64,000 nt of DNA from Gracilaria domingensis (taxonomy: Eukaryota; Rhodophyta; Florideophyceae; Gracilariales; Gracilariaceae). A program made the translations under genes and the position numbers. Position 1 is the stretch's first letter. The number at the start of each line of letters is the position of its first letter. The notes under the pieces are model-generated. The model saw only the letters and a list, made by a program, of their open reading frames with translations, was not told the origin of the DNA and did no database searches. Positions 1 through 64,000 of this stretch are shown one piece after another. The DNA is taken from the NCBI GenBank assembly GCA_022539475.1, contig VCMS01000114.1, positions 62,001 to 126,000 of the forward strand. The letters are read 5' to 3'.

Positions 1-470
1 CACTGCCACAGTTTGTTGTACACGAAATTGGGAAGGCCACTATCACTTCTGGTCTCCACGAACCCCTTGTCATCATCATTCACAATACCATGCCTCCTAT
101 TCAAATCCCTTGCCAGGAACAGTAGTCCGTCAACAGTGTGGTCAAGGGTGTGATCATTGAATGCACCCTTAATTTCCCTCTCGTCAGAGAAACGCATGAA
201 AGCTCCATGATTCGCCGAGACACCAAACTTATAGTCTCCGAGTCCTTCCATTTTCCCCTCCACGTCGCCCACATCACCCCCTGTGACAAGTCCGAAACCA
301 ACACGTTCGTCAATGAACTTCATACACTTCACAACTTCTTCTGGAATTGACTCTCCTTCTCTTCTCAACGTTCCATCAACGGAACTTAATATACCGTAAC
401 CATTGGCATATATGAACTTAGACAAGGTATTTGGTGAAATTTCCGCCAAGTCTCTCTGTTCCTCTGCCAT
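1..470 (-). CDS. HAD-superfamily phosphatase-like protein, N-terminal part (runs off the window)
   Basis: Open leftward frame of about 156 codons from an ATG at 468-470, running off the left edge. It is related to two other ORFs in the window (38374-38799 and 38862-39724). The HAD motif I region reads LSSVDGTL (aa 28-35). The related gene near 39.6 kb has DIDGTL there, so the first Asp, which is the usual nucleophile, is Ser30 here. A later VTGGDVGD segment resembles HAD motif II and NHGAF resembles the cap boundary of type IIB HAD phosphatases. I infer a sugar- or nucleotide-phosphatase fold that may be inactive. The C-terminal motif IV is outside the window. No disruption is visible in the part seen. 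It may be cargo of element II, because an array-linked relative occurs in element III. Confidence 0.6.
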   Translation of the reverse strand, partial: MAEEQRDLAEISPNTLSKFIYANGYGILSSVDGTLRREGESIPEEVVKCMKFIDERVGFGLVTGGDVGDVEGKMEGLGDYKFGVSANHGAFMRFSDEREIKGAFNDHTLDHTVDGLLFLARDLNRRHGIVNDDDKGFVETRSDSGLPNFVYNKLWQ

Positions 471-810
471 TTTTCCTGATACAGTCACCATACTGCCACA
501 AGTACCGCATAGACAGGAACTGCATATACTTCTCTTAAAAGCAACCTTAAGTGCAGTTTCAGAAGTGTTAGGACGCTACATGTTCAATTGCGAATTGAAT
601 GGTGCCACCAATGATGTTAACGATACCGAGCATTTGGCATGTTGCAATTAGACGCAACTGGACCAAAGACGTTTGACATTTGTTCAATTACCAGCCTGCC
701 GCACCTTTTCTATGTTCATATGTATAGCCTTGTAATAGTATACTACTCTTAATACTCGCAAGACACACATAATTTACTAATATCTCATTCTCATCCACTT
801 CGAGGCGCTC

Positions 811-1152
811 GCAGCCTCATTATTGGCAAATCGTCATCACTACTACTCTCGAGCACTTCGGTTCTACCGGCGTCCGCTTCCACACCAATCTCCACGACCA
901 CTTGGTCTTCGTCCATGTCAACCGCCCCAACCTCCTTATCGGACAACAGTTCATCCTCCGCCTCCTCCTCCTCGTTCACCANCAGCCTCATTATTAGCAA
1001 ATCGTCATCACTACTATTCCGAGCACTTCGGTTCTAACGGCGTCGCGCTTCTACACAGATCTCCACGACCAACTTTGGTCTTCGTCCATCGGTCAACGCC
1101 CCACCCTCCTTTATCGACAACAGTTCAATTCCTCCCGCCTCCTCCTCCTCGT
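811..1152. repeat. Tandem duplication, two units of about 171 bp
   Basis: The block starting GCAGCCTCATTATT at 811 recurs at 983 with a few substitutions and small indels, giving a period of 171 bp. An undetermined base (N) lies at 982, at the unit junction, so the copy number may be an assembly guess. Read leftward, both units encode acidic Glu/Asp-rich peptide ending in SSDDDLPIMRLRAPRSG-like text, so they may be the decayed acidic tail of a protein encoded on the minus strand. Confidence 0.8.
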
Positions 1153-3233
1153 CACAGCATTGACAACGTGGGTCGGAAACTCCCGCACCGCGATGAAACA
1201 GCATCAGGTAGTGCGAGCCTCTGGTACCACCATGTACATGTGGTTGATCTAACCAGCAAATCCATAGACTCGGGCCTATTTCCAACTTGTCTCCCACTTG
1301 CTTCCAGCATGTGTCACATCACACAGGCCCCCACGAGCCAGAGTAGACGGTGGGAATGATTATCTTCTTCGACTGGATAAAGCACCTCCGGACATCACTC
1401 GCACTGTTAGGTATGTTCATCCCCCACCAGTTGATGGCTTCCAGCGCTCACCCAGAGAGGAAAGCCCTCTTTCCCATAGGGCCATTCAAAGTTCCGGGGT
1501 TGCCAGTATTCCTTCTCTTCCGTATCGTACAAGCACCCCACTGAAGTCGGTGTGCAGCGTCTGGCGGCTTGCCTTTCTCGTCGTCGCCCAGAAATCGACC
1601 ACTCCAGTTTTTCGGAGTGTGACATCCTGCAAAGCTTCCTTCTTCGCCCCTGTGCCCAAATAGAGACGTCCCAAACGCCCTGCAGCAATTGTAACCATTC
1701 GACATCAAGTAAGACGCGACCATTTTAAACCACTGAGCTCCTCATTTCCTCCGGCTTCTCCAACCGTAACCCCAACGTGTCGACATCACTCTCCCCGCAA
1801 ATGGTCCACTCCGCTACCGGTACTTCCATCTTTATCATCGTTTGATTATTTTGAAACGACGACTATGCTGGTTCCTCTCCTTTCGATATCCGGCATCGCT
1901 CCATACTCATAATCTCCGAAGAAGTCCACCAACTTCCCCGACACATCCTCGCTGAACTCACCCGACCCGGCGCGCCCCGAACTTCTTCCACTCCTCCCAT
2001 TTAGGGACACCATTATCCGTCGCAGAACCATCAACACGCAATATACTTTCTGCCTTAAGCATGCAGCTTGCATTCGGGCGAAGAACATTTGCCCAAAATT
2101 CGGTCAAGCTCCCTGGATGTCGCAGGAAGCTCAACGCCGACAGCACCGTCTCTTCATCATCCGCATGAATCTGGCCGGGTCGAGTCGGGGATCACCTGCA
2201 TAACGAGAGAAGTCTCAGGCGCGCCCGTACAGAGCGATGGTTCAGCTTGCAGCGTGCCAAAAGAACAAAGATGGTGACATCTCTGAGAATTCGAGACACT
2301 TAGCAGCTGCCGACTCTATGTCCCTTCGGCGACGTGAATTGAGCTCTGAGTCAGGGGTCCTTGTGCTCAATTACGTTTCTTCCCTTGCCATTCCTCCCGC
2401 GATCTCAGCCCTGGGCATAAAAAACAGCACCAGATGAGAGATGGTTCGGTGGCCATCATATGGTCACACTCGAACAAGTCGCGTGCTCCTCATATTCGGA
2501 AGAGCTGTTCAGGTAACTCCGTCATCAAAATGACCCCGAACCTGTCTCTTGCTGATCGTTGGCGCAGCATCTTTCTCGACGGGTGAAACGCCCGTAGAAC
2601 TGTCGAACAGGAACGAAGCTATCGTCATAGTCCACACGCAGAAAATAGCAGAACTGCCTCGCGTTCGTGCATTCGCTCCTAAGCTCGCGACTGCCACGAA
2701 AGCTGAACCCTTAATCGGATCGTTCCTCTCAGCACATGTTAATAATTAGTTGAGACATTCAGGTCATCCGTGTCATGCTGGATATAGCAGAAGCTAGATC
2801 TCATGCTGTTGTGTGAAAGGTCTTCTCCGTTTCTTTTCCTCGGCGGATGCCCCGCTGTTCTTCTTCAGAGCTTCCAGAACTTCTATGGCACCGAACCGTC
2901 GATTTCGGGCCGTGCCAATTTCCCTATAACTCACCATGCGGCGCCCGGTTCTCGTGCAGCTTCTTCGCGGCTCCCGCTCTTCAAATGGGCAGATGTTCAG
3001 GCAGCAGCAGCGGGAGTCCTCCTCTTCGTCACGGAACTGCTTCACTGGTGCGGGGGGCGGAATTTACCTTGAGACATCGTCCGCAATCGATTTCTTGAAC
3101 GGAAGTCGTGGCAGTTCTAATTGACTCGTCCTGCTCCGAACACGTCGCGGCAATGTGGTTGACAAGTTACAACCTTGTCCCAAAAGAAAACTGATACACA
3201 GTTGCGTTGTTGTCGGGTCTTCAAAGTCACTAA
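1153..3233. other. No confident gene; possibly decayed continuation of the ParB-like gene
   Basis: Short open stretches occur on the minus strand (around 1448-1723, 1846-2088 and 2794-3045), but no domain was recognised and no frame stays open. Because the ParB-like gene reads leftward into this stretch and an acidic repeat tail lies beyond it at 811-1152, part of it may be the rest of one long decayed gene. That is inference only. Several small plus-strand ORFs are most likely chance. Confidence 0.3.
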
Positions 3234-5077
3234 TCATTCGATGGGGCAGAAAGACTGACTTCGCGTTTCAGGAACAGCTTCCATGGACTCTTCCTCGTTC
3301 AGTTCATTCCTCACTGCTCTAGCCGCGCGGATACAGAGAGACTGCTCTATCAATAAAAGAACCCTCGACCTCCTCAAAGCTTTCCCATTGCTTTTGTCTT
3401 CCGTCCGATTGCCCTTCAATAGAAACCATCTGAAGACAACAAGAATGAAGAAAAACTCCTCGGCATCCAAAACATATAGCGGAGTATGGGACCATGATGT
3501 GTTGAGACCTATGTCAACTCAAGTCTCACACATATCCTCGAAATGGGCCAGCATTCCCTCACGAGACATGAGTTGCAGGGCGACATTGGCATATCTCAGG
3601 TACTGACGCTCTTGCACAGTCCCAATCAGTTGGCTCTCCTTCAACACTTCTGTCACTTCTGCAGGATCCACGTCTGCCGGCGTCACCCCCTCAACATCTT
3701 CAATTAGAATGGCGACCACACTAACTATAGAGTGTATCTTGTCTGCAAACATCATCCTTCGCATGGTACTCGTCGACTCATTGAGGTACGAAGCAACACA
3801 TAACAATTCCTTCATCCCAATGGGCCTCCCATCTCTTCGTATCAGCAGATTGCAACGCCAAAACTTGGCTAATCGCTTCCACTTGGTGCACCAGTCGCTG
3901 CCAAATATTGTATAGCTTTCAGACGATGCAAACCATCTACAATGAAGCACTTCTTCGTTAGGCGTCCCTTGTCGTATCCCTCTCTCCCGTAGTAGCATCT
4001 TGTAAGGCCACCACTGGAGAACCCATCGACTGCAATATCCCCCGCTCCTCCATACTCTTCACAAGGGCTTCAACGTGGCGTCTACTTACTCCACGGAGTA
4101 AATTGGGCGGAGTGTCCACCAGAGTGATGTCAACAGTAACACAACCATCCGGTAGTAATTGAGGTTCACCTTTGGTACCTTCTGACGAATTCGTCTGTAC
4201 GTCTTGCTCCGAGTAGGTGTCCCTTGTGTTCCAGACCGCTCGCCAGAAACACTTGAACGTGCCATTCTTGCGGACAGAACACAACGTCATCGTCCTGCTG
4301 CTCCGCAGTTTCTGGTGCAGTTTGGGGTACAGATGGACCAGCTCCTTGCGCGGATTGCGCATCCGCGTCTGGAAGGGGACCTTTCATGATCTTATCTCCT
4401 CCTCTTGCACAGCCGTCCCGTGCTGAACCGTCTGTTTCGACGCAGAAGATCCCCTTGTGTCGACGGTCTGATTAATCGCAGGAGAAGCCCTTTTCGACGC
4501 AGTGGGCTTCGTAGCGGAGGTAGACTCTGTTTGACCTGTCCGCTTCGTAGCTGGGGATACTCTCGTCTCCATAGACCGCTTCGTAACAGACGACGGACCT
4601 GCCCGCGGAGGTGGTACTGATGCGCTACCTCTCGGTGTTGATGAACTTCGAATTGGCTCCGTGCGGTTGTCGGCGTCATCACCTCACTCATAGCGCTCAC
4701 CGTTCCTCGCTTCGACGCCGGAATGCTGGCTGCCACCGGTTCCATCATTTTCTCATCCCAAGGAGCGGCCGTCCGGAGATCCTGGATATATTGTGGAAGA
4801 TCCAGGCCCTCCGCCCGGTAAGGGTAGAACGTCTGACCGCTTCGACTGATGAGAATATTATGAACCACCACAAGACCTGGGTCCAATTGCTTCCGTTCAA
4901 CTCGCGGCGTAGAACACTTTCAATTCCATGCAACAAAGCTTCCCCGACTATCACCTTTCCTTCATTCTCAATATCCATCTGCAGAGAAACCCGCATTCCA
5001 CCTTGCAATGATCGAGTGCTCCTCCGAGAGCGAGGAGTCACGCTTTGCGTACGCTTTCGAACACGAGTTGGCTTCAT
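3234..5077 (-). pseudogene. ParB-like domain protein, frameshifted
   Basis: Starts at an ATG just downstream of a leftward TATA-type promoter. The N-terminal part is basic (many Arg/Lys/Ser). It is followed by a Ser/Thr/Lys-rich linker around 4384-4570, and then a segment resembling the ParB/sulfiredoxin-like nuclease fold: VTVDITLVDTPPNLLRGVS, then LVKSMEERGILQSMG (4020-4140). After a frameshift near 3960 comes FIVDGLHRLKAIQYLAATG (about 3890-3950), which matches the family signature DGxHRxxA. Further frameshifts lie near 4880, 4580 and 4280, and an in-frame TGA occurs at about 3519. The ParB fold binds or cuts DNA and can hydrolyse CTP in bacterial relatives; here only the fold can be suggested. 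It is divergent from the methyltransferase-SET gene and appears to share the control region. Confidence 0.5.
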
Positions 5078-5144
5078 GTTGAACAGCTATTGCAGTGAAA
5101 GGTGTATATCAACAATACGCTCGCTCTGGACGATACAAGAACGG

Positions 5145-5290
5145 AGGCCAGCCTTTAAATGGCGACTTACGCTGGGCACCCCCGCTTTCGGCAGTCCTCC
5201 CAGCGCACTGCCAGTCTCGTCCGTGTCCTGTCCGTGGCCGCTCGCACACTGATTGTACGCTTTAGAGTGGTGGAGTTCGCGCAATGATGA
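5145..5290 (-). promoter_or_regulatory. TATA-type promoter of the ParB-like gene
   Basis: On the minus strand this stretch matches the plus-strand promoters at 6430-6548 and 27400-27512: an acggac/gagactggcagtgc block, a gctgccgaaagcgggg block, then cccagcgtaa and a TATA element (ATTTAAAGGC at 5151-5160), followed by CCTCCGTT near the presumed transcription start. The ParB-like ORF starts about 75 bp downstream. Shared promoter sequence on genes facing away from each other suggests common control of both transcription units. Confidence 0.6.
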
Positions 5291-5340
5291 CTCACGCGAG
5301 CAATGGTCGCGTTCTCAATCATGCTCTTCAAATGCTTTGC

Positions 5341-6245
5341 ATAGTAGTCAAGAGTACACTCATTCACTTCCATGTACAGCCTACTCCCGCAAATACACGT
5401 GGACAGCGGTGCCAACGTACCGGCGGCCGGGTGTAGCGAAATCACTGCGCGGGGCGTGTTTTGAGAGGTCCCGGGAAGGCACCGGAATGTGGCCAGAACG
5501 TGCCCGCGGGCGTGGGGGGTCGGTCGTGTTAGGGTAGGTACCCTAACACGACCGGACCCCCCCGCCCGCGGGCATAAAATCGCACATTTTTCAAAAAATC
5601 GCCCAAAACGTGCCCGCGGGCGGGGGGGTCCAGTCGTGTTAGGGTGGGTACCCTAACACGACCGACCCCCCCCCCGCCCGCGGGCACGTTTTGGACGATT
5701 TTTTGGGACCCTCCGGAGACCTCCCAAAACACTCCTCCCGGCACTTCCTGTACCCACTGCGTCACCTTAGTGCACCATCCCGTCATCTACACCCTCCAGA
5801 CACTCCCTAATTTCCGAGATGGTGCACTGAGGTGACCATCTCGTCTTCTCCACCATCCAGACACTCCCTAATTTCCGGGATGGTGCACTGAGGTGACGCA
5901 GTGGGTACAGGAAGTGCCGGGAGGAGTGTTTTGGGAGATCTCCGGAGGGTGTCAAAAAATCGTCCAAAACGTGCCCGCGGGCGGGGGGGGGGGGGGTCGG
6001 TCGTGTTAGGGTACCTACCCTAACACGACTGGACCCCCACGCCCGCGGGCACGTTTTGGACGATTTTTTGAAAAATGTGCGATTTTATGCCCGCGGGCGG
6101 GGGGTTCCGGTCGTGTTAGGGTACCTACCCTAACACGACCGACCCCTCTCGCCCGCGGGCACGTTCTGGCTACATTCCGGCGCCTTCCGGAGACCTCCCA
6201 AAACACTCCTCCCGCCACTTCCGGCAGTGATTTCGCTGCACACGC
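5341..6245. repeat. Palindrome array between divergent genes
   Basis: Four GC-rich palindromes of the form CGTGTTAGGGTAGGTACCCTAACACG, each framed by CGCCCGCGGGC blocks and separated by AT-rich spacers with CGCACATTTTTCAAAAAATCG. The two halves of the array (5455-5780 and 5890-6235) face each other around a ~110-bp centre with repeated GGTGCACTGAGGTGACG text. The left edge (5341-5440) recurs in inverted orientation at 38300-38405. The array lies between the leftward ParB-like promoter and the rightward methyltransferase promoter, so it may be a bidirectional control region or a binding or replication site. Confidence 0.85.
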
Positions 6246-6429
6246 CGTGCACATATATCAAACTAGAGAAAACTAGCGCTTCACACCCACTTGATCCGCG
6301 ACTTTTAGCACAATACGGGACCATTTCAATAGCTCCGAATCGCGACGCGGCCGACACGCGACGCATGCCCGACACGCGACGCTATCGCTCCGACACGTGA
6401 CGCTATCGCTCCGACACGCGACGCTATCG

Positions 6430-6548
6430 CTCCGAGCGGACACGGACACGGACGAGACTGGCAGTGCGCTGGGAGGAGCTGCCGAAAGCGGGGGTGCCCA
6501 GCGTAAATCGCTATTTAAAGGCTCGCCTCCGTTGTTTGCGCTGAAGCG
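6430..6548 (+). promoter_or_regulatory. Promoter of methyltransferase-SET copy A
   Basis: A TATA element (TATTTAAAGG) lies at 6512-6520, about 30 bp before the ATG at 6549. The upstream blocks gacgagactggcagtgc and gctgccgaaagcgggg are shared with 27400-27512 and, inverted, with 5145-5290. Upstream, at about 6340-6435, short cgacacgcgacgctatcgctc repeats occur and may be regulator-binding sites. Confidence 0.65.
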
Positions 6549-9500
6549 ATGGATTCCACCGATGTTGGAGAGGAGATACATCCTATCGACATGAGTGCTC
6601 CGCCTCCGGCGTTCCATGCATATGTCAGACTTTTTTTCGTTCTTCGCGATGCTTTGGAAAACAGCGATGGAGGCCCTGATCGGCCACGGGACGTGGGGTT
6701 TAGAGGGTTAATAGAGTTCTGCGCCGAGAACTATAAGGATATTCCGGAGGCAAGGAAGATGTTTGAGGAGGCCACTAACTCCAAGAACCTGCAGAACTTG
6801 ACACTGCAACAGCTGCGAAAGAGTGTTGTGAATAACAAACCTGTGGAACAACGATATCTTGTAACGAAGCTTCTTGACAAGAAGGACGGGGATGAGGACC
6901 AGAGTCTCCGCGATTTTTTCCTTCTCTCTATGGATATGGGTATATACCTACCGGTGCGATGCCTGGTTGGTTATTTCATGACCAGGAGAAAGCAGGTTCT
7001 GAAGACGACAGTGTTCATCCCACCAACAGCTGTGAACCCATTTGAGGTCGTTATATACTTATCATACCTCGGCCACATAATGGGAGAGAACGACAACATC
7101 CGAATGATGAAGAAGAAACAACCGAAAAAGAAACGAAAAGTGAACCATGCACCATCTGTGTACATACCCACTTTTACGTCGTTCTCCAAAGACAACTGTG
7201 ATCGACTGGGATTCGCTATCAGTGAGGTCGTATGGGCATGGAGTTGTTTTGCGGCCATCTTGGATACACGAACGTTCAGCACATGGTGAAACCATACATT
7301 TACATGAATATGCAGACGTTGAAGTATACAGCGCCAGAGACACGGGAGTCCGGTTATGCCCCGCCGAGCCAGAGTACTCGATTCAACACAAAGGATGTGC
7401 CACAGAGCAGTACTAGTGGATCGGTGGAGACCTTGAGTGATGAATGCGATACAAACCTGCGAATACTGGCTAAGGAGTTTTTGACAGACCTCGAAACCAT
7501 ATGCACCCACGATAGCCTCTATAGCTTACGGGCTGATCAGATGAGGAACTGGATAGAGTTTTCGGAGATACGGATGGATACCGTATCTAGCTCTGACTCC
7601 GGTGAGTTGCCTGCTCGATTTCAGAAGTTTTCGGAGTTGCTATGGAAACCGATACAGGATATGCGTCATGCGGCAGGGTTCCATGTCGGCATTCACGCGA
7701 AACCTGATATTGAACTGACGAAAACCCCTAAAACTTCCGGTAATGCCGAACCTTCTTCGACCAAGTCTGCCCCATCCCCACCTCGTCGAGAGTATATGAA
7801 CCTCGTGAGCTCCGATAGCGACGAGTTCGAGAAGCCGGTGAATCTTGCGGAGCATGAATCTCGGGTTGCCGGGTACAACATCCAAAAGACTGGTATTGAG
7901 CCGCCCATGAAGGGGATATCCAGTCTCCTTCGAATGAATATGGACAAGGTGTGGAAGGGGATGAGAAAGTCACACTTTGTAGCGTACAACTGTGACATGA
8001 CGGACTTGAGGCACACACACGAAACGTTTGTGAATCAGAGTGAGATTTTATGGGGTGAGGCACAGCTTGTCCTAACAGACCCTCCCTTTAACACTCGAAG
8101 GAAGAGGAACAAACGGAATAGTGGTCACGATGTCTTCAGTGAGGAAGACATGATCCGTACGGCTGACTTAATAAGTTCCGCGCTTCGGTCAGGTGGGCAC
8201 TTCATTATATTCTGTGCCATGGCACAGTTTCATGTGTGGCACAGGATACTTTCGGAAACGGCGAGTACGAAAGATGAAGCTGGAAGCGAAGGTAAACCAG
8301 AACTCATGCCTTCGTTTAAAGTGGATGCAAATCCACTGGTGTTCATCCGGGATCGCAGTAATGTTGGAGGGAATCTACGGAAGTTTGGGATACAGCCCGT
8401 AACGGAGTACGCCGTTCATGGGGTGAAGCGTGGATTGCGACCATCGGAGGAAGCCAGTCTTACTCCATTTGAGGAGAACAATTTCATTCCTTCTACTTTC
8501 CCGGCTAACAGGAATGTAATTGACCGGGTTCCATAACCGAGAGCGGGGGAGTGGTTGACATGGAAGGTACATGAGCCAGGTAGTTCAGTACCAGGTGGGC
8601 AGTACATAAGACCGGAGCAGAAGTCCAGGTAGTTGATGAAGGAGTTGATATGTCGCTTCACAAGACCGGGTGATCTTGTCATGGACATGTTCGCGGGAAC
8701 TTTTTCTACGGGTATGGCGTGCCTATCGCTGACAAAGCATAGGACGTTCTTGGGGTGCGAGAAGAATAGGCCATGCTTCAGCCATGCGAAGCACCATCTA
8801 ACGACTCTTATGGCCGAAGTTATTCGCGGGGGGAAGAATGACATCCTGGTTGAACAGGAGGTGGTGGATGCGGCTTCAACGACCTATGAACGGGTTCCAC
8901 ATCGGGACCGAGGTCGGCTTGAATGGGAGGCTCCATTTGGTTACCCCCAGTACCAAGTGATGCCTGGACATATTACTCAGTTCCTAGGAAGATACTGGAA
9001 GGACTGGGACTTTGTCGAGAAGTGTGGACAGCGTACTGTAGATCTTTGGGAGGGGAAGTACCGAGGAGCTCTGAATCTTATGGATATGCATATGCTGTTG
9101 ACTGTTGAAGCCAATCGCTATCGCTTACATGTAGCATCTTCTAAGATTCGACATCCCCGTGGTGGTATGGGGGTGTTCACGGAACATAAGATATTGGCTG
9201 GGGAAACTATCTGTCATTTCTATGGAACTTTGGTATACACGGATCTGACGAACCGGAAGGAAAGACACTTAACGTATGGAAGTGGCTGTCTCGGAGCAGC
9301 TCCAGTGCGGTACAAGTTGTTTTCTATGATGGTCACTGTGACTGGTTCGGAGTTTCTGCACCTGAGTAACAGACCAGGACAGGCTCAGATAGGAAGGAGA
9401 GCGAAGTCTACATTGTCCCGGCGCCTTTTTGTATCGGGGGCTACATTAACGACGTCGGATATCATGCCGGGGATCCTGATTTATCAGAGCTCCGGTCAAA

Positions 9501-9684
9501 CAGGACTCGAAGTGCCAATGTGCAGGTGGTGGAAGCGAAGTCCGTGATACAGTTTAAGTCAGACCTTTCTAACTATGCTCTACTTCGTTGTAGAGCAGTA
9601 AGAGATATTGAGAGGGGCGAAGAGTTGTATTTCAACTACGGAGAGCAGTACGTCTGGGACTGGGCTCTGACATTGGAGCAATAG
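6549..9684 (+). pseudogene. DNA methyltransferase-SET domain fusion, copy A
   Basis: Compared with copy B (27513-30650), this is one coding unit of about 1045 codons. Residues 1 to about 300 match no family I know and contain PKKKRKV (7122-7142), a classic monopartite nuclear localisation signal. A Ser/Pro linker follows. Methyltransferase motif IV is DPPFN (8078-8092) and the SAM-binding motif I is DMFAG with a following TG (8684-8710). Motif IV before motif I is the beta-class order of amino-methyltransferases, and DPPF favours N6-adenine. From about 9127 to 9684 comes a SET-like domain: VASSKIRHPRGGMGVF at its start, and AVRDIERGEELYFNYGEQY at its end. The usual NHSC motif is not recognisable. 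Damage: a 1-nt loss near 7254, stops at about 8534 and 8630, and a 1-nt loss near 9388. Substrates are inferred, not shown. Confidence 0.8.
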
Positions 9685-9932
9685 ATGAGTTCAGTACCGA
9701 ATAGAAAGTAAATATGCTTGTGAGTATTGCAGTTGCCTGCAATACGCGTTGTTGTACATGTACACTGGAGCTCTTCATCTGTAACGGCGATATTTGCGAC
9801 CCATTGGGCACCTCAAATTCCTAAAAAGCAGGAACTGCGAAGTCTCCCGGAATATCTGAACCATGCACCCCCCCCCACCCCCTCCCCCCCTCCCCAACAA
9901 TTTCGTTTCATTACCCTGTTTATCTCCACAAC

Positions 9933-11019
9933 ATGGGTATAACGCCGAGAAAGCGAAATAGTACGCAGCCGAACAAGAGTGGACAGAAGAAGAGAAGAGC
10001 ATCGGATGATACGAATCAGGCTACAAGAACCGCACTTCCTAAACGGAAGTCGTCCTCGACGAAGGAGAGAGTCAGTGGGCGTCCTTCTACAGGACTCTCT
10101 CGCCCATCTCGCAGCGGAGCGTCTTCCGGGATTGCGTCAAGAATTCGTGGATCAGCGAACGATGTCGTGCCGTCAACTGCCGATAATGCAAATAGTGCAT
10201 CTGTCTCTGCTCCTCAAGAAGATGAGATAACTCGGCCCAGCGGGTCAGGACAGGAGGCCATGACAACTGGAACTGAAGAGGTTCGTATGACACCAAAACC
10301 TTCATGTCCCCGGCCGATATCGAAGACCGGAGCTACTGGGGCGCGGGTTACGCCGCCCAATGGATCTGGACAACAAGGGACAATGACGAAAAGTCGTGAG
10401 AGCCCTAGTATATTAAGATCGTCACGTCCATCCCTGTCTTCTAGAACTGGGGCCGCTATGAATCGTATTATGCCTCGCAATGGGTCCGGACAAGGGAGAA
10501 AGACAATAAGAAATCGAGAGACAACTGATAGACAAGTTACTCCTCGACCTTCCCCTCTTTCCAGAACGGGGGCCGTTGTAGCTCGTACGAGGCCCAATTC
10601 ATCTGATATACCATGCCATGGAGGAGGACAGACACGGGAGTTGGAGCTCGGAGCCGTGCCAAGGGTGGACACAGAATGCCTGCAGCCTCTCGTGTCTAAG
10701 GCTATGGCACATGAGGATAGTTTCGATAACGAAATAACACCGAATCCTGCGGCATTACCGGGCCTGTCGCCGAAGAGGCTAGGGAAATACCGGAAGATAT
10801 CCACACTGGTGTGAAATCAACCTCAATGAACAGACGTGATCTTTTAAATGAACTGAATTGCTTGAAAGAAAAGGTTAAGACGCTACAAGAGGACTTGATG
10901 GTTCGGGGAATTCTAGTGAAGGTCGCCCAAGAGCAGAGTACGGCTTTGAAAAAGAGGCTTGAAGAGAAGGATATAGTCATTGAAGGGCTAAGAGGGGCAC
11001 TGAAACAGGAGGGAGATAG
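9933..11019 (+). pseudogene. ORF3, 5' part (copy A, split by element I)
   Basis: Starts at ATG 9933, about 250 bp after the methyltransferase-SET stop and behind a C-rich tract at 9867-9898. The first ~280 residues are basic and low in complexity (Ser/Thr/Arg/Pro, with repeated GSGQ-type units). From about 10840 a coiled coil follows (LLNELNCLKEKV... and ALKKRLEEKD). A 1-nt loss near 10761 breaks the frame. The gene stops being readable at 11019, where element I is inserted, and its remainder lies at 20234-21544. A DNA-binding or scaffold role for the element is a guess from composition; no known domain was recognised. Confidence 0.7.
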
Positions 11020-11490
11020 CGTCTGTGTTCTGCAAAGTGGAATATAGTCTGTTCGCTTTGGAAACTAAGCTAGTTTTTGGGCTTTTTGGGGCGCGCGAGG
11101 GGGAGGCAGTGGCTGGCACTCAAAAAATTAAGAAATTTTGGAATATTAAATTCCATCTCGTGCAGTCTAATTCTTGGGTCTCCTAGTTTTCGTAAAGGTT
11201 CTATTTCGCCGCACCGCCCCATCCACTCTTTTCCGCGACCCTCTCTCTAATCTGCGCTTGTGCTAGTTTGCATTTCCATTTTTCCCGAGTTGCGATGCAA
11301 ATCGCAACGCATCTCACCTCAATTATCCCACCATTCCTTCCCATTCCGCACCGTCCCCACTCTTCACCTATATCTCGCCCATCACGCGTTCGTATCCTCC
11401 CTCTCCGTCTCCCGGAAAGTTATCCTGTAGAGGTACGTGTGAGAACCGTCCCCAATCTCGTGCACCCGCCTCGCCCCAAAACGGCCGCAT
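11020..11490. repeat. L-end sequence of element I
   Basis: Homologous to 45635-45960 and, inverted, to 43950-44450. Contains the terminal CGTCTGTG, then GCTAGTTTTTGGGC, and an AT-rich AATTTTGGAATATTAAATTCC stretch. Read leftward, 11440-11490 encodes a short peptide (FWGEAG) like one that can be read past the end of the coiled-coil gene at 43078-43982, suggesting that gene once occupied this end. Confidence 0.75.
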
Positions 11491-11643
11491 GCCGCGGAGG
11501 CGTCTCGCGAGGCTTCCTCCAGCTGACTATTGGCGATGAGCTGATCGCATATGACTGCATCGTGGCTGCAGTGCGCCTGCAGCTCATTTCTTTTTTGTAA
11601 ACATTTTCACGACACACTTTATCAATTTCCCGCGCTCGCTTAA

Positions 11644-12330
<687 letters not shown>

Positions 12331-12339
12331 TCGCATGAC

Positions 12340-14515
12340 GCGACGCCGGCAGCAAAGCCCCGTGCCGCCGCAGAGCGCTCAAACGGGGCACCATGCGCGC
12401 GCGCGGCGCCGCCCGGCGCGCACCGCCAACGGGCATGCTATGCGTCTCACTCCGCTGCTGCCGCCGCCATGGCCAACTCACGTGCCATGAGCGCGCCGTA
12501 CCGCGTTCCCTCTCCGGGTCCTTGCCCTCCCTGTAGCGCTGCAGCTGTACTGCAAACGCGCGTGAGCCCAGCCGGCCACGCCCGACTCGCTGCCAGAAGC
12601 CTCGGCGGCGCCGGCCGTGGCCGGCGGTGGTGCCGGTAAACGTCACGCTGCTGGGGCTGCCAGAGGCGCCGGTTTTGGCTGCACGCGCGCTGGCGCGCTC
12701 GGTAGTGGCGTTGCTGGCCCAGCTGCCGCCTCTGGAGGCGCGGCTGCGATCGGCGCTGCTGGTAGACGAGCGCGCTGCCATGCCCACGTGTGATCAGCGC
12801 GCCGCCAACCCCCTGGACTTGGCACGGCGTGCAGCGGCGCTACGTTACGGTGCGCGTCTGGGCTGTGCCCGACCCTAGTTTAGTCTCCGACGCGCTAACG
12901 GCTTCCGCCGCGCGCCAACTGCACGCGGGCGGTTGTGTGGCAGCGTCGCCGACTTCTCCGACGCGCTGGCTCGCGCCGTGCCGCGCTTCGTCAGGCCAAG
13001 TGCAGCGACGTTGCCGCCGCTGCTGGCCGTGCTGTCGGCACTGCCACGTCACCGCGCCGGGCGTCTCTTTCTCGCGGCGACCGCGCTGGACGGGCAGCAC
13101 TGCGTGCGCGACTCGGCGTTGTTCGCCAAGCGCGGCGGCGCCTGGTACGTGGCGACTGCCGCCACCAATGCCAACCCGGGCCTCGGCATGCCGCCACGCG
13201 TGCGCACGTTCGTGAGCGCCTAACTGGACCCGTGGCTGCGCGCGCCGCCTATGATGCTGCGACGCTGGTGGCGACGAGTGTGGCAGAGCGCCGCAACTGG
13301 ACAGCATCCAGCTTCGTTCCAGCGCGGGCGTTCGTGGCACTGCCAGGCAGTGCGGCGCTCGGCAGTGAGCCGCTGTCGCCGTCGGCGCGCGATTATACGC
13401 CAATGCGGCTGGCCCTGCTGCTGTGCGCGAGCGCGCTGCAGCGCGACAACGACGCGCCCACAGTGAGCAGCGTGGCCATCTTCAAGCTGCCGTTGCTGTT
13501 CAACCTCATGCCGGTGGAACTCATCGCAGACGTTGACACGCTAAGCATGTTGCTGTACAAGATGCTCACTGACGTGCTCTCTGCCGTGACGCTTCTGATC
13601 AAGGGCTTCGAGGTGCTGCTGGTGGGCGCGCAGCCTTCGTAGGCCGCCATCACGCGCGTCATCGGCGCCGACGTGCACACCCGCACTGCGCGCGCCGACA
13701 AGGCCGCCGTGATGGTTGTGGCGATGTGCGAGCCGCAGCGCTCGTTTCTCATCGCCGCCGTTTGCCGTCGCGCTCGCGTTCGTGGCCGGCGGCGTGCTCG
13801 CCGAGTTTGGCGCCATGTGCTGACGAGCACGAAACAGCGGCCGCGCAACGCGCAGCGCTGCCTGATGCGTATCGCGGCGAGGGGCGCGCACTTCGCAGCC
13901 GGGCGTGCGTGCGCCAAGGGCGAGCGATGCGCGTGCAGCTGTTGCATGAGTTAATACACCATATTGAGCGCGTAAACGAGCTTCGCCGTTTTCGCCGCAG
14001 TTGTTGCTTGAGTCTGATCTCACTTTGTCACCTTCTACTACGGGCCACGTCCGCGCAATTTCTGCGCGCGCCTCGCTCTCAGCCGCCACGAGGCGCGCGG
14101 TGGCTCAGCCTCGTCACCAAAAGGCGCGCCTTCGTCACTACTTCGCGCCTCCAAAGCGAACCAGCTCCGCTACCGCGCCTTTGAGCGCGGTAATAGAACG
14201 CATCGCCGCCGCGCGGAATGAGCTCGTCGCCATGACGCGCGCGCTGCACACAAGCGCGGTCGCCGCCGCGCTACTCCTCGCACTGTGCGCGGCGCCCGAA
14301 TCGTGAGGTTTCCGGTCTCCACTCCATGATAGCGAAGGGCGCTTGGTCACGCACGGTGCACATAAACTGGTGCTGATTCACGTAGCATGATGACGCGCTC
14401 ACAGCAGCCAAGTCTTGCACGCATGGGCCATCCAGGATGAGCTGGCACGCAAACGTCGTTGAACGACGCACCGCTTGCAGTAATGGCGCCGCGCGCTCCG
14501 TGGGCGGCGCGGAGG
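12340..14515. other. GC-rich captured DNA, unidentified coding fragments
   Basis: This stretch is much richer in G and C than the flanking transposon. Plus-strand open stretches with coding-like composition lie at about 12627-12878, 12933-13223 and 13220-13642 (for example IFKLPLLFNLMPVELIADVD near 13490). They look like pieces of one or two broken host genes, but I recognise no family. Long ORFs on the other strand here are most likely shadows caused by the lack of stop codons in GC-rich DNA. Confidence 0.5.
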
Positions 14516-15240
14516 TTTGCTGGCGATGTGTTGTTGGAGACGGGTGTCATCAGACATGTCGTAATGTCATTCTGTCGTATTGGCAGCGCGCGAGATCAAG
14601 TTGTGTTGGGGTCGCTACCCTAACACAACTCAACCACGCTGCCCGCGGGCACGTTACGTTTTGGCTGGATATGCGTGCGGTGTGTGTTTTGGGAGGTCTG
14701 TGGACGCTACCGGAATGAGGCGAAAACGAGCCCGCGGGCATGAAATCGCACATTTTTGAAAAAATCGGCCAAAACGTGCCCGCGGGCGGGGGGGTCCGTT
14801 CGTGTTAGGGTAGGTACCCTAACACGAACGGACCCGCCCGCCCGAGGGCATAAAAAAGCACATTTTTTAAAAAACCGGCCAAAACGTGTCCGCGGGCGGG
14901 GGGGTCCGTTCGTGTTAGGGTAGGTACCCTAACACGAACGGACCCGCCCGCCCGAGGGCATAAAAAAGCACATTTTTTAAAAAACCGGCCAAAACGTGTC
15001 CGCGGGCGGGGGGGTCCGTTCGTGTTAGGGTAGGTACCCTAACACGAACGGACCCCCCGCCCGAGGGCATAAAAAAGCACATTTTTTAAAAAACCGGCCA
15101 AAACGTGCCCGCGGACGGGGGGCTGCGGTTGTGTTAGGGTAGCCACCCTAACACAACCGATCCCTCCCACGCCGACGGGCACGTTCTGGTCACATTTTAG
15201 CACTATGCCGAGACCTCCCAAAACCCCTTCCTCAACACTT
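14515..15240. repeat. Palindrome array of element I, with three ~116-bp tandem units
   Basis: Five palindromes of the GTGTTAGGGTAGGTACCCTAACAC type. Units starting near 14768, 14884 and 15000 are direct repeats of about 116 bp that include the palindrome and a CATAAAAAAGCACATTTTTTAAAAAACC spacer. The outer palindromes at 14604 and 15126 have diverged. The block from about 14515 onward is homologous to 54045-54625 in element IV. Confidence 0.85.
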
Positions 15241-15739
15241 CTTGCACTCATTACCATGCACCCGCGCGCGAACACGTTGGCACCGCTGTCTACGTGGATT
15301 GGCGGGATGGCAAAAAGCTGTACATTAATTAGAGTATATCTTGAGTATTAGGAGCGCTTCAAAACGCATGAATGGAGAGCGCTACCATTGTTCGCATAAA
15401 TCTACGTCCACCAAAACCCTTCGCTAGAAGGAACTTTTTGAGGCCATTCTGTAGCGTTTTGATACCTCCCAAAACACAATCGGTTGCATTCCTTGCAACG
15501 ATTTTGTTGCGAGCTCAGTACAGATCTTTTAGAGATAAATCAACTAGTTTTTTCATCCAATTGATGCTCAACCAGTAACATAATACGCGACCTTGTTACA
15601 ATTTGTGTAGTGTCTGACACACTACACTATTTAAACTGATCAAAGTGGCGAAGAGATGTACCACCGAAGCGCGCCAACACCCTCACGCACAAAAGTGGTA
15701 ATGCGCAGGGATGAGATGCATAAAAAAACAGAGTGACGA

Positions 15740-16000
15740 CAGTATGTAGCTACTTAAATACTCGCCACCACCTTTTTCCCGTGAAGATACAAATTCTACC
15801 GAGGATGAAGATAAGGTATTATCTAATAGCATGAGCGCTTCCGCTCTAGCGTTCAATTTATATATCTGAATCTAATTTGTTCGTTGTGACGGTCTGACAA
15901 ACAGCGATGAAGGCCTCCAACGACCATATAATACCGGATTTATAGGGGTAATAGAGCGAGCTCTCTGCGAAACACCATAAATAACTAAATGGAGTCCTGA
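15740..16000 (+). pseudogene. Relic of the methyltransferase-SET N-terminus and its promoter
   Basis: A TATA-like ACTTAAATACTCGCC at about 15748 is followed by sequence that aligns by eye with the first ~200 bp of the coding region at 6549: ATGAGYGCTYCCGCTC, AACAGCGATGAAGGCC and GGATTTATAGGGGTAATAGAG match landmarks there. Stops and indels make it non-coding. The same relic is at 55125-55385 in element IV. It shows that elements I and IV descend from a form that carried the methyltransferase gene next to the array. Confidence 0.65.
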
Positions 16001-16015
16001 TAGGCTAACTACTAC

Positions 16016-16291
16016 ATGATTTTCAGAGGTTTAGAGAACGGGGTTTGTAGCAGCTCTTATATGCTAAATTCATTCAGTATAAAACTCTATGAAACAGAAT
16101 GGCGACGAGAGTCGTCGCAGAGAGCAAAACAGATGGTAGGCATGAAAACCGTTCAGCCCTGTGTGCTTGAGCTGGTAGCACATGATTATCGTTCCAATTT
16201 TGAAATCGTATCGCTTCACCTTCCGTTAACAAAGCCTGTCACCAACAATACAAGAGAAGACATTAATCGACGTGTTGCGGTGATGCCGTAA
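16016..16291 (+). CDS. Small ORF conserved in elements I and IV, unknown
   Basis: A 91-codon frame whose counterpart in element IV (55357-55659) is also open, with matching text such as SIKLYETEWRR and KPVTNNTREDINRR. It lies where ORF3's C-terminus would be expected, convergent with the transposase, but I cannot align it to ORF3. It may be a remnant of an element gene rather than an active one. Confidence 0.35.
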   Translation: MIFRGLENGVCSSSYMLNSFSIKLYETEWRRESSQRAKQMVGMKTVQPCVLELVAHDYRSNFEIVSLHLPLTKPVTNNTREDINRRVAVMP

Positions 16292-16299
16292 AAGGCTGC

Positions 16300-18547
16300 C
16301 AATGGTGTTAGTTTTTCTTCTGTTGAGAGTCGAGATAGAACCTCAGACTCCCAGGTCTAGAGCTATGAATTCCTGCCCACGACTTTGTCGAAGAGCGTTA
16401 AAGGCTTCAATCTGCCACCGAAGGGACGAAATAGAGTTTTCATTACATCATGCGCCACGATTGCACCTATAACTAGTCCAAGCGACGCCCGAGTACTGAG
16501 AGAAAACTGTTTTGATTGAAGCCCTGTCCTGCGCTCCCTATCAGATTTCAAAGAATTCCTTTACGAAAAAAAAACCATGTCAAGGTTTTTGTATGCTTTG
16601 GCCTCCATCATTCAAAGGAGATCTGCCTTTGTGAAGGTTCCATTCAGTGACCTGCCTTTCTTCGACGTGGACAAATCTATATGTAAACTTTTGGCAAAAA
16701 AGTTGCATTGCATTGGGGATAGATTTGCGTTTGTAAAGTTGCTGATTTGAGTACGTATCGTTCGAAATAAACGTGACGTGGATGATTCTATTGCAGTGAG
16801 TAGCGTCTCTGACTAGAGGTTTTCGATTTCTGGAGTATTAATCAGCTTCAATTTGTCTGGATGCAAGTTGCGTAACTGTTCGAAGAGAGCTCTCCTTGTT
16901 CCCAACAGACTGCATAGAAACAAACTCTGGATCAATCCTACCGTCAAGGGGGTTTCGATGAACGACGGAATAAGAGATATGTAATCAGAACGCTTGAGAG
17001 TACCGCCTGAGATATACTCTCCCTCGCAAGACATATACTTCTTCCTGCCTCGTCTTTCTTTGCATATTCTAGAATAACTGAGTATGTATCTCTAACGCTT
17101 TTGGTTTGGTCTTGAGAGGGTCCAGTGATTGAAGTAAGAATACTACTTCATAAAGATGAGGGAGGGGCCTCGAATCTATGACAGGAGCTCCCCGTTTTGG
17201 TCCCGTGAAGAGTTAACAGAATGTCTTTAGCCTCAAAAGTATCCGCACGACAACTTGTAGAGGATGGCACACTCGACTTAGTTTGTCTTCGCCGATGAAC
17301 TGAAAACTTTCTGCGTGAGATTTAGAATGGGCTCCAGGACTTGACGAAGAGATTCTTGAAGGATTTGCATCCTGGACTCGCGTAGAGACTTGCTAGAAAC
17401 GAATGGCATTGCGTCTGCTTCAGATACGGAAACCTCGATCAGTGTGGTAGGGAAGTATGCCACTACTGTGAGGTCATCACGGATGCACTTACGGCGTAGC
17501 TCGTCGGAGAAGTTGGGAAATATGAGCTGAAGAGGATAGGCGGTAAATGATGTTTGCTTTAGAGTTGTTGAAGACTTATCGGTGTATACCTGCAGAAGAC
17601 CTACGAAAGATTCACTGTAACCTATTTCTTGGGAGTACCACACTATTCTACTATCCAACGAGCCCATGACCATTTCCTTAAGTTTTGAGGTGGCGTCTCT
17701 TGCGAGAGAGCCGGACATGGGTTGAGATATTTTCGTGGAGTGGGTCTGAGGTATAGGGTGAAAGAATGTGTTTTCGTTGTTAGCCAACTGGAGCTGTTTC
17801 AAAAGTGTCTGAACGGGGTCTCTCGTGTAGAGGGTGGCGCTGAACGTACATCCTTCTGGCGAGACAGTTCTTCGATTGAAACCGTCCTTTGAGGCGTATC
17901 GTTCGAAAATGGCGTTCTTCAGTTCTGTACAGCGCTTAGAACTTGTTATGGTCTCGTTGAATCGCTTTTGCGAGAATCGCGGGTCCCGAAGTAGCCCAAT
18001 TAGCTCGTCTGCCTCACGATGACCAAGGTTGGAAGCTACTGAAGCCAGACAAACCGTGAGATAATCCATATGAAAATCACCGAGGGCCTCCTCAGAAGGC
18101 AGTGGGCGGGAACTGCTTCCGTGTTCTTGCTCTAACGACGCGGGACCCGGGGAAGGAGAAACACAATGCGAAGTGTCCCGAATGGGAGGGGGCGCACGGA
18201 GTGGGGTCAACGATGTCCTCGGACACCGGAGGCTCGGGAAGGCGACAAGGGGCAGTGACCGTTTCGGAAGATGCGGCCGCGTGCGCGGAAAGCTTGAGAC
18301 GTTTGCTTCTCCGAATGGGCCGCCTATTGTCGTCTTCCAGCGCTGCTTTCAGACGAAACGGGCAATGGTTGACATGCTGTTGAAGAGATAAGACTCCTCG
18401 GCGAGTAACGAAGGGGCACCCACGCTTCTTATGTGTACAGTAGTAGACCATGGGAAGAAAAAATGAACGAAAAACGACGACAAAGACTTCAAGGGAAGGG
18501 CGTCCGAAGGGAGAAGGAGGTCGAGCGACAGTCAAGATTGACGTCAT
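16300..18547 (-). pseudogene. CACTA/Plavaka-like transposase, element I
   Basis: An ATG at 18547 opens the N-terminus with a Cys-X6-Cys-X13-His-X3-Cys zinc-binding motif (from YYCTHKKRGC, around 18440-18370). A frameshift near 18190 moves the frame into a well-preserved stretch of 310 codons ending at 17278. Beyond that the C-terminal half can be followed only as decayed text down to about 16300. For example, ISLIPSFIETPLTVG near 16980 corresponds to ISLIPSFLETSVSLG in element III. The protein would cut and join element ends; this copy cannot be functional. Confidence 0.75.
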
Positions 18548-18599
18548 GCTGAGAACGGAGAATATATTTTGAGTTTAAATCGCTTGCTTTCGTTCAAAA

Positions 18600-19810
18600 A
18601 GGAACGTAGGTACACGTCGACCTCAACACAAGAGTGTACTTCTCGTATTATCTACCACTTGTTATAAACCTGTGGTTCTCCAACATTGTAAGCTGTACAC
18701 CTGTCCAATCTCGCACAGAAAAATAAGTCTCTTCCCTCCGCCGCCGCCGCCGCCGCCCCTCCGACGTCCGACCTTCCGTTACCGTCGTGATTCGTGCCAT
18801 CCACATCCTCGCGTTATACTCCGCTCCGTCCTTCTCTTTTCCTCCCTCTACTTTATGGAGGCTCCTTAAAGTAGAGGGCGGAAAAAAGTAGGACGGAGTC
18901 ATCCGTATCTCACGGATGTATTCCGTGCAGTCTATTCGTACGTTCTTCCATATCCTTCCACGTATCTTTGCTCTAAACTAACCAATCCTCACCACGTTTC
19001 TTCGCGCTCTGCGACATGCAAACGGCAGGAAATAAGCTAATCACCCCCAACTTCTTCTATTTGCTCAAGATATAGAACGAGTTGAAGGGTGAAAACGGGA
19101 ACCTGGTAACCCAAAGCGACGACTGTAAGTACGCGACGAATGGTTCATTTCGTTGCGCTATAGGCTCTAGTTTCGCCTCTTGCGCTACTTTTCAAAAGTA
19201 GCGCAAGACGCGAGAAGCTAGAGCCTATAGCGCAACAAAACAAGTTGGTTCCTTGGCGATCTTGGATCTCCGACTGTTCGGGATAGACGATTCTGGTACT
19301 TGGTTGGGACATAGGCTGCTCTTTCGTTTATCGCATCTTGCGGTATGTTTGCTGCATGGGCATTCTTGGTGCCCTTGCTTGTGAGTTCTCGCTTCGACAC
19401 CTTTTGCGCTTTACGATGATGGTGGGCTGGTAATCTAACCGATCCCTTTCCTTCTTCTTCTTCCTTTTGCGAGTTCCTAGGTCCCTCGACTTTTCTAGCG
19501 CAATGTTTCTGTTTTGTTTTATCAATGGTACGTTCCATCGCATTTCAAATGTATCCAACGGATCTTTGACTAACTTATGGATACTTTCTGCTTGCGTATA
19601 GAGGTAAACGAATTTTGATGCGGACGTAGCTCACGAGTTTCAGGTGCAGGTTCCTTAAGTAGGGAACCATGCATGTGGGCATGGTTCCCTACATGAGGAA
19701 CGGAGAGGATGAGGCGCTTCGCGCCTCATCCTCTCGGAGTGCGTATGTGTTCTACCGATACTGCACTTCGGTGGAGGTGCCCTCTGCGGCATCTGCCGCA
19801 GATTGCGCCT
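18600..19810. repeat. Nested hairpins upstream of the element I transposase
   Basis: Long inverted repeats: 18843-18879 (CTACTTTA...TAAAGTAG), 19155-19240 (arms GCGCTATAGGCTCTAG / CTAGAGCCTATAGCGC around an inner GCGCTACTTTTC/GAAAAGTAGCGC hairpin), 19649-19702 (GTAGGGAACCATGC / GCATGGTTCCCTAC), 19703-19739 (GAGAGGATGAGGCGC / GCGCCTCATCCTCTC) and 19780-19804 (CTCTGCGG/CCGCAGA). The last three recur in all four elements; others recur in some. Confidence 0.8.
19218..19538 (-). CDS. Small basic ORF upstream of the transposase (element I copy)
   Basis: A frame of about 106 codons rich in Lys, Arg, Glu and Gln, with conserved text INERAAYVPTKYQNRLSR. Versions occur at 24835-25484 (twice), 33393-33713 and 58530-58931. 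In elements III and IV the first half reads as RKRKKKKERDR, which is nuclear-signal-like, through a frame difference. It may be a small DNA-binding protein or an upstream exon of the transposase. I found no clear splice sites, and it overlaps hairpins, so the coding claim is weak. Confidence 0.35.
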   Translation of the reverse strand: MERTIDKTKQKHCARKVEGPRNSQKEEEEGKGSVRLPAHHHRKAQKVSKRELTSKGTKNAHAANIPQDAINERAAYVPTKYQNRLSRTVGDPRSPRNQLVLLRYRL

Positions 19811-20049
19811 ACATTGGCTTCATCATGGGGAAATGGTATATGTAATATAGCGAAGTAGTGGTTAGCAAAAACGGTCGATAGAAGAATAGATACGAATAAA
19901 ACGGTATGATTTCATAATGGACATCATCTGTACTAGCAACAGTATTCCATGCGTTGCAGGGTATTATTCCGCAGAAGGTATCGTGTAATGTGCACCTTAA
20001 TGGAAACTGAACCTAGACTTCGCGAAATACCGTTCAGGTAGCCCTCGAC

Positions 20050-20233
20050 TAAAGAACTAGCACGAGTGGAAAACCCACCAGTATTTACTGCACAGCGATT
20101 CTGGACGACCCAAGCAATTATCTTCAAATTTTGAAATAATTGATCTCGATATTTTTTCAAAAAATTTACTGGACGACCCTTACCACTTTCTGGACGACCC
20201 TCGCCAAAAACTAGCATCTGCAAGAGACAGACG
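20050..20233. repeat. R-end of element I with repeated CTGGACGACCC
   Basis: Next to the R terminus the motif CTGGACGAC(CC) occurs three times (about 20100, 20170 and 20190), likely transposase-binding repeats. An open leftward frame (19933-20217) overlaps this stretch and is open in elements I, II and III, but has a stop in IV. Confidence 0.7.
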
Positions 20234-21544
20234 AGGAGTACACGTGCTGGTGAACCTGGGCAGACAGGTCGAAAGAAGCATAAAATTGAGGTGTGCGACG
20301 AGTTTCGAGGGGTTGCTCGAGCAGTGTATCACAACATGCTGACGTGGGCAAGCAGAGAAACAAGTGAGCTATGGCTCGAAGGTGAGTCGCTAACCCGAAA
20401 TTGGGGTAACCGTGCCGAGAAGGTGGAAGACGCAACTGAGAGTGGGGAAGGGCTTATTGAGCCGGAGGAAGGTGGTTCATACATGGTTCCTAAAAACCCC
20501 GTGGAGCTCTTGGGCAGTTTTGGCATGTTCACACCGTCGGTAGAGGGGGGGGCCAGATGCTTTGCTGAAGAAAATGGTTGAAAGCGAGTTGAAGGAGTTG
20601 AGCTGGGAAGGTATTAGAAAAGCATCTCTTACCGACAGGTGTATACTGGAACTTTGTGCAGATATGTGCCTTAGGCAGAGAATGCGGCAGACCATGAGTG
20701 ACGTCGTGGGCGTTCGTAAGAGAAATACGAGGGATAAACTATTTCTGATCCTGGGGTACGATCTGATTTGGAGAAGAACAAAGCTGGTAGAAGAGAATGC
20801 GACGAACTCACAATGCAGTTGAAGGAAGCGCAGGAGAACATACTGCGTCTTGACGAAAATGGTGTACCGAACACTTCATGGTGGAGAAAAGCCCCATTTG
20901 TTCGTCTAAAGTACTCCAATGCGGACAATGTGGAGGATATGCTGACGGAAGATCAAGACTTGTTCTTCCGAAACCGTGTCGGGGTACAAGTACTGAAAGC
21001 GTTTATTGGGTATGATGTGGAAGACAAGGATACGGGCACCTTTTTAGATGGCACAATACTGTTGCTCGCACGTTTGGACGCTTGGGTGTTGACGGTTGTG
21101 AGCCTTCTAAGTACGGATGTGTCAAGGGGTGGCCAGAGACAGAAACTGTTTACAAAGAAGTTTGCCCAACTGCTACCTCTGTGTTTAAAGAATGTTCTGG
21201 GGGATGTTAGGCAACGTGTCTTGAGGACGAATTCCAGCGATTTTCATAATTTTGGAACGACAACGGAAGATTGGACTAAGGTTCTTGGGAATGACATGAG
21301 AGAGGCTACATTTGGATATCGAATGCCGTCGAACGGAAGACTTTACCTCACTGTGAAAGAACAATTTTTTATTGACAGTGTGAGCAGAAGATTGGGGTCT
21401 ATTACCGATTGTTTCGTTGGTGAATGCGAGGAAGGGGATATAGAGTTCAAGGAAATGGACATGAACGGTTTCGGAAGTAGCACAGGATCACAAGAAAAGG
21501 CACCACAAGGTGAACATGTAGAGGATGGAGCCCTTAATGTTTAA
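20234..21544 (+). pseudogene. ORF3, 3' part (copy A)
   Basis: Continuation of ORF3 after element I, in frame once the AG duplication is counted once. Text runs from STRAGEPGQTGRKKHKIE to a frameshift at the G run near 20550, then LLKKMVESELKELSWEGIRK, another shift near 20755, and an open 258-codon stretch to the stop at 21544 (DIEFKEMDMNGFGSSTG near the end). The C-terminal third is the best conserved part and recurs at 31945-32496 and, inverted, at 37642-37863. No known domain was recognised. The full protein would be about 800 residues. It converges on the element II transposase. Confidence 0.7.
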
Positions 21545-21740
21545 GGCTGTACAAGATCAACGTGCTCAGTTGGTCCTTCATCTGAATCATGATAGAATGA
21601 TTGATGTAGAATCGGTGTTGAAACCATTGAAGTGGAGGACAAAAAGGTAGAGCAGGGTAGTTTGATCGAACAACATGGACAGTTCCCTGTAGTGCAGAAG
21701 CCGGAACCATCCCGTACCAAGGAGTTAACTCTACGATCAA

Positions 21741-24317
21741 GAATCGACCTTGTGTCCGTACTTGAGAACATTTCTCTAACAGCAGTTCATGTTTTTGAAC
21801 TGGACATACTTGAAACACAATGTTGAAGAGCTCGTAAAGTGAAAGAACGCCCTCTCATTGCGAACCGAGGAAGCTGTGTGGAAGTTCCTGGTAAACCTGG
21901 ATTACGCTGGTAAGGAGTATTGCCATTCCATTGCTTTCTAACATGTCCGTGCTCAATGGAGCGAATAGTCTCCTCCACAGCCGTTGCTGTTCTTCTGGAC
22001 GTCTTTTTGTAGTGTCTCTTAAATAGCAGGTGTGCATGTTCTTATATGCCTGCGTCGTAGTACTTGATACTTCCCAGACGGCGAATATCGTCCACGAGAT
22101 GATCGAGAAGATGAAACTTCAGAGTTCCCAGTCTGGAGGGATGAAAATCCGCCAGAGTCTTTGTTGCGGAACGCTTGAAGGCTTCACTCTCTGAACTAAG
22201 ACACAGGACAGAGCTTTCAGTCCAATACGGGTCACGATTGTATCTGAATAAGGTCGAGAGCAAGTCCGAGTACTGAGAGAAAACGGTTGTGATTGGGGCA
22301 ACGTCCTGTTCTCCACAGCATATGTCAAAGAATGCTCCTATGAAGGGAAAGACCATGTCAAGTGCTTTGTAGTTTTTGGCCTCCAGCATTCCACGGAGAC
22401 CGTCTTTCGTGAAGATACCATTCAAAGATTTGCCTTTCTCCTGCGTGGAGAAATCGATATGTAAACCTTTGGCAGGAGAATTGCGTTCTATGGCAGCTAG
22501 AATTGCGTTTGCATGGTTGAGGAGTTGGGTGCGTATCGTTCGAAATGAACGCGATGCAGATGTTCCTATTGTGGTGCACAGGGTGTCTGACTGCAGTCTC
22601 TCGATTGTAGCCGTTTTTATCAACTTTGAGATGCCGAGATGCAAGTTGTGTAATGGTTCGAATGAGAACAGACTGTATGGAGACAATCCCGGGATCATTC
22701 CAAGGCTTACGGAAGTTTTGAGGAACGAAGGAATGAGAGATATGGAATTTGAACGCATCAGAGTATCCGCTTGAGATCTCCTCTCCCTCGCACGACGTGG
22801 ACGTCTTTCCGCCTCGTCTTTTTGTGCATATTGCAAGATAGCTGTGTATGTCTTTCGGATGCTTTTCGTGTGCTTTTCAGAACGTCCGTTGAATGAGGTG
22901 GGAAGAGGACTGCATAAAGATGAGCGAGGGGCTTTGCATCTATGACACGGGCTTTCCGTTTTGGTCCCATGAAGAATGGACAGAATGTCCTTAGCCTCAG
23001 GAATATCCGCACAATAACTTGCAAGCAGAGGATGGCACACTCGACTTAGTTTGTCTTCGCCGATGAACTGAAAACCTTTCTGCGTGAGATTTAGAATGGG
23101 CTCCAGGACTTGACGAAGAGATTCTTGAAGGATTTGCATCCTGGACTCGCGTAGAGACTTGCTAGAAACGAATGGCATTGCGTCTGCTTCAGATACGGAA
23201 ACCTCGATCAGTGTGGTAGGGAAGTATGCCACTACTGTGAGGTCATCACGGATGCACTTACGGCGTAGCTCGTCGGAGAAGTTGGGAAATATGAGCTGAA
23301 GAGGATAGGCGGTAAATGATGTTTGCTTTAGAGTTGTTGAAGACTTATCGGTGTATACCTGCAGAAGACCTACGAAAGATTCACTGTGACTTATTTCTTG
23401 GGAGTACCACACTATTCTACTATCCAAAGAGCCCATGACCATTTCCTTAAGTTTTGAGGTGGCGTCTCTTGCGAGAGAGCCGGACATGGGTTGAGATATT
23501 TTCGTGGAGTGGGTCTGAGGTATAGGGTGGAAGAATGTGTTTTCGTTGTTAGCCAACTGGAGCTGTTTCACAAGTGTCTGAACGGGGTCTCTCGTGTAGA
23601 GGGTGGCGCTGAACGTACATCCTTCTGGCGAGACAGTTCTTCGATTGAAACCGTCCTTTGAGGCGTATCGTTCGAAAATGGCGTTCTTCAGTTCTGTACA
23701 GCGCTTGGAACTTGTTATGGTCTCGTTGAATCGCTTTTGCGAGAATCGCGGGTCCCGAAGTAGCCCAATTAGCTCGTCCGCCTCACGATGACCAAGGTTG
23801 GAAGCTACTGAAGCCAGACAAACCGTGAGATAATCCATATGCAAATCACCAAGGGCCTCCTCAGAAGGCAGTGGGCGGGAACTGCTTCCGTGTTCTTGCT
23901 CTAACGACGCGGGACCCGGAGAAGGAGAAACACAATGCGAAGTGTCCGGAATGGGAGGGGCGCACGGAGTGGGGTCGACGATGTCCTCGGACACTGGAGG
24001 CTCGGGAAGGCGACAAGGGGCAGTGACAGTTTCGGAAGATGCGGGCGCGGGCGCGGAAAGCTTGAGACGCTTGCCTCTCCGAATGGCCCGGCTTTTGTCG
24101 TCTTCCAGCGCTGCTTTCAGACGAAACGGGCAATGGCTGACATGCTGTTGAAGAGATAAGACTCCTCGGCGAGTAACAAAGGGGCACCCACGCTTCTTAT
24201 GTGTACAGTAGTAGACCATGGGAAGAAGAAATGAACGAGAAACGACGACAAAGACTGCAAGGGAAGGGCGTCCGAAGGGAGAAGGAGGTCGAGCGACAGT
24301 CAATATCGACGTGTTGC
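21741..24317 (-). pseudogene. CACTA/Plavaka-like transposase, element II
   Basis: Almost intact over 753 codons (24303-22042). The expected ATG at about 24317 is mutated, and a TAC-to-TAA change gives a stop at 22042 in a segment matching GIYEHAHLLFKRHYKK of element III. The rest of the frame can be read to about 21741, where it is cut and joined to sequence downstream of ORF3. Domains in order: N-terminal Cys/His zinc motif; Ser/Pro linker; a DIPEAKDILSILHG segment followed by a PCHRC motif typical of CACTA/Plavaka transposases; SFEPLHNLHLGI; and near the end LGTLKFHLLDHLVDDIRRLG. Confidence 0.8.
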
Positions 24318-24830
24318 TCAGAACGGAGAATATATTTTGAGTTTAAATCACGTACTTTCGTTCAAAAAGGAACGTAGGTACACGTCGACCTCAACACAAG
24401 GGTGTACTTCTCGTATTATCTACCACTGGTTATAAACCTCTGGTTTCCCAACGTTGTACGCTGTACACTTGTCCAATCTCGCACAGAAAAATAAATCTCT
24501 TCCCTCCGCCGCCGCCCCCGCCCGTCCGACGTCCGACCTTTTGTTACCGTCGTGATCCGTGCCATCCTCGCGTTCTACGGACATGAAGCGTACCTCATTC
24601 TCTTTCTCCGCCATCGTCGGACGCCTCCATAAAGCGGACAGCATCCGTATCTCACGGATGTATTCCGTGCAGTCTTTCCGTGCAGTCTTTTCGTACGTGC
24701 TTCCATTTCCTTCTACGTATCTTTGTTCTAAACTAACCAATCCTCACCACGTCTCTTCGCGCTCTGCGACATGTAAACGGCAGGAAAAAGGCTTTGGGTT
24801 ACTTTTGCGAGTTACTAGGTCCCTCGACTT

Positions 24831-25560
24831 AAGATCGATCTCTGGCTGTTCGGGATAGGCGATTCTGGTACTTGGTTGGGACATAGGCGGCTCTTTCGTT
24901 TATCGCATCTTGCGGTATGTTTGCTGCATGGGCATTCTTGGTGTCCTTGCTTGTGAGTTCTCGCTTCGACACCTTTCGCGCTTTACGATGATGGTGGGCT
25001 GGTAATCTAACCGATCCCTTTCCTGCTTCTTCTTCCGTTTGCGAGTTACTAGGTCCCTCGACTTTTCTAGCGCAACGTTTCTGGTTTGCTCTTATCAATA
25101 ATACGTTCCATCGCATTTCAAATGTATCCAACGGATCATTGACTAACTTCTGGATACTTTCTGCTTGCGTGTACAGGTAAACGACCAATTTCATTTCATC
25201 TGTCAAGATCGATCTCTGGCTTTTCGGGATAGGCGATTCTGGTACTTGGTTGGGACATAGGCGGCTCTTTCGTTTATTGCATCTTGCGGTATGTTTGCTG
25301 CATGGGCATTCTTGGTGTCCTTGCTTGTGAGTTCTCGCCTCGACACCTTTCGCGCTTTACGATGACGGTGGGCTGGTAATCTAACCGATCCCTTTCCTTC
25401 TTCTTTTTCATTTTGCGAGTTACTAGGTCCCTCGACTATTCTAGCGCAACGTTTCTGTTTTGCTTTATCAATGGTACGTTCCATCGCATTTCAAATGTAT
25501 CCAACGGATCATTGACTAACTTATGGATACTTTCCGCTTGCGTATACAGGTAAATGACGT
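24831..25560 (-). repeat. 374-bp tandem duplication carrying the small basic ORF (element II)
   Basis: The block starting AAGATCGATCTCTGGCT at 24831 is repeated from 25205 with few changes (period 374 bp). Each copy holds the small basic ORF (KVEGPSNSQ... INERAAYVPTKYQNRLSR). Only element II has two copies, so the duplication followed divergence of the elements. Confidence 0.85.
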
Positions 25561-25589
25561 TTGATGCGTACGTAGCTCATGAGTTGCAG

Positions 25590-25760
25590 GTGCAGGTTCC
25601 TCAAGTAGGGAACCATGCATCTGGGCATGGTTCCCTACATGAGGAACGGAGAGGATGAGGCGCTTCGCGCCTCATCCTCTCGGAGTGCGTATTTGTTCTA
25701 CCGATACAGCACTATGGTGCAGGTGCCCTCTGCGGCATCTGCCGCAGATTGCGCATACAC
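25590..25760. repeat. Hairpin set of element II
   Basis: Same three consecutive inverted repeats as in element I: GTAGGGAACCATGC around 25600-25640, GAGAGGATGAGGCGC around 25650-25682 and CTCTGCGG/CCGCAGA around 25727-25750. Confidence 0.85.
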
Positions 25761-26029
25761 CCGCTCCATCATGGGGAAATGGTACATGTAATATAGCGAA
25801 GTAGTGGTTAGCAAAAACGGTCGATAGAAGAATAGATACGAATAAAGCGATATGATTTCATAATGGGCATCATCTGTACTAGCACTAGTATTCCATGCGT
25901 TGCAGGGTATCATTCCGCAGAAGGTATCGTGTAATGTGCACCTTAATGGAAACTGAACCTAGACTTCGCGAAATACAGTTCAGGTAGCCCTCTACTAAAG
26001 AACTAGCACGAGTGTAAAACCCACCAGTA

Positions 26030-26179
26030 TTTACTGCACAGCGATTCTGGACGACCCAAGCAATTATCTCCAAATTTTGAAATAATTGATCTCGATATTT
26101 TTTCAAAAAATTTACTGGACGACCCTTGCCAGTTTCTGGACGACCCTCGCCAAAAACTAGCATCTGCAAGAGACAGACG
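26030..26179. repeat. R-end of element II
   Basis: Terminal CAAGAGACAGACG ends at 26179, with CTGGACGACC repeats inside. The outside base pair is TA. No matching L end is in the window, so a target duplication cannot be tested. Confidence 0.75.
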
Positions 26180-26825
26180 TAGTCTAGTGGTAAGCTATGA
26201 AACAACTTATAACTTTCAGTAAACTTATCTTTACGTTTGTCATCGACTGTGGACGAGGCAATTCCATCCCGGAGCCGTACGTTCGTTACGCGCATTCGGC
26301 TCATCGGAGAGCCGCCGCTGTGCTCGCCAGCGACCGCGCGCAACAACAGTCTCACTCCGAACCCACGACACCGACCGCTGCTGACACCAGGGTGTGAAGG
26401 GCGTTGCAAACGCGCTTCACACCCTTCCGTACGTGCTCTCCCTCTCCTCTTACCACCTTTGTGCCACAAACACAAAGCGTCATAGTTCGTAGCCTCTATC
26501 GCAGCTTCGCCTGCTCCCGGAGATTCTGTGGTGGGACACCTCCCTCGCGCGCTCGCCGGTCAAGTACCATGTTGCACAATTGCAACTGCCTGGTGCTTAT
26601 ACTGCTGGTGGCCTTGATCAAGACAGGAATAGGGTCTACTGTACCAGGCTACTCAGCGAACAGAGTAGTGCCTTGCTCGCCGAGTAACCCTCCCAGTCTA
26701 CCATTGAGTGGGTTACATCCCTGCTGCAGCGTGTAGAAAAGGTGGGAACCACTCAATAGTACAGATTCAGTCACTGATTCAGTGAAGTGTAGCACCTCGG
26801 AAGGGAGATGGTGATCGCAGAGAGG
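26180..26825. other. Spacer between elements II and V
   Basis: About 650 bp with no recognised gene. A small inverted repeat (GGGTGTGAAG / CTTCACACCC) lies at 26390-26425. The start, TAGTCTAGTGGTAAGC, slightly resembles a tRNA D-arm, but no T-arm GGTTCGANNCC follows, so I do not call a tRNA. Confidence 0.5.
26569..26736 (+). CDS. Small ORF with signal-peptide-like start, unknown
   Basis: A 55-codon ORF from ATG 26569. After a short polar start (MLHNCNC) it has a hydrophobic stretch (LVLILLVALI) ending in GIGST, then Cys/Pro/Ser-rich text to the stop. It could be a small secreted peptide, but there is no second copy or family match to support it. Confidence 0.2.
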   Translation: MLHNCNCLVLILLVALIKTGIGSTVPGYSANRVVPCSPSNPPSLPLSGLHPCCSV

Positions 26826-27225
26826 GTAGGTGTGGTGCGCGTGGGAGTTAGGGAGCGTTTGAAGGATGGAGACGACGCGTTGGTGCATTGAGGTGACGCG
26901 GTGGGTGCCGGAAGTGCCGGGAGGAGTGTTTTAGGAGGTCTCCGAAGGGTGCTAGAATGTGCACAAAACGTGCCCGAGGGCGGGGGGAGTCGGTCGTGTT
27001 AGGGTAGGTAGCCTGACACAAACCCCCCGCCCGCCGGCATAAAATCGCACATTTTTCAAAACATCGCCCAAAACGTGCCCGCGGGCGTGGGGGGTCCGGT
27101 GGTGTTAGGGTACCTACCCTAACACGACCGACCCCCCCTCGCCCGCGGGCACGTTCTGGCCACATTCTGGCGCCTTTCCTGGACCTCCCAAAACACTCCT
27201 CCTGGCACTTCCTGCAGTGATTTTG
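26826..27225. repeat. Palindrome array of fragment V
   Basis: Same building blocks as 5890-6235 (GGTGACGCGGTGGGTGCCGG, GTGCCCGCGGGC). Of the two palindromes, one (27103-27130) is complete and one (near 26995) has lost a half. It leads into the promoter of methyltransferase-SET copy B in the same order as in element II. Confidence 0.8.
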
Positions 27226-27399
27226 CTGCACACGCTGTGCACATATATGAAACTAGGGAAAACTAACGCTTCACACCCACTTGATCCGCGACTATTAGCA
27301 CAATACGCGACCTTTGCAATAGCTCCAAATCGCGACGTGGCAGACACGTGACGCTATCGCACCCGCTCAAAGTGGCGCGGACACTGACCTCAGAAGGGA

Positions 27400-27512
27400 G
27401 CGGACGCGGACACGGACGAGAGTGGCAGTGCACTGGGAGGAGCTGCCGAAAGCGGGGCTGCCCAGCGTAACTCGCCATATAAAGGCTCGCCTCCGTTGTT
27501 TGCGCTGAAGCG
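27400..27512 (+). promoter_or_regulatory. Promoter of methyltransferase-SET copy B
   Basis: TATAAA at 27478-27483, 30 bp before the ATG at 27513. Upstream blocks are shared with copy A (gacgagagtggcagtgc, gctgccgaaagcgggg, cccagcgtaa). The short cgacacgcgacgctatcgctc repeats of copy A are mostly missing here. Confidence 0.65.
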
Positions 27513-30500
27513 ATGGAATCCACTGATGATGGAGAGGAGATACATCCTATCGACATGAGTGCTCCGCCTCCGGCGTCCCATGCATATGTCAGACTTTTCT
27601 TGGTTCTTCGCGATGCTTTGGCAAACAGCGATGGAGGCCCTGATCGGCCACGGGACGTGGGGTTTAGAGGGCTAATAAAGTTCTGCGCCGAGAACTATAA
27701 GGATATTCCGGAGGCAAGGAAAATGTTTGAGGAGACCACTAACTCCAAGACCCTGCAGAACCTGACACTGCAACAGCTGCGAAAGAGTGTTGTGAATAAC
27801 AAACCTGTGGAGCAACGACATCTTGTAACGAAGCTTCTTGACAAAAAGGACAGGGATGAGGACCAGAGACTCCGCGATTATTTCCTTCTCTCTATGGATA
27901 TGGATATATACCTACCGGTGCGATGCCTGGTTGGGTATTTCATGACCAGGAAAAAGCAGGTTCTGAAGACGACTGTGTTCATCCCACCAACAGCTGTGAA
28001 CCCATTTGAGGTCGTTATATACTTATCATACCTCGGCAACATAATGGGAGAGAACGACAACATCCGAATGATGAAGAAGAAACAACCGAAAAAGAGACGA
28101 AAAGTGAACCATGCACCATCTGTGTACATACCCACTTTTACGTCGTTCTCCAAAGACAACTGTGATCGACTGGGATTCGCTATCAGTGAAGTCGTATGGG
28201 CATGGAGTTGTTTTGCGGCTCATCTTGGATACACGAACGTTCAGCACATAGTGAAACCATACATTTACATGAATATGCAGACGTTGACGTATACAGCGCT
28301 AGAGACATGGGAGTCTGGTTATGCCCCGCCAAGCAGAATACTCCATTCAACACAAAGGATGTGCCACAGAGCAGTACTAGTGGATCGGTGGAGACCTTGA
28401 GTGATGAATGCGATGCAGACTTCCGAATACTGGCTCAGGAATTTTTGACAGACCTCGAAACCATATGCACCCATGATAGCCTCTATAGCTTAAGGGTTGA
28501 TCAGATGAGGAACTGGATAGAGTTTTCGGAGATACGGATGGATACCGTATCTGGTTCTGACTCCGGTGAGTTGACTGCACGATTTCAGAACTTTTCGGAG
28601 TTGCTATGGAAACCGATACAGGATATGCGTCATGCGGCAGGGTTCAATGTGGGCATTTACGCGAAACCCAATATTGAACTGACGAAAACCCCTAAAACTT
28701 CCGGTAATGCCGAACCTTCTTCGACCAAGTCTGCCCCACCCCCACCTCGTCGAGAGTATATGGACCTCGTGAGCTCCGATAGCGACGACTTCGAGAAGCC
28801 GGTGAATCGTGCGGAGCATGAATCTCGGGTTGCCGGGTACAACATCCAAAAGACTGGTATTGAGCCGCCCATGAAGGGGGGATATCCAGTCCCCTTCGAA
28901 TGAATATGGACAAGGTGTGGAAGGGGATGAGAAAGTCACACTTTGTAGCGTACAAATGTGACATGACGGACCTGAGGCACACACACGAAACGTTTGTGAA
29001 TCAGAGTGATATTTTATGGGGTGAGGCAGAGCTTGTCCTAACAGACCCTCCCTTTAACACTCGAAGGAAGAGGAACAAACGGAATAGTGCTCACGATGTC
29101 TTCAGTGAGGATGACATGATCCGTACGGCTGACTTAATAAGTTCCGCGCTTCGGTCAGGTGGGCACTTCATTATATTCTGTGCCATGGCACAGTTTCATG
29201 TGTGGCACAGGATACTTTCGGAAACGGCGAGTACGAAAGATGAAGCTGGAAGCGAAGGTAAACCAGAACTCACGCCTTCGTTTAAAGTGGATGCGAATCC
29301 ACTGGTGTTCATCCGAGATCGAAGTAATGTTGGAGGGAATCCACGGAAGTTTGGGATACATCCCGTAACGGAGTACGCCGTTCATGGGGTGAAGCGTGGA
29401 TTGCGACCATCGGAGGAAGCCAGTCTTACTCCATTTGAGGAAAACAATTTCATTCCTTCTACTTTCCCGGCTAACAGGATTGTAATTGACCGGGTGCCAA
29501 AACCGAAAGCGGGGGAGTGGTTGACATGGAAGGTACATGAGCCAGGTAGTTCAGTACCAGGTGGGCAGTACATAAGACCGGAGCAGAAGTCAAGGGAGTT
29601 GATGAAAGAGTTGATATGTCGGTTCACAAGACCGGGTGATCTTGTCATGGACATGTTCGCGGGAACGTTTTCTACGGGTATGGCGTGCCTATCGCTGACA
29701 AAGCATAGGAAGTTCTTGGGGTGCGAGAACAATAGGCCATGTTTCAGCCATGTGAAGCACCATATAACGACTCTTATGGCCGAATTTCTTCGCGGGGGGA
29801 AGAATGACATCGTGGTTGAACAGGAGGTGGTGGATGCTGCTTCAAAGACTTATGAACGGGTTCCACATCGGGACCGAGGTCGGCTTGAATGGGAGGCTCC
29901 ATTTGGATACCCCCAGTACCAAGTGATGGTTGCACATATTACACAGTTCCTAGGAGGATACTGGAAGGACTGGGAGTTTGTCGACAAGTGTGGACAGCAT
30001 ACTGTAGATCTTTGGGAGGAGAAGTACCGAGGAGCTCTAAATCTTATGGATATGCATATGCTGTTGACTGTTGAAGCCAATCGCTATCGCTTACATGTAG
30101 CATCTTCTAAAATTCGACATCCCCGTGCTGGTATGGGAGTGTTCAAGGAACATAGGGCATTGACTGGAGAAACGATCTGTCATTTTTATGGAACTTTGGT
30201 ATACACGGATCTGACGAACCGGAAGGAAAGACACTTAACGTATGGAATTGGCTGTCTTGGAGCAACTCCTGCGCAGTACAAGTTGTTTTCTATGATGGTC
30301 ACTGTGACTGGTTCGGAGTTTCTGCACCTGAGTAACAGACCAGGACAGGCTCAGGATAGAAAGGAGAGCGAAGTTTACATTGTCCCGGCGCCTTTTTTAT
30401 CGGGGGATACATTAACGACGCCGTATATCATGCGCGGGATCCCGATTTATCGCAGCCCCGGTCGAACAGGACTCGAAGTGCCAATATGCAGGTGGTGGAA

Positions 30501-30650
30501 GCGAAATCCGTGATACAGTTTAACTCCAACCTTTCTAACTATGCTCTACTTCGTTGTAGAGCAGTAAAAGATATTGAGAGTGGCGAAGAGTTGTATTTCA
30601 ACTACGGAGAGCAGTACGCCTGAGACTGGGCTCTGATATTGGAGCAGTAG
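27513..30650 (+). pseudogene. DNA methyltransferase-SET domain fusion, copy B
   Basis: Second copy of the ~1045-codon fusion. The N-terminal unknown part is open from 27513 to about 28330; its nuclear signal reads PKKRRKV. Motif IV DPPFN is at 29044-29058, motif I DMFAG at 29650-29664, and the SET-like part runs from about 30091 to 30650, ending with KDIESGEELYFNYGEQY. Damage differs from copy A: a 1-nt loss near 28338, two extra G near 28880, a 1-nt loss near 30400, and TGG to TGA near 30621. The methyltransferase part (28900-30390) is undamaged. Because the two copies carry different breaks, an intact ancestor existed recently. The order IV before I and the DPPF motif point to a beta-class amino-methyltransferase; the SET part suggests protein lysine methylation. 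Neither activity is demonstrated. Confidence 0.8.
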
Positions 30651-30896
30651 ATGAGTGCAGTACCGAATAGAAAGTAAATATGCTTGTGAATGTTGCAGCT
30701 GCCTGCAATACGCGTTGTACATGTACACTGGAGCTCTTCATCTATTTGTAACGGCGATATTTGCGACCCATTGGGCACCTCAAATTCCTAAAAAGCAGGA
30801 ACTGCGGAGTCTACTGGAATATCTGAACCATGCACCCACCCCCCCACCCCCTCCCCCCCAACAATTTCGTTTCATTACCCCGTTTATCTCCACAAC

Positions 30897-32496
30897 ATGG
30901 GTATAACGCCGAGAAAGCGAAATAGTACGCAGCCGAACAAGAGTGGACAGAAGAAGAGAAGAGCATCGGATGATACGAATCAGGCTACAATCACCGCAAT
31001 TTCTAAACGAAAGTCGTCCTCGACGAAGGAGAGAATCAGTGGTAGTCCTTCTACAGTACTCTCTCGCCCATCTCGCAGCGGAATGTCTTCCGAGATTGCG
31101 TCAAGAATTCGTGGATCAGCGAACGATGTCGTGCCGTCAACTGCCGATAATGAAAATCGTGCATCTGTGTCTGCTCCTCAAGAAGATGGGATAACTCGGC
31201 CCAGCCGGTCAGGACAGGAGAGCATGACGATTGGAACTGAAGAGGTTCGTATGACAACAAAACCTTCACGTCCCCTTCCGATATCGAAGACCGGAGCTAC
31301 TCGGGCGCGGGTTACGCTGCTCGGTGGATCTGGACAACAAGGGACAATGACCAGAAGTCGTGAGAACCCTAATATATTAAGATCGTCACGTCCCTCCCTT
31401 TCTTTCAGAACTGGGGCCGCTATGAATCGTATTATGCCTCGCAATGGGTCCGGACAAAAGCGAAAGACAATAAGAAATCGGGAGACGACTGATAGGCGAG
31501 TTACTCCTCGACCTTCCCCTCTTTCCGGAACGGGGGCCGTTGCAGCTCGTACGAGGCCCAATTCATCTGATATACGATGCCATGGAGGAGGACAGACAGG
31601 GGAGTTGGAGCTTGGAGCCGTGCCAAGGGTGGACACACAACCCCTACGGCCTCCCGTGTCTAAGGGTATGGCACATGAGAATAGTTCCGATAACGAAATA
31701 ACACCGGATCCTGCTGCATTACCGCGGCCTGTCGCCGAAGAGGCTAGGAAAATACCGGAAGATATCCACACTGGTGTGAATTCAACCTCTATGAACAGAC
31801 ATGATCTTTTAAATGAACTTAATTGCTTGAAAGAAAAGGTTGAGACGCTGCAAGGGGACTTGGTGGTTCGGGGTATTCTAGTGAAGGTCGCTCAAGAGCA
31901 GAGTACGGCTTTGAAAAAGAGGCTTGAGGAGAAGGATCTAGTCATTGAAGGGCTTTATTGGCTATGATATGGAAGACAAGGATACGGGCACCTTTTTAGA
32001 TGGCATAATACTGTTGCTCGCACGTTTGGACGCTTGGGTGTTGACAGTTGTCAGCCTTCTAAGTACGGATGTATCAATAAATGGCCAGAGACAGAAATTG
32101 TTTACAAAGAAGTTTGCCCAACTGCTACCTCTGTGTTTAAAGAATGTTCCGGGGGATGTTAATCAACGTGTCTTGAGGACCAATTCCAGCGAGTTTCATA
32201 ATTATGGAGCGATAAATGAAGATTGGACTAAGGTTCCTGGTAATGGCATGAGAGAGGCTACATTTGGATATCGAATGCTGTCGAACGGAAGACCTTACCT
32301 CACTGTGAAAGAAAAATTTTTTATTGACCGTGTGAGCCGAAGATTAGGGTCTATTAGCGATTGTTTCGTTGGTGAATGCGAGGAAGGGGATATGGAGTTC
32401 AAGGAAATGGACATGAACGGTTTCGGAAGTAGCACAGGATCACGAGAAAAGGCACCACAAGGTGAACATGTAGAGGATGGAGCCTTAAATGTTTAA
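30897..32496 (+). pseudogene. ORF3, copy B, with internal deletion
   Basis: ATG at 30897 behind a C-rich tract. The basic low-complexity part and coiled coil are open to 31967. Near 31950 the sequence jumps from VIEGL directly to FIGYD of the C-terminal part, so relative to copy A about 800 bp are missing and the frame shifts. The C-terminal part then reads to the stop at 32496. The remaining protein could be a truncated form, but deletion plus shift makes it a pseudogene. Confidence 0.75.
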
Positions 32497-32717
32497 GGCT
32501 GTACAAAGCCAACGTACTCACTTGTTCCTTCATCTGAATCATGATAGAATCGATTGATGTAGAATCGGTGTTGGAACCATTGAAGTGGAGGACGAAAAGG
32601 TGGAGCATGGTAGTTTCAGCGACAAACATGGACAGTTTCCTGTAGTGCAGAAGCCGGAACCATCCCGTACCAAGGAGTTAACTCTACGAAAGTTATCGTT
32701 TTGGACTGACGAGGGAA

Positions 32718-32880
32718 CGTCTGTCTCTTGCAGATGCTAGTTTTTGGCGAGGGTCGTCCAGAAATTGGCAAGGATCGTCCAGTAAATTTTTTGAAAAAAT
32801 ATCGAGATCAATTATTTCAAAATTTGGAGATAATTGCTTGTGTCGTCCAGAATCGTTGTGCAGTAAATACTGGTGGGTTT
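32718..32880. repeat. R-end of element III with repeated GTCGTCCAG
   Basis: Starts CGTCTGTCTCTTGCAGATGC; the motif GTCGTCCAG (or ATCGTCCAG) occurs three times (near 32752, 32775 and 32846). An open frame of 95 codons from ATG 32734 overlaps; it may be coding or just a by-product of repeat conservation. Confidence 0.75.
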
Positions 32881-33149
32881 TCCACTCATGCTAGTTCTTT
32901 AGTTGAGGGCTACCTGAACGGTATTTCGCGAAGTCTAGGTTCAATTTCCATTAAGGTGCACATTACACGATACCTTCTGCGGAATGATACCCTGCAACGC
33001 ATGGAATACTGGTGCTAGTACAGATGATGCCCATTTTGAAATCATACCGTTTTATTCGTATCCATTCTTCTATCGAGCGCTTTTGCTAACCACTACTTCA
33101 CTATATTACATGTACCATTTCCCCATGATGAAGCGGGTGTAGGCGCAAT

Positions 33150-34080
33150 CTGCGGCAGATGCCGCAGAGGGCACCTGCACCATAGTGCTGTATCGGTAGA
33201 ACAAATACGCACTCCGAGAGGATGAGGCGCGAAGCGCCTCATCCTCTCCGTTCCTCATGTAGGGAACCATGCCCAGATGCATGGTTCCCTACTTGAGGAA
33301 CCTGCACCTGCAACTCATGAGCTACGTACGCATCAAAAGTCATTTACCTGTATACGCAAGCGGAAAGTATCCATAAGTTAGTCAATGATCCGTTGGATAC
33401 ATTTGAAATGCGATGGAACGTACCATTGATAAAGCAAAACAGAAACGTTGCGCTAGAAAAGTCGAGGGACCTAGTATCTCGCAAAAGGAAGAAGAAGAAG
33501 GAAAGGGATCGGTTAGATTACCAGCAATCCATTCATCGTAAAACGCAAAAGGTGTCGAAGCAAGAACTCACAAGCAAGGACACCGAGAATGCCCATGCAG
33601 TAAACATACCGCAAGATGCGATAAACGAGAGAGCAGCCTCTGTCCCAACCAAGTACCAGAATCGCCTATCCCGAACAGTCAGAAATCCAAGATCGCCAAG
33701 AAACCAAAAGTAGCGCAAGACGCGAGAAGCTAGAGCCTATGGCGCAACGAAATGAAGCATTAGTCGCGTACTTACAGTCGTCGCTTTGGGTTACCGGGTT
33801 CCCGTTTTCACCCTTCAACTCGCTCTATATCTTGAAGAAATAGAAGAAGTTGAGGGTGAAAACGGGAACCCGGTAACCCAAAGCTTGTTTCCTGCCGCTT
33901 GAATGTCGCAGAGCGCGAAGAAACGTGGTGAGGATTGGTTAGTTTAGAGCAAATATACGTGGAAGGAAATGGAAGAACGTACGAATAGACTGCACGGAAT
34001 ACATCCGTGAGATACGGATGACTCCGTCCTACTTTTTTCCGACCTCTACTTTAAGGAGCCTCCATAAAGTAGAGGGAGTA
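33150..34080. repeat. Hairpin set of element III
   Basis: Inverted repeats at 33155-33172, 33215-33248 (GAGGATGAGGCGC/GCGCCTCATCCTC), 33253-33303 (GTAGGGAACCATGC pair), 33783-33884 (37-bp arms starting GCTTTGGGTTACCGGG around a ~28-bp loop) and 34043-34077 (CTCTACTTTA/TAAAGTAGAG). The 33783 hairpin is also in element IV (58401-58502) and half-decayed in element I. Confidence 0.85.
33393..33713 (+). CDS. Small basic ORF upstream of the transposase (element III copy)
   Basis: 106 codons, starting MDTFEMRW, with a strongly basic RKRKKKKERDR segment and the conserved INERAASVPTKYQNRLSR. It lies in the same orientation as, and about 660 bp upstream of, the transposase ATG. Function unknown; a small DNA-binding protein or upstream exon is possible. 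Confidence 0.4.
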   Translation: MDTFEMRWNVPLIKQNRNVALEKSRDLVSRKRKKKKERDRLDYQQSIHRKTQKVSKQELTSKDTENAHAVNIPQDAINERAASVPTKYQNRLSRTVRNPRSPRNQK

Positions 34081-34369
34081 AAAAAGAAGGACGGAGCGGA
34101 TTATAACGCGAGGATGTGGATGGCACGGATCAAGACGGTAACGGAAGGTCGGACGTCGGAGGCGCGGCGGCGGCGGCGGAGGGAAGAGATTTATTTTTCT
34201 GTGAGAGATTAGACAGGTGTACAGCGTACAACGTTGGAAAACCACAGGTTTATAACCAGTGGTAGGTAATACGAGAAGTACACCCTTGTGTTGAGGTACA
34301 CGTGTAACTACGTTCCTTTTTGAACGAAAGCACGTGATTTAAACTCAAAATATATTCTCCCTTCTCAGC

Positions 34370-37300
34370 ATGACGTCGATATTGACTGTCGCTCGACCTC
34401 CTTCTCCCTTCGGACGCCCTTCCCTTGCAGTCTTTGTCGTCGTTTCTCGTTCATTTCTTCTTCCCATGGTCTTCTACTGTACACATAAGAAGCGTAGGAG
34501 CCCCTTCGTTACTCGCCAAGGAGTCTTATCTCTTCAACAGCATGTCAACCATTGCCCGTTTCGTCTGAAAGCAGCGCTGGAAGACGACAATACGGGGCTT
34601 ATTCGGAGAAGCAAGCGTCTCAAGCTTTCCGCGCCCGCGGCCGCATCTTCGGAAACGGTCACTGCCCCTTGTCGCCTTCCCGAGCCTCCACTGTCCGAGG
34701 ACATCGTTGACCCCACTCCGTGCGCCCCTCCCATTCCGGACACTTCGCATTGTGTTTCTCTTTCCCCGGGTCCCGCGTCATTAGAGCGAGAACACGGAAG
34801 CAGTTCCCGCCCAACGCCTTCTGAGGAGGCCCTCGGTGATTTGCATATGGATTATCTCACGGTTTGTCGGGCTTCAGTAGCTTCCAACCTTGGTCATCGT
34901 AAGGCAGATGAGCTACTTGGGCTACTTCGGGACCCGCGATTCTCGCAAAAGCGATTCAACGAGACCGTAACAAGTTCCAAGCGCTGTACAGAACTGAAGA
35001 ACGCCATTTTCGAACGATACGCCTCAAAGGACGGTTTCAATCGAAGAACTGTCTCGCCAGAAGGATGTAAGTTCAGAGCCACCCTCTGCACGAGAGACCC
35101 TGTTCAGCCACTTGTGAAACAGCTCCAGTTGGCTGACAACGAAAACACATTCTTCCACCCTATACCTCAGACCCACTCCACGAAAATATCTCACCCCATG
35201 TCCGGCTCTCTCGCAAGAGACGCCACCTCAAAACTTAAGGAAATGGTCATGGGCTCTTTGGATAGTAGAATAGTGTGGTACTCCCAAGAAATAAGTTACA
35301 GTGAATCTTTCGTAGGTCTTCTGCAGGTATACACCGATAAGTCTTCAACAACTCTAAAGCAAACATCGGTTACCGCCTATCCTCTTCAACTCATATTTCT
35401 CAACTTCTCCGACGAGCTACGTCGTAAATGCATCCGTGATGACCTCACAGTAGTGGCATAATTCCCTACTACACTGATCGAGGTTTCCGCATCTGAAGCA
35501 GACGCAATGCCATTCGTTTCTAGCAAGTATCTACGCGAGTCCAGGATGCAAATCCTTCAAGAATTTCTTCGTCAAGTCCTGGAGCCCATTCTAAATCTCA
35601 CGCCGAAAGGTTTTCAGTTCATCGGCGAAGACAAACTAAGTCGAGTGTGCTATCCTCTGCTTGCAAATTATTGTGCGGATATTCCTGAGGCTAAGGACAT
35701 TCTGTCCATTCTTCATGGGACCAAAACGGAAAGCCCGTGTCATAGATGCAAAGCCCCTCGCTCATCTTTATGCAGTCCTCTTCCCACCTCATTCAACGGA
35801 CGTTCTCAAAAGCACACGAAAAGCATCCGAAAGACATACACAGCTATCTTGCAATATGCACAAAAAGACGAGGCGGAAAGACGTCCACGTCGTGCGAGGG
35901 AGAGAAGATCTCCAGCGGATATTCTGATGCGTTCAAATTCCATATCTCTCATTCCTTCGTTCCTCGAAACTTCCGTAAGCCTTGGAATGATCCCGGGATT
36001 GTCTCCATACATTCTGTTCTCATTCGAACCATTACACAACTTGCATCTCGGCGTCTCAAAGCTGATAAAAACGGCCACAATCGAGAGACTGCAGTCAGAC
36101 ACCCTGTGCACCACAATAGGAACATCTGCATCGCGTTCATTTCAAACGATACGCACCCAACTCCTCAACCATGCAAACGCAATTCTAGCTGCCATAGAAC
36201 GCGATTCTCCTGCCAAAGGTTTACATATCGATTTCTCCACGCAGGAGAAAGGCAAATCTTTGAATGGTATCTTCACGAAAGACGGTCTCCGTGGAATGCT
36301 GGAGGCCAAAAACTACAAAGCACTTGACATGGTCTTCTCTTTCATAGGAGCATTCTTTGACATATGCTGTGGAGAACAGGACGTTGCCCCAATCACAACC
36401 GTTTTCTCTCAGTACTCGGACTTGCTTTCGACCTTATTCAGATACAATCGTGACCCGTATTGGACTGAAAGCTCTGTCCTGTGTCTTAGTTCGGAGAGTG
36501 AAGCCTTCAAGCGTTCCGCAACAAAGACTCTGGCGGATTTTCATCCCTCCAGACTGGGAACTCTGAAGTTTCATCTTCTCGATCATCTCGTGGACGATAT
36601 TCGCCGTCTGGGAAGTATCAAGTACTACGACGCAGGCATATACGAACATGCACATCTGCTATTTAAAAGACACTACAAAAAGACGTCCAGAAGAACAGCA
36701 ACGGCTGTGGAGGAGACTATTCGCTCCATTGAGCACGGACATGTTAGAAAGCAATGGAATGGCAATACTCCTTACCAGCTTAATCCAGGTTTACCAGGAA
36801 CTTCCACACAGATTCCTCGGTTTGCAATGAGAGGGCGTTCTTTCACGTTACGAGCTCTTCAACATTGTGTTTCAAGTATGTCCAGTTCAAAAACATGGAC
36901 TGCTGTTAGAGAGATGTTCTCAAGTAGGGACACAAGGTCGATTCTTGACCAAATTGGTGAACAGGCCCTTCCTCCTTTCCTCAGTCTCGTGAAAGAAACA
37001 CTGGATGAGCACTCTATTACATACTTCCCAGAAAAGACAAGGATAACTCTCGTGAATTCGGCCCTCGTGAAAGGCGGTTTTGTTCCGACTCTTGAACACT
37101 TCGATTCATCTTCTAAGGCACTTAAGCTGGGACGACCCAAATACCCCATCATCCAACGTGTCTTCGCTTCTCCAGCATTTGGTCCCAGTAGAAAGCCAAA
37201 GTTTTCCACTGTATTGGTAAGCGGAGAAGATTCAGAGACTTGGGTTGCCCAGGTAGTCGCTCTGATTCGAATATCTCTCCTTGATTCTGCACTTACCGCA

Positions 37301-37387
37301 CCAGAGGTGGCATTCGCCCGGTATTTCGAGGTTTTACCCGCCGCAACAAACATCGACCACATATTGAAATGCATATCTTTACGGTGA
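34370..37387 (+). pseudogene. CACTA/Plavaka-like transposase, element III (full length, one stop)
   Basis: The best copy: ATG at 34370, end at 37387, 1005 codons, interrupted only by TAA at 35459-35461 (TAC in the other copies). N-terminal zinc-binding motif Cys-X6-Cys-X13-His-X3-Cys, a Ser/Pro linker with GHFA/DTSHC-type text, DIPEAKDILSILHGTKTESP followed by CHRCKAP, SFLETSVSLGMIPG, SFEPLHNLHLGVSKL, FDICCGEQDV, and LKFHLLDHLVDDIRRLGSI followed by EHAHLLFKRHY. The H-x-x-H-rich C-terminal block and the PCxRC motif resemble Plavaka/CACTA transposases of fungi and algae. I did not assign the catalytic acidic residues. ORF3's leftover lies 250 bp downstream in the opposite orientation. Confidence 0.8.
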
Positions 37388-37641
37388 GCTACAAACGATG
37401 AAAAGAACCACACTCTTCCGTTCCCTCGTCATTCCAAAGCGGAGACTATCGTAGGGTTAACTCCTTGGTACGGGATGGTTCCGGCTTCTGCACTACAGGG
37501 AACGGTCCATGTTGTTCGATCAAACTACCCTGCTCCACCTTTTTGTCCTCCACTTCAATGGTTTCAACACCGATTCTACATCAATCGATTCTATCATGAT
37601 TCAGATGAAGGACCAACTGAGCACGTTGATCTTGTACAGCC

Positions 37642-37863
37642 TTAAACATTAAGGGCTCCATCCTCTACATGTTCACCTTGTGGTGCCTTTTCTTGTGATC
37701 CTGTGTTACTTCCGAAATCGTTCATGTCCATTTCCTTGAACTCCATATCACCTTCCTCGCATTCACCAACAAAACAATCGCTAATAGAACCCAATCTTCG
37801 GCTCACACTGTCAATAAAAAATTGTTCTTTCACAGTGAGGTAAAGTCTTCCGTTCGACGGCAT
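37642..37863 (-). pseudogene. Leftover of ORF3 C-terminus in element III
   Basis: 73 codons matching the last part of ORF3 (MPSNGRLYLTVKEQFFIDSV ... EDGALNV), convergent with the transposase as in element II. Its 3' flank (to 37450) matches that of copies A and B, and its upstream side is cut off at 37863 just before the array. So element III has lost the methyltransferase-SET gene and most of ORF3. Confidence 0.8.
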
Positions 37864-37914
37864 TCGATATCCTAAATCCCCACATCATTAACACTCCACA
37901 CCATCCTCTTCTCT

Positions 37915-38405
37915 AGAGTAGGTGTGGTGCGCGCGGAAATGAGGGAGTGTCTAGACGGTGGAGAAGACAAGATGGTGCACTGAGGTGACGCAGTGGGTAC
38001 AGGAAGTGCCGGGGGGTGTTTTTGGGAGGTCTCCGGAAGGCGCCAGAATGTGGCCAGAATGTGCCAGCGGGCGGAGGGGGGGTCGGTCGTGTTAGGGTAG
38101 GTACCCTAACACGACCGGACCCCCCCCGCCCGAGGGCACGTTTTGGGCGATTTTTTGAAAATTGTGCAATTTTATGCCCGCGGGCGTGGGGGTCCGGTCG
38201 TGTTAGGGTACCTACCCTAACACGTCCGACCCCCCCGCCCGCGGGCACGTTGGCCACATTCCGGCGCCTTCCCGGGACCTCCCAAAACACGCCGCCCGGC
38301 AGTGATTTCGCTACACCCGGCCGCCGGTACGTTGGCGCCGCTGTCCACGTGTATTGGCGGGAGTAGGCTGTACATGAAAGTGAATGAGTGTACTCTTGAC
38401 TACTA
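37915..38405. repeat. Palindrome array of element III
   Basis: Two palindromes (38086-38118, 38195-38225) with the usual spacers. In inverted orientation, about 480 bp matches 5341-5825 of element II closely and co-linearly, ending at ATAGTAGTCAAGAGTAC. At 38405 the homology to element II stops and HAD-like coding sequence begins. Confidence 0.85.
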
Positions 38406-38799
38406 TTTCGTGTACAGCAAACTGTGGCAGTGGAAAGAAGAAGTGGATTCTGCTATTGGGGACCTGTTGCAGAAGATGGATGCGTTTGTTATCTATCCCG
38501 GCGATAAAAGTTGCGAAATTGTGGACAAGCGATACAAAAAAGGAAGCGGAGGAGAAAATCTTGTGGATAATGAACCGAGATTTATTGATACGGATGACGT
38601 CGTGACGTTCGGAAGTGCTTTGAGCGACGGGCCTTTGCATGAGGTAGGCGTGTACAGCGTTCACGTCAAAGAAGATTGTATCCCGGGTGGAGTACACAAC
38701 CTGTTCGAAAGCGTGGAGGATGTACATTCGACAATTATGCTGGTGGCTCTGTTGTACGGCTACGAGGAAAAGCAGCACGATAAAAACCACCATGAATAA
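38374..38799 (+). CDS. HAD-like C-terminal half fused to array-derived start
   Basis: Open frame of 141 codons. The first ~11 residues (MKVNECTLDYY) come from array-edge sequence. From FVYSKLWQW (38407) onward it matches the HAD-like genes at 1-470 (which has FVYNKLWQW exactly at the window edge) and 38862-39724. It contains the HAD motif IV-like FGSALSDGPLHEVG. The nucleophile half is missing, so no phosphatase activity is expected. It probably arose by deletion joining array edge and gene interior. Confidence 0.55.
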   Translation: MKVNECTLDYYFVYSKLWQWKEEVDSAIGDLLQKMDAFVIYPGDKSCEIVDKRYKKGSGGENLVDNEPRFIDTDDVVTFGSALSDGPLHEVGVYSVHVKEDCIPGGVHNLFESVEDVHSTIMLVALLYGYEEKQHDKNHHE

Positions 38800-38861
38800 T
38801 AAAAGGGTATTGAGATATATACGACACTTTTATTACTGAGAGCTCATATCCTAGCTAAGTA

Positions 38862-39724
38862 TTACAGGCATCGTAGCACTTGAAAAATTCCAAGAGCATT
38901 TCTAAACCATTGACACTTGCATTTTCTGTACCGGTACAGTTCTGCCACCCTTCTGATGGTCTCATCCACGTCCTCCACCCCATCAACAAGATATGTTACC
39001 GCTGCTGGATGGTCGTCTCCCTTCACATGAACTGCCAGGGTTGCCATTTCATATAGAGGGCCATCATTGGAAGCATTCCCGAAAGCAACGATTAAATGTG
39101 TGTCGAACTGCGGGTCGTTTTCAACCAAGGCTAACGCCCCACTGTTTTTCGTGAAACGAATGTCCCCTATGTCACAGTTTTCATCTTGAGGGTACGCAAC
39201 CAGGTTCGGAAAAGATGTCAACACTTTTGAAATACCGGAGTTAACTTCTGTTTTCCACTTTGACAGTCCATTGTACGTGAAGTTAGGGAGTCCACTGTCT
39301 TTTCTAGTGCTCACAACTGCTTGTTGAAGCTCTTCGTGAAGTCCATGCGATTCATTTAAGGAGAGTGCAAGTCTCTCAAGTTCGGCTGCACATCTTTCGT
39401 AGCGTTCCCTGTCAAGGTCCTGATCAATTTAGGTACCATTGGATAATCTCACCCGTGCGCCTTGGTTTCCAGAGATGCCAAAAGTGTAGCCACCCAGGTG
39501 CTCCATGAAACTCTCGGCATCCTCTATATCTCGCCCATTAGCAATTCCGAACCAACGCGTGCCTTGATGTACTTCATGCATTTGACTGTTTCGGTAGGAA
39601 TGTTCTTCCCAGCTCTTTTCAGAGTACCGTCAATATCACTAATCACGGCGTAGCCATTTTCGAATATTTCGTTAGCCAGCTGCTGAGGAGTTACTTCTTG
39701 GGCTCTAACTTCTGAGTTATACAT
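38862..39724 (-). pseudogene. HAD-superfamily phosphatase-like gene, frameshifted
   Basis: From ATG 39724. Motif I is intact (ISDIDGTLKRAG), unlike the paralog at 1-470. A frameshift near 39540 separates it from ANGRDIEDA and YTFGISGNQGA. An in-frame TAA follows near 39433, and the C-terminal part (39314-38862) is open, with motif IV FGNASNDGPLYEMATLAVHV. This pattern fits type IIB HAD phosphatases (sucrose- or trehalose-phosphate phosphatase-like fold). It faces the fusion ORF at 38374-38799 tail to tail, so the pair looks like an inverted duplication. Confidence 0.65.
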
Positions 39725-40350
39725 GTTTTGAAAGATTTCGAAAGGGTTCGTTTTGCAAATGAGTGTAGGTATACGAATGAGAAGGATGTGATTGATGTTC
39801 ACAAGGTGTTTCGTAGTATAAAAAGAGTCTAAGAACGACCATATACGGGTATTGTAGTACTGTTTTAAAACCTTACTACGACGAGAAGCTTTTTCATCGA
39901 TTTGCAGTAAAGAAAGGATGATTTAGTCATAAATTATATGTACGGGTTCAAGTGTGTAAAGAAAACTATGAATATCTTCAACATGAGCATAGAAATCAAG
40001 AAGAGTAAAACAACCTCCATTAAGGGTTGAAACCCATAAAAGGTTTACCTTACTTTATACGGGTGCCCCAAGTATTGCAAAGGCTTAGTTCTTCAGAAAT
40101 ATCACAATTTTGTACTTGTTTCCTTACTAGTATCGTGCACTTTAATGATGTGGAATGACCCTTTTCCATCTAGCAAAAACTTAGCCAGGTATTAGTGATA
40201 AGGGATGTAGGATTTAAAGGGGCATATTTGAAGGACAGAAGGACGAACAATATAAGTAATGTAATAGGAACAGGTCATTTCGATAAAGTAACTTTTATGT
40301 TTAACTATCTCTAAAAGGTTTACAACACCGAAAAGTCATGTGTTCTAACC
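39725..40350. other. AT-rich intergenic stretch
   Basis: No ORF of note, no hairpin array and no similarity to the element modules seen. Confidence 0.6.
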
Positions 40351-41379
40351 TCAAAGCTGGGGGAATGGGGAGGGAGATAACTTTTCCTTAACAACGTTGA
40401 CATAGTTTGTATGAAAAGGAGCGGGGTCACCGCCTACGATGTTTCTTTCTTGGCGGGAGAACTCGTAGAAGTACGCGTTCCTAAACTGAAAGTCGAAGAA
40501 ACAAGTAGGGAAGCCAACGAGAGTTTTCTCATATGCAAGAAGTCGCCCAACGGTCTCCTCCAGGTTGAAAGTAGTACCTGTCTTAAGCGAAACTATCTTC
40601 AACAGCTCTTTCATTATTGTGAGCACAACCGTACTGCACTCCGTAGCGACTACGTCCATAGGAATGAAACCTCTTGAGGCCCCGACGATGTTGAACGCTG
40701 ATAGCCACACGATCTTCTCATAATAGCTTACGAGAAATGTGTGTTCGTCGACAGCCCCGCAAGTGAGACCCATAGATCTAAACCTGTCTGCAACGTTGGC
40801 CGCCCACTTTCCCGTTGAAACAGTGAGACCATCCGGACTTTGAGCAGTGAAACCATCCTGCGAAGCTGCGTTTCTTGAGGAGACATCAACGTATAGGACA
40901 ACTTTTGAACATTTGTTCACACCGAGCTTCGAAAGCAATGGTATGATGTCTCCATTCTGGAAGAAAACGAGATTCTCTCTGAGCGAATAAGGGCAAGCCT
41001 GAATTACGGTCTCCAGGGTGTTCGTTCTTCCACAAACTAGTATCGGTACATCAGAAAGATGAGAGGTAGCAGCCATGCTGCAGAATTCTTGTGCGGAAAT
41101 GACCATATCTTGTTCGTTCGGCAGGATGGTACCTATACGACCCCTTCCAACAATAACGGCCCGAGTCCTTCGGGTGGGAGATGAGGCCTGAGTGACGTCA
41201 GAGTATCTGGAACTCGGAGGCGGAGTCGGAGGCATGTCGGAGGCATGTCGGACTGGGAGTTCATTGCAAGTGTTCGATTGTTTTCGTGTGACGATAAAAA
41301 TGGAAGATGGGGCGGAGAACTGCTGGGGTAAAGAGTGATACTTAAGTACAAACGGTTGGGAAGCGCAGAACGGGAACAT
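40351..41379 (-). CDS. Ketopantoate reductase-like Rossmann protein
   Basis: Intact 342-codon ORF from ATG 41377-41379. The first ~75 residues are variable and Ser/Pro/Thr-rich and could be a targeting leader. Then AVIVGRGRIGT resembles the dinucleotide-binding turn, followed by VPILVCGRTNTL and VFFQNGD, where ketopantoate reductases have an NG motif. A C-terminal helical part begins with EKIVWLSAFNIVGASRG, which recalls the KxxWN...N block of the family C-terminal domain. The family reduces ketopantoate in pantothenate synthesis, but many relatives have other or unknown substrates. No disruption seen. It stands divergent from the epimerase gene, inside putative element III. Confidence 0.5.
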   Translation of the reverse strand: MFPFCASQPFVLKYHSLPQQFSAPSSIFIVTRKQSNTCNELPVRHASDMPPTPPPSSRYSDVTQASSPTRRTRAVIVGRGRIGTILPNEQDMVISAQEFCSMAATSHLSDVPILVCGRTNTLETVIQACPYSLRENLVFFQNGDIIPLLSKLGVNKCSKVVLYVDVSSRNAASQDGFTAQSPDGLTVSTGKWAANVADRFRSMGLTCGAVDEHTFLVSYYEKIVWLSAFNIVGASRGFIPMDVVATECSTVVLTIMKELLKIVSLKTGTTFNLEETVGRLLAYEKTLVGFPTCFFDFQFRNAYFYEFSRQERNIVGGDPAPFHTNYVNVVKEKLSPSPFPQL

Positions 41380-41675
41380 GGTTCACTTTGTGAAAGTGAG
41401 CGAAATGTATGATATGTGATTGTACTGAATGAATGATAGGGCTTGTATGAGACGACAAGCCACAAAGTGTGATGATGTTTTATGAAAAGTAGGTGGAAGA
41501 GTAGAAAGTGTACAATGAATGAAACTGATTTCGAACCTGAGTTGTAAAGTAGTTGTAAAGTACGAGTTACGGGGAGCTTGAATACAGAATGAAAGGAGCC
41601 ATTTTGGCTTCATAAATGACGTTAACGGGTTCTATAGCTTCACTCGGATTGCCATAATCTTCTTTTTTATTGAGG

Positions 41676-41682
41676 TATAAAA
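41676..41682 (+). promoter_or_regulatory. TATA box of the epimerase gene
   Basis: TATAAAA in an otherwise mixed sequence, 54 bp before the ATG at 41730 and 63 bp before the one at 41739. Its position argues that translation starts downstream of it rather than at the earlier in-frame ATG at 41670. Confidence 0.55.
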
Positions 41683-41738
41683 CGGGGGTGTGTCTGGGAA
41701 GGACGGGTTTGGCGTTACTGAAGTTATCGATGTTCAGT

Positions 41739-42443
41739 ATGGATTCTCGTTTAATTATAGCGCGATCAATTTTGGCTTCAGACTTTGCTGGCCTTTCAGA
41801 TGAAGCGAGTGCAATGGAAGAGGCTGGAGCGGAGTGGCTGCATGTAGATGTAATGGATGGTCATTTTGTGGCGAAACTTACTGTTGGACCGCCTGTTGTG
41901 AAAGCCTTGCGGAAGCATACGAAATTGTTTTTGGACTGTCATCTGATGGTATCAGATCCTGGGCGCTGGATAAAAGACCTTGCAGAAGCAGGCGCAGACG
42001 GAGTCACATTTCATATCGAGAGTGTGGCTAAGGGACTAGAAAAGTGCGAGGTACCAACTGAGGAGGAGAAAGTGGTGTTGAAGGAATTATGTAACCGAAT
42101 TAAAAGGATGGGAATGCAGGTTGGAGTTGCGTTGCGCGCGAATACGTCTATAAAGGTCGTAGAAGCACTTATGAAGGAAGCAGTTGTAGACATGTTATTG
42201 TTGATGACGGTGGAGCCATGGTTTGGAGGACAGGCTTTTATGGAGGGTGTTCTTGATAAGGTGCGACATGCAAGGGAGTTGTACCCAAGAATAGGGATAC
42301 AGGTGGATGGAGGTATTGGACTGAGTACTGTGAAAGGAGTAGTGAAGGCCGGTGCAAACATTTCAGTTGCAGGATCTGCCATCTTTGGCTCGAGTAACCC
42401 AGCTCATGTCATAGCTGGTTTTCGAAAGGTTGGTCATAGATAG
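41739..42443 (+). CDS. RPE: Ribulose-phosphate 3-epimerase
   Basis: Interconverts ribulose 5-phosphate and xylulose 5-phosphate in the pentose phosphate (and Calvin) pathways; TIM barrel with an active-site metal. From ATG 41739 the protein has 234 residues, close to the ~228 of cytosolic enzymes; ATG 41730 would add three. It starts MDSRLIIARSILASDF, then HVDVMDGHF (metal/catalytic region), DCHLMVSDP (metal His), and ends with IQVDGGI and AGSAIFGS (phosphate loop). Two changes stand out: Arg for the usual Pro in IIAPSILASDF, and Trp for the first Gly in the VEPGFGGQ loop (here VEPWFGGQ), next to the phosphate site. No plastid leader is evident, so a cytosolic enzyme is likely. Open throughout, so plausibly functional. 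Confidence 0.9.
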   Translation: MDSRLIIARSILASDFAGLSDEASAMEEAGAEWLHVDVMDGHFVAKLTVGPPVVKALRKHTKLFLDCHLMVSDPGRWIKDLAEAGADGVTFHIESVAKGLEKCEVPTEEEKVVLKELCNRIKRMGMQVGVALRANTSIKVVEALMKEAVVDMLLLMTVEPWFGGQAFMEGVLDKVRHARELYPRIGIQVDGGIGLSTVKGVVKAGANISVAGSAIFGSSNPAHVIAGFRKVGHR

Positions 42444-42480
42444 TAGCTTAAATTTATTGTTTATTACATTGTTACCTTTA

Positions 42481-42850
42481 CGTGTTATCACGACTATATT
42501 CCCCGTCTCCATTGGAGATGTATTTCTCTTGTATCACAACCGGGAAAGGATGTGAGAGAACATTATTATATCCCCAGTGGAAGCTGAGGGGGAGGATGAA
42601 CTACTCTACGTGCTATCATTGTTACCCATCCGGTGTCGAGTGGTGACATATTCTTTTTTTGTCACGACCCACACAGGATGTGATGGAAGAAGAAGATGCC
42701 CCCAGTCGAGACAGAAGGTGAGCTACTCTAAGTACAATCACTAGTCCCTAGCTTGCCTCCACTGGCAATATCTTCCTGTTTTGCTATAACCATCGAGTGA
42801 GGTTATGGTGGAAGAGAAAAATATCGCCGGTCGAGGCGAGGTGGGTGGGG
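42481..42850. repeat. Three imperfect tandem repeats of about 120-125 bp
   Basis: Units beginning near 42480 (CGTGTTATCACGAC), 42605 (CGTGCTATCATTG) and 42733 (AGTACAATCACTAG) share the order TCTCC..TGGAG / GTCACGACC..AGGATGTG / CCCAGT..GAG, each with internal inverted repeats (for example GTCACGACCCACACAGGATGTGAT). They lie 3' of the epimerase and may contain its transcript end. Confidence 0.5.
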
Positions 42851-43077
42851 ATTATGTGAGCGCGAAAGAGGAGACAGAGAGGTGGCGCTTAAATAGTGGA
42901 AGGTGCGGAGGTGTACAGTAGATATTTTGGCGGGAAATGGGATGAGGGAAACAGGGACAATCATGGTGCTGGATATAGCCCGTGTGGTTGGACAGTGGGG
43001 GTGGACAGCACAGTTTAGCTCGATTCCACTGTATCGCAACGGAAACTTCGATCCAACTACTATTTCTTCCTCTGAAG

Positions 43078-43982
43078 ATGTCGAACGGATACGTGAAAGA
43101 TGAGGAGCTGTTGGCGCTGTTGGAGAGGAAGGAGGTACCGCCGACGCCGTCACCAAAGCGTAAAGAGGACGTGATTACGGCGGCTGGTCGGATGTCGCAG
43201 AAGAAGGGAGTGGCCGATGAAGGAAAGAAGTGTGAGGCGAGGAGAAGGGATGGTGATGAGGTGGAGGGGGTCGCAATGGAGAGAAGGGGTGGGGTGCATC
43301 TGAGTCAGTTAGAGGTTGGAGACCAGATAGAGAGTGGGGGCGGAGAGGGTGACAGGGAGAGGCGGTTTGTGGGGGAGATGAAGGCGAGGGTGGGGATGTT
43401 GGGGTTGATGATAAGGAGCAACTAGAAGATGGAATTGTGGAGATTGTAACGGAAATGGGCGGTGTGGTGCTGAGTGGGGGTGGTAGTGGTGTTTCGGTTG
43501 AGGCGATTTCGAGCCTGCGGAATTCGTTGTCGGTATTGGGAGTGGAGATGAGAAATCATGTGTATGGGATAGTGGAGTGTGCGGGAAGGGAGGTTGGAGA
43601 GTTGCGGGAGGAGAATAGGGTTCTGAACGAGAGGTTGGACGTGCTGGAGAAGGAGGTGAAGGAGCTGTGCAAGAGGCAAAGATTGGTGGAAGAGGAGACG
43701 GTGAAAGGAGGTGTGGAGGGAAAGACGGAGAAGGGAAGTGTGGGAAGGGTGGCGGCGCAGAAGGGGTCCCCTGTGACACCGAAGACAAAGGGTGGTGGGG
43801 TTGGGGATGGGAAGAGCCGTCTGAAGAAGAGGCGTAAGGAGATGAAGAAGGTGGTGGAGGAGGTGACGCGGGAGGGAGTGGGAGCTCCGGTGGTGACTGG
43901 GTTAAGGAGTGCGGCGGAGGTAGCGCGGACTGCGAAGGGGATTCTGAGGGGACAGGAGGAGAGAAGGATGGGAGGGATTTGA
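43078..43982 (+). pseudogene. Coiled-coil basic protein at the L end, frameshifted
   Basis: Starts ATG 43078 (MSNGYVKDEELLALLERKEV), open to 43425. After a shift near 43395 the second frame runs to 43982 with a strong coiled coil (REVGELREENRVLNERLDVL) and a Lys/Arg-rich tail. Another frame after 43960 continues as KPFWGEAGIREGGEW, and its counterpart is found in the L end of element I. Composition resembles retrotransposon Gag/ORF1 proteins but no zinc knuckle is visible. Because its tail extends into the shared L-end sequence, I suspect it is the resident gene of that end. Confidence 0.45.
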
Positions 43983-44450
43983 AGCCGTTTTGGGGCGAGG
44001 CGGGTATACGAGAAGGGGGAGAGTGGTTCACCTGACTTCTACAAAATGACGTTTGCGGAGACGGAGAGAGAGGATGCGAACGCGTGATGGGCGAGAAATG
44101 GGTAAATAGCGGGGATGGTGGGGACTGGGAAGAAGTGATGGGATGATTGAGGTGGGATGAGTTGCTATTGGCATTGCAACATGGGAGAAAATGGAAACGC
44201 AAACTAGCACGAGTGCAGTTTTGAGAGAGGGTCGCGGAAAGAAGTGAATGGGGTGGTGCGGCGAAGTAGAACCTCTACAAAAACTAGGGGACCCAAGAAC
44301 TAAACTGCGCGAAATGGAATTTAATATTCCAAAATTTCTTAATTTTTTGAGTGCCAGCCTCTGCCAGCCCCTCACGCTCCCCAAATAGCCCCAAAACTAG
44401 CTTAGTTTCCAAAGCGAACAGACTATATTCCACTTTGCAGAAAACAGACG
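43950..44450. repeat. L-end sequence of element III
   Basis: Inverted relative to 11020-11490 and 45635-45960, with terminal CAGAAAACAGACG at 44450 and AAAAACTAG inside. Confidence 0.75.
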
Positions 44451-45634
44451 TTGCAGACTTTTCCGAACTTTACAGAGGTTCTTATTTTGAATTCCTAAAC
44501 ATATTCGCGTTCACGTTTCCGTGCACTCGCGAATTCATGCCTAGTTAAGAATGGCCCTGAGTGAAGTTGGTTCTCATCTGTACTATACCTCCAGATATAT
44601 TTCATACGATGCATTTTTTCTCTCAATTTCAATTTGCTGGAGAACTCCTGATCCAAAGCAGAGGGTGTCTCCAGAAACAAAAAAGAATTCGCCATGTGAC
44701 CCGGCGCATTTTCGTAAAAAATAATATATCATTTTGAGTATGCTATTGAAAAAATGAGTGCTTTCTATATATGAGCGGGAAGGTTCTGCTAATGCTCCAA
44801 AATTCCTAGAAATCACCAGAAAATAGTTTTAGCTTCTGTATTGAAAAAATTCAGTTCAAGTAGCTCAAAAACTGTTCTAATTACGAGTTTCTCAGTGTGT
44901 AAGAGCAAAGCTCTTTGAGCTTCGCGATAAAAGCCGTCTTTATCTTACGTTCTTAGAGTATTCGGCCCCGGGCAGTTCCATTCTATCAAATACCCAAATT
45001 TTTAGCTTTTAAAACAAAAAGCCGTGCCCAAGCGGTAAACCATTTTTCGAATAATTTGTAACAGTTCTAACATTCCGGTGCAACTCTCAAAATGTTGCAC
45101 AGATATTTTGAAAATGGGCCAATAATATCTTAAGCCTTTTGAAATGGAAGGAAAGTATGTCTAGGTACACAGACATAATCACACCCAATGAGGAGACTTT
45201 ATATAAAACTAGTGGGTGACTAGAATTTCTTTAGTATTTGATTGAAGTTCAATCTCCTTTAGTCAACATGCACAATGCATTGTACAGTTTTCTGCGCATT
45301 GTCCCCAACTGCATACGCGGGCATCTAGCTGCGGAGGAAGTTCCAGGCGTTACCCGCCACGAGCGGGCCACCAGCACCAGTAAAGAGCCGCCAACCTCGC
45401 TGCCACAATTCCAAAGCAATCTTTCAGCCTTCTTCGCGAGCTGAGGCAGCTACAAGTAGCTGCTTTTCTCCTCGCCTACGCAAAGATCGGACAACGCTTT
45501 CTTTATTTTCGCTTTCAAGAAATGGAGCAAATCGAAAACAATGCGATGGAGAGCAACGGTGAAGAAGAAGTCCCAACAACACCTATACCAGACTGCACCA
45601 GAGTTCCAAACGTTACCTCTCACAAGGAATACGT
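44451..45634. other. Spacer between elements III and IV
   Basis: Mostly AT-rich. A plus-strand ATG at 45521 opens EQIENNAMESNGEEEVPTTP, an acidic peptide that runs to the insertion point of element IV at 45634 and can be continued in frame at 59568 for about 20 codons. No family recognised. Element IV therefore may have landed in a small gene, but support is weak. Confidence 0.35.
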
Positions 45635-45960
45635 CGTCTGTGTTCTGCAAAGTGGAATATAGTCTGTTCGCTTTGGAAACTAAGCTAGTTTTTGGGCTAT
45701 TTGGGGCGCGCGAGGGGGTGGCAGAGGCTGGCACTCAAAAAATTAAGAAATTTTGGAATATTAAATTCCATCTCGCGTAGTTTAATTCTTGGGTCTCCTA
45801 GTTTTTGTAGAGGTTCTACTTCGCCGCACCACCCCATCCACTCTTTTCCGCGACCCTCTCTCAAAACTGCACTCGTGCTAGTTTGCGTTTCCATTTTCTC
45901 CCAAGTTGCGATGCAAGTCGCAACTCATTTCATGTCAACCACCCTGCTATTCATTTTAAT
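45635..45960. repeat. L-end sequence of element IV
   Basis: Matches 11020-11330 and, inverted, 44450-44140. The match ends near 45950, where the coatomer fragment begins. Confidence 0.8.
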
Positions 45961-45989
45961 CCATCATGGCTCCCCACCTCAGAATTCTA

Positions 45990-46490
45990 GACGCAAACTT
46001 TACTTACTTTGCGCTCTTTGCCGCAAGAACAGCCCCTCCGACGGCATCTATCACTCGCTGTCGGCTACCGCTTTCGTCGTGCGTCCCGCCGCTTCCAGGT
46101 ACAGCCCGACCATGTACTCAGGGCACATCGCCGGTGCCGTCTCCGCGCCCTCCGCCTCCCGCGCATTGGACGCCACAACCATTGGCAGCGCGCTCATCAC
46201 ACCCCCGAACTGTTTCATCGCCTAGCCAAACTAGCCCTGCTGGAGTTGATGCATTTCGTGTCGGTACCGTTCCCGCAGCAGCGTCAGGCTCAACTTCATT
46301 GCCACCAACTCGCAGTTGCTTCATCGCGCGATGTACGCAGTCATCACTCCCGTGTCGGTTACCCCGTCAAAATCCCCACGGCATCCACCACAGAAGCTTG
46401 GGAATGCTTCCTTCATCTTCTCGAATGATTCAGATCCACTTTCGTCCTTTATTTCAGTCATAGCCTCTTTGAATGCACCTGCTGCCACGA
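45990..46490 (-). pseudogene. COPA: Coatomer subunit alpha, C-terminal fragment 1
   Basis: The DNA aligns by eye over most of its length with 49000-49440 in the second coatomer fragment: shared landmarks include GCGCGCTCATCAC, CGTTCCCGCAGCAGCG and GTACGCAGTCATCACTCCCGTGT. Stops and indels break every frame, and plus-strand ORFs here are shadows. It joins the serine palmitoyltransferase fragment directly at about 46495, so the two genes were spliced together in the element. Confidence 0.65.
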
Positions 46491-46499
46491 GCTCAAAGG

Positions 46500-47660
46500 A
46501 GACGATGCCGACCCATAGAAAAAAGCTGGAGAAAGTGCGAAAATACGTTTAATTAGAGCAGAATCGGAAAAAAGGTAACGTCCAACGGCCCTGAACGATT
46601 TGGTGAAGGTACGTATCATAATATCAATATTACGCGTATCTACACTATCATGGTGATGATGCCACGAAGCACTTCGTTTGGTCGGTCCAAGCGCGCCAAT
46701 GGAATGCGCCTCATCCACGTAAAAGTAGGCATCATACTTATTTTTGACTGCGACAATCTGGCAAAGATTGCACATCTGACCGTCCACTGAGTACATACTC
46801 TCCACAACCATCATGATAGGTTTCCACAGAGGGCCCGTGTCAGGCTATCCCGCAGCAATACCACCAAGAATAGTACTTTCCTACTATTCTGCCAAATTAT
46901 GTTCAAACACGCGAATCTTGGCGACGAATGAGCGACCGTCGACAACTACAGACGCGTCATTCATCGCGCCGGAGATGAAGAGATCGCCTATACCCACAAA
47001 AGCTGGGATGATCTCCCAGTTGGTCGTAAAGACGGTGCCAACCACGATGGCATCTTTCTTACCGAATTCTTTGGCGACCGCGCGCTCTAGCTTGCGCAGA
47101 AGCTCAGAGCGCCCCGTAGACACAGAGACATTGCACTAGGCGACACCACACTGGTCTAGGGCATCGGTGACGGACTAGTGAACACGTTCAAGAACCCCGG
47201 CATAGCCCAGGAAATTGCACCTGCTCAAGGTACAAAACCTCGTAACCCTGGCAGTAGGGTCCGGAGGCATAGAAGAATGCTCGGCCGTGGGAGTGACGTC
47301 GGCCTGAATGGGCGTGTACGCATGATGAACCAACCAAGCAACGGGGAATCACCCGCGCTCCTTAGCTCTGTCCAAGACTTCGCTCCACACGCCGGCCGTG
47401 CAACGAATGAGGCGTCTTCAGCTAAAGTTTATCCTCTGACACAAGCGACGGGTGTAAAACGTCCTCACAGTAGTTGAGCAAGGAGGCCCGATCGCGGGAT
47501 TGGCAGCCCTGACTCACCGCGTACAAGCTGGCATTGAAAAGGTTGCTAAACGTATCACGCATATGGCCGAACGCGATGAGCATGGCATATCCGAGGTAGG
47601 TGGTGAGTGCAGTGAGGTACGGCAGCTCGACGTCCGCTGAGTATGGCACAGCGCCTTTCT
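46500..47660 (-). pseudogene. LCB2: Serine palmitoyltransferase subunit 2, lacking the C-terminus
   Basis: This PLP enzyme of the endoplasmic reticulum makes 3-ketosphinganine from serine and acyl-CoA. Reading leftward: the N-terminal membrane segment (LPYLTALTTYLGYAMLIAFG, then HMRDTF, about 47650-47560), CNFLGYAG (about 47200), LLRKLERAVAKEFGKKDA, IPAFVGIGDLFISGAMNDAS (about 47010), VVESMYSVDGQMCNL (46810), YVDEAHSIGALGPT (46720) and TFTKSF (46600), with the PLP-binding Lys kept. Several frameshifts and stops occur in between. After FYGSASSP (about 46515) the sequence switches to coatomer DNA, so the last quarter is missing. Captured cargo of element IV. Confidence 0.85.
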
Positions 47661-48560
47661 CGAGGGTTAGGACGAGCTCGCAGCGGGCAAAAAGCGCAGC
47701 GGGTGGTAAGAAGGGGAGGGGTTGGGGAAGGCAAAGGCGGAGAGCAGAAAGCGCGGCGGGTAGGTGAGGGCAGAGTTGGGGAAGGAGGAGGCACCGAGGC
47801 AGAGATGAGGCGGGGTAAGGGATGCGGGGTGCGCTCTGAGGCGGCAACTCGAAAGCAGAAAGGCAAAAGAAGCGTGACGCGCGCGGCGCGTGATACACCG
47901 GAGCAAGAGCGCCAATGCTCGCCGCCACGGCAGCGCGAAATTGGACCAGCGCGGCAGACGGCGCGCTGGAAATTCTCGCACCGCGCACACGTGGCGCGTG
48001 CGCCCGCGGCGCATGCTGCGGCGCGCTTTACAGCGTGTATGTGTGCCGAGGTGGGGCGGCAGTCATCTCATCAGCACTCAGCATTTACACAACGCGCGCC
48101 GTCAGCGGGAGAGTTGAGATGATGCAGGTGTGGATACTCCACTTCGTGTAGTAAACTTGGTACTGTACTGCAAATATCCGATACTGGGCCTGGTGAGCAA
48201 CCTGGATCATCTTCTGATGGCTACTCTACGGACAGTAATCAAGTACTCTCGTGCACTACGGGGGCAAGGAATCCACCTACGACCCTGACAGTGGTGGTTA
48301 CTAATCAGATGAGAAGAACAGCAGTCCGTCAGCTTCATGCGCAGCAGCTCTAATATCTTTGCCATCGCAAATAACCACAAGTGATTAGCCCACTGTTCAC
48401 CAGGCTTCGAAACCACCAGCCTTTTTCTCGATGGAGGGCATCAAGAAGGAATTTGAAACCAGTCGGAATCTCGGACCATCCAACGACGCTAGACCTGACG
48501 ATGGAAAGCAAATCGCTGCCGGAATTATTCTTCGACTGAAGCGAGACCACAATGGTGCAC
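47661..48560. other. GC-rich captured DNA, no gene recognised
   Basis: Very GC-rich from 47661 to about 48120, probably 5' flank (and promoter) captured with the serine palmitoyltransferase gene, because that gene reads leftward from its left edge. 48130-48560 is less GC-rich and shows nothing identifiable. Confidence 0.4.
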
Positions 48561-48589
48561 CCTCACGATCCAAAGCTGGCCTTAAATCG

Positions 48590-50160
48590 GAGCACGCGTA
48601 GCCCCAAGGAGCGCGCGCGAACGAAGCGGATGCCGCAGATGCGGCACAGAGTGCCCTTCGGGCCCGACGCGTACGCCGTGCAGTGTAGCTGCACACTTCG
48701 CGAGCCGCGCCGCCGTACAGTGGCGGCATCGACTGGCAGTCCACCACCAGCTCACGCCGCTTGTCGTAGTCCGCCTCGTCACGGTTGCGCCGGTTGCGGT
48801 CGCACAGCTGGGTCACCTGCCTCGCTTTGCTAGCCGGCGCCGCCGCCGGCTTCAGCTCCAGCAGCCGTCACGCAAAGCCGCCCGCCAGCTCCAGGTTCTG
48901 CGTGTCAAATGCCGTCTTTATCGCCGCACGCAGCGCCAGCTGCACGTGCGCCGGCGCCAGCCCGCACCGCGAGAACAGCCCCGCAGCATGCACCTGCCGC
49001 GAGCTGTCGCCCTCTGCCTTCACCGCGCGTCCCGCAGTTTCTATCTGCAGCCCGATCATATACTCACGGCACATTTTGAGCGCCCTCTTAGCGTTCTCCG
49101 CCTCCCGCACGTTCGACACCACCACCAGCGACAGCGCGCTCATCACCCCGCTGAACAGTTTCATCGCCTCGCCCACCGTAACCGTGCCGGAACCGCTGCA
49201 TTCGTGTCGGCGCCGTTCCCGCAGCAGCGGTAAGCTCAGACTCATTGCCCCCAACTCGCTATCATCCGGTCGTGCCATGTACGCAGTCATCACTCCCGTG
49301 TTCGGCACTCCATCCACAGCCCCACGTCATCCACCTTATACGCTCATGAACGCCTCCTTCATCTTGCTGAATGATCCAGCTCCAATTTCGTCCTTCATTA
49401 CAGTCATAGCCCCCTTGAATGCACCCGTTGCCACAAACTCTCCCGCAAGCATCCCATTCTTTTTCCACTGCGATGCCGCTCCAGGTCTTTCCGAGGAGGC
49501 TACGTAGTACTCGCTGCCCTTCTTGCCGTCTGGCGCATGTGCAAGTCGTCCCCGCCCAGATCTGAGTCATGGAGATCAAAATCTTCTCCCCACGCCTCAT
49601 CACCATTTGCTGCCATGTCTTCGGTGCCCAGTCCAACTGCGAACGGATCAACAGCAGCGTTCGCTGCTTCTTCTTCCCTGTCCCAGACCGCATCTCGTTC
49701 AGACGCTTCGAATGCAGCCGCGTCCTCGTAGTAGTCACCAGTTGGTTCCTCGAAGTCTCCTTCCGCCGCAGGATTCCTGCTAAAGAGGCCTCGTGCCACA
49801 AGCAGATGGGCCAAACCATCTCTTTTATGTCAACAGGACTGCAGGGTATAATTAGTTCGCCTTTTGACCATGACGGGTCTACAGTAACTTTCGAATCGTC
49901 CCAGCCACCCAACTCTTCTAGTTCCTCTGCCATGCCATGGCTCTTGGCAGTGAATTCGCCCATCTCCACTTGGCCGCAATCTCCCATCCCTGAGATTCTG
50001 CACTCTACATCCCACAGACACATAGAGATTTGGAAGCGAGCCGCAAGTTTTCCACGCGCGTCAGCAATCTTTCCCACTTTAGCCAGCTTCTCGAACTTGC
50101 CCGTCAGCACATACAGGAACGCCAGTCTGTCCAAGAAGAGGTTAGCGTCATGAAGTAGAA
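48590..50160 (-). pseudogene. COPA: Coatomer subunit alpha, C-terminal fragment 2
   Basis: Coatomer alpha is the large scaffold of COPI vesicle coats. Leftward text in order: LFLDRLAFLYVLTGKFEKLA and KVGKIADARG (about 50140-50070), CGQVEMGEFTAKSHGMAEEL (about 49960), LLVARGLFSRNPAAEGDFEE (about 49800), then acidic text with AAVDPFAVGLG and GEDFDLHDSDLGGDDL (49690-49550), VTVGEAMKLFSGVMSALSLV (49190), ALKMCREYMIGLQIETAGRA (49080), HVQLALRAAIKTAFDTQNLE (48930), ACDRN-like text, and PLYGGAAREVC followed by GTLCRICGIRF (48720-48620). This spans roughly the last 400-450 residues of the ~1200-residue protein. Many frameshifts; the N-terminal WD40 part is absent. Confidence 0.85.
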
Positions 50161-50253
50161 AAGAACTTGTTTTGCTGCAACTTGGATTCAATTTTCTTTT
50201 TGTTTCCGAGCACAACAAATATGAACATACCGAGTGTGAGAATAACCATTCGT

Positions 50254-51618
50254 TCAAAATGAGCCAGCTTCAGTTTGCCCACCAACTAGCTCAAGCCGTG
50301 GCAGAAAGCCGCTGGCCTGGGTGGTCTTTGTCAATCTTCGGGTAGAAAGGTTCATAGCCTTGCGAGGTTTGGCATTTGCCTCTCGCTGCCGAGCTTCGAC
50401 GGGCCGTTTTGGGCTAGTGTGGCGATCCTCTTCATTACTTCTCTCGCGAAAGTTGTGCACCTTGCACGATTCCTGAACGACTTCAAAGCCGTCCTTCAAG
50501 GAATCTATATCGTCTTTGAATGAATCGACGTCAGCCTCCACGTGCGTTTCCTCCTCAGTGCAGTCCGAGCGTTCGCCGTTCTCCACCACAGTCGGCTTGT
50601 CTGTTTTGGAGTACTCAGTTGAGGAGGTGGTAGCCAGCCGTTTATCGACCTCCATTCGCAATTCGGACAAAAACTCGAGCATTTGGGGGTCATCGGTGGT
50701 GCGGTTTCTGCCGCCATTGTGGTTGCGAGAGGTGTTCCTCAGATGAACGTCCGCAATGTCCAGAATGGGTTTCAACAGCGTAGCAGGCGTGAATTGAGCA
50801 TCGGCGCCAATGACACTACCCGGCTCCTCAGCCAGCACCTCCGAAATGGCAGAAGATCCAAACATCATGGTCTTGACGACGGTAAGCGTGCAGCCATACA
50901 CAGCCTTGAGCACCTCTCGGAGAGCGCGAAACTTGTTCTCGTTGTACATGGCGGCAAATTCATCGTCCACTTCCAGCAGCCAATGCGTGAAGTGTTTTCT
51001 GCTCGGGGAGAGGAAGTGCAGCACCCGATCTCCGTCCTTCTCGGCAGACTTGCGGCATTTGAACAGATCCAAGCGATGTCTGGATGACGAGCGTCTCTCA
51101 AACGGCAGGGGCCCCTCTACGCCGACGCAATTGAGAATGATGAACACAAAGGCGCGCAGCTCCGCAGGCGTTAGCTGCAAGCATTCGGACAAACTGTACA
51201 GGTGCGGTTTGAAGGACCTCTTCTTGACGCGTGCCTGCAACGCATTCTGAATGGTGCGCTGCGCAGAGAACGTGGCGTGCAGCAAATTGAAGCGCGTGGT
51301 CAGCGACGGCAACAAGACATCTGCGGCGGCGGCGGCGACCGCATGACGGAGGTGGGCGGGGGCGGGGGGGAGAGGTGAAGAAGCTCCGCGACACGGCGGA
51401 GGCAAGCGGAGAGACGGGAGGCAGAAGCGCGCAGCAAGGCAAGAAACTGCAGCAGGAGGCAGGGAGGCAGAAGCGCAGGTGCAGCAGAGCGGCCAGGTGC
51501 AGTTACCTTCGTCGGGTACTGGGCGGCGGCGGCGGCGGATTCGGCCGTGGCGGCGGGGGAGAGGGCGCAGGGCGTTAGGGCAACCGGTGTGGCCAGCGCG
51601 CGAAGCACAGTGGCGCAA
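50254..51618 (-). CDS. Unidentified 454-aa ORF in element IV cargo
   Basis: Open over 454 codons. The first ~110 residues are Ala/Pro/Arg-rich and may be non-coding 5' DNA that happens to be open. From about residue 105 (LLPSLTTRFNLLHATFSAQR) the text looks like real protein: RSFKPHLYSLSECLQLTPAE, LRAFVFIILNCVGVEGPLPF, FRALREVLKAVYGCTLTVVK. An acidic tail with paired DSFKDDIDSLKDGF repeats follows. I recognise no family. It is divergent from the polymerase subunit gene and adjoins coatomer DNA, so it is probably another captured host gene or part of one; it is the least damaged piece of this cargo. Confidence 0.5.
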   Translation of the reverse strand: MRHCASRAGHTGCPNALRPLPRRHGRIRRRRRPVPDEGNCTWPLCCTCASASLPPAAVSCLAARFCLPSLRLPPPCRGASSPLPPAPAHLRHAVAAAAADVLLPSLTTRFNLLHATFSAQRTIQNALQARVKKRSFKPHLYSLSECLQLTPAELRAFVFIILNCVGVEGPLPFERRSSSRHRLDLFKCRKSAEKDGDRVLHFLSPSRKHFTHWLLEVDDEFAAMYNENKFRALREVLKAVYGCTLTVVKTMMFGSSAISEVLAEEPGSVIGADAQFTPATLLKPILDIADVHLRNTSRNHNGGRNRTTDDPQMLEFLSELRMEVDKRLATTSSTEYSKTDKPTVVENGERSDCTEEETHVEADVDSFKDDIDSLKDGFEVVQESCKVHNFRERSNEEDRHTSPKRPVEARQREANAKPRKAMNLSTRRLTKTTQASGFLPRLELVGGQTEAGSF

Positions 51619-51798
51619 GCGCGGCGTACATTAAAAAAAGGCGAAAAAGCTTCCGCGCGACGAGGGAGCTCGCTTGCTCGTCACGCGCAGCGATCGCGGG
51701 CGGCGGGCGCACCGCACCGCTCGCTGCGCGCTTTCCCGCCAAAATTTTGGCGCGCGGCCTCACGCCTTCCGTTCTTCCGCCGCGAGTGCCAGTGACGC

Positions 51799-53746
51799 TT
51801 GTTGGTGTCGATGAGCCGTGCCGACCGCCTCGCCGTTCACGCTGGCTGTCGATGCTCCATGCCACCCGCGCTCGTGGCGGTCGCGTGCGCAGTCTGCGAG
51901 CAGGACGACGTCACGCCCGACCAGCAGGACTGCAAGTCGGAGGCGTGGGCGCTCACGAACGCCAAATCCACCGCCACGCCGTGGAGAGCCAGTATCACGC
52001 CTTCGCCGCCCATTTGGGCGCGCCGCCGTCGGCCACAAAATTCAAGTCGTCGCCGTGCCGCCGCGAAGCGCTGCTGCACACGCCCACGCCTACGCTTATC
52101 CGCTCCATTGACGGGTTCTTCAACTACTGCGAGCAGGAGCACGTTGCCAACGACGAGCCACTCGAGGTGCGAGATTTGGCCGACGCGCTGGAGCGCGATG
52201 GGTCTGCCGCGAAGAGGAGCTGCGCGCTCAAGCATGAGCCGCCGCCCGTGGCCGTCAAACCGCGCGCAGCGCCTTTCCTGCCGATCGCGCCGCATGCGGC
52301 GCAGCGCGCGCTGCCGGGCGATGATGAGGCGGACGAACAGTATGCCAACCGTGATGTGTCGGGTCGCGTCTATGCTTCGCTTGATAACTCCAACGCGACG
52401 CCGCATCAACCCGTGGCTGCCGACGTGCGCGGCGCAGTCGAAGTGCAGCCGGTCGCTGTCGTTGCGCAGCGGAATGCCGGGTACATGAACAATCCTGTGC
52501 GTTGGCGTATTAATGACGTACGCGCGGACATGCAGACGGTTCTGCAACATATCTTCAGCCACGTCAGGCTGCTGCGCGGAGATGACGTTCCGCCTCTGCC
52601 CAACACGGGTCTACTAGAGGGAATTTCTGCTCCGGTGCTCATCGCTGGCCGCATACGAACGAATTGGAGGACGCTGACGCCACGTCTACTGCCCGAATTA
52701 ATGTATAGTCCGTCATTCTGCAGAATGAAGATGGAGGTCGTATCAAACTCAATCTTAACAGGCTCGAGGAGAACAAGCATCCGTTCTTTATCAACCCGGG
52801 CATGACTGTCTTTGTCGAGGGCGTCAATACCAATGACAGGCTGTTTGACGTGCACGACATCTACGACAACGCCATGCACACTGCCCAACAGCAACCTCGC
52901 GTCTCCGAACCGGAACATCAGGTGAAGATGGAAGACGAACAGGATATTCAGCTGGACATTCAGCCCTCTCAACCGTACGAAAATCTCATTGTCGCAGCCG
53001 GGCCGTTCACCCGTCTGTCCAATCTCAAGTATGGACCTCTTTACGATCTTCTTCAAATCATTGAGCGAGACAGACCACACGTTGTCATCCTGGCAGGTCC
53101 GTTCGTTGAGGAAGCGCATCAACATATCTCCGACCGGACACCCATGTCGCATGAGCAAGTTTTTTTCGATCCAGTCATCTCTCCGCTACAGGCGGCGATA
53201 TCCAGGATGGTTCCTGGTGGAGAAACGGTTCCTCAGTTCGTCCTCATTCTCGCGCTGAGAGACGTTCACCATTCCTTTTTATGTCCCCAACCTGCCTTCC
53301 GCTCGCCTCCTGAGCAGCTAGATCCGAACATTCATTTGTGTCCGAATCCATCCGTGTTGCGAGTGAGTGCAAAGGATGGGCAGCATGTGTCCTAGGTGGG
53401 CATTTCATCCCTGCCCATGTTGTTAGATATATCCGCCGATAGCGTATGCATGAACAAGCTAGATCGCTTGGGCTCTATCGTGTCTCACATGTTGAGGCAA
53501 GGCTCTTTCTACCCATCTTTCCCTCCAAGCAACTCTGTGCCGCTGGACACGGGAATTTTGGACCAACTCGGCATTATGGACGTGGACACTGGTGAAACTG
53601 TCAATACGATCATTGTGCCGTCTAAATTGAAAGCGTTTGCCAAGAGCGTCGACGGGGGTGCGGTAGCTGTGAATCCTGGGCTGGCGAGCCGAGAATCCAA
53701 AGGAGGGACCTACGCAGAAATAGCTCTTCCGCTGCACCACTCGTGA
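51799..53746 (+). pseudogene. POLA2: DNA polymerase alpha subunit B, near full length
   Basis: The B subunit is the non-catalytic scaffold of the primase-polymerase alpha complex. The N-terminal half is in shifting frames (for example SQYHAFAAHLGAP near 51990). Then comes the OB-fold/phosphoesterase part: SAPVLIAGRI (about 52630), LNRLEENKHPFFINPGMTVF then VEGVNTNDRLFDVHD (about 52755-52860), LIVAAGPFTRLSNLKYGPLY (52985), DRPHVVILAGPFVEEAHQ (53070), LILALRDVHHSFLCPQPAF (53240). After an in-frame TAG at 53393-53395 it continues with MLLDISADSVCMNKLDRLG, FYPSFPPSNSVPLD and IIVPSKLKAFAKSVDGGAVA then VNPG, to a stop at 53746. At least one frameshift near 52690 and the TAG make it a pseudogene. 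It was captured nearly whole. Confidence 0.85.
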
Positions 53747-54044
53747 CGACGGAGATCAATTCAAGCCAGCGAGGACAAGATTGAGGTTAAGAGTTATCCG
53801 TCTACGAGAATACAGCGCGTTGCCCTGGCATTATACGCATTATTGTTGGAAGTAAAACAGTTTTGTTGGGGAAGACAGTTCGTGTTCGTACGGTCCGCAT
53901 TAGCACGTGGAGATTAAACAGCGCGACCACGGCAGCACCGAAAAGCTATGTTGCGTCCATGTAGGACAGCTTACTGCAAGGAAATCGGTGGCGGATGGGG
54001 TTTGCGGCGGCGACGCGGCGGGACCGCGAACGCATGGAAGGAGT

Positions 54045-54625
54045 TCGCTGGCGATGGGTTGTTGCAGGCGGGTGTCATCAGACATGTCGTAATGTCATTC
54101 TTTCCTACTGGCAGCGGGCGAGATCAAGTTGTGTTAAAGTCGCCACCCTAACACAAATTGACGACCCTGCCCGCGGGCACGTTACGTTTTGGCTGGAGTT
54201 GCGTGCAGTGTGTGTTTTGAGAGGTTTGTGGACGCTACCAGAATGAGGCAAAAACGTGCCCGCGGGCGGGGGGGCTCGGTCTTGTTAGGGTAGGTACCCT
54301 AACACGACCGGACCCCCCCGCCAGCGGGCATGAAATCGCACATTTTCCAAAAAATCGGCCAAAACGTGCCCGCGGGCGGGGGGGGTCCGTTCGTGTTAGG
54401 GTAGCTACCCTAACACGAACGGACCCCCCCGCCCGCGGGCATAGAAAAGCACATTTTTTAAAAAACCGGCCAGAACGTGCCCGCGGACAAGGGGGTGCTG
54501 TTGTGTTAGGGTAGCCAGCCTAACACAACCGACCCCCCCCACGCCCGCGGGCACGTTCTGGGCACATTTTGGCAGCATGCCGAGACTTCCCAAAACCCAT
54601 TTCTCAACACTTCCGGCACTCGTTA
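54045..54625. repeat. Palindrome array of element IV
   Basis: Palindromes near 54132-54160, 54284-54310, 54392-54420 and 54504-54530. Co-linear with 14515-15240 of element I but with one ~116-bp unit instead of three, so the unit number changes between copies. Confidence 0.85.
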
Positions 54626-55124
54626 CGATCCACCCGCCCGCGAACACGTTGGCACCGCTATCCACGTAGATTGGCGGGATAGAAAAAAGCTGTACATTCA
54701 TTAGAGTATATGTTGAGTATTAGGGGCGCCTCAGAACGCACGAATGGTTAGCGGTACCATTGCTCGCATACGTATACGTCCACCAAAACCCCTTGCAAAA
54801 AGGAACATTTTGAGGCCATTCTGTAGCGTTCTAATACCTCCCGAAACCCAATGGGATGCATTCCTTGCAAAGATTTTGTTGCGAGCTCAGTACAGATCTT
54901 TCAGAGAAGAATCAACTAGTTTTTTATCCAATTGATCCTCAACTAGTAACACAATACGCGATCGTGTTACAATTTGTGTAGTTACTGACACAGTACACTA
55001 TTTAAACTGCTCAAAACGGCGAAGAGACGTACCACCGATGCGCGCCAACACCTGCACGCATGAAAGTGGTAATTCGTCGGAATGAGATTCAAAAAAACAG
55101 AGTGACGACAGTATGTAGCTACTT

Positions 55125-55385
55125 AAATACTCTCCACCATTTTTTCCGGTGAAAATACACATTTCAGTGATGATGAAGATAAGGTATTATCTAATGGCAT
55201 GAGCGCTCCCGCTCTGACGTTCAATGTTTATATCTGAATTTAATTTGTTCGTTGTGTCGGTCTGGCAAACAGCGATGGAGGCCTCCAACGACCATAGAAT
55301 ACCGGATTTATAGCGGTAATATAGCGAGCTCTCTGCGGAACACTATAAGTAACTAAATGGAGTTCTGGTATGCTGACAATTACAT
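55125..55385 (+). pseudogene. Relic of the methyltransferase-SET N-terminus (element IV)
   Basis: Counterpart of 15740-16000, with TATA-like ACTTAAATACTC near 55130 and coding relics ATGAGCGCTCCCGCTC, CAAACAGCGATGGAGGCC. Slightly closer to the intact gene than the element I relic, but still full of stops. Confidence 0.65.
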
Positions 55386-55659
55386 GATTCTCACAGGTTT
55401 AGAGAACGGGGTCTGTAGCAGCTCTTATAGGCTAAATTTATTCAGTATAAAACTCTATGAAACAGAATGGCGACGAGTGACGTCGCGGAAAGCAAAACAG
55501 ATGGTAGAGATGAAAACCCTTCAGCCCGGCGTGCTGGAGCTGGTAGCATATGAGTATAGTTCCATTTTTGAAATGGTATCGCTTCACCTTCCGTTAACAA
55601 GGCCTGTCACCAACAATACAAGAGAAGACATTAATCGACGTGTTTTGGAGATGCCGTAA
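55357..55659 (+). CDS. Small ORF conserved with element I, unknown
   Basis: 100 codons; matches 16016-16291 with mostly conservative changes (LENGVCSSSY, KLYETEWRRV, NNTREDINRRV). No family recognised. Confidence 0.35.
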   Translation: MEFWYADNYMILTGLENGVCSSSYRLNLFSIKLYETEWRRVTSRKAKQMVEMKTLQPGVLELVAYEYSSIFEMVSLHLPLTRPVTNNTREDINRRVLEMP

Positions 55660-55679
55660 AATGCTGCCAATGGTGTTAG

Positions 55680-57915
55680 TTTTTCTTCCTTTGAGAGCCG
55701 TGATAGAACCTCAGACTGCCAGTTCCAGAGCTATAAATTCCTGCCCACAACTTTGTCGAGGAGCGTTAAAGGCTTCAATCTGCCACCGAAGAAACGAAAT
55801 AGAGCTTTCATTACATCATGCGCCACGATTGCACCTATAATTAGTCCAAGCGACGTCCGAGTACTGAGAGAAAACTGTTTTGATTGGAGCCCTGTCCTGC
55901 GCTCCCTGTCAGATTTCAAAGAATTCATTCACGAAAGAAAAACCATGTCAAGGTCTTTGTATGCTTTGGCCTCCATCATTCAAAGGAGATCTGCCTTGGT
56001 GAAGGTTCTATTCACTGACCTGTCTTTCTTCGGCGTGGGCAAATCTATATGTAAACCTCTGGCAAAAAAGGTTGCATTGCATGGGGAATAGATTTGCGTT
56101 TGTAAAGTTGCGGATTTGAGTACGTATCGTTCGAAATGAACGTGACGCGGATGATTCTATTGCAGTGATTAGAATCTCTGACTACAGGTTTTCGATTTCT
56201 GGATTATTAATCAGCTTAAATATGCCTGGATGCAAGTTGCGTAACTGTTCGGAGAGAGCTCTCCTTGTTCCCAACAGACTGCATACAAACAATCTCTGGT
56301 CAATCCTACCGTCAAGGGGGTTTGGATGAACGACGGAATAAGAGATATGTAATCAGAACGCTTGAGAGTACTGCCTGAGATATACTCTCCGTCGCAAGAC
56401 ATATATTTCTTGACGCCTCGTCTTTCTTTGCATATTCTAGAATAACTGAGTATGTATCTCTAACGCTTTTGGTGTGGTTTTGAGAGGGTCTAGTGAATGA
56501 GGTAAGAATATTACAGCATAAAGATGTGGGAGAGGTCTTGAATCTATGACAGGAGCTTCACGTTTTGGTCCCATGAAGAGTCAACAGAATATTATTAGCC
56601 TCAAAAATATCAGCACAAAAACTTGCAAAGGATGGGACACTCGACTTAGATTGTCTTCGCCGATGAACTGAAAACCTTTCTGCGTGAGATTTAGAATGGG
56701 CTCTAGGACTTAACGAAGAGATTCTTGAAGGATTTGCATCCTGAACTCGCGTAGAGACTTGCTAGAAACGAATGGCATTGCGTCTGCTTCAGATGCGGAA
56801 ATCTCGATCAGTGTGGTAGGGAAGTATGCCACTACTGTGAGGTCATCACGGATGCACTTACGACGTACCTCATCGGAGAAGTTGAGAAATATGAGGTGAA
56901 GAGGATAGGCGGTAACCGATGTTTGCTTTAGAGTTGTTGAAGACTTATCGGTGTATACCTGCAGAAGACCTACGAAAGATTCACTGTAACTTATTTCCTG
57001 GGAGTACCACACTATTCTACTATCCAAAGAGCCCATGACCATTTCCTTAAGTTTTGAGGTGGCGTCTCTTGCGAGAGAGCCGGACATGGGGTGAGATATT
57101 TTCGTGGAGTGGATCAGAGGTATAGGGTGGAAGAATGTGTTTTCGTTGTCAGCCAACTGGAGCTGTTTCACAAGTGTCTGAACGGGGTCTCTCGTGTAGA
57201 GGGCGGCGCTGAACTTACATCCTTCTGGCGAGACAGTTCTTCGATTGAAACCGTCCTTTGAGGCATATCGTTCGAAAATGGCGTTCTTCAGTTCTGTACA
57301 GCGCTTGGAACTTGTTATGGTCTCGTTGAATCGCTTTTGCGAGAATCGCGGGTCCCGAAGTAGCCCAATTAGCTCGTCTGGCTCACGATGACCAAGGTGG
57401 GAAGCTACTGAAGCCAGGCAAACCGTGAGATAATCCATATGCAAATCACCGAGGGCCTCCTCAGAAGGCGCTGGGCGGGAACTGCTTCCGTGTTCTCGCT
57501 CTAATGACGCGGGACCCGGGGAAAGAGAAACACAATGCGAAGTGTCCGGAATAGGAGGGGCGCACGGAGTGGGGTCAATGATGTCCTCGGACACCGGAGG
57601 CTCGGGAAGGCGACAAGGGGCAGTGACCGTTTCGGAAGATGCGGGCGCGGGCGCGGAAAGCTTGAGACGCTTGTTTCTCCGAATGGGCCGCCTATTTTCG
57701 TCTTCCAGCGCTGCTTTCAGACGGAACGGGCAATAGTTGACATGCTGTTGGAGAGATAAGACTCCTCGGCGAGTAACGAAGGAGCACCCACGCTTCTTAT
57801 GTGTACAGTAGTAGACCATGAGAAGAAGAAATGAACGAGAAACGACGACAAGGACTGCAAGGGAAGGTCGTCCGAAGGGAGAAGGAGGTCGAGCGACAGT
57901 CACGATCGACGTCAT
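55680..57915 (-). pseudogene. CACTA/Plavaka-like transposase, element IV
   Basis: ATG at 57915; open for 401 codons down to 56710, where CAA has become TAA (the other copies read RQVLEPILN). Beyond this the C-terminal half is decayed but traceable to about 55680 (for example ISLIPSFIQTPLTVG near 56330). The zinc motif and the linker are intact. It is more like element I than II or III in the decayed half, in line with shared ancestry of I and IV. Confidence 0.75.
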
Positions 57916-58194
57916 GCTGAGAAGGGAGAATATATTTTGAGTTTAAATCACGTGCTTTCGTTCAAAAAGGAAAGTAGTTACACGTCTACCTCAACACAAG
58001 GGTGTACTTCTCGTATTACCTACCACTGGTTATAAACCTGTGGTTTTCCAACATTGTACGCTGTACACCTGTCTAATCTCTCACAGAAAAATAAATCTCT
58101 TCCCTCCGCCGCCGCCGCCGCGCCTCCGACGTCCGACCTTCCGTTACCGTCGTTATCCGTGCCATCCACATCCTCGCGTTATACTCCGCTCCGT

Positions 58195-59140
58195 CCTTCT
58201 TTTTTACTCCCTCTACTTTATGGAGGCTCCTTAAAGTAGAGGTCGGAAAAAAGTAGGACGGAGTCATCCGTATCTCACGGATGTATTCCGTGCAGTCTAT
58301 TCGTACGTTCTTCCATATCCTTCCACGTATCTTTGCTCTAAACTAACCAATCCTCACCACGTTTCTTCGCGCTCTGCGACATTCAAACGGCAGGAAATAA
58401 GCTTTGGGTTACCGGGTTCCCGTTTTCACCCTCAACTTTTTCTATTTCTTCAAGATATAGAACGAGTTGAAGGGTGAAAACGGGAACCCGGTAACCCAAA
58501 GCGACGACTGTAAGTACGCGACTAATGCTTCATTTCGTTGCGCCATAGGATCTAGCTTCTCGGGTCTTGCGCTTCTTTTGGTTTCTTGGCGATCTTGGAT
58601 CTCTGACTGTTCGGGATAGGCGATTCTGGTACTTGGTTGGGACAGAGGCTGCTCTCTCGTTTATCGCATCTTGCGGTATGTTTACTGCATGGGCATTCTT
58701 GGTGTCCTTGCTTGTGAGTTCTCGCTTCGACACCTTTCGCGTTTTACGATGAATGGATTGCTGGTAATCTAACCGATCCCTTTCCTTCTTCTTCTTCCTT
58801 TTGCGAGTTACTAGGTCCCTCGACTTTTCTAGCGCAACGTTTCTGTTTTGTTTTATCAATGGTACTTTCCATCGCATTACAAATGTATCCAACGGATCAT
58901 TGACTAACGTACGGATACTTTCTGCTTGCATATACAGGTAAATGACTTTTGATGCGGACGTAGCTCACGAGTTGCAGGTGCAGGTTCCTCAAGTAGGGAA
59001 CCATGCATCTGGGCATGGTTCCCTACATGAGGAACGGAGAGGATGAGGCGCTTCGCGCCTCATCCTCTCGGAGTGCGTATTTGTTCTACCGATACCGCAC
59101 TTTAGTGCAGGTGCCCTCTGCGGCATCTGCCGCAGATTGC
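58195..59140. repeat. Hairpin set of element IV
   Basis: Inverted repeats at about 58207-58245 (CTCTACTTTA pair), 58401-58502 (arms starting GCTTTGGGTTACCGGG), 58990-59033 (GTAGGGAACCATGC pair), 59036-59070 (GAGAGGATGAGGCGC pair) and 59117-59138 (CTCTGCGG/CCGCAGA). Order and spacing as in element III, inverted. Confidence 0.85.
58530..58931 (-). CDS. Small basic ORF upstream of the transposase (element IV copy)
   Basis: 133 codons, beginning MQAESIRTLVNDPLDTFVMR, with RKRKKKKERDR and INERAASVPTKYQNRLSR, ending in Lys/Arg-rich text. It is the longest version of this ORF. Function unknown. Confidence 0.4.
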   Translation of the reverse strand: MQAESIRTLVNDPLDTFVMRWKVPLIKQNRNVALEKSRDLVTRKRKKKKERDRLDYQQSIHRKTRKVSKRELTSKDTKNAHAVNIPQDAINERAASVPTKYQNRLSRTVRDPRSPRNQKKRKTREARSYGATK

Positions 59141-59429
59141 GCCTACACCCGCTTCATCATGGGGAAATGGTACATGTAATATAGCGAGGTAGTGGTTAGG
59201 AAAAGCGGTCGATAGAAGAATAGATACGAATAAAACGGTATGATTTCATAATGGAAATCATCTCTACTAGCAACAGTATTCCATGCGTTGCAGGGTATCA
59301 TTCCGCAGAAGGTATCCTGTAATGTGCACCTTAATGGAAACTGAACCTAGACTTCGCGAAATACCGTTCAGGTAGCCCTCGACTAAAGAACTAGCACGAG
59401 TGGAAAACCCACCAGTATTTACTGCACAG

Positions 59430-59567
59430 CGATTCTGGACGACTTAAGCAATTATCTTCAAATTTTGAAATAATTGATCTCGATATTTTTTCAAAAAATT
59501 TACTGGACGACCCTTGCCACTTTCTGGACGACCCTCGCCAAAAACTAGCATCTGCAAGAGACAGACG
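59430..59567. repeat. R-end of element IV
   Basis: Terminal CTGCAAGAGACAGACG ends at 59567; CTGGACGACC repeats near 59438, 59500 and 59525. The frame open here in elements I-III has a stop in this copy (GCTTAAGTC). Confidence 0.75.
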
Positions 59568-60226
59568 GTTTTTTGCTGTATCTCTGGCGGAAGCCTTTGC
59601 TACTGGATGACACTCGGAGCATATGTCATACGAAGAACTTCGTCGTAATTTACTTCTGAACACGTTAGTTCAATCCATAACAACGTCGTTCGAAAGCACG
59701 TATACAAAGCTTTTGTTCGTGAGAGGTATGGAGTTCTAAAAAAGGGAAACCGCGTGCAGATAGCGGGTTGTGTATTGGAAGGAATTCGGAAAGTGTGGCT
59801 GGACGAGAAGGAGGAATACATGTGATTCAAGGAGAAATATCTTTATTGCTTGTGGATAACTCTGGTTGTCTCCAGTGAAGCAGTAAAAGTGTTGTGACGA
59901 AGACGTCGCCTTTTAGATGATAGGTTTCGGACAGCAAATACGATTGAGTTGTGTAAATCGATGCGAGAATAGCGAGTATGCTCGCTGCGATGAAATAGTG
60001 CGAAGCCACTCACATGGAATCCTCTCTCGCAACTACTGCGAGAGTACTGCGTGTGTCCTTCTCTGCCTAATTAGGACATAGTATTGCACAACATGCAATG
60101 AAAACTTTTTCTTCCTGTCTTTTCCAAAAGTCAATGCAACGAATTGACTCTGGGTGACGGAGACGAGACACTTCTTGTGGTGGAACATTGCTCTGACAAG
60201 GTCATGAGTGTGGCTCGGGTGTGCTT
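59568..60226. other. Flank between element IV and the piggyBac-like gene
   Basis: Only short frames. One leftward frame (60009-59827) is hydrophobic near its start (YFIAASILAILASIY) but has no other support. Possibly the 3' part of the piggyBac-like element. Confidence 0.4.
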
Positions 60227-61411
60227 CTATTCGGCAAGATCAGCGACCAGTTGATGGATATTCATTTGATTCATTCGCCCGTTATCGATGACTTGCAGCC
60301 GCGTAGGAGTGATAGATTTCAGTAAAGCGTAGGCATTCAATATAGATGCGTCCAAAACAAATGTGAATATTGACATTGTTACCTTCTTTTTCTTTCGTAC
60401 TGTTGCTAAAGTTGAACGTATCTGATCAAATCGATCTACACCGTTCATAAAACCATTGTATACTATGATGATCGACGGAACTTGTAGGGCTGTACGATTC
60501 AAAGTTTCTGTACAAAGCCATCTATGCAGTGGTGCTAGTCCGTGTACGCAATATATTGCAGAATCAGTGTGGTGTTGGACTCGCAAAGTAGGTGTGTCTT
60601 TCAAATCATTCGTATAGAAAGACACAAAGGATCGATCTTTGAAGACGATGGAGCCTGCATTTTTCGGTACATCTACTTCTGAGCTGGAACCATCCTTTCC
60701 TTCAAATAGTTGAACCAGCCTCCAGTCTCCTCGTTTAGCATTCTTCATGACCTCTATTGATTCCTTGAGAGCTTGCCTGTTCAGCCCATCAACATTATTG
60801 AACCTCACCGTCCCCAGAATTTTGCATTCATCGTCCGTAAGGCACTGCAACTGCCGCCCTAACACCTGACGCATGTAAAAATTGTCCATAAACATAAGAC
60901 GCCCTTCGTTTCGAGCAAGATGTAGTTTAGTTTGATGTGCCAGCTGAGTGCACCTTAGCGCCGATGAGGACGCTTTCGGTACTAATGAGCCGTCGATGAT
61001 GCGATCGACAGCACCTCGAAGCTCACGAAAGACAGTATTGTATCTCTGGACAGGAGTTTGACCTGACTTATTCCCCAACTCATTGTCCTGCATTGAGTGA
61101 AGATAAGCATGAGATCAACTAACTACATCGTAGAAACGTATTCAAAACTTTATGGGTTTGGATTTCATGTACTAGCGAGCGCATGTTCTTTCTGTACATC
61201 TGATAATGTTTTCGTCGAGTGAACTAACTTCAACAGGAATAGAAATTGTAGCACAGTTTTGGATAAAATGTTCCAGAACTTGCCTGAAGTGCCAAAGTGG
61301 ATCTACAATCGCCGCCTTATGTTCGTAGATAGAATAAACCTTTCGGGCTGCTCGGATATTCAGGAATGTATCCCTACCCATAACGTTCTTGAAGAAAGAG
61401 CTTCCTAGCAT
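60227..61411 (-). pseudogene. piggyBac-like transposase
   Basis: Reading leftward: SSFFKNVMGRDTFLNIRAAR and SLDENIIRCTER (61390-61190), the latter matching the family SxDExM block with the first catalytic Asp. Then, after a break at about 61165-61085 that could be a short GT-AG intron, MFMDNFYMRQVLGRQL (second Asp), LGTVRFNNVDGLNRQ, KDRSFVSFYTND and GVDRFDQIRS (third Asp), ending with FTFVLDASILNAYALL. This order is diagnostic for piggyBac DDD transposases. An upstream leftward frame (61679-61449) and an acidic one (61897-61685) may be N-terminal parts. No TTAA-flanked ends were identified and no full frame is open. Confidence 0.8.
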
Positions 61412-61849
61412 ATCAGAGGAGCATCAGTAGTCAAAGAGTCAATTTAATTTATGCACAGAAGATGCAAGTTCTAGGCCAATGTACGCAAGCAACTCGTTCA
61501 TTCGCAGGACAGTTTTTGGATTCCCTCTTCGTATAAGCTCTGTGCTCGTCCACAAGCGAATGCACTTGAGGAAGGTTGAATTCAGAAATAAAGTAAACAA
61601 TCCCATCTATTTTTAATGAGCGTATGCTCTTCGCACAGCACATTCTTTCGCTAAGAACAATCCACATCGTTGAAGCCATTAGGACTAGTACGGCACTGTT
61701 TCGACTATCTTGTTTTCCTCCATTGAGCCAAGAGCCGAGACCTCAAACTCTTCACGGGTATCGTCTTCTACGAACCACTCGGCTGCCTCCTCGATATTGC
61801 ACTCACTGTTGTTGCCTTCCGATGTCTGAGGGGGTGCGGGCTCAGTCAG

Positions 61850-62960
61850 CTCCAAGTGGACAAAATGTTCCGCACAGGTGTTATCGAACACGCGCAATCG
61901 CCGTGGGCATCCCCAGTGGTACTGACTCTCAAAGCCGACGGAATCTGGAAGTTATGTGCCAACTATCGCCGGTTCAATGCCGTGACAGTAAGAGACGCTT
62001 ACAAAATCCCTTGTATGAACGAGTGTATCGATCCGCTCGGTGACTCTACCGTTTTCCGTTTTCACGGCTTTGGATGCCAATTGAAGATACTGGCAAGTCC
62101 CGGTCATGGAGGAAGACTGCAATAAGACTGCGCTCTTGTGCCATTCGGGTTATTACGGACTTAGGCGGATGCCCTTCGGCCTAACCAACGCGCCCGCTAC
62201 GTTCCAGCCTGCCATCGACATCTTTTTGAGCCGCTTCAAATGGCGGATCTGTATCGTCTACCTTAACGATATCTTCGTGTTTTCCAGTAATCTGGGCGAT
62301 CATCTCACCCATTTCAGGGAAGTGATGATCACTTTGTGTAATGCAGAAATAACCCTTAAGTTGAAGCAATGTGAATTCTTCACCGACAACGTCAAGTATC
62401 TTCGACATATTATCCGTCCTGGACGGCTGACGATCGAAGAAGCTCCGGTCAAGTCACTCGCTAAGGCAAAAGAGCCGAGAACTCAAACGGAATTACGCTC
62501 CTTCATAGGCTCGGTCAACGTCTACAGACGGTTTTTACCGAACTTTTCGAACATTGCGGCTCTCCTTAACGCTCTCTTGCGAAACTTTCAGCCACCAAAA
62601 CCGGAATTGCCGTTCTCCGTGGACACGGACTCGAACGACTACTAAGTAGGCTGTGCGCTGTTCCAAAACACTCCCGAGGGAGAAAGAAAACCCACACGGC
62701 AATGAAAACGTTCGTTTAACGTTCATGAACGGAACTACTCGGTTTCGGAGCAGGAGTGCCTTTCAGTCGTATCGGCATTATCCACCCTCCGTCCCTATCT
62801 GCTAGTTGTGCACTTCACCGTGTACACTGATCTTTGCGCGTTGAGGTGGTTGATGAATATCCCTGACCCATCGAGCCGGCTTATGCGATGGAGGCTCCGT
62901 TTAGCGGAATTCGATTTCGACGTCGTACACAAAAAGGGGGCCCTGAAGACCTAGAAAGTC
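61850..62960 (+). pseudogene. Ty3/gypsy reverse transcriptase-RNase H remnant
   Basis: Reverse transcriptase text in order: GVIEHAQSPWASPVVLTLKA, YRRFNAVTVRDAYKIP, a frameshift near 62060, then YYGLRRMPFGLTNAPATFQP, IVYLNDIFVFSS (the catalytic YxDD has become YLND), LKLKQCEFF, RTQTELRSFIGSVNVYRRFL and PNFSNIAALLNALL. After a stop at 62645 comes RNase H-type text (YSVSEQECLSVVSALSTLRP, then LRWLMNIPDP and FDVVHKKG) to about 62950. It is Ty3/gypsy by motif order. Loss of a catalytic Asp plus stops make it dead. Confidence 0.85.
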
Positions 62961-64000
62961 GCGCTGTTGCGCCTACCCACGAATGAGTAGACTCTGGTCG
63001 CCGATTACGATGATATTACTTGCTTCGTCATTGACGACGATGAACCGGAACCCCCCCGAGTGTAGAGCAAACGCGGAAGCGCGGTATCAGCACTGATGAG
63101 CATCATCGTGCCCCGAGTTGTGATCCTAGGAAAGGAAAGTATGAAACGTGGCCCAAAACTGGGATATTTTGAGGTGGTTGGATGTCGGAATGTCCGCTGG
63201 ACTGGCCATGGCGTGGCACGTGGTATTGAATGGTCGTGGATACACGTGGTCTGATTTGGGTATATTCACAGAGGAATTGTTTCGACAGTCGAATTATTTA
63301 CTGGCCGCTGACGCGGCCTGGTCACGTACACCACGTGTGTAGCTTTGCACAAGCGTGCACTAGATTATTTAATTTAGTTTAACTAATTTATCGGTTACGG
63401 TATAAGAGGTGACTTCGCGGCCACCTCCACCTTCAGTAAACGGTAACCGGGTTCGGCTCTAAACTAGTTTCGCCTGCGCGAAGTGCACCACTCCTCCCGG
63501 AGAGTCACCGCATACGGTACGTTCTAGCTCCATCCCTCGGGATCTTTCAGGCAATTCTGATCATTTGTGGCCATTGCCCTCGGGCTAATTACGTCTTCGG
63601 ACACCTTACATTGTGCAGATACCTGCTTACCCACAAGTGGTAGAACTACCGACTCTGTACAGAGATCTTTGCCGCGTGGGCTGAATACACGTCTCCGTCA
63701 CCCGCTGCCGGGTCTGTTGCCGCTTTCCGCACGCCCCGCCGGGCGTTTCCTTTGGTTTTTTCCTCTTTTTCTCTTTTTGCTTAGGGTTTCCACTGCCTGC
63801 TGGTGCGGCCCATCACTGTGGCCTCCGATTCCGGATCTTTACCTAGCCTGTTTCCCATCAACCTCCGAGGTATATCCCGAGGCACGGGCGGTCTTACACC
63901 CGCCATTTTCCGTGCACGGAGGGCTCATCCCCTGAATCTATCTCCCCCAGGGAGCAAGAAATCGAACGCCTTGAGTGTCTCTCCCGTCCCCGGGTTTGCA
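62961..64000. other. Possible 3' part of the gypsy element; no gene recognised
   Basis: No open frame of interest. The stretch from about 63335 (TGTGTAGCTTTGCACAAG) onward contains AT-rich text followed by repeated TTACGGTATAAG / GTAAACGGTAACC motifs and could include a long terminal repeat, but no second copy is in the window to test this. Confidence 0.3.

What the first reader, a model, noticed from the sequence alone, without database searches (positions are those of the whole stretch)
6549..9684. Transposon-encoded fusion of an amino-type DNA methyltransferase and a SET domain
Seen: DPPFN followed ~200 codons later by DMFAG (beta-class order), then a SET-like C-terminus ending GEELYFNYG, in one ~1045-codon unit with a PKKKRKV nuclear signal, present twice in the window with the same neighbours. 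Established: DPPF-type beta-class enzymes methylate exocyclic amino groups (mostly N6-adenine) and SET domains methylate protein lysines. Inference: one polypeptide could write both a DNA and a histone mark, perhaps to protect, silence or time the element. I know of no named family with this domain order.
Basis: partly seen in the sequence, partly recalled or inferred. Interest (0 to 1): 0.93.

Follow-up and report, generated by a model that had tools for sequence, protein, structure and literature searches.

The report
Transposon gene fusing DNA-methylase and SET
A very large jumping gene of a red alga carries one protein that joins a bacterial-type DNA-methylating enzyme to a histone-methylating (SET) domain, a combination we found in no paper searched, and its conservation suggests that the jumping gene writes its own chemical marks on DNA and chromatin.

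Summary
Both window copies (6549-9681, 27513-30647) are broken by frameshifts, copy A also by a stop. Elsewhere in this 77.9-Mb red-algal genome the unit is a single 1,045-codon frame: 9 loci show the frame in capped lists, and 3 of 8 fetched copies were read intact. Pfam finds N6_N4_Mtase (3.9e-15) and SET (1.8e-7), both above cut-off. Four further families, 27-44% identical, keep the order and both domains, and both evolve slowly: the fusion is old and selected.

The gene sits in a roughly 22.6-kb DNA transposon with a convergent Plavaka transposase and short terminal inverted repeats; one related insertion shows a 2-bp target duplication against an empty site. No C5 DNA methyltransferase was detected in the host, and CpG is not depleted.

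Most likely it is a nuclear writer acting for the element, by anti-silencing or licensing; activity, target base and target lysine are unproved. SET motif NHxC carries D instead of H in 4 of 5 families. Transposons with a SET gene or a DNA-modifying enzyme are known; I found no report of this fusion.

The parts
6549..9681 (+). MTase-SET gene, copy A (about 98.9% identical at aligned bases to intact copy L004; two frameshifts and one in-frame stop)
8063..8776 (+). N6_N4_Mtase (PF01555) domain of copy A
   Evidence: tblastn of the P0001 domain; Pfam on the two open pieces, one above and one below cut-off
9164..9642 (+). SET (PF00856) domain of copy A, split by a frameshift
   Evidence: tblastn; Pfam on the intact copy; no Pfam SET match on the broken piece
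7122..7142 (+). PKKKRKV, SV40-type nuclear localisation motif (motif recalled)
27513..30647 (+). MTase-SET gene, copy B (about 96% identical at aligned bases to L004; frame broken); MTase 29029-29742, SET about 30130-30608
9870..11017 (+). ORF2 (823-aa protein of unknown function), first part, element A
20234..21541 (+). ORF2, second part, displaced by the nested element
21537..24342 (-). Plavaka-type transposase of element A, convergent with MTase-SET; part of the C-terminal half is missing
   Evidence: tblastn; Pfam PF18759 1.9e-17 on the C296 copy
26139..26179 (+). 3' terminus of element A (...TGCAAGAGACAGACG)
1460..5086 (-). degraded copy of the 1,155-aa ORF of the element (weak ParB-like match only, E 0.01)
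5447..6215 (.). foldback inverted repeat just upstream of MTase-SET (arms 5447-5681 and 5981-6215, 94%)
11020..20233 (.). nested related element, 2-bp target duplication AG, inserted in ORF2 of element A
34343..37585 (+). second Plavaka transposase copy, in what I read as an inverted, internally deleted element (32717-44450)
45635..59567 (+). third related element with the same termini and 2-bp target duplication GT

Best explanation
It is the epigenetic-writer gene of a family of large Plavaka-type DNA transposons in a red alga. The 1,045-aa protein has an unannotated N-terminal region with an NLS motif, a beta-class amino-methyltransferase (probably N6-adenine) and a C-terminal SET lysine-methyltransferase domain. 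SHOWN (sequence): the fusion, its conservation in five families, its place beside a convergent Plavaka transposase in three of them, and slow evolution of both domains. INFERRED: after expression the protein enters the nucleus, marks element DNA through the amino-MTase and methylates a lysine on local chromatin through SET, so that the element stays expressed or becomes competent for excision (anti-silencing or licensing), as proposed for transposon-borne TET/JBP genes. The anatomy is near certain (about 0.95); two active domains about 0.55; an anti-silencing or licensing role rather than self-silencing about 0.4.
For: Both domains above Pfam cut-offs in 5 of 5 families. Catalytic motifs kept: (D/E)PP(F/Y), RPEQ, D-x-(F/Y)-x-GT; SET GxG, YGT, IN, a following N and the C-terminal Tyr. 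Profile against PDB: the SET region's leading hits are SET lysine methyltransferases (EZH2 1.1e-5, KMT2C/MLL3 2.9e-4, SETD8 7.2e-4); the MTase region hits DpnA 2.4e-16 and CcrM 2.7e-12. F2 against F2b: MTase 73% identity, dN 0.165, dS saturated; SET 71%, dN/dS 0.12; N-terminal region 58%, dN/dS 0.145. 76 of 150 MTase hits have a SET hit 360-440 bp downstream on the same strand (both lists capped at 150); 32 of 150 have a convergent Plavaka hit within 12 kb, against 1 same-strand pair. Precise 2-bp target duplication against an empty site. No PF00145 match in the genome while 10 of 14 controls rang; CpG observed/expected 1.03 in the window, 0.93 in the element, 0.88 in copy A of the gene.
Against: No activity, expression or methylation data. 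The His of the SET NHxC motif is Asp in 4 of 5 families, so SET may have altered activity or only bind. The SET score of F2b only just passes (23.1 bits against 22.4). In the PDB profile search the E-values are for whole sequences; the best single stretch printed has i-Evalue 0.15. hhalign of the SET region against five host SETs gives E 3.5e-4 but probability only 37% (shallow alignments). F4 has EPPY, and one decayed F2b copy reads NPPY. PvuII-type N4-cytosine enzymes also match the MTase profile (2.8e-4 and weaker), so adenine is not settled. F4 showed no Plavaka match in the three ORFs of the 5.5 kb fetched downstream. Of five elements with both ends seen, C34, C164 and 32717-44450 show no matching 2-bp flanks. 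Recent copies show dN/dS near 1 in several regions. Self-silencing is not excluded.
Confidence: 0.5

Rival explanations
1. DNA-write with protein-bind: the amino-MTase is active but the SET domain has lost lysine methylation and serves as a binding or dimerising module for chromatin or the element's other proteins.
For: NHxC reads ND in 4 of 5 families and the stretch to the following Asn is enlarged; the protein ends soon after the catalytic Tyr, without a Cys-rich post-SET tail.
Against: Invariant GxG, YG, Asn, Asn and Tyr; SET evolves as slowly as the MTase between F2 and F2b; F4 keeps INH.
Confidence: 0.25
2. Self-restraint or timing: the protein methylates the element to repress or time its own transposase, as Dam methylation does for some bacterial elements (recalled), so that few jumps occur per cycle.
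For: Same conserved co-occurrence with the transposase; the foldback repeat next to the gene could be a target (inference).
Against: No methylation data; many near-identical copies (40 of 40 scored, of 306 candidates, at 95-100%) point to recent multiplication, which fits restraint poorly.
Confidence: 0.25
3. Passenger cargo: the gene is one of several carried genes (HAD hydrolases, a Rossmann-like ORF) and serves no step of transposition.
For: The element carries other apparent cargo, and sibling elements carry fragments resembling host genes.
Against: Same position and orientation relative to the transposase in loci known by sequence to be F1, F2 and F2b, the same ORF2 partner in F3, slow evolution across families.
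Confidence: 0.12
4. Artefact: two adjacent genes or chance motifs joined by the reader, or assembly contamination.
For: Both window copies are frame-broken, and Pfam finds no SET in their open pieces.
Against: 9 loci with the 1,055-codon frame, five families, the 40 scored copies lie on 38 contigs of a genome with red-algal genes; the prokaryote relatives found are 23-48% identical over the matched stretches.
Confidence: 0.02

Closest known systems
Plavaka DNA transposons, including TET/JBP-carrying fungal Plavaka (PMC12730594, 2025; passages and section 4 read)
   Same: PF18759 transposase, 2-bp target duplication, carries a DNA-modification enzyme beside the transposase
   Different: Modifier is an amino-MTase fused to SET, not a TET/JBP dioxygenase; red alga rather than fungus; termini CGTCTGT..ACAGACG rather than those printed for PlavakaA/B; about 22.6 kb
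HarbingerS and MuDR elements of Phytophthora with a SET gene (cited in PMC12730594; originals not seen)
   Same: Transposon-borne SET histone-methyltransferase gene
   Different: Other transposase class; no DNA-methyltransferase fusion mentioned in the passage read
Giant Plavaka repeats of Amoebidium (PMC11244446, section 7 and passages read)
   Same: [quoted passage not shown] their recombinase genes had database hits in red algae and dinoflagellates
   Different: Described cargo is tyrosine recombinases; no MTase-SET in the text read
Bdelloid rotifer N4CMT (PMC8885841, passages read, abstract included in part)
   Same: PF01555 amino-MTase of bacterial type joined to a chromatin domain, in a eukaryote without C5 methyltransferases
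   Different: A host gene, SPPY motif, chromodomain (reader) instead of SET (writer), not carried by a transposon
C5-methyltransferases acquired by eukaryotic retrotransposons (de Mendoza 2018; seen only as a reference entry)
   Same: Mobile element with its own DNA methyltransferase
   Different: C5 enzyme, retrotransposon; a SET domain is not in the title and the paper was not read
Bacterial and phage beta-class adenine MTases (CcrM, DpnA, phrog_67)
   Same: Domain order and motifs; phrog_67 1.9e-23, DpnA and CcrM in PDB
   Different: No SET or comparable N-terminal region in those families (recalled); low identity

Membership tests
Beta-class amino DNA methyltransferase (PF01555) | Profile match above curated cut-off | tested here: met
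   5 of 5 families, 53.7-73 bits against 26.7
Beta-class amino DNA methyltransferase (PF01555) | Catalytic (D/N/S)PP(Y/F/W) N-terminal to the SAM-binding FxG motif | tested here: met
   DPPF/DPPY before D-x-(F/Y)-x-GT in 4 of 5 families, 202 codons apart in P0001; EPPY in F4
Beta-class amino DNA methyltransferase (PF01555) | Methylates an exocyclic amino group in DNA | not testable with these tools
   needs enzyme assay or long-read signal
SET-domain lysine methyltransferase (PF00856) | Profile match above curated cut-off | tested here: met
   5 of 5 families, 23.1-32 bits against 22.4; SET proteins lead the PDB profile hits
SET-domain lysine methyltransferase (PF00856) | GxG, Asn of NHxC, catalytic C-terminal Tyr | tested here: met
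   invariant in 5 of 5
SET-domain lysine methyltransferase (PF00856) | His of NHxC | tested here: not met
   Asp in 4 of 5, His only in F4
SET-domain lysine methyltransferase (PF00856) | SET fold by structure | not testable with these tools
   structure prediction switched off
Plavaka DNA transposon | Plavaka transposase PF18759 | tested here: met
   1.9e-17; window copy 8.1e-8
Plavaka DNA transposon | 2 (or 3) bp target duplication | tested here: met
   AG against an empty site and GT at a second element; of five elements with both ends seen, the other three (C34, C164, 32717-44450) show no matching flanks
Plavaka DNA transposon | Termini TGT..ACA or CATCA..TGATG | tested here: inconclusive
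   termini are CGTCTGT..ACAGACG; TGT..ACA lies 4 bases inside
TET/JBP-carrying transposon | TET/JBP dioxygenase gene | tested here: inconclusive
   no PF12851 hit, but no control genome rang either
Bdelloid N4CMT | C-terminal chromodomain and SPPY | tested here: not met
   SET in place of chromodomain; DPPF/DPPY/EPPY
HarbingerS SET transposon | Harbinger-type transposase | tested here: not met
   the one Pfam family matched by the transposase is Plavaka (E up to 1)

The most novel reading that the evidence does not exclude
A selfish element supplies what may be the only DNA-methylation system of its host: in a red alga without detectable C5 methyltransferase, transposon copies encode a single enzyme that writes an exocyclic-amine DNA mark and a lysine mark together, a coupled DNA-plus-histone writer that makes its own chromatin state.
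Probability: 0.3. Interest if true: 0.92.

Novelty: new variant of a known kind. Interest (0 to 1): 0.75.

Why it matters
DNA and histone methylation are normally coupled through separate proteins that read each other's marks (general knowledge). One polypeptide with both writers, kept by selection in five transposon-associated families, would be a natural single-protein coupling, and a further case of elements carrying chromatin modifiers. It also makes a question directly testable: whether this alga carries 6mA or 4mC, where, and whether transposons put it there. Long-read data from any strain of it could answer that.

Tried and rejected
Considered and rejected: chance motifs (profiles above cut-off in five families); two separate genes (9 loci with the uninterrupted frame); contamination (40 scored copies on 38 contigs; red-algal genes); a recent bacterial transfer (61 confirmed relatives of 168 candidate stretches, 23-48% identical).

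Led nowhere: viral contigs gave 3 weak MTase loci of 38 stretches for the whole protein and 0 of 48 for the SET region; prokaryote genomes gave 0 of 62 with the whole-protein alignment. The N-terminal region has no Pfam match in the two families tested and only a non-significant bromodomain-like PDB match (E 0.11). The 1,155-aa ORF has only a phrog ParB-like match at E 0.01, none in Pfam (pieces, one chance match under cut-off) or PDB. ORF2 has no match in Pfam, only chance-level ones elsewhere. MT-A70 and TET searches found nothing, but no control rang, so absence is not shown. The literature searches listed no paper that I recognised as reporting an amino-MTase-SET fusion; four papers were opened at passages or single sections (PMC8885841, PMC11244446, PMC12730594, PMC12502185), the rest seen as listings. 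Only open-licence PMC papers are held, and of 203 papers matching only 20 were listed.

Rows dropped: the SET comparisons that run across frame breaks (L004 with window copy B; L032 with L037) are not used; P0004 (L006), which ends 9 codons early, was left out of the family alignment. The MTase, SET and Plavaka lists show 150, 150 and 123 scored of 328, 311 and 672 candidates, so counts are lower bounds.

Full report
What was checked. The window is G000:C114:62001-126000, part of a 77.9-Mb, 680-contig genome. The host is a red alga: 14 of 14 scored phycobilisome-linker domain matches are above cut-off, ten of them on contigs other than C680, and the ApcE on C680, which I take for the plastid contig, scores 1,250 bits to the LCM of PDB 5y6p (that this is Griffithsia is recalled). 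No tool names the species.

The observation. The second copy is also broken. A DNA search of the genome gave 40 matches (40 scored of 306 candidates), each 95-100% identical over at least 3,117 of the 3,136 bases. Of the 8 copies returned as loci, three (L004, L005, L008) hold one frame of 1,055 codons from stop to stop, 1,045 from the first ATG. In the two domain lists the 1,055-codon frame appears at 9 loci: C47, C164, C171, C237, C257, C328, C419, C465, C597. Pfam on the open pieces of the window copies finds the MTase but no SET, since the SET part is split there.

The domains. Pfam gives N6_N4_Mtase at 516-753 (E 3.9e-15, 56.8 bits, cut-off 26.7) and SET at 883-1042 (E 1.8e-7, 32.0 bits, cut-off 22.4) in P0001, which is numbered with ten codons before the ATG. 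Single-sequence PDB hits are DpnA, CcrM and MboIIA for the first and, weakly (E 0.23), KMT2A for the second. A profile of the SET region from five families finds SET lysine methyltransferases first (EZH2 entries 1.1e-5 for the whole sequence, best single stretch 0.15). A profile of the MTase region finds DpnA at 2.4e-16 and CcrM at 2.7e-12, with N4-cytosine enzymes from 2.8e-4. Against five SET domains of the host itself, hhalign gives E 3.5e-4 but probability 37%, with few sequences on each side.

The fusion is old and selected. A genome search with PF01555 returned 150 matches (150 scored of 328), all above cut-off. Nine loci were fetched; two proved to be the window's family (L039, L040), and the rest fall into further families with the same order: F2 (L032, 1,118 codons; L036, L037), F2b (L033, 1,121; L034), F3 (L038, 634, lacking most of the N-terminus) and F4 (L035). 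Their representatives P0005, P0006, P0008 and P0007 are 33, 31, 44 and 27% identical to P0001, and all four pass both Pfam cut-offs, F2b's SET only just. F2 and F2b are the closest pair (58-73% by region). Key residues of both active sites are shared, with two warnings: the NHxC His is Asp in four of five, and F4 has EPPY. Between F2 and F2b the MTase is 73% identical with dN 0.165 and saturated dS, SET is 71% identical with dN 0.173 and dS 1.44, ratio 0.12, and the N-terminal region has ratio 0.145. Recent copies within a family show ratios near one in several regions, as expected of dead copies.

The element. Comparing copies gives a unit of about 22.6 kb (G000:C34:184904-207547), ending CGTCTGTGTTCTGCA... 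and ...TGCAAGAGACAGACG, a 15-bp terminal inverted repeat with 12 matches. Its gene order is: a 415-codon Rossmann-like ORF (by eye; no Pfam match), two HAD-type ORFs (Hydrolase_3 4.3e-13, and 5.6e-4 just under cut-off), a 1,155-aa ORF on the other strand, a foldback repeat, MTase-SET, ORF2 (823 codons), and a Plavaka transposase on the opposite strand. In the window, a related element (11020-20233) sits in ORF2 of element A; copies C34 and C296 show the empty site, and a 2-bp AG is duplicated. A third element (45635-59567) has GT on both sides. The other three elements with both ends seen (C34, C164, 32717-44450) show no matching flanks, perhaps through rearrangement.

Association in the genome. 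Of 150 MTase hits, 76 have a SET hit downstream on the same strand at 360-440 bp; none of the eight strongest SET genes, presumably host genes, has a listed MTase upstream. Of 150 MTase hits, 32 have a Plavaka hit downstream and convergent within 12 kb, 29 of them at roughly 4.7-5.9 kb, and only one same-strand pair was found; one of the 32 (C22, 10.5 kb) shares its transposase with a nearer MTase. Among loci whose family I know from sequence, F1 (C171, C296, C359) lie at 5.33-5.36 kb, F2 at 5.53 (C12, C22) and 5.74 kb (C281), F2b (C157) at 5.74 kb, measured to the edges of hits. Seen from the transposase, 43 of 123 Plavaka hits have such a convergent MTase or SET hit. F3 is followed by an ORF2 relative (52% identity, 2e-114). 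F4 is followed by three ORFs without a Pfam family above cut-off in the 5.5 kb fetched, and no Plavaka match there; it has three matches, all on contig C382. The lists were capped or partial, so these numbers are lower bounds.

Host context. No C5 DNA methyltransferase domain was found in the genome, while 10 of 14 control genomes rang. CpG is not strongly depleted (observed/expected 1.03 in the window, 0.93 in the element, 0.88 in copy A of the gene, 0.91 in host SET genes). MT-A70 and TET were also not found, but no control rang for either, so this is not evidence. Of the three methyltransferase families searched for (PF01555, PF00145, PF05063), PF01555 alone was detected.

How it probably works. 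The NLS motif, the convergent transposase partner and the slow evolution of both domains point to a nuclear protein acting for the element. I favour a writer that marks element DNA and chromatin so that it stays expressed or can be mobilised. This follows the argument made for TET/JBP in fungal transposons (PMC12730594; passages and section 4 read) and extends the reported presence of SET genes in HarbingerS and MuDR elements (same section). Self-restraint, or a SET domain that only binds, remain open. The base is probably adenine N6, since DPPY/F is typical of such enzymes (recalled; DPPY is given for bacterial N6A enzymes in PMC8885841) and the nearest named solved relatives are adenine enzymes; but sequence alone does not decide, a caution that the bdelloid paper makes explicitly.

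What is known and what is new. Known: Plavaka elements, elements with SET genes, elements with DNA-modifying enzymes, a eukaryotic amino-MTase joined to a chromodomain, giant Plavaka repeats (PMC11244446, section 7). New as far as the searches reach: an amino-MTase and a SET domain in one protein, as a conserved gene of a DNA transposon. I rate it a new variant of a known kind.

Noticed in passing
window 11644-12192 (+), inside nested element 11020-20233: An amine-oxidase/phytoene-desaturase-like fragment (PF01593 9.3e-23; the desaturase name is my reading) beside a 66% G+C stretch (12001-14000) between element termini: likely captured host sequence.
   Followed up: partly
window 50257-51618 (-) and 52802-53392 (+), inside element 45635-59567: Fragments matching a winged-helix domain (PF22977) and DNA polymerase subunit B (PF04042) between transposon termini: apparent host-gene capture by a Plavaka-type element.
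   Followed up: partly
L021 992-2059 (+) and 2118-3074 (-); window 3-575 and 38407-39922: Two related HAD-family hydrolase ORFs carried by the element (PF08282, one above and one just under cut-off; window positions).
   Followed up: no
L011 2614-6078 (-): 1,155-aa element ORF with a weak ParB-like stretch (phrog_3264 E 0.01) and, by eye only, a possible C-terminal dioxygenase-like part; no Pfam match at E up to 1 and no PDB match at E up to 5.
   Followed up: partly
L035 and L044 (contig C382): The most divergent MTase-SET family has three matches, all on one 115-kb contig, each with an open frame of 1,169-1,170 codons, and downstream ORFs unlike those of the Plavaka elements.
   Followed up: partly
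window 5447-6215 and the equivalent place in other copies: A foldback inverted repeat of about 0.7 kb directly upstream of MTase-SET, present in several copies in varying form.
   Followed up: no
window 60230-61093 (-): A fragment matching DDE_Tnp_1_7 (2.8e-7), a different transposon class.
   Followed up: no
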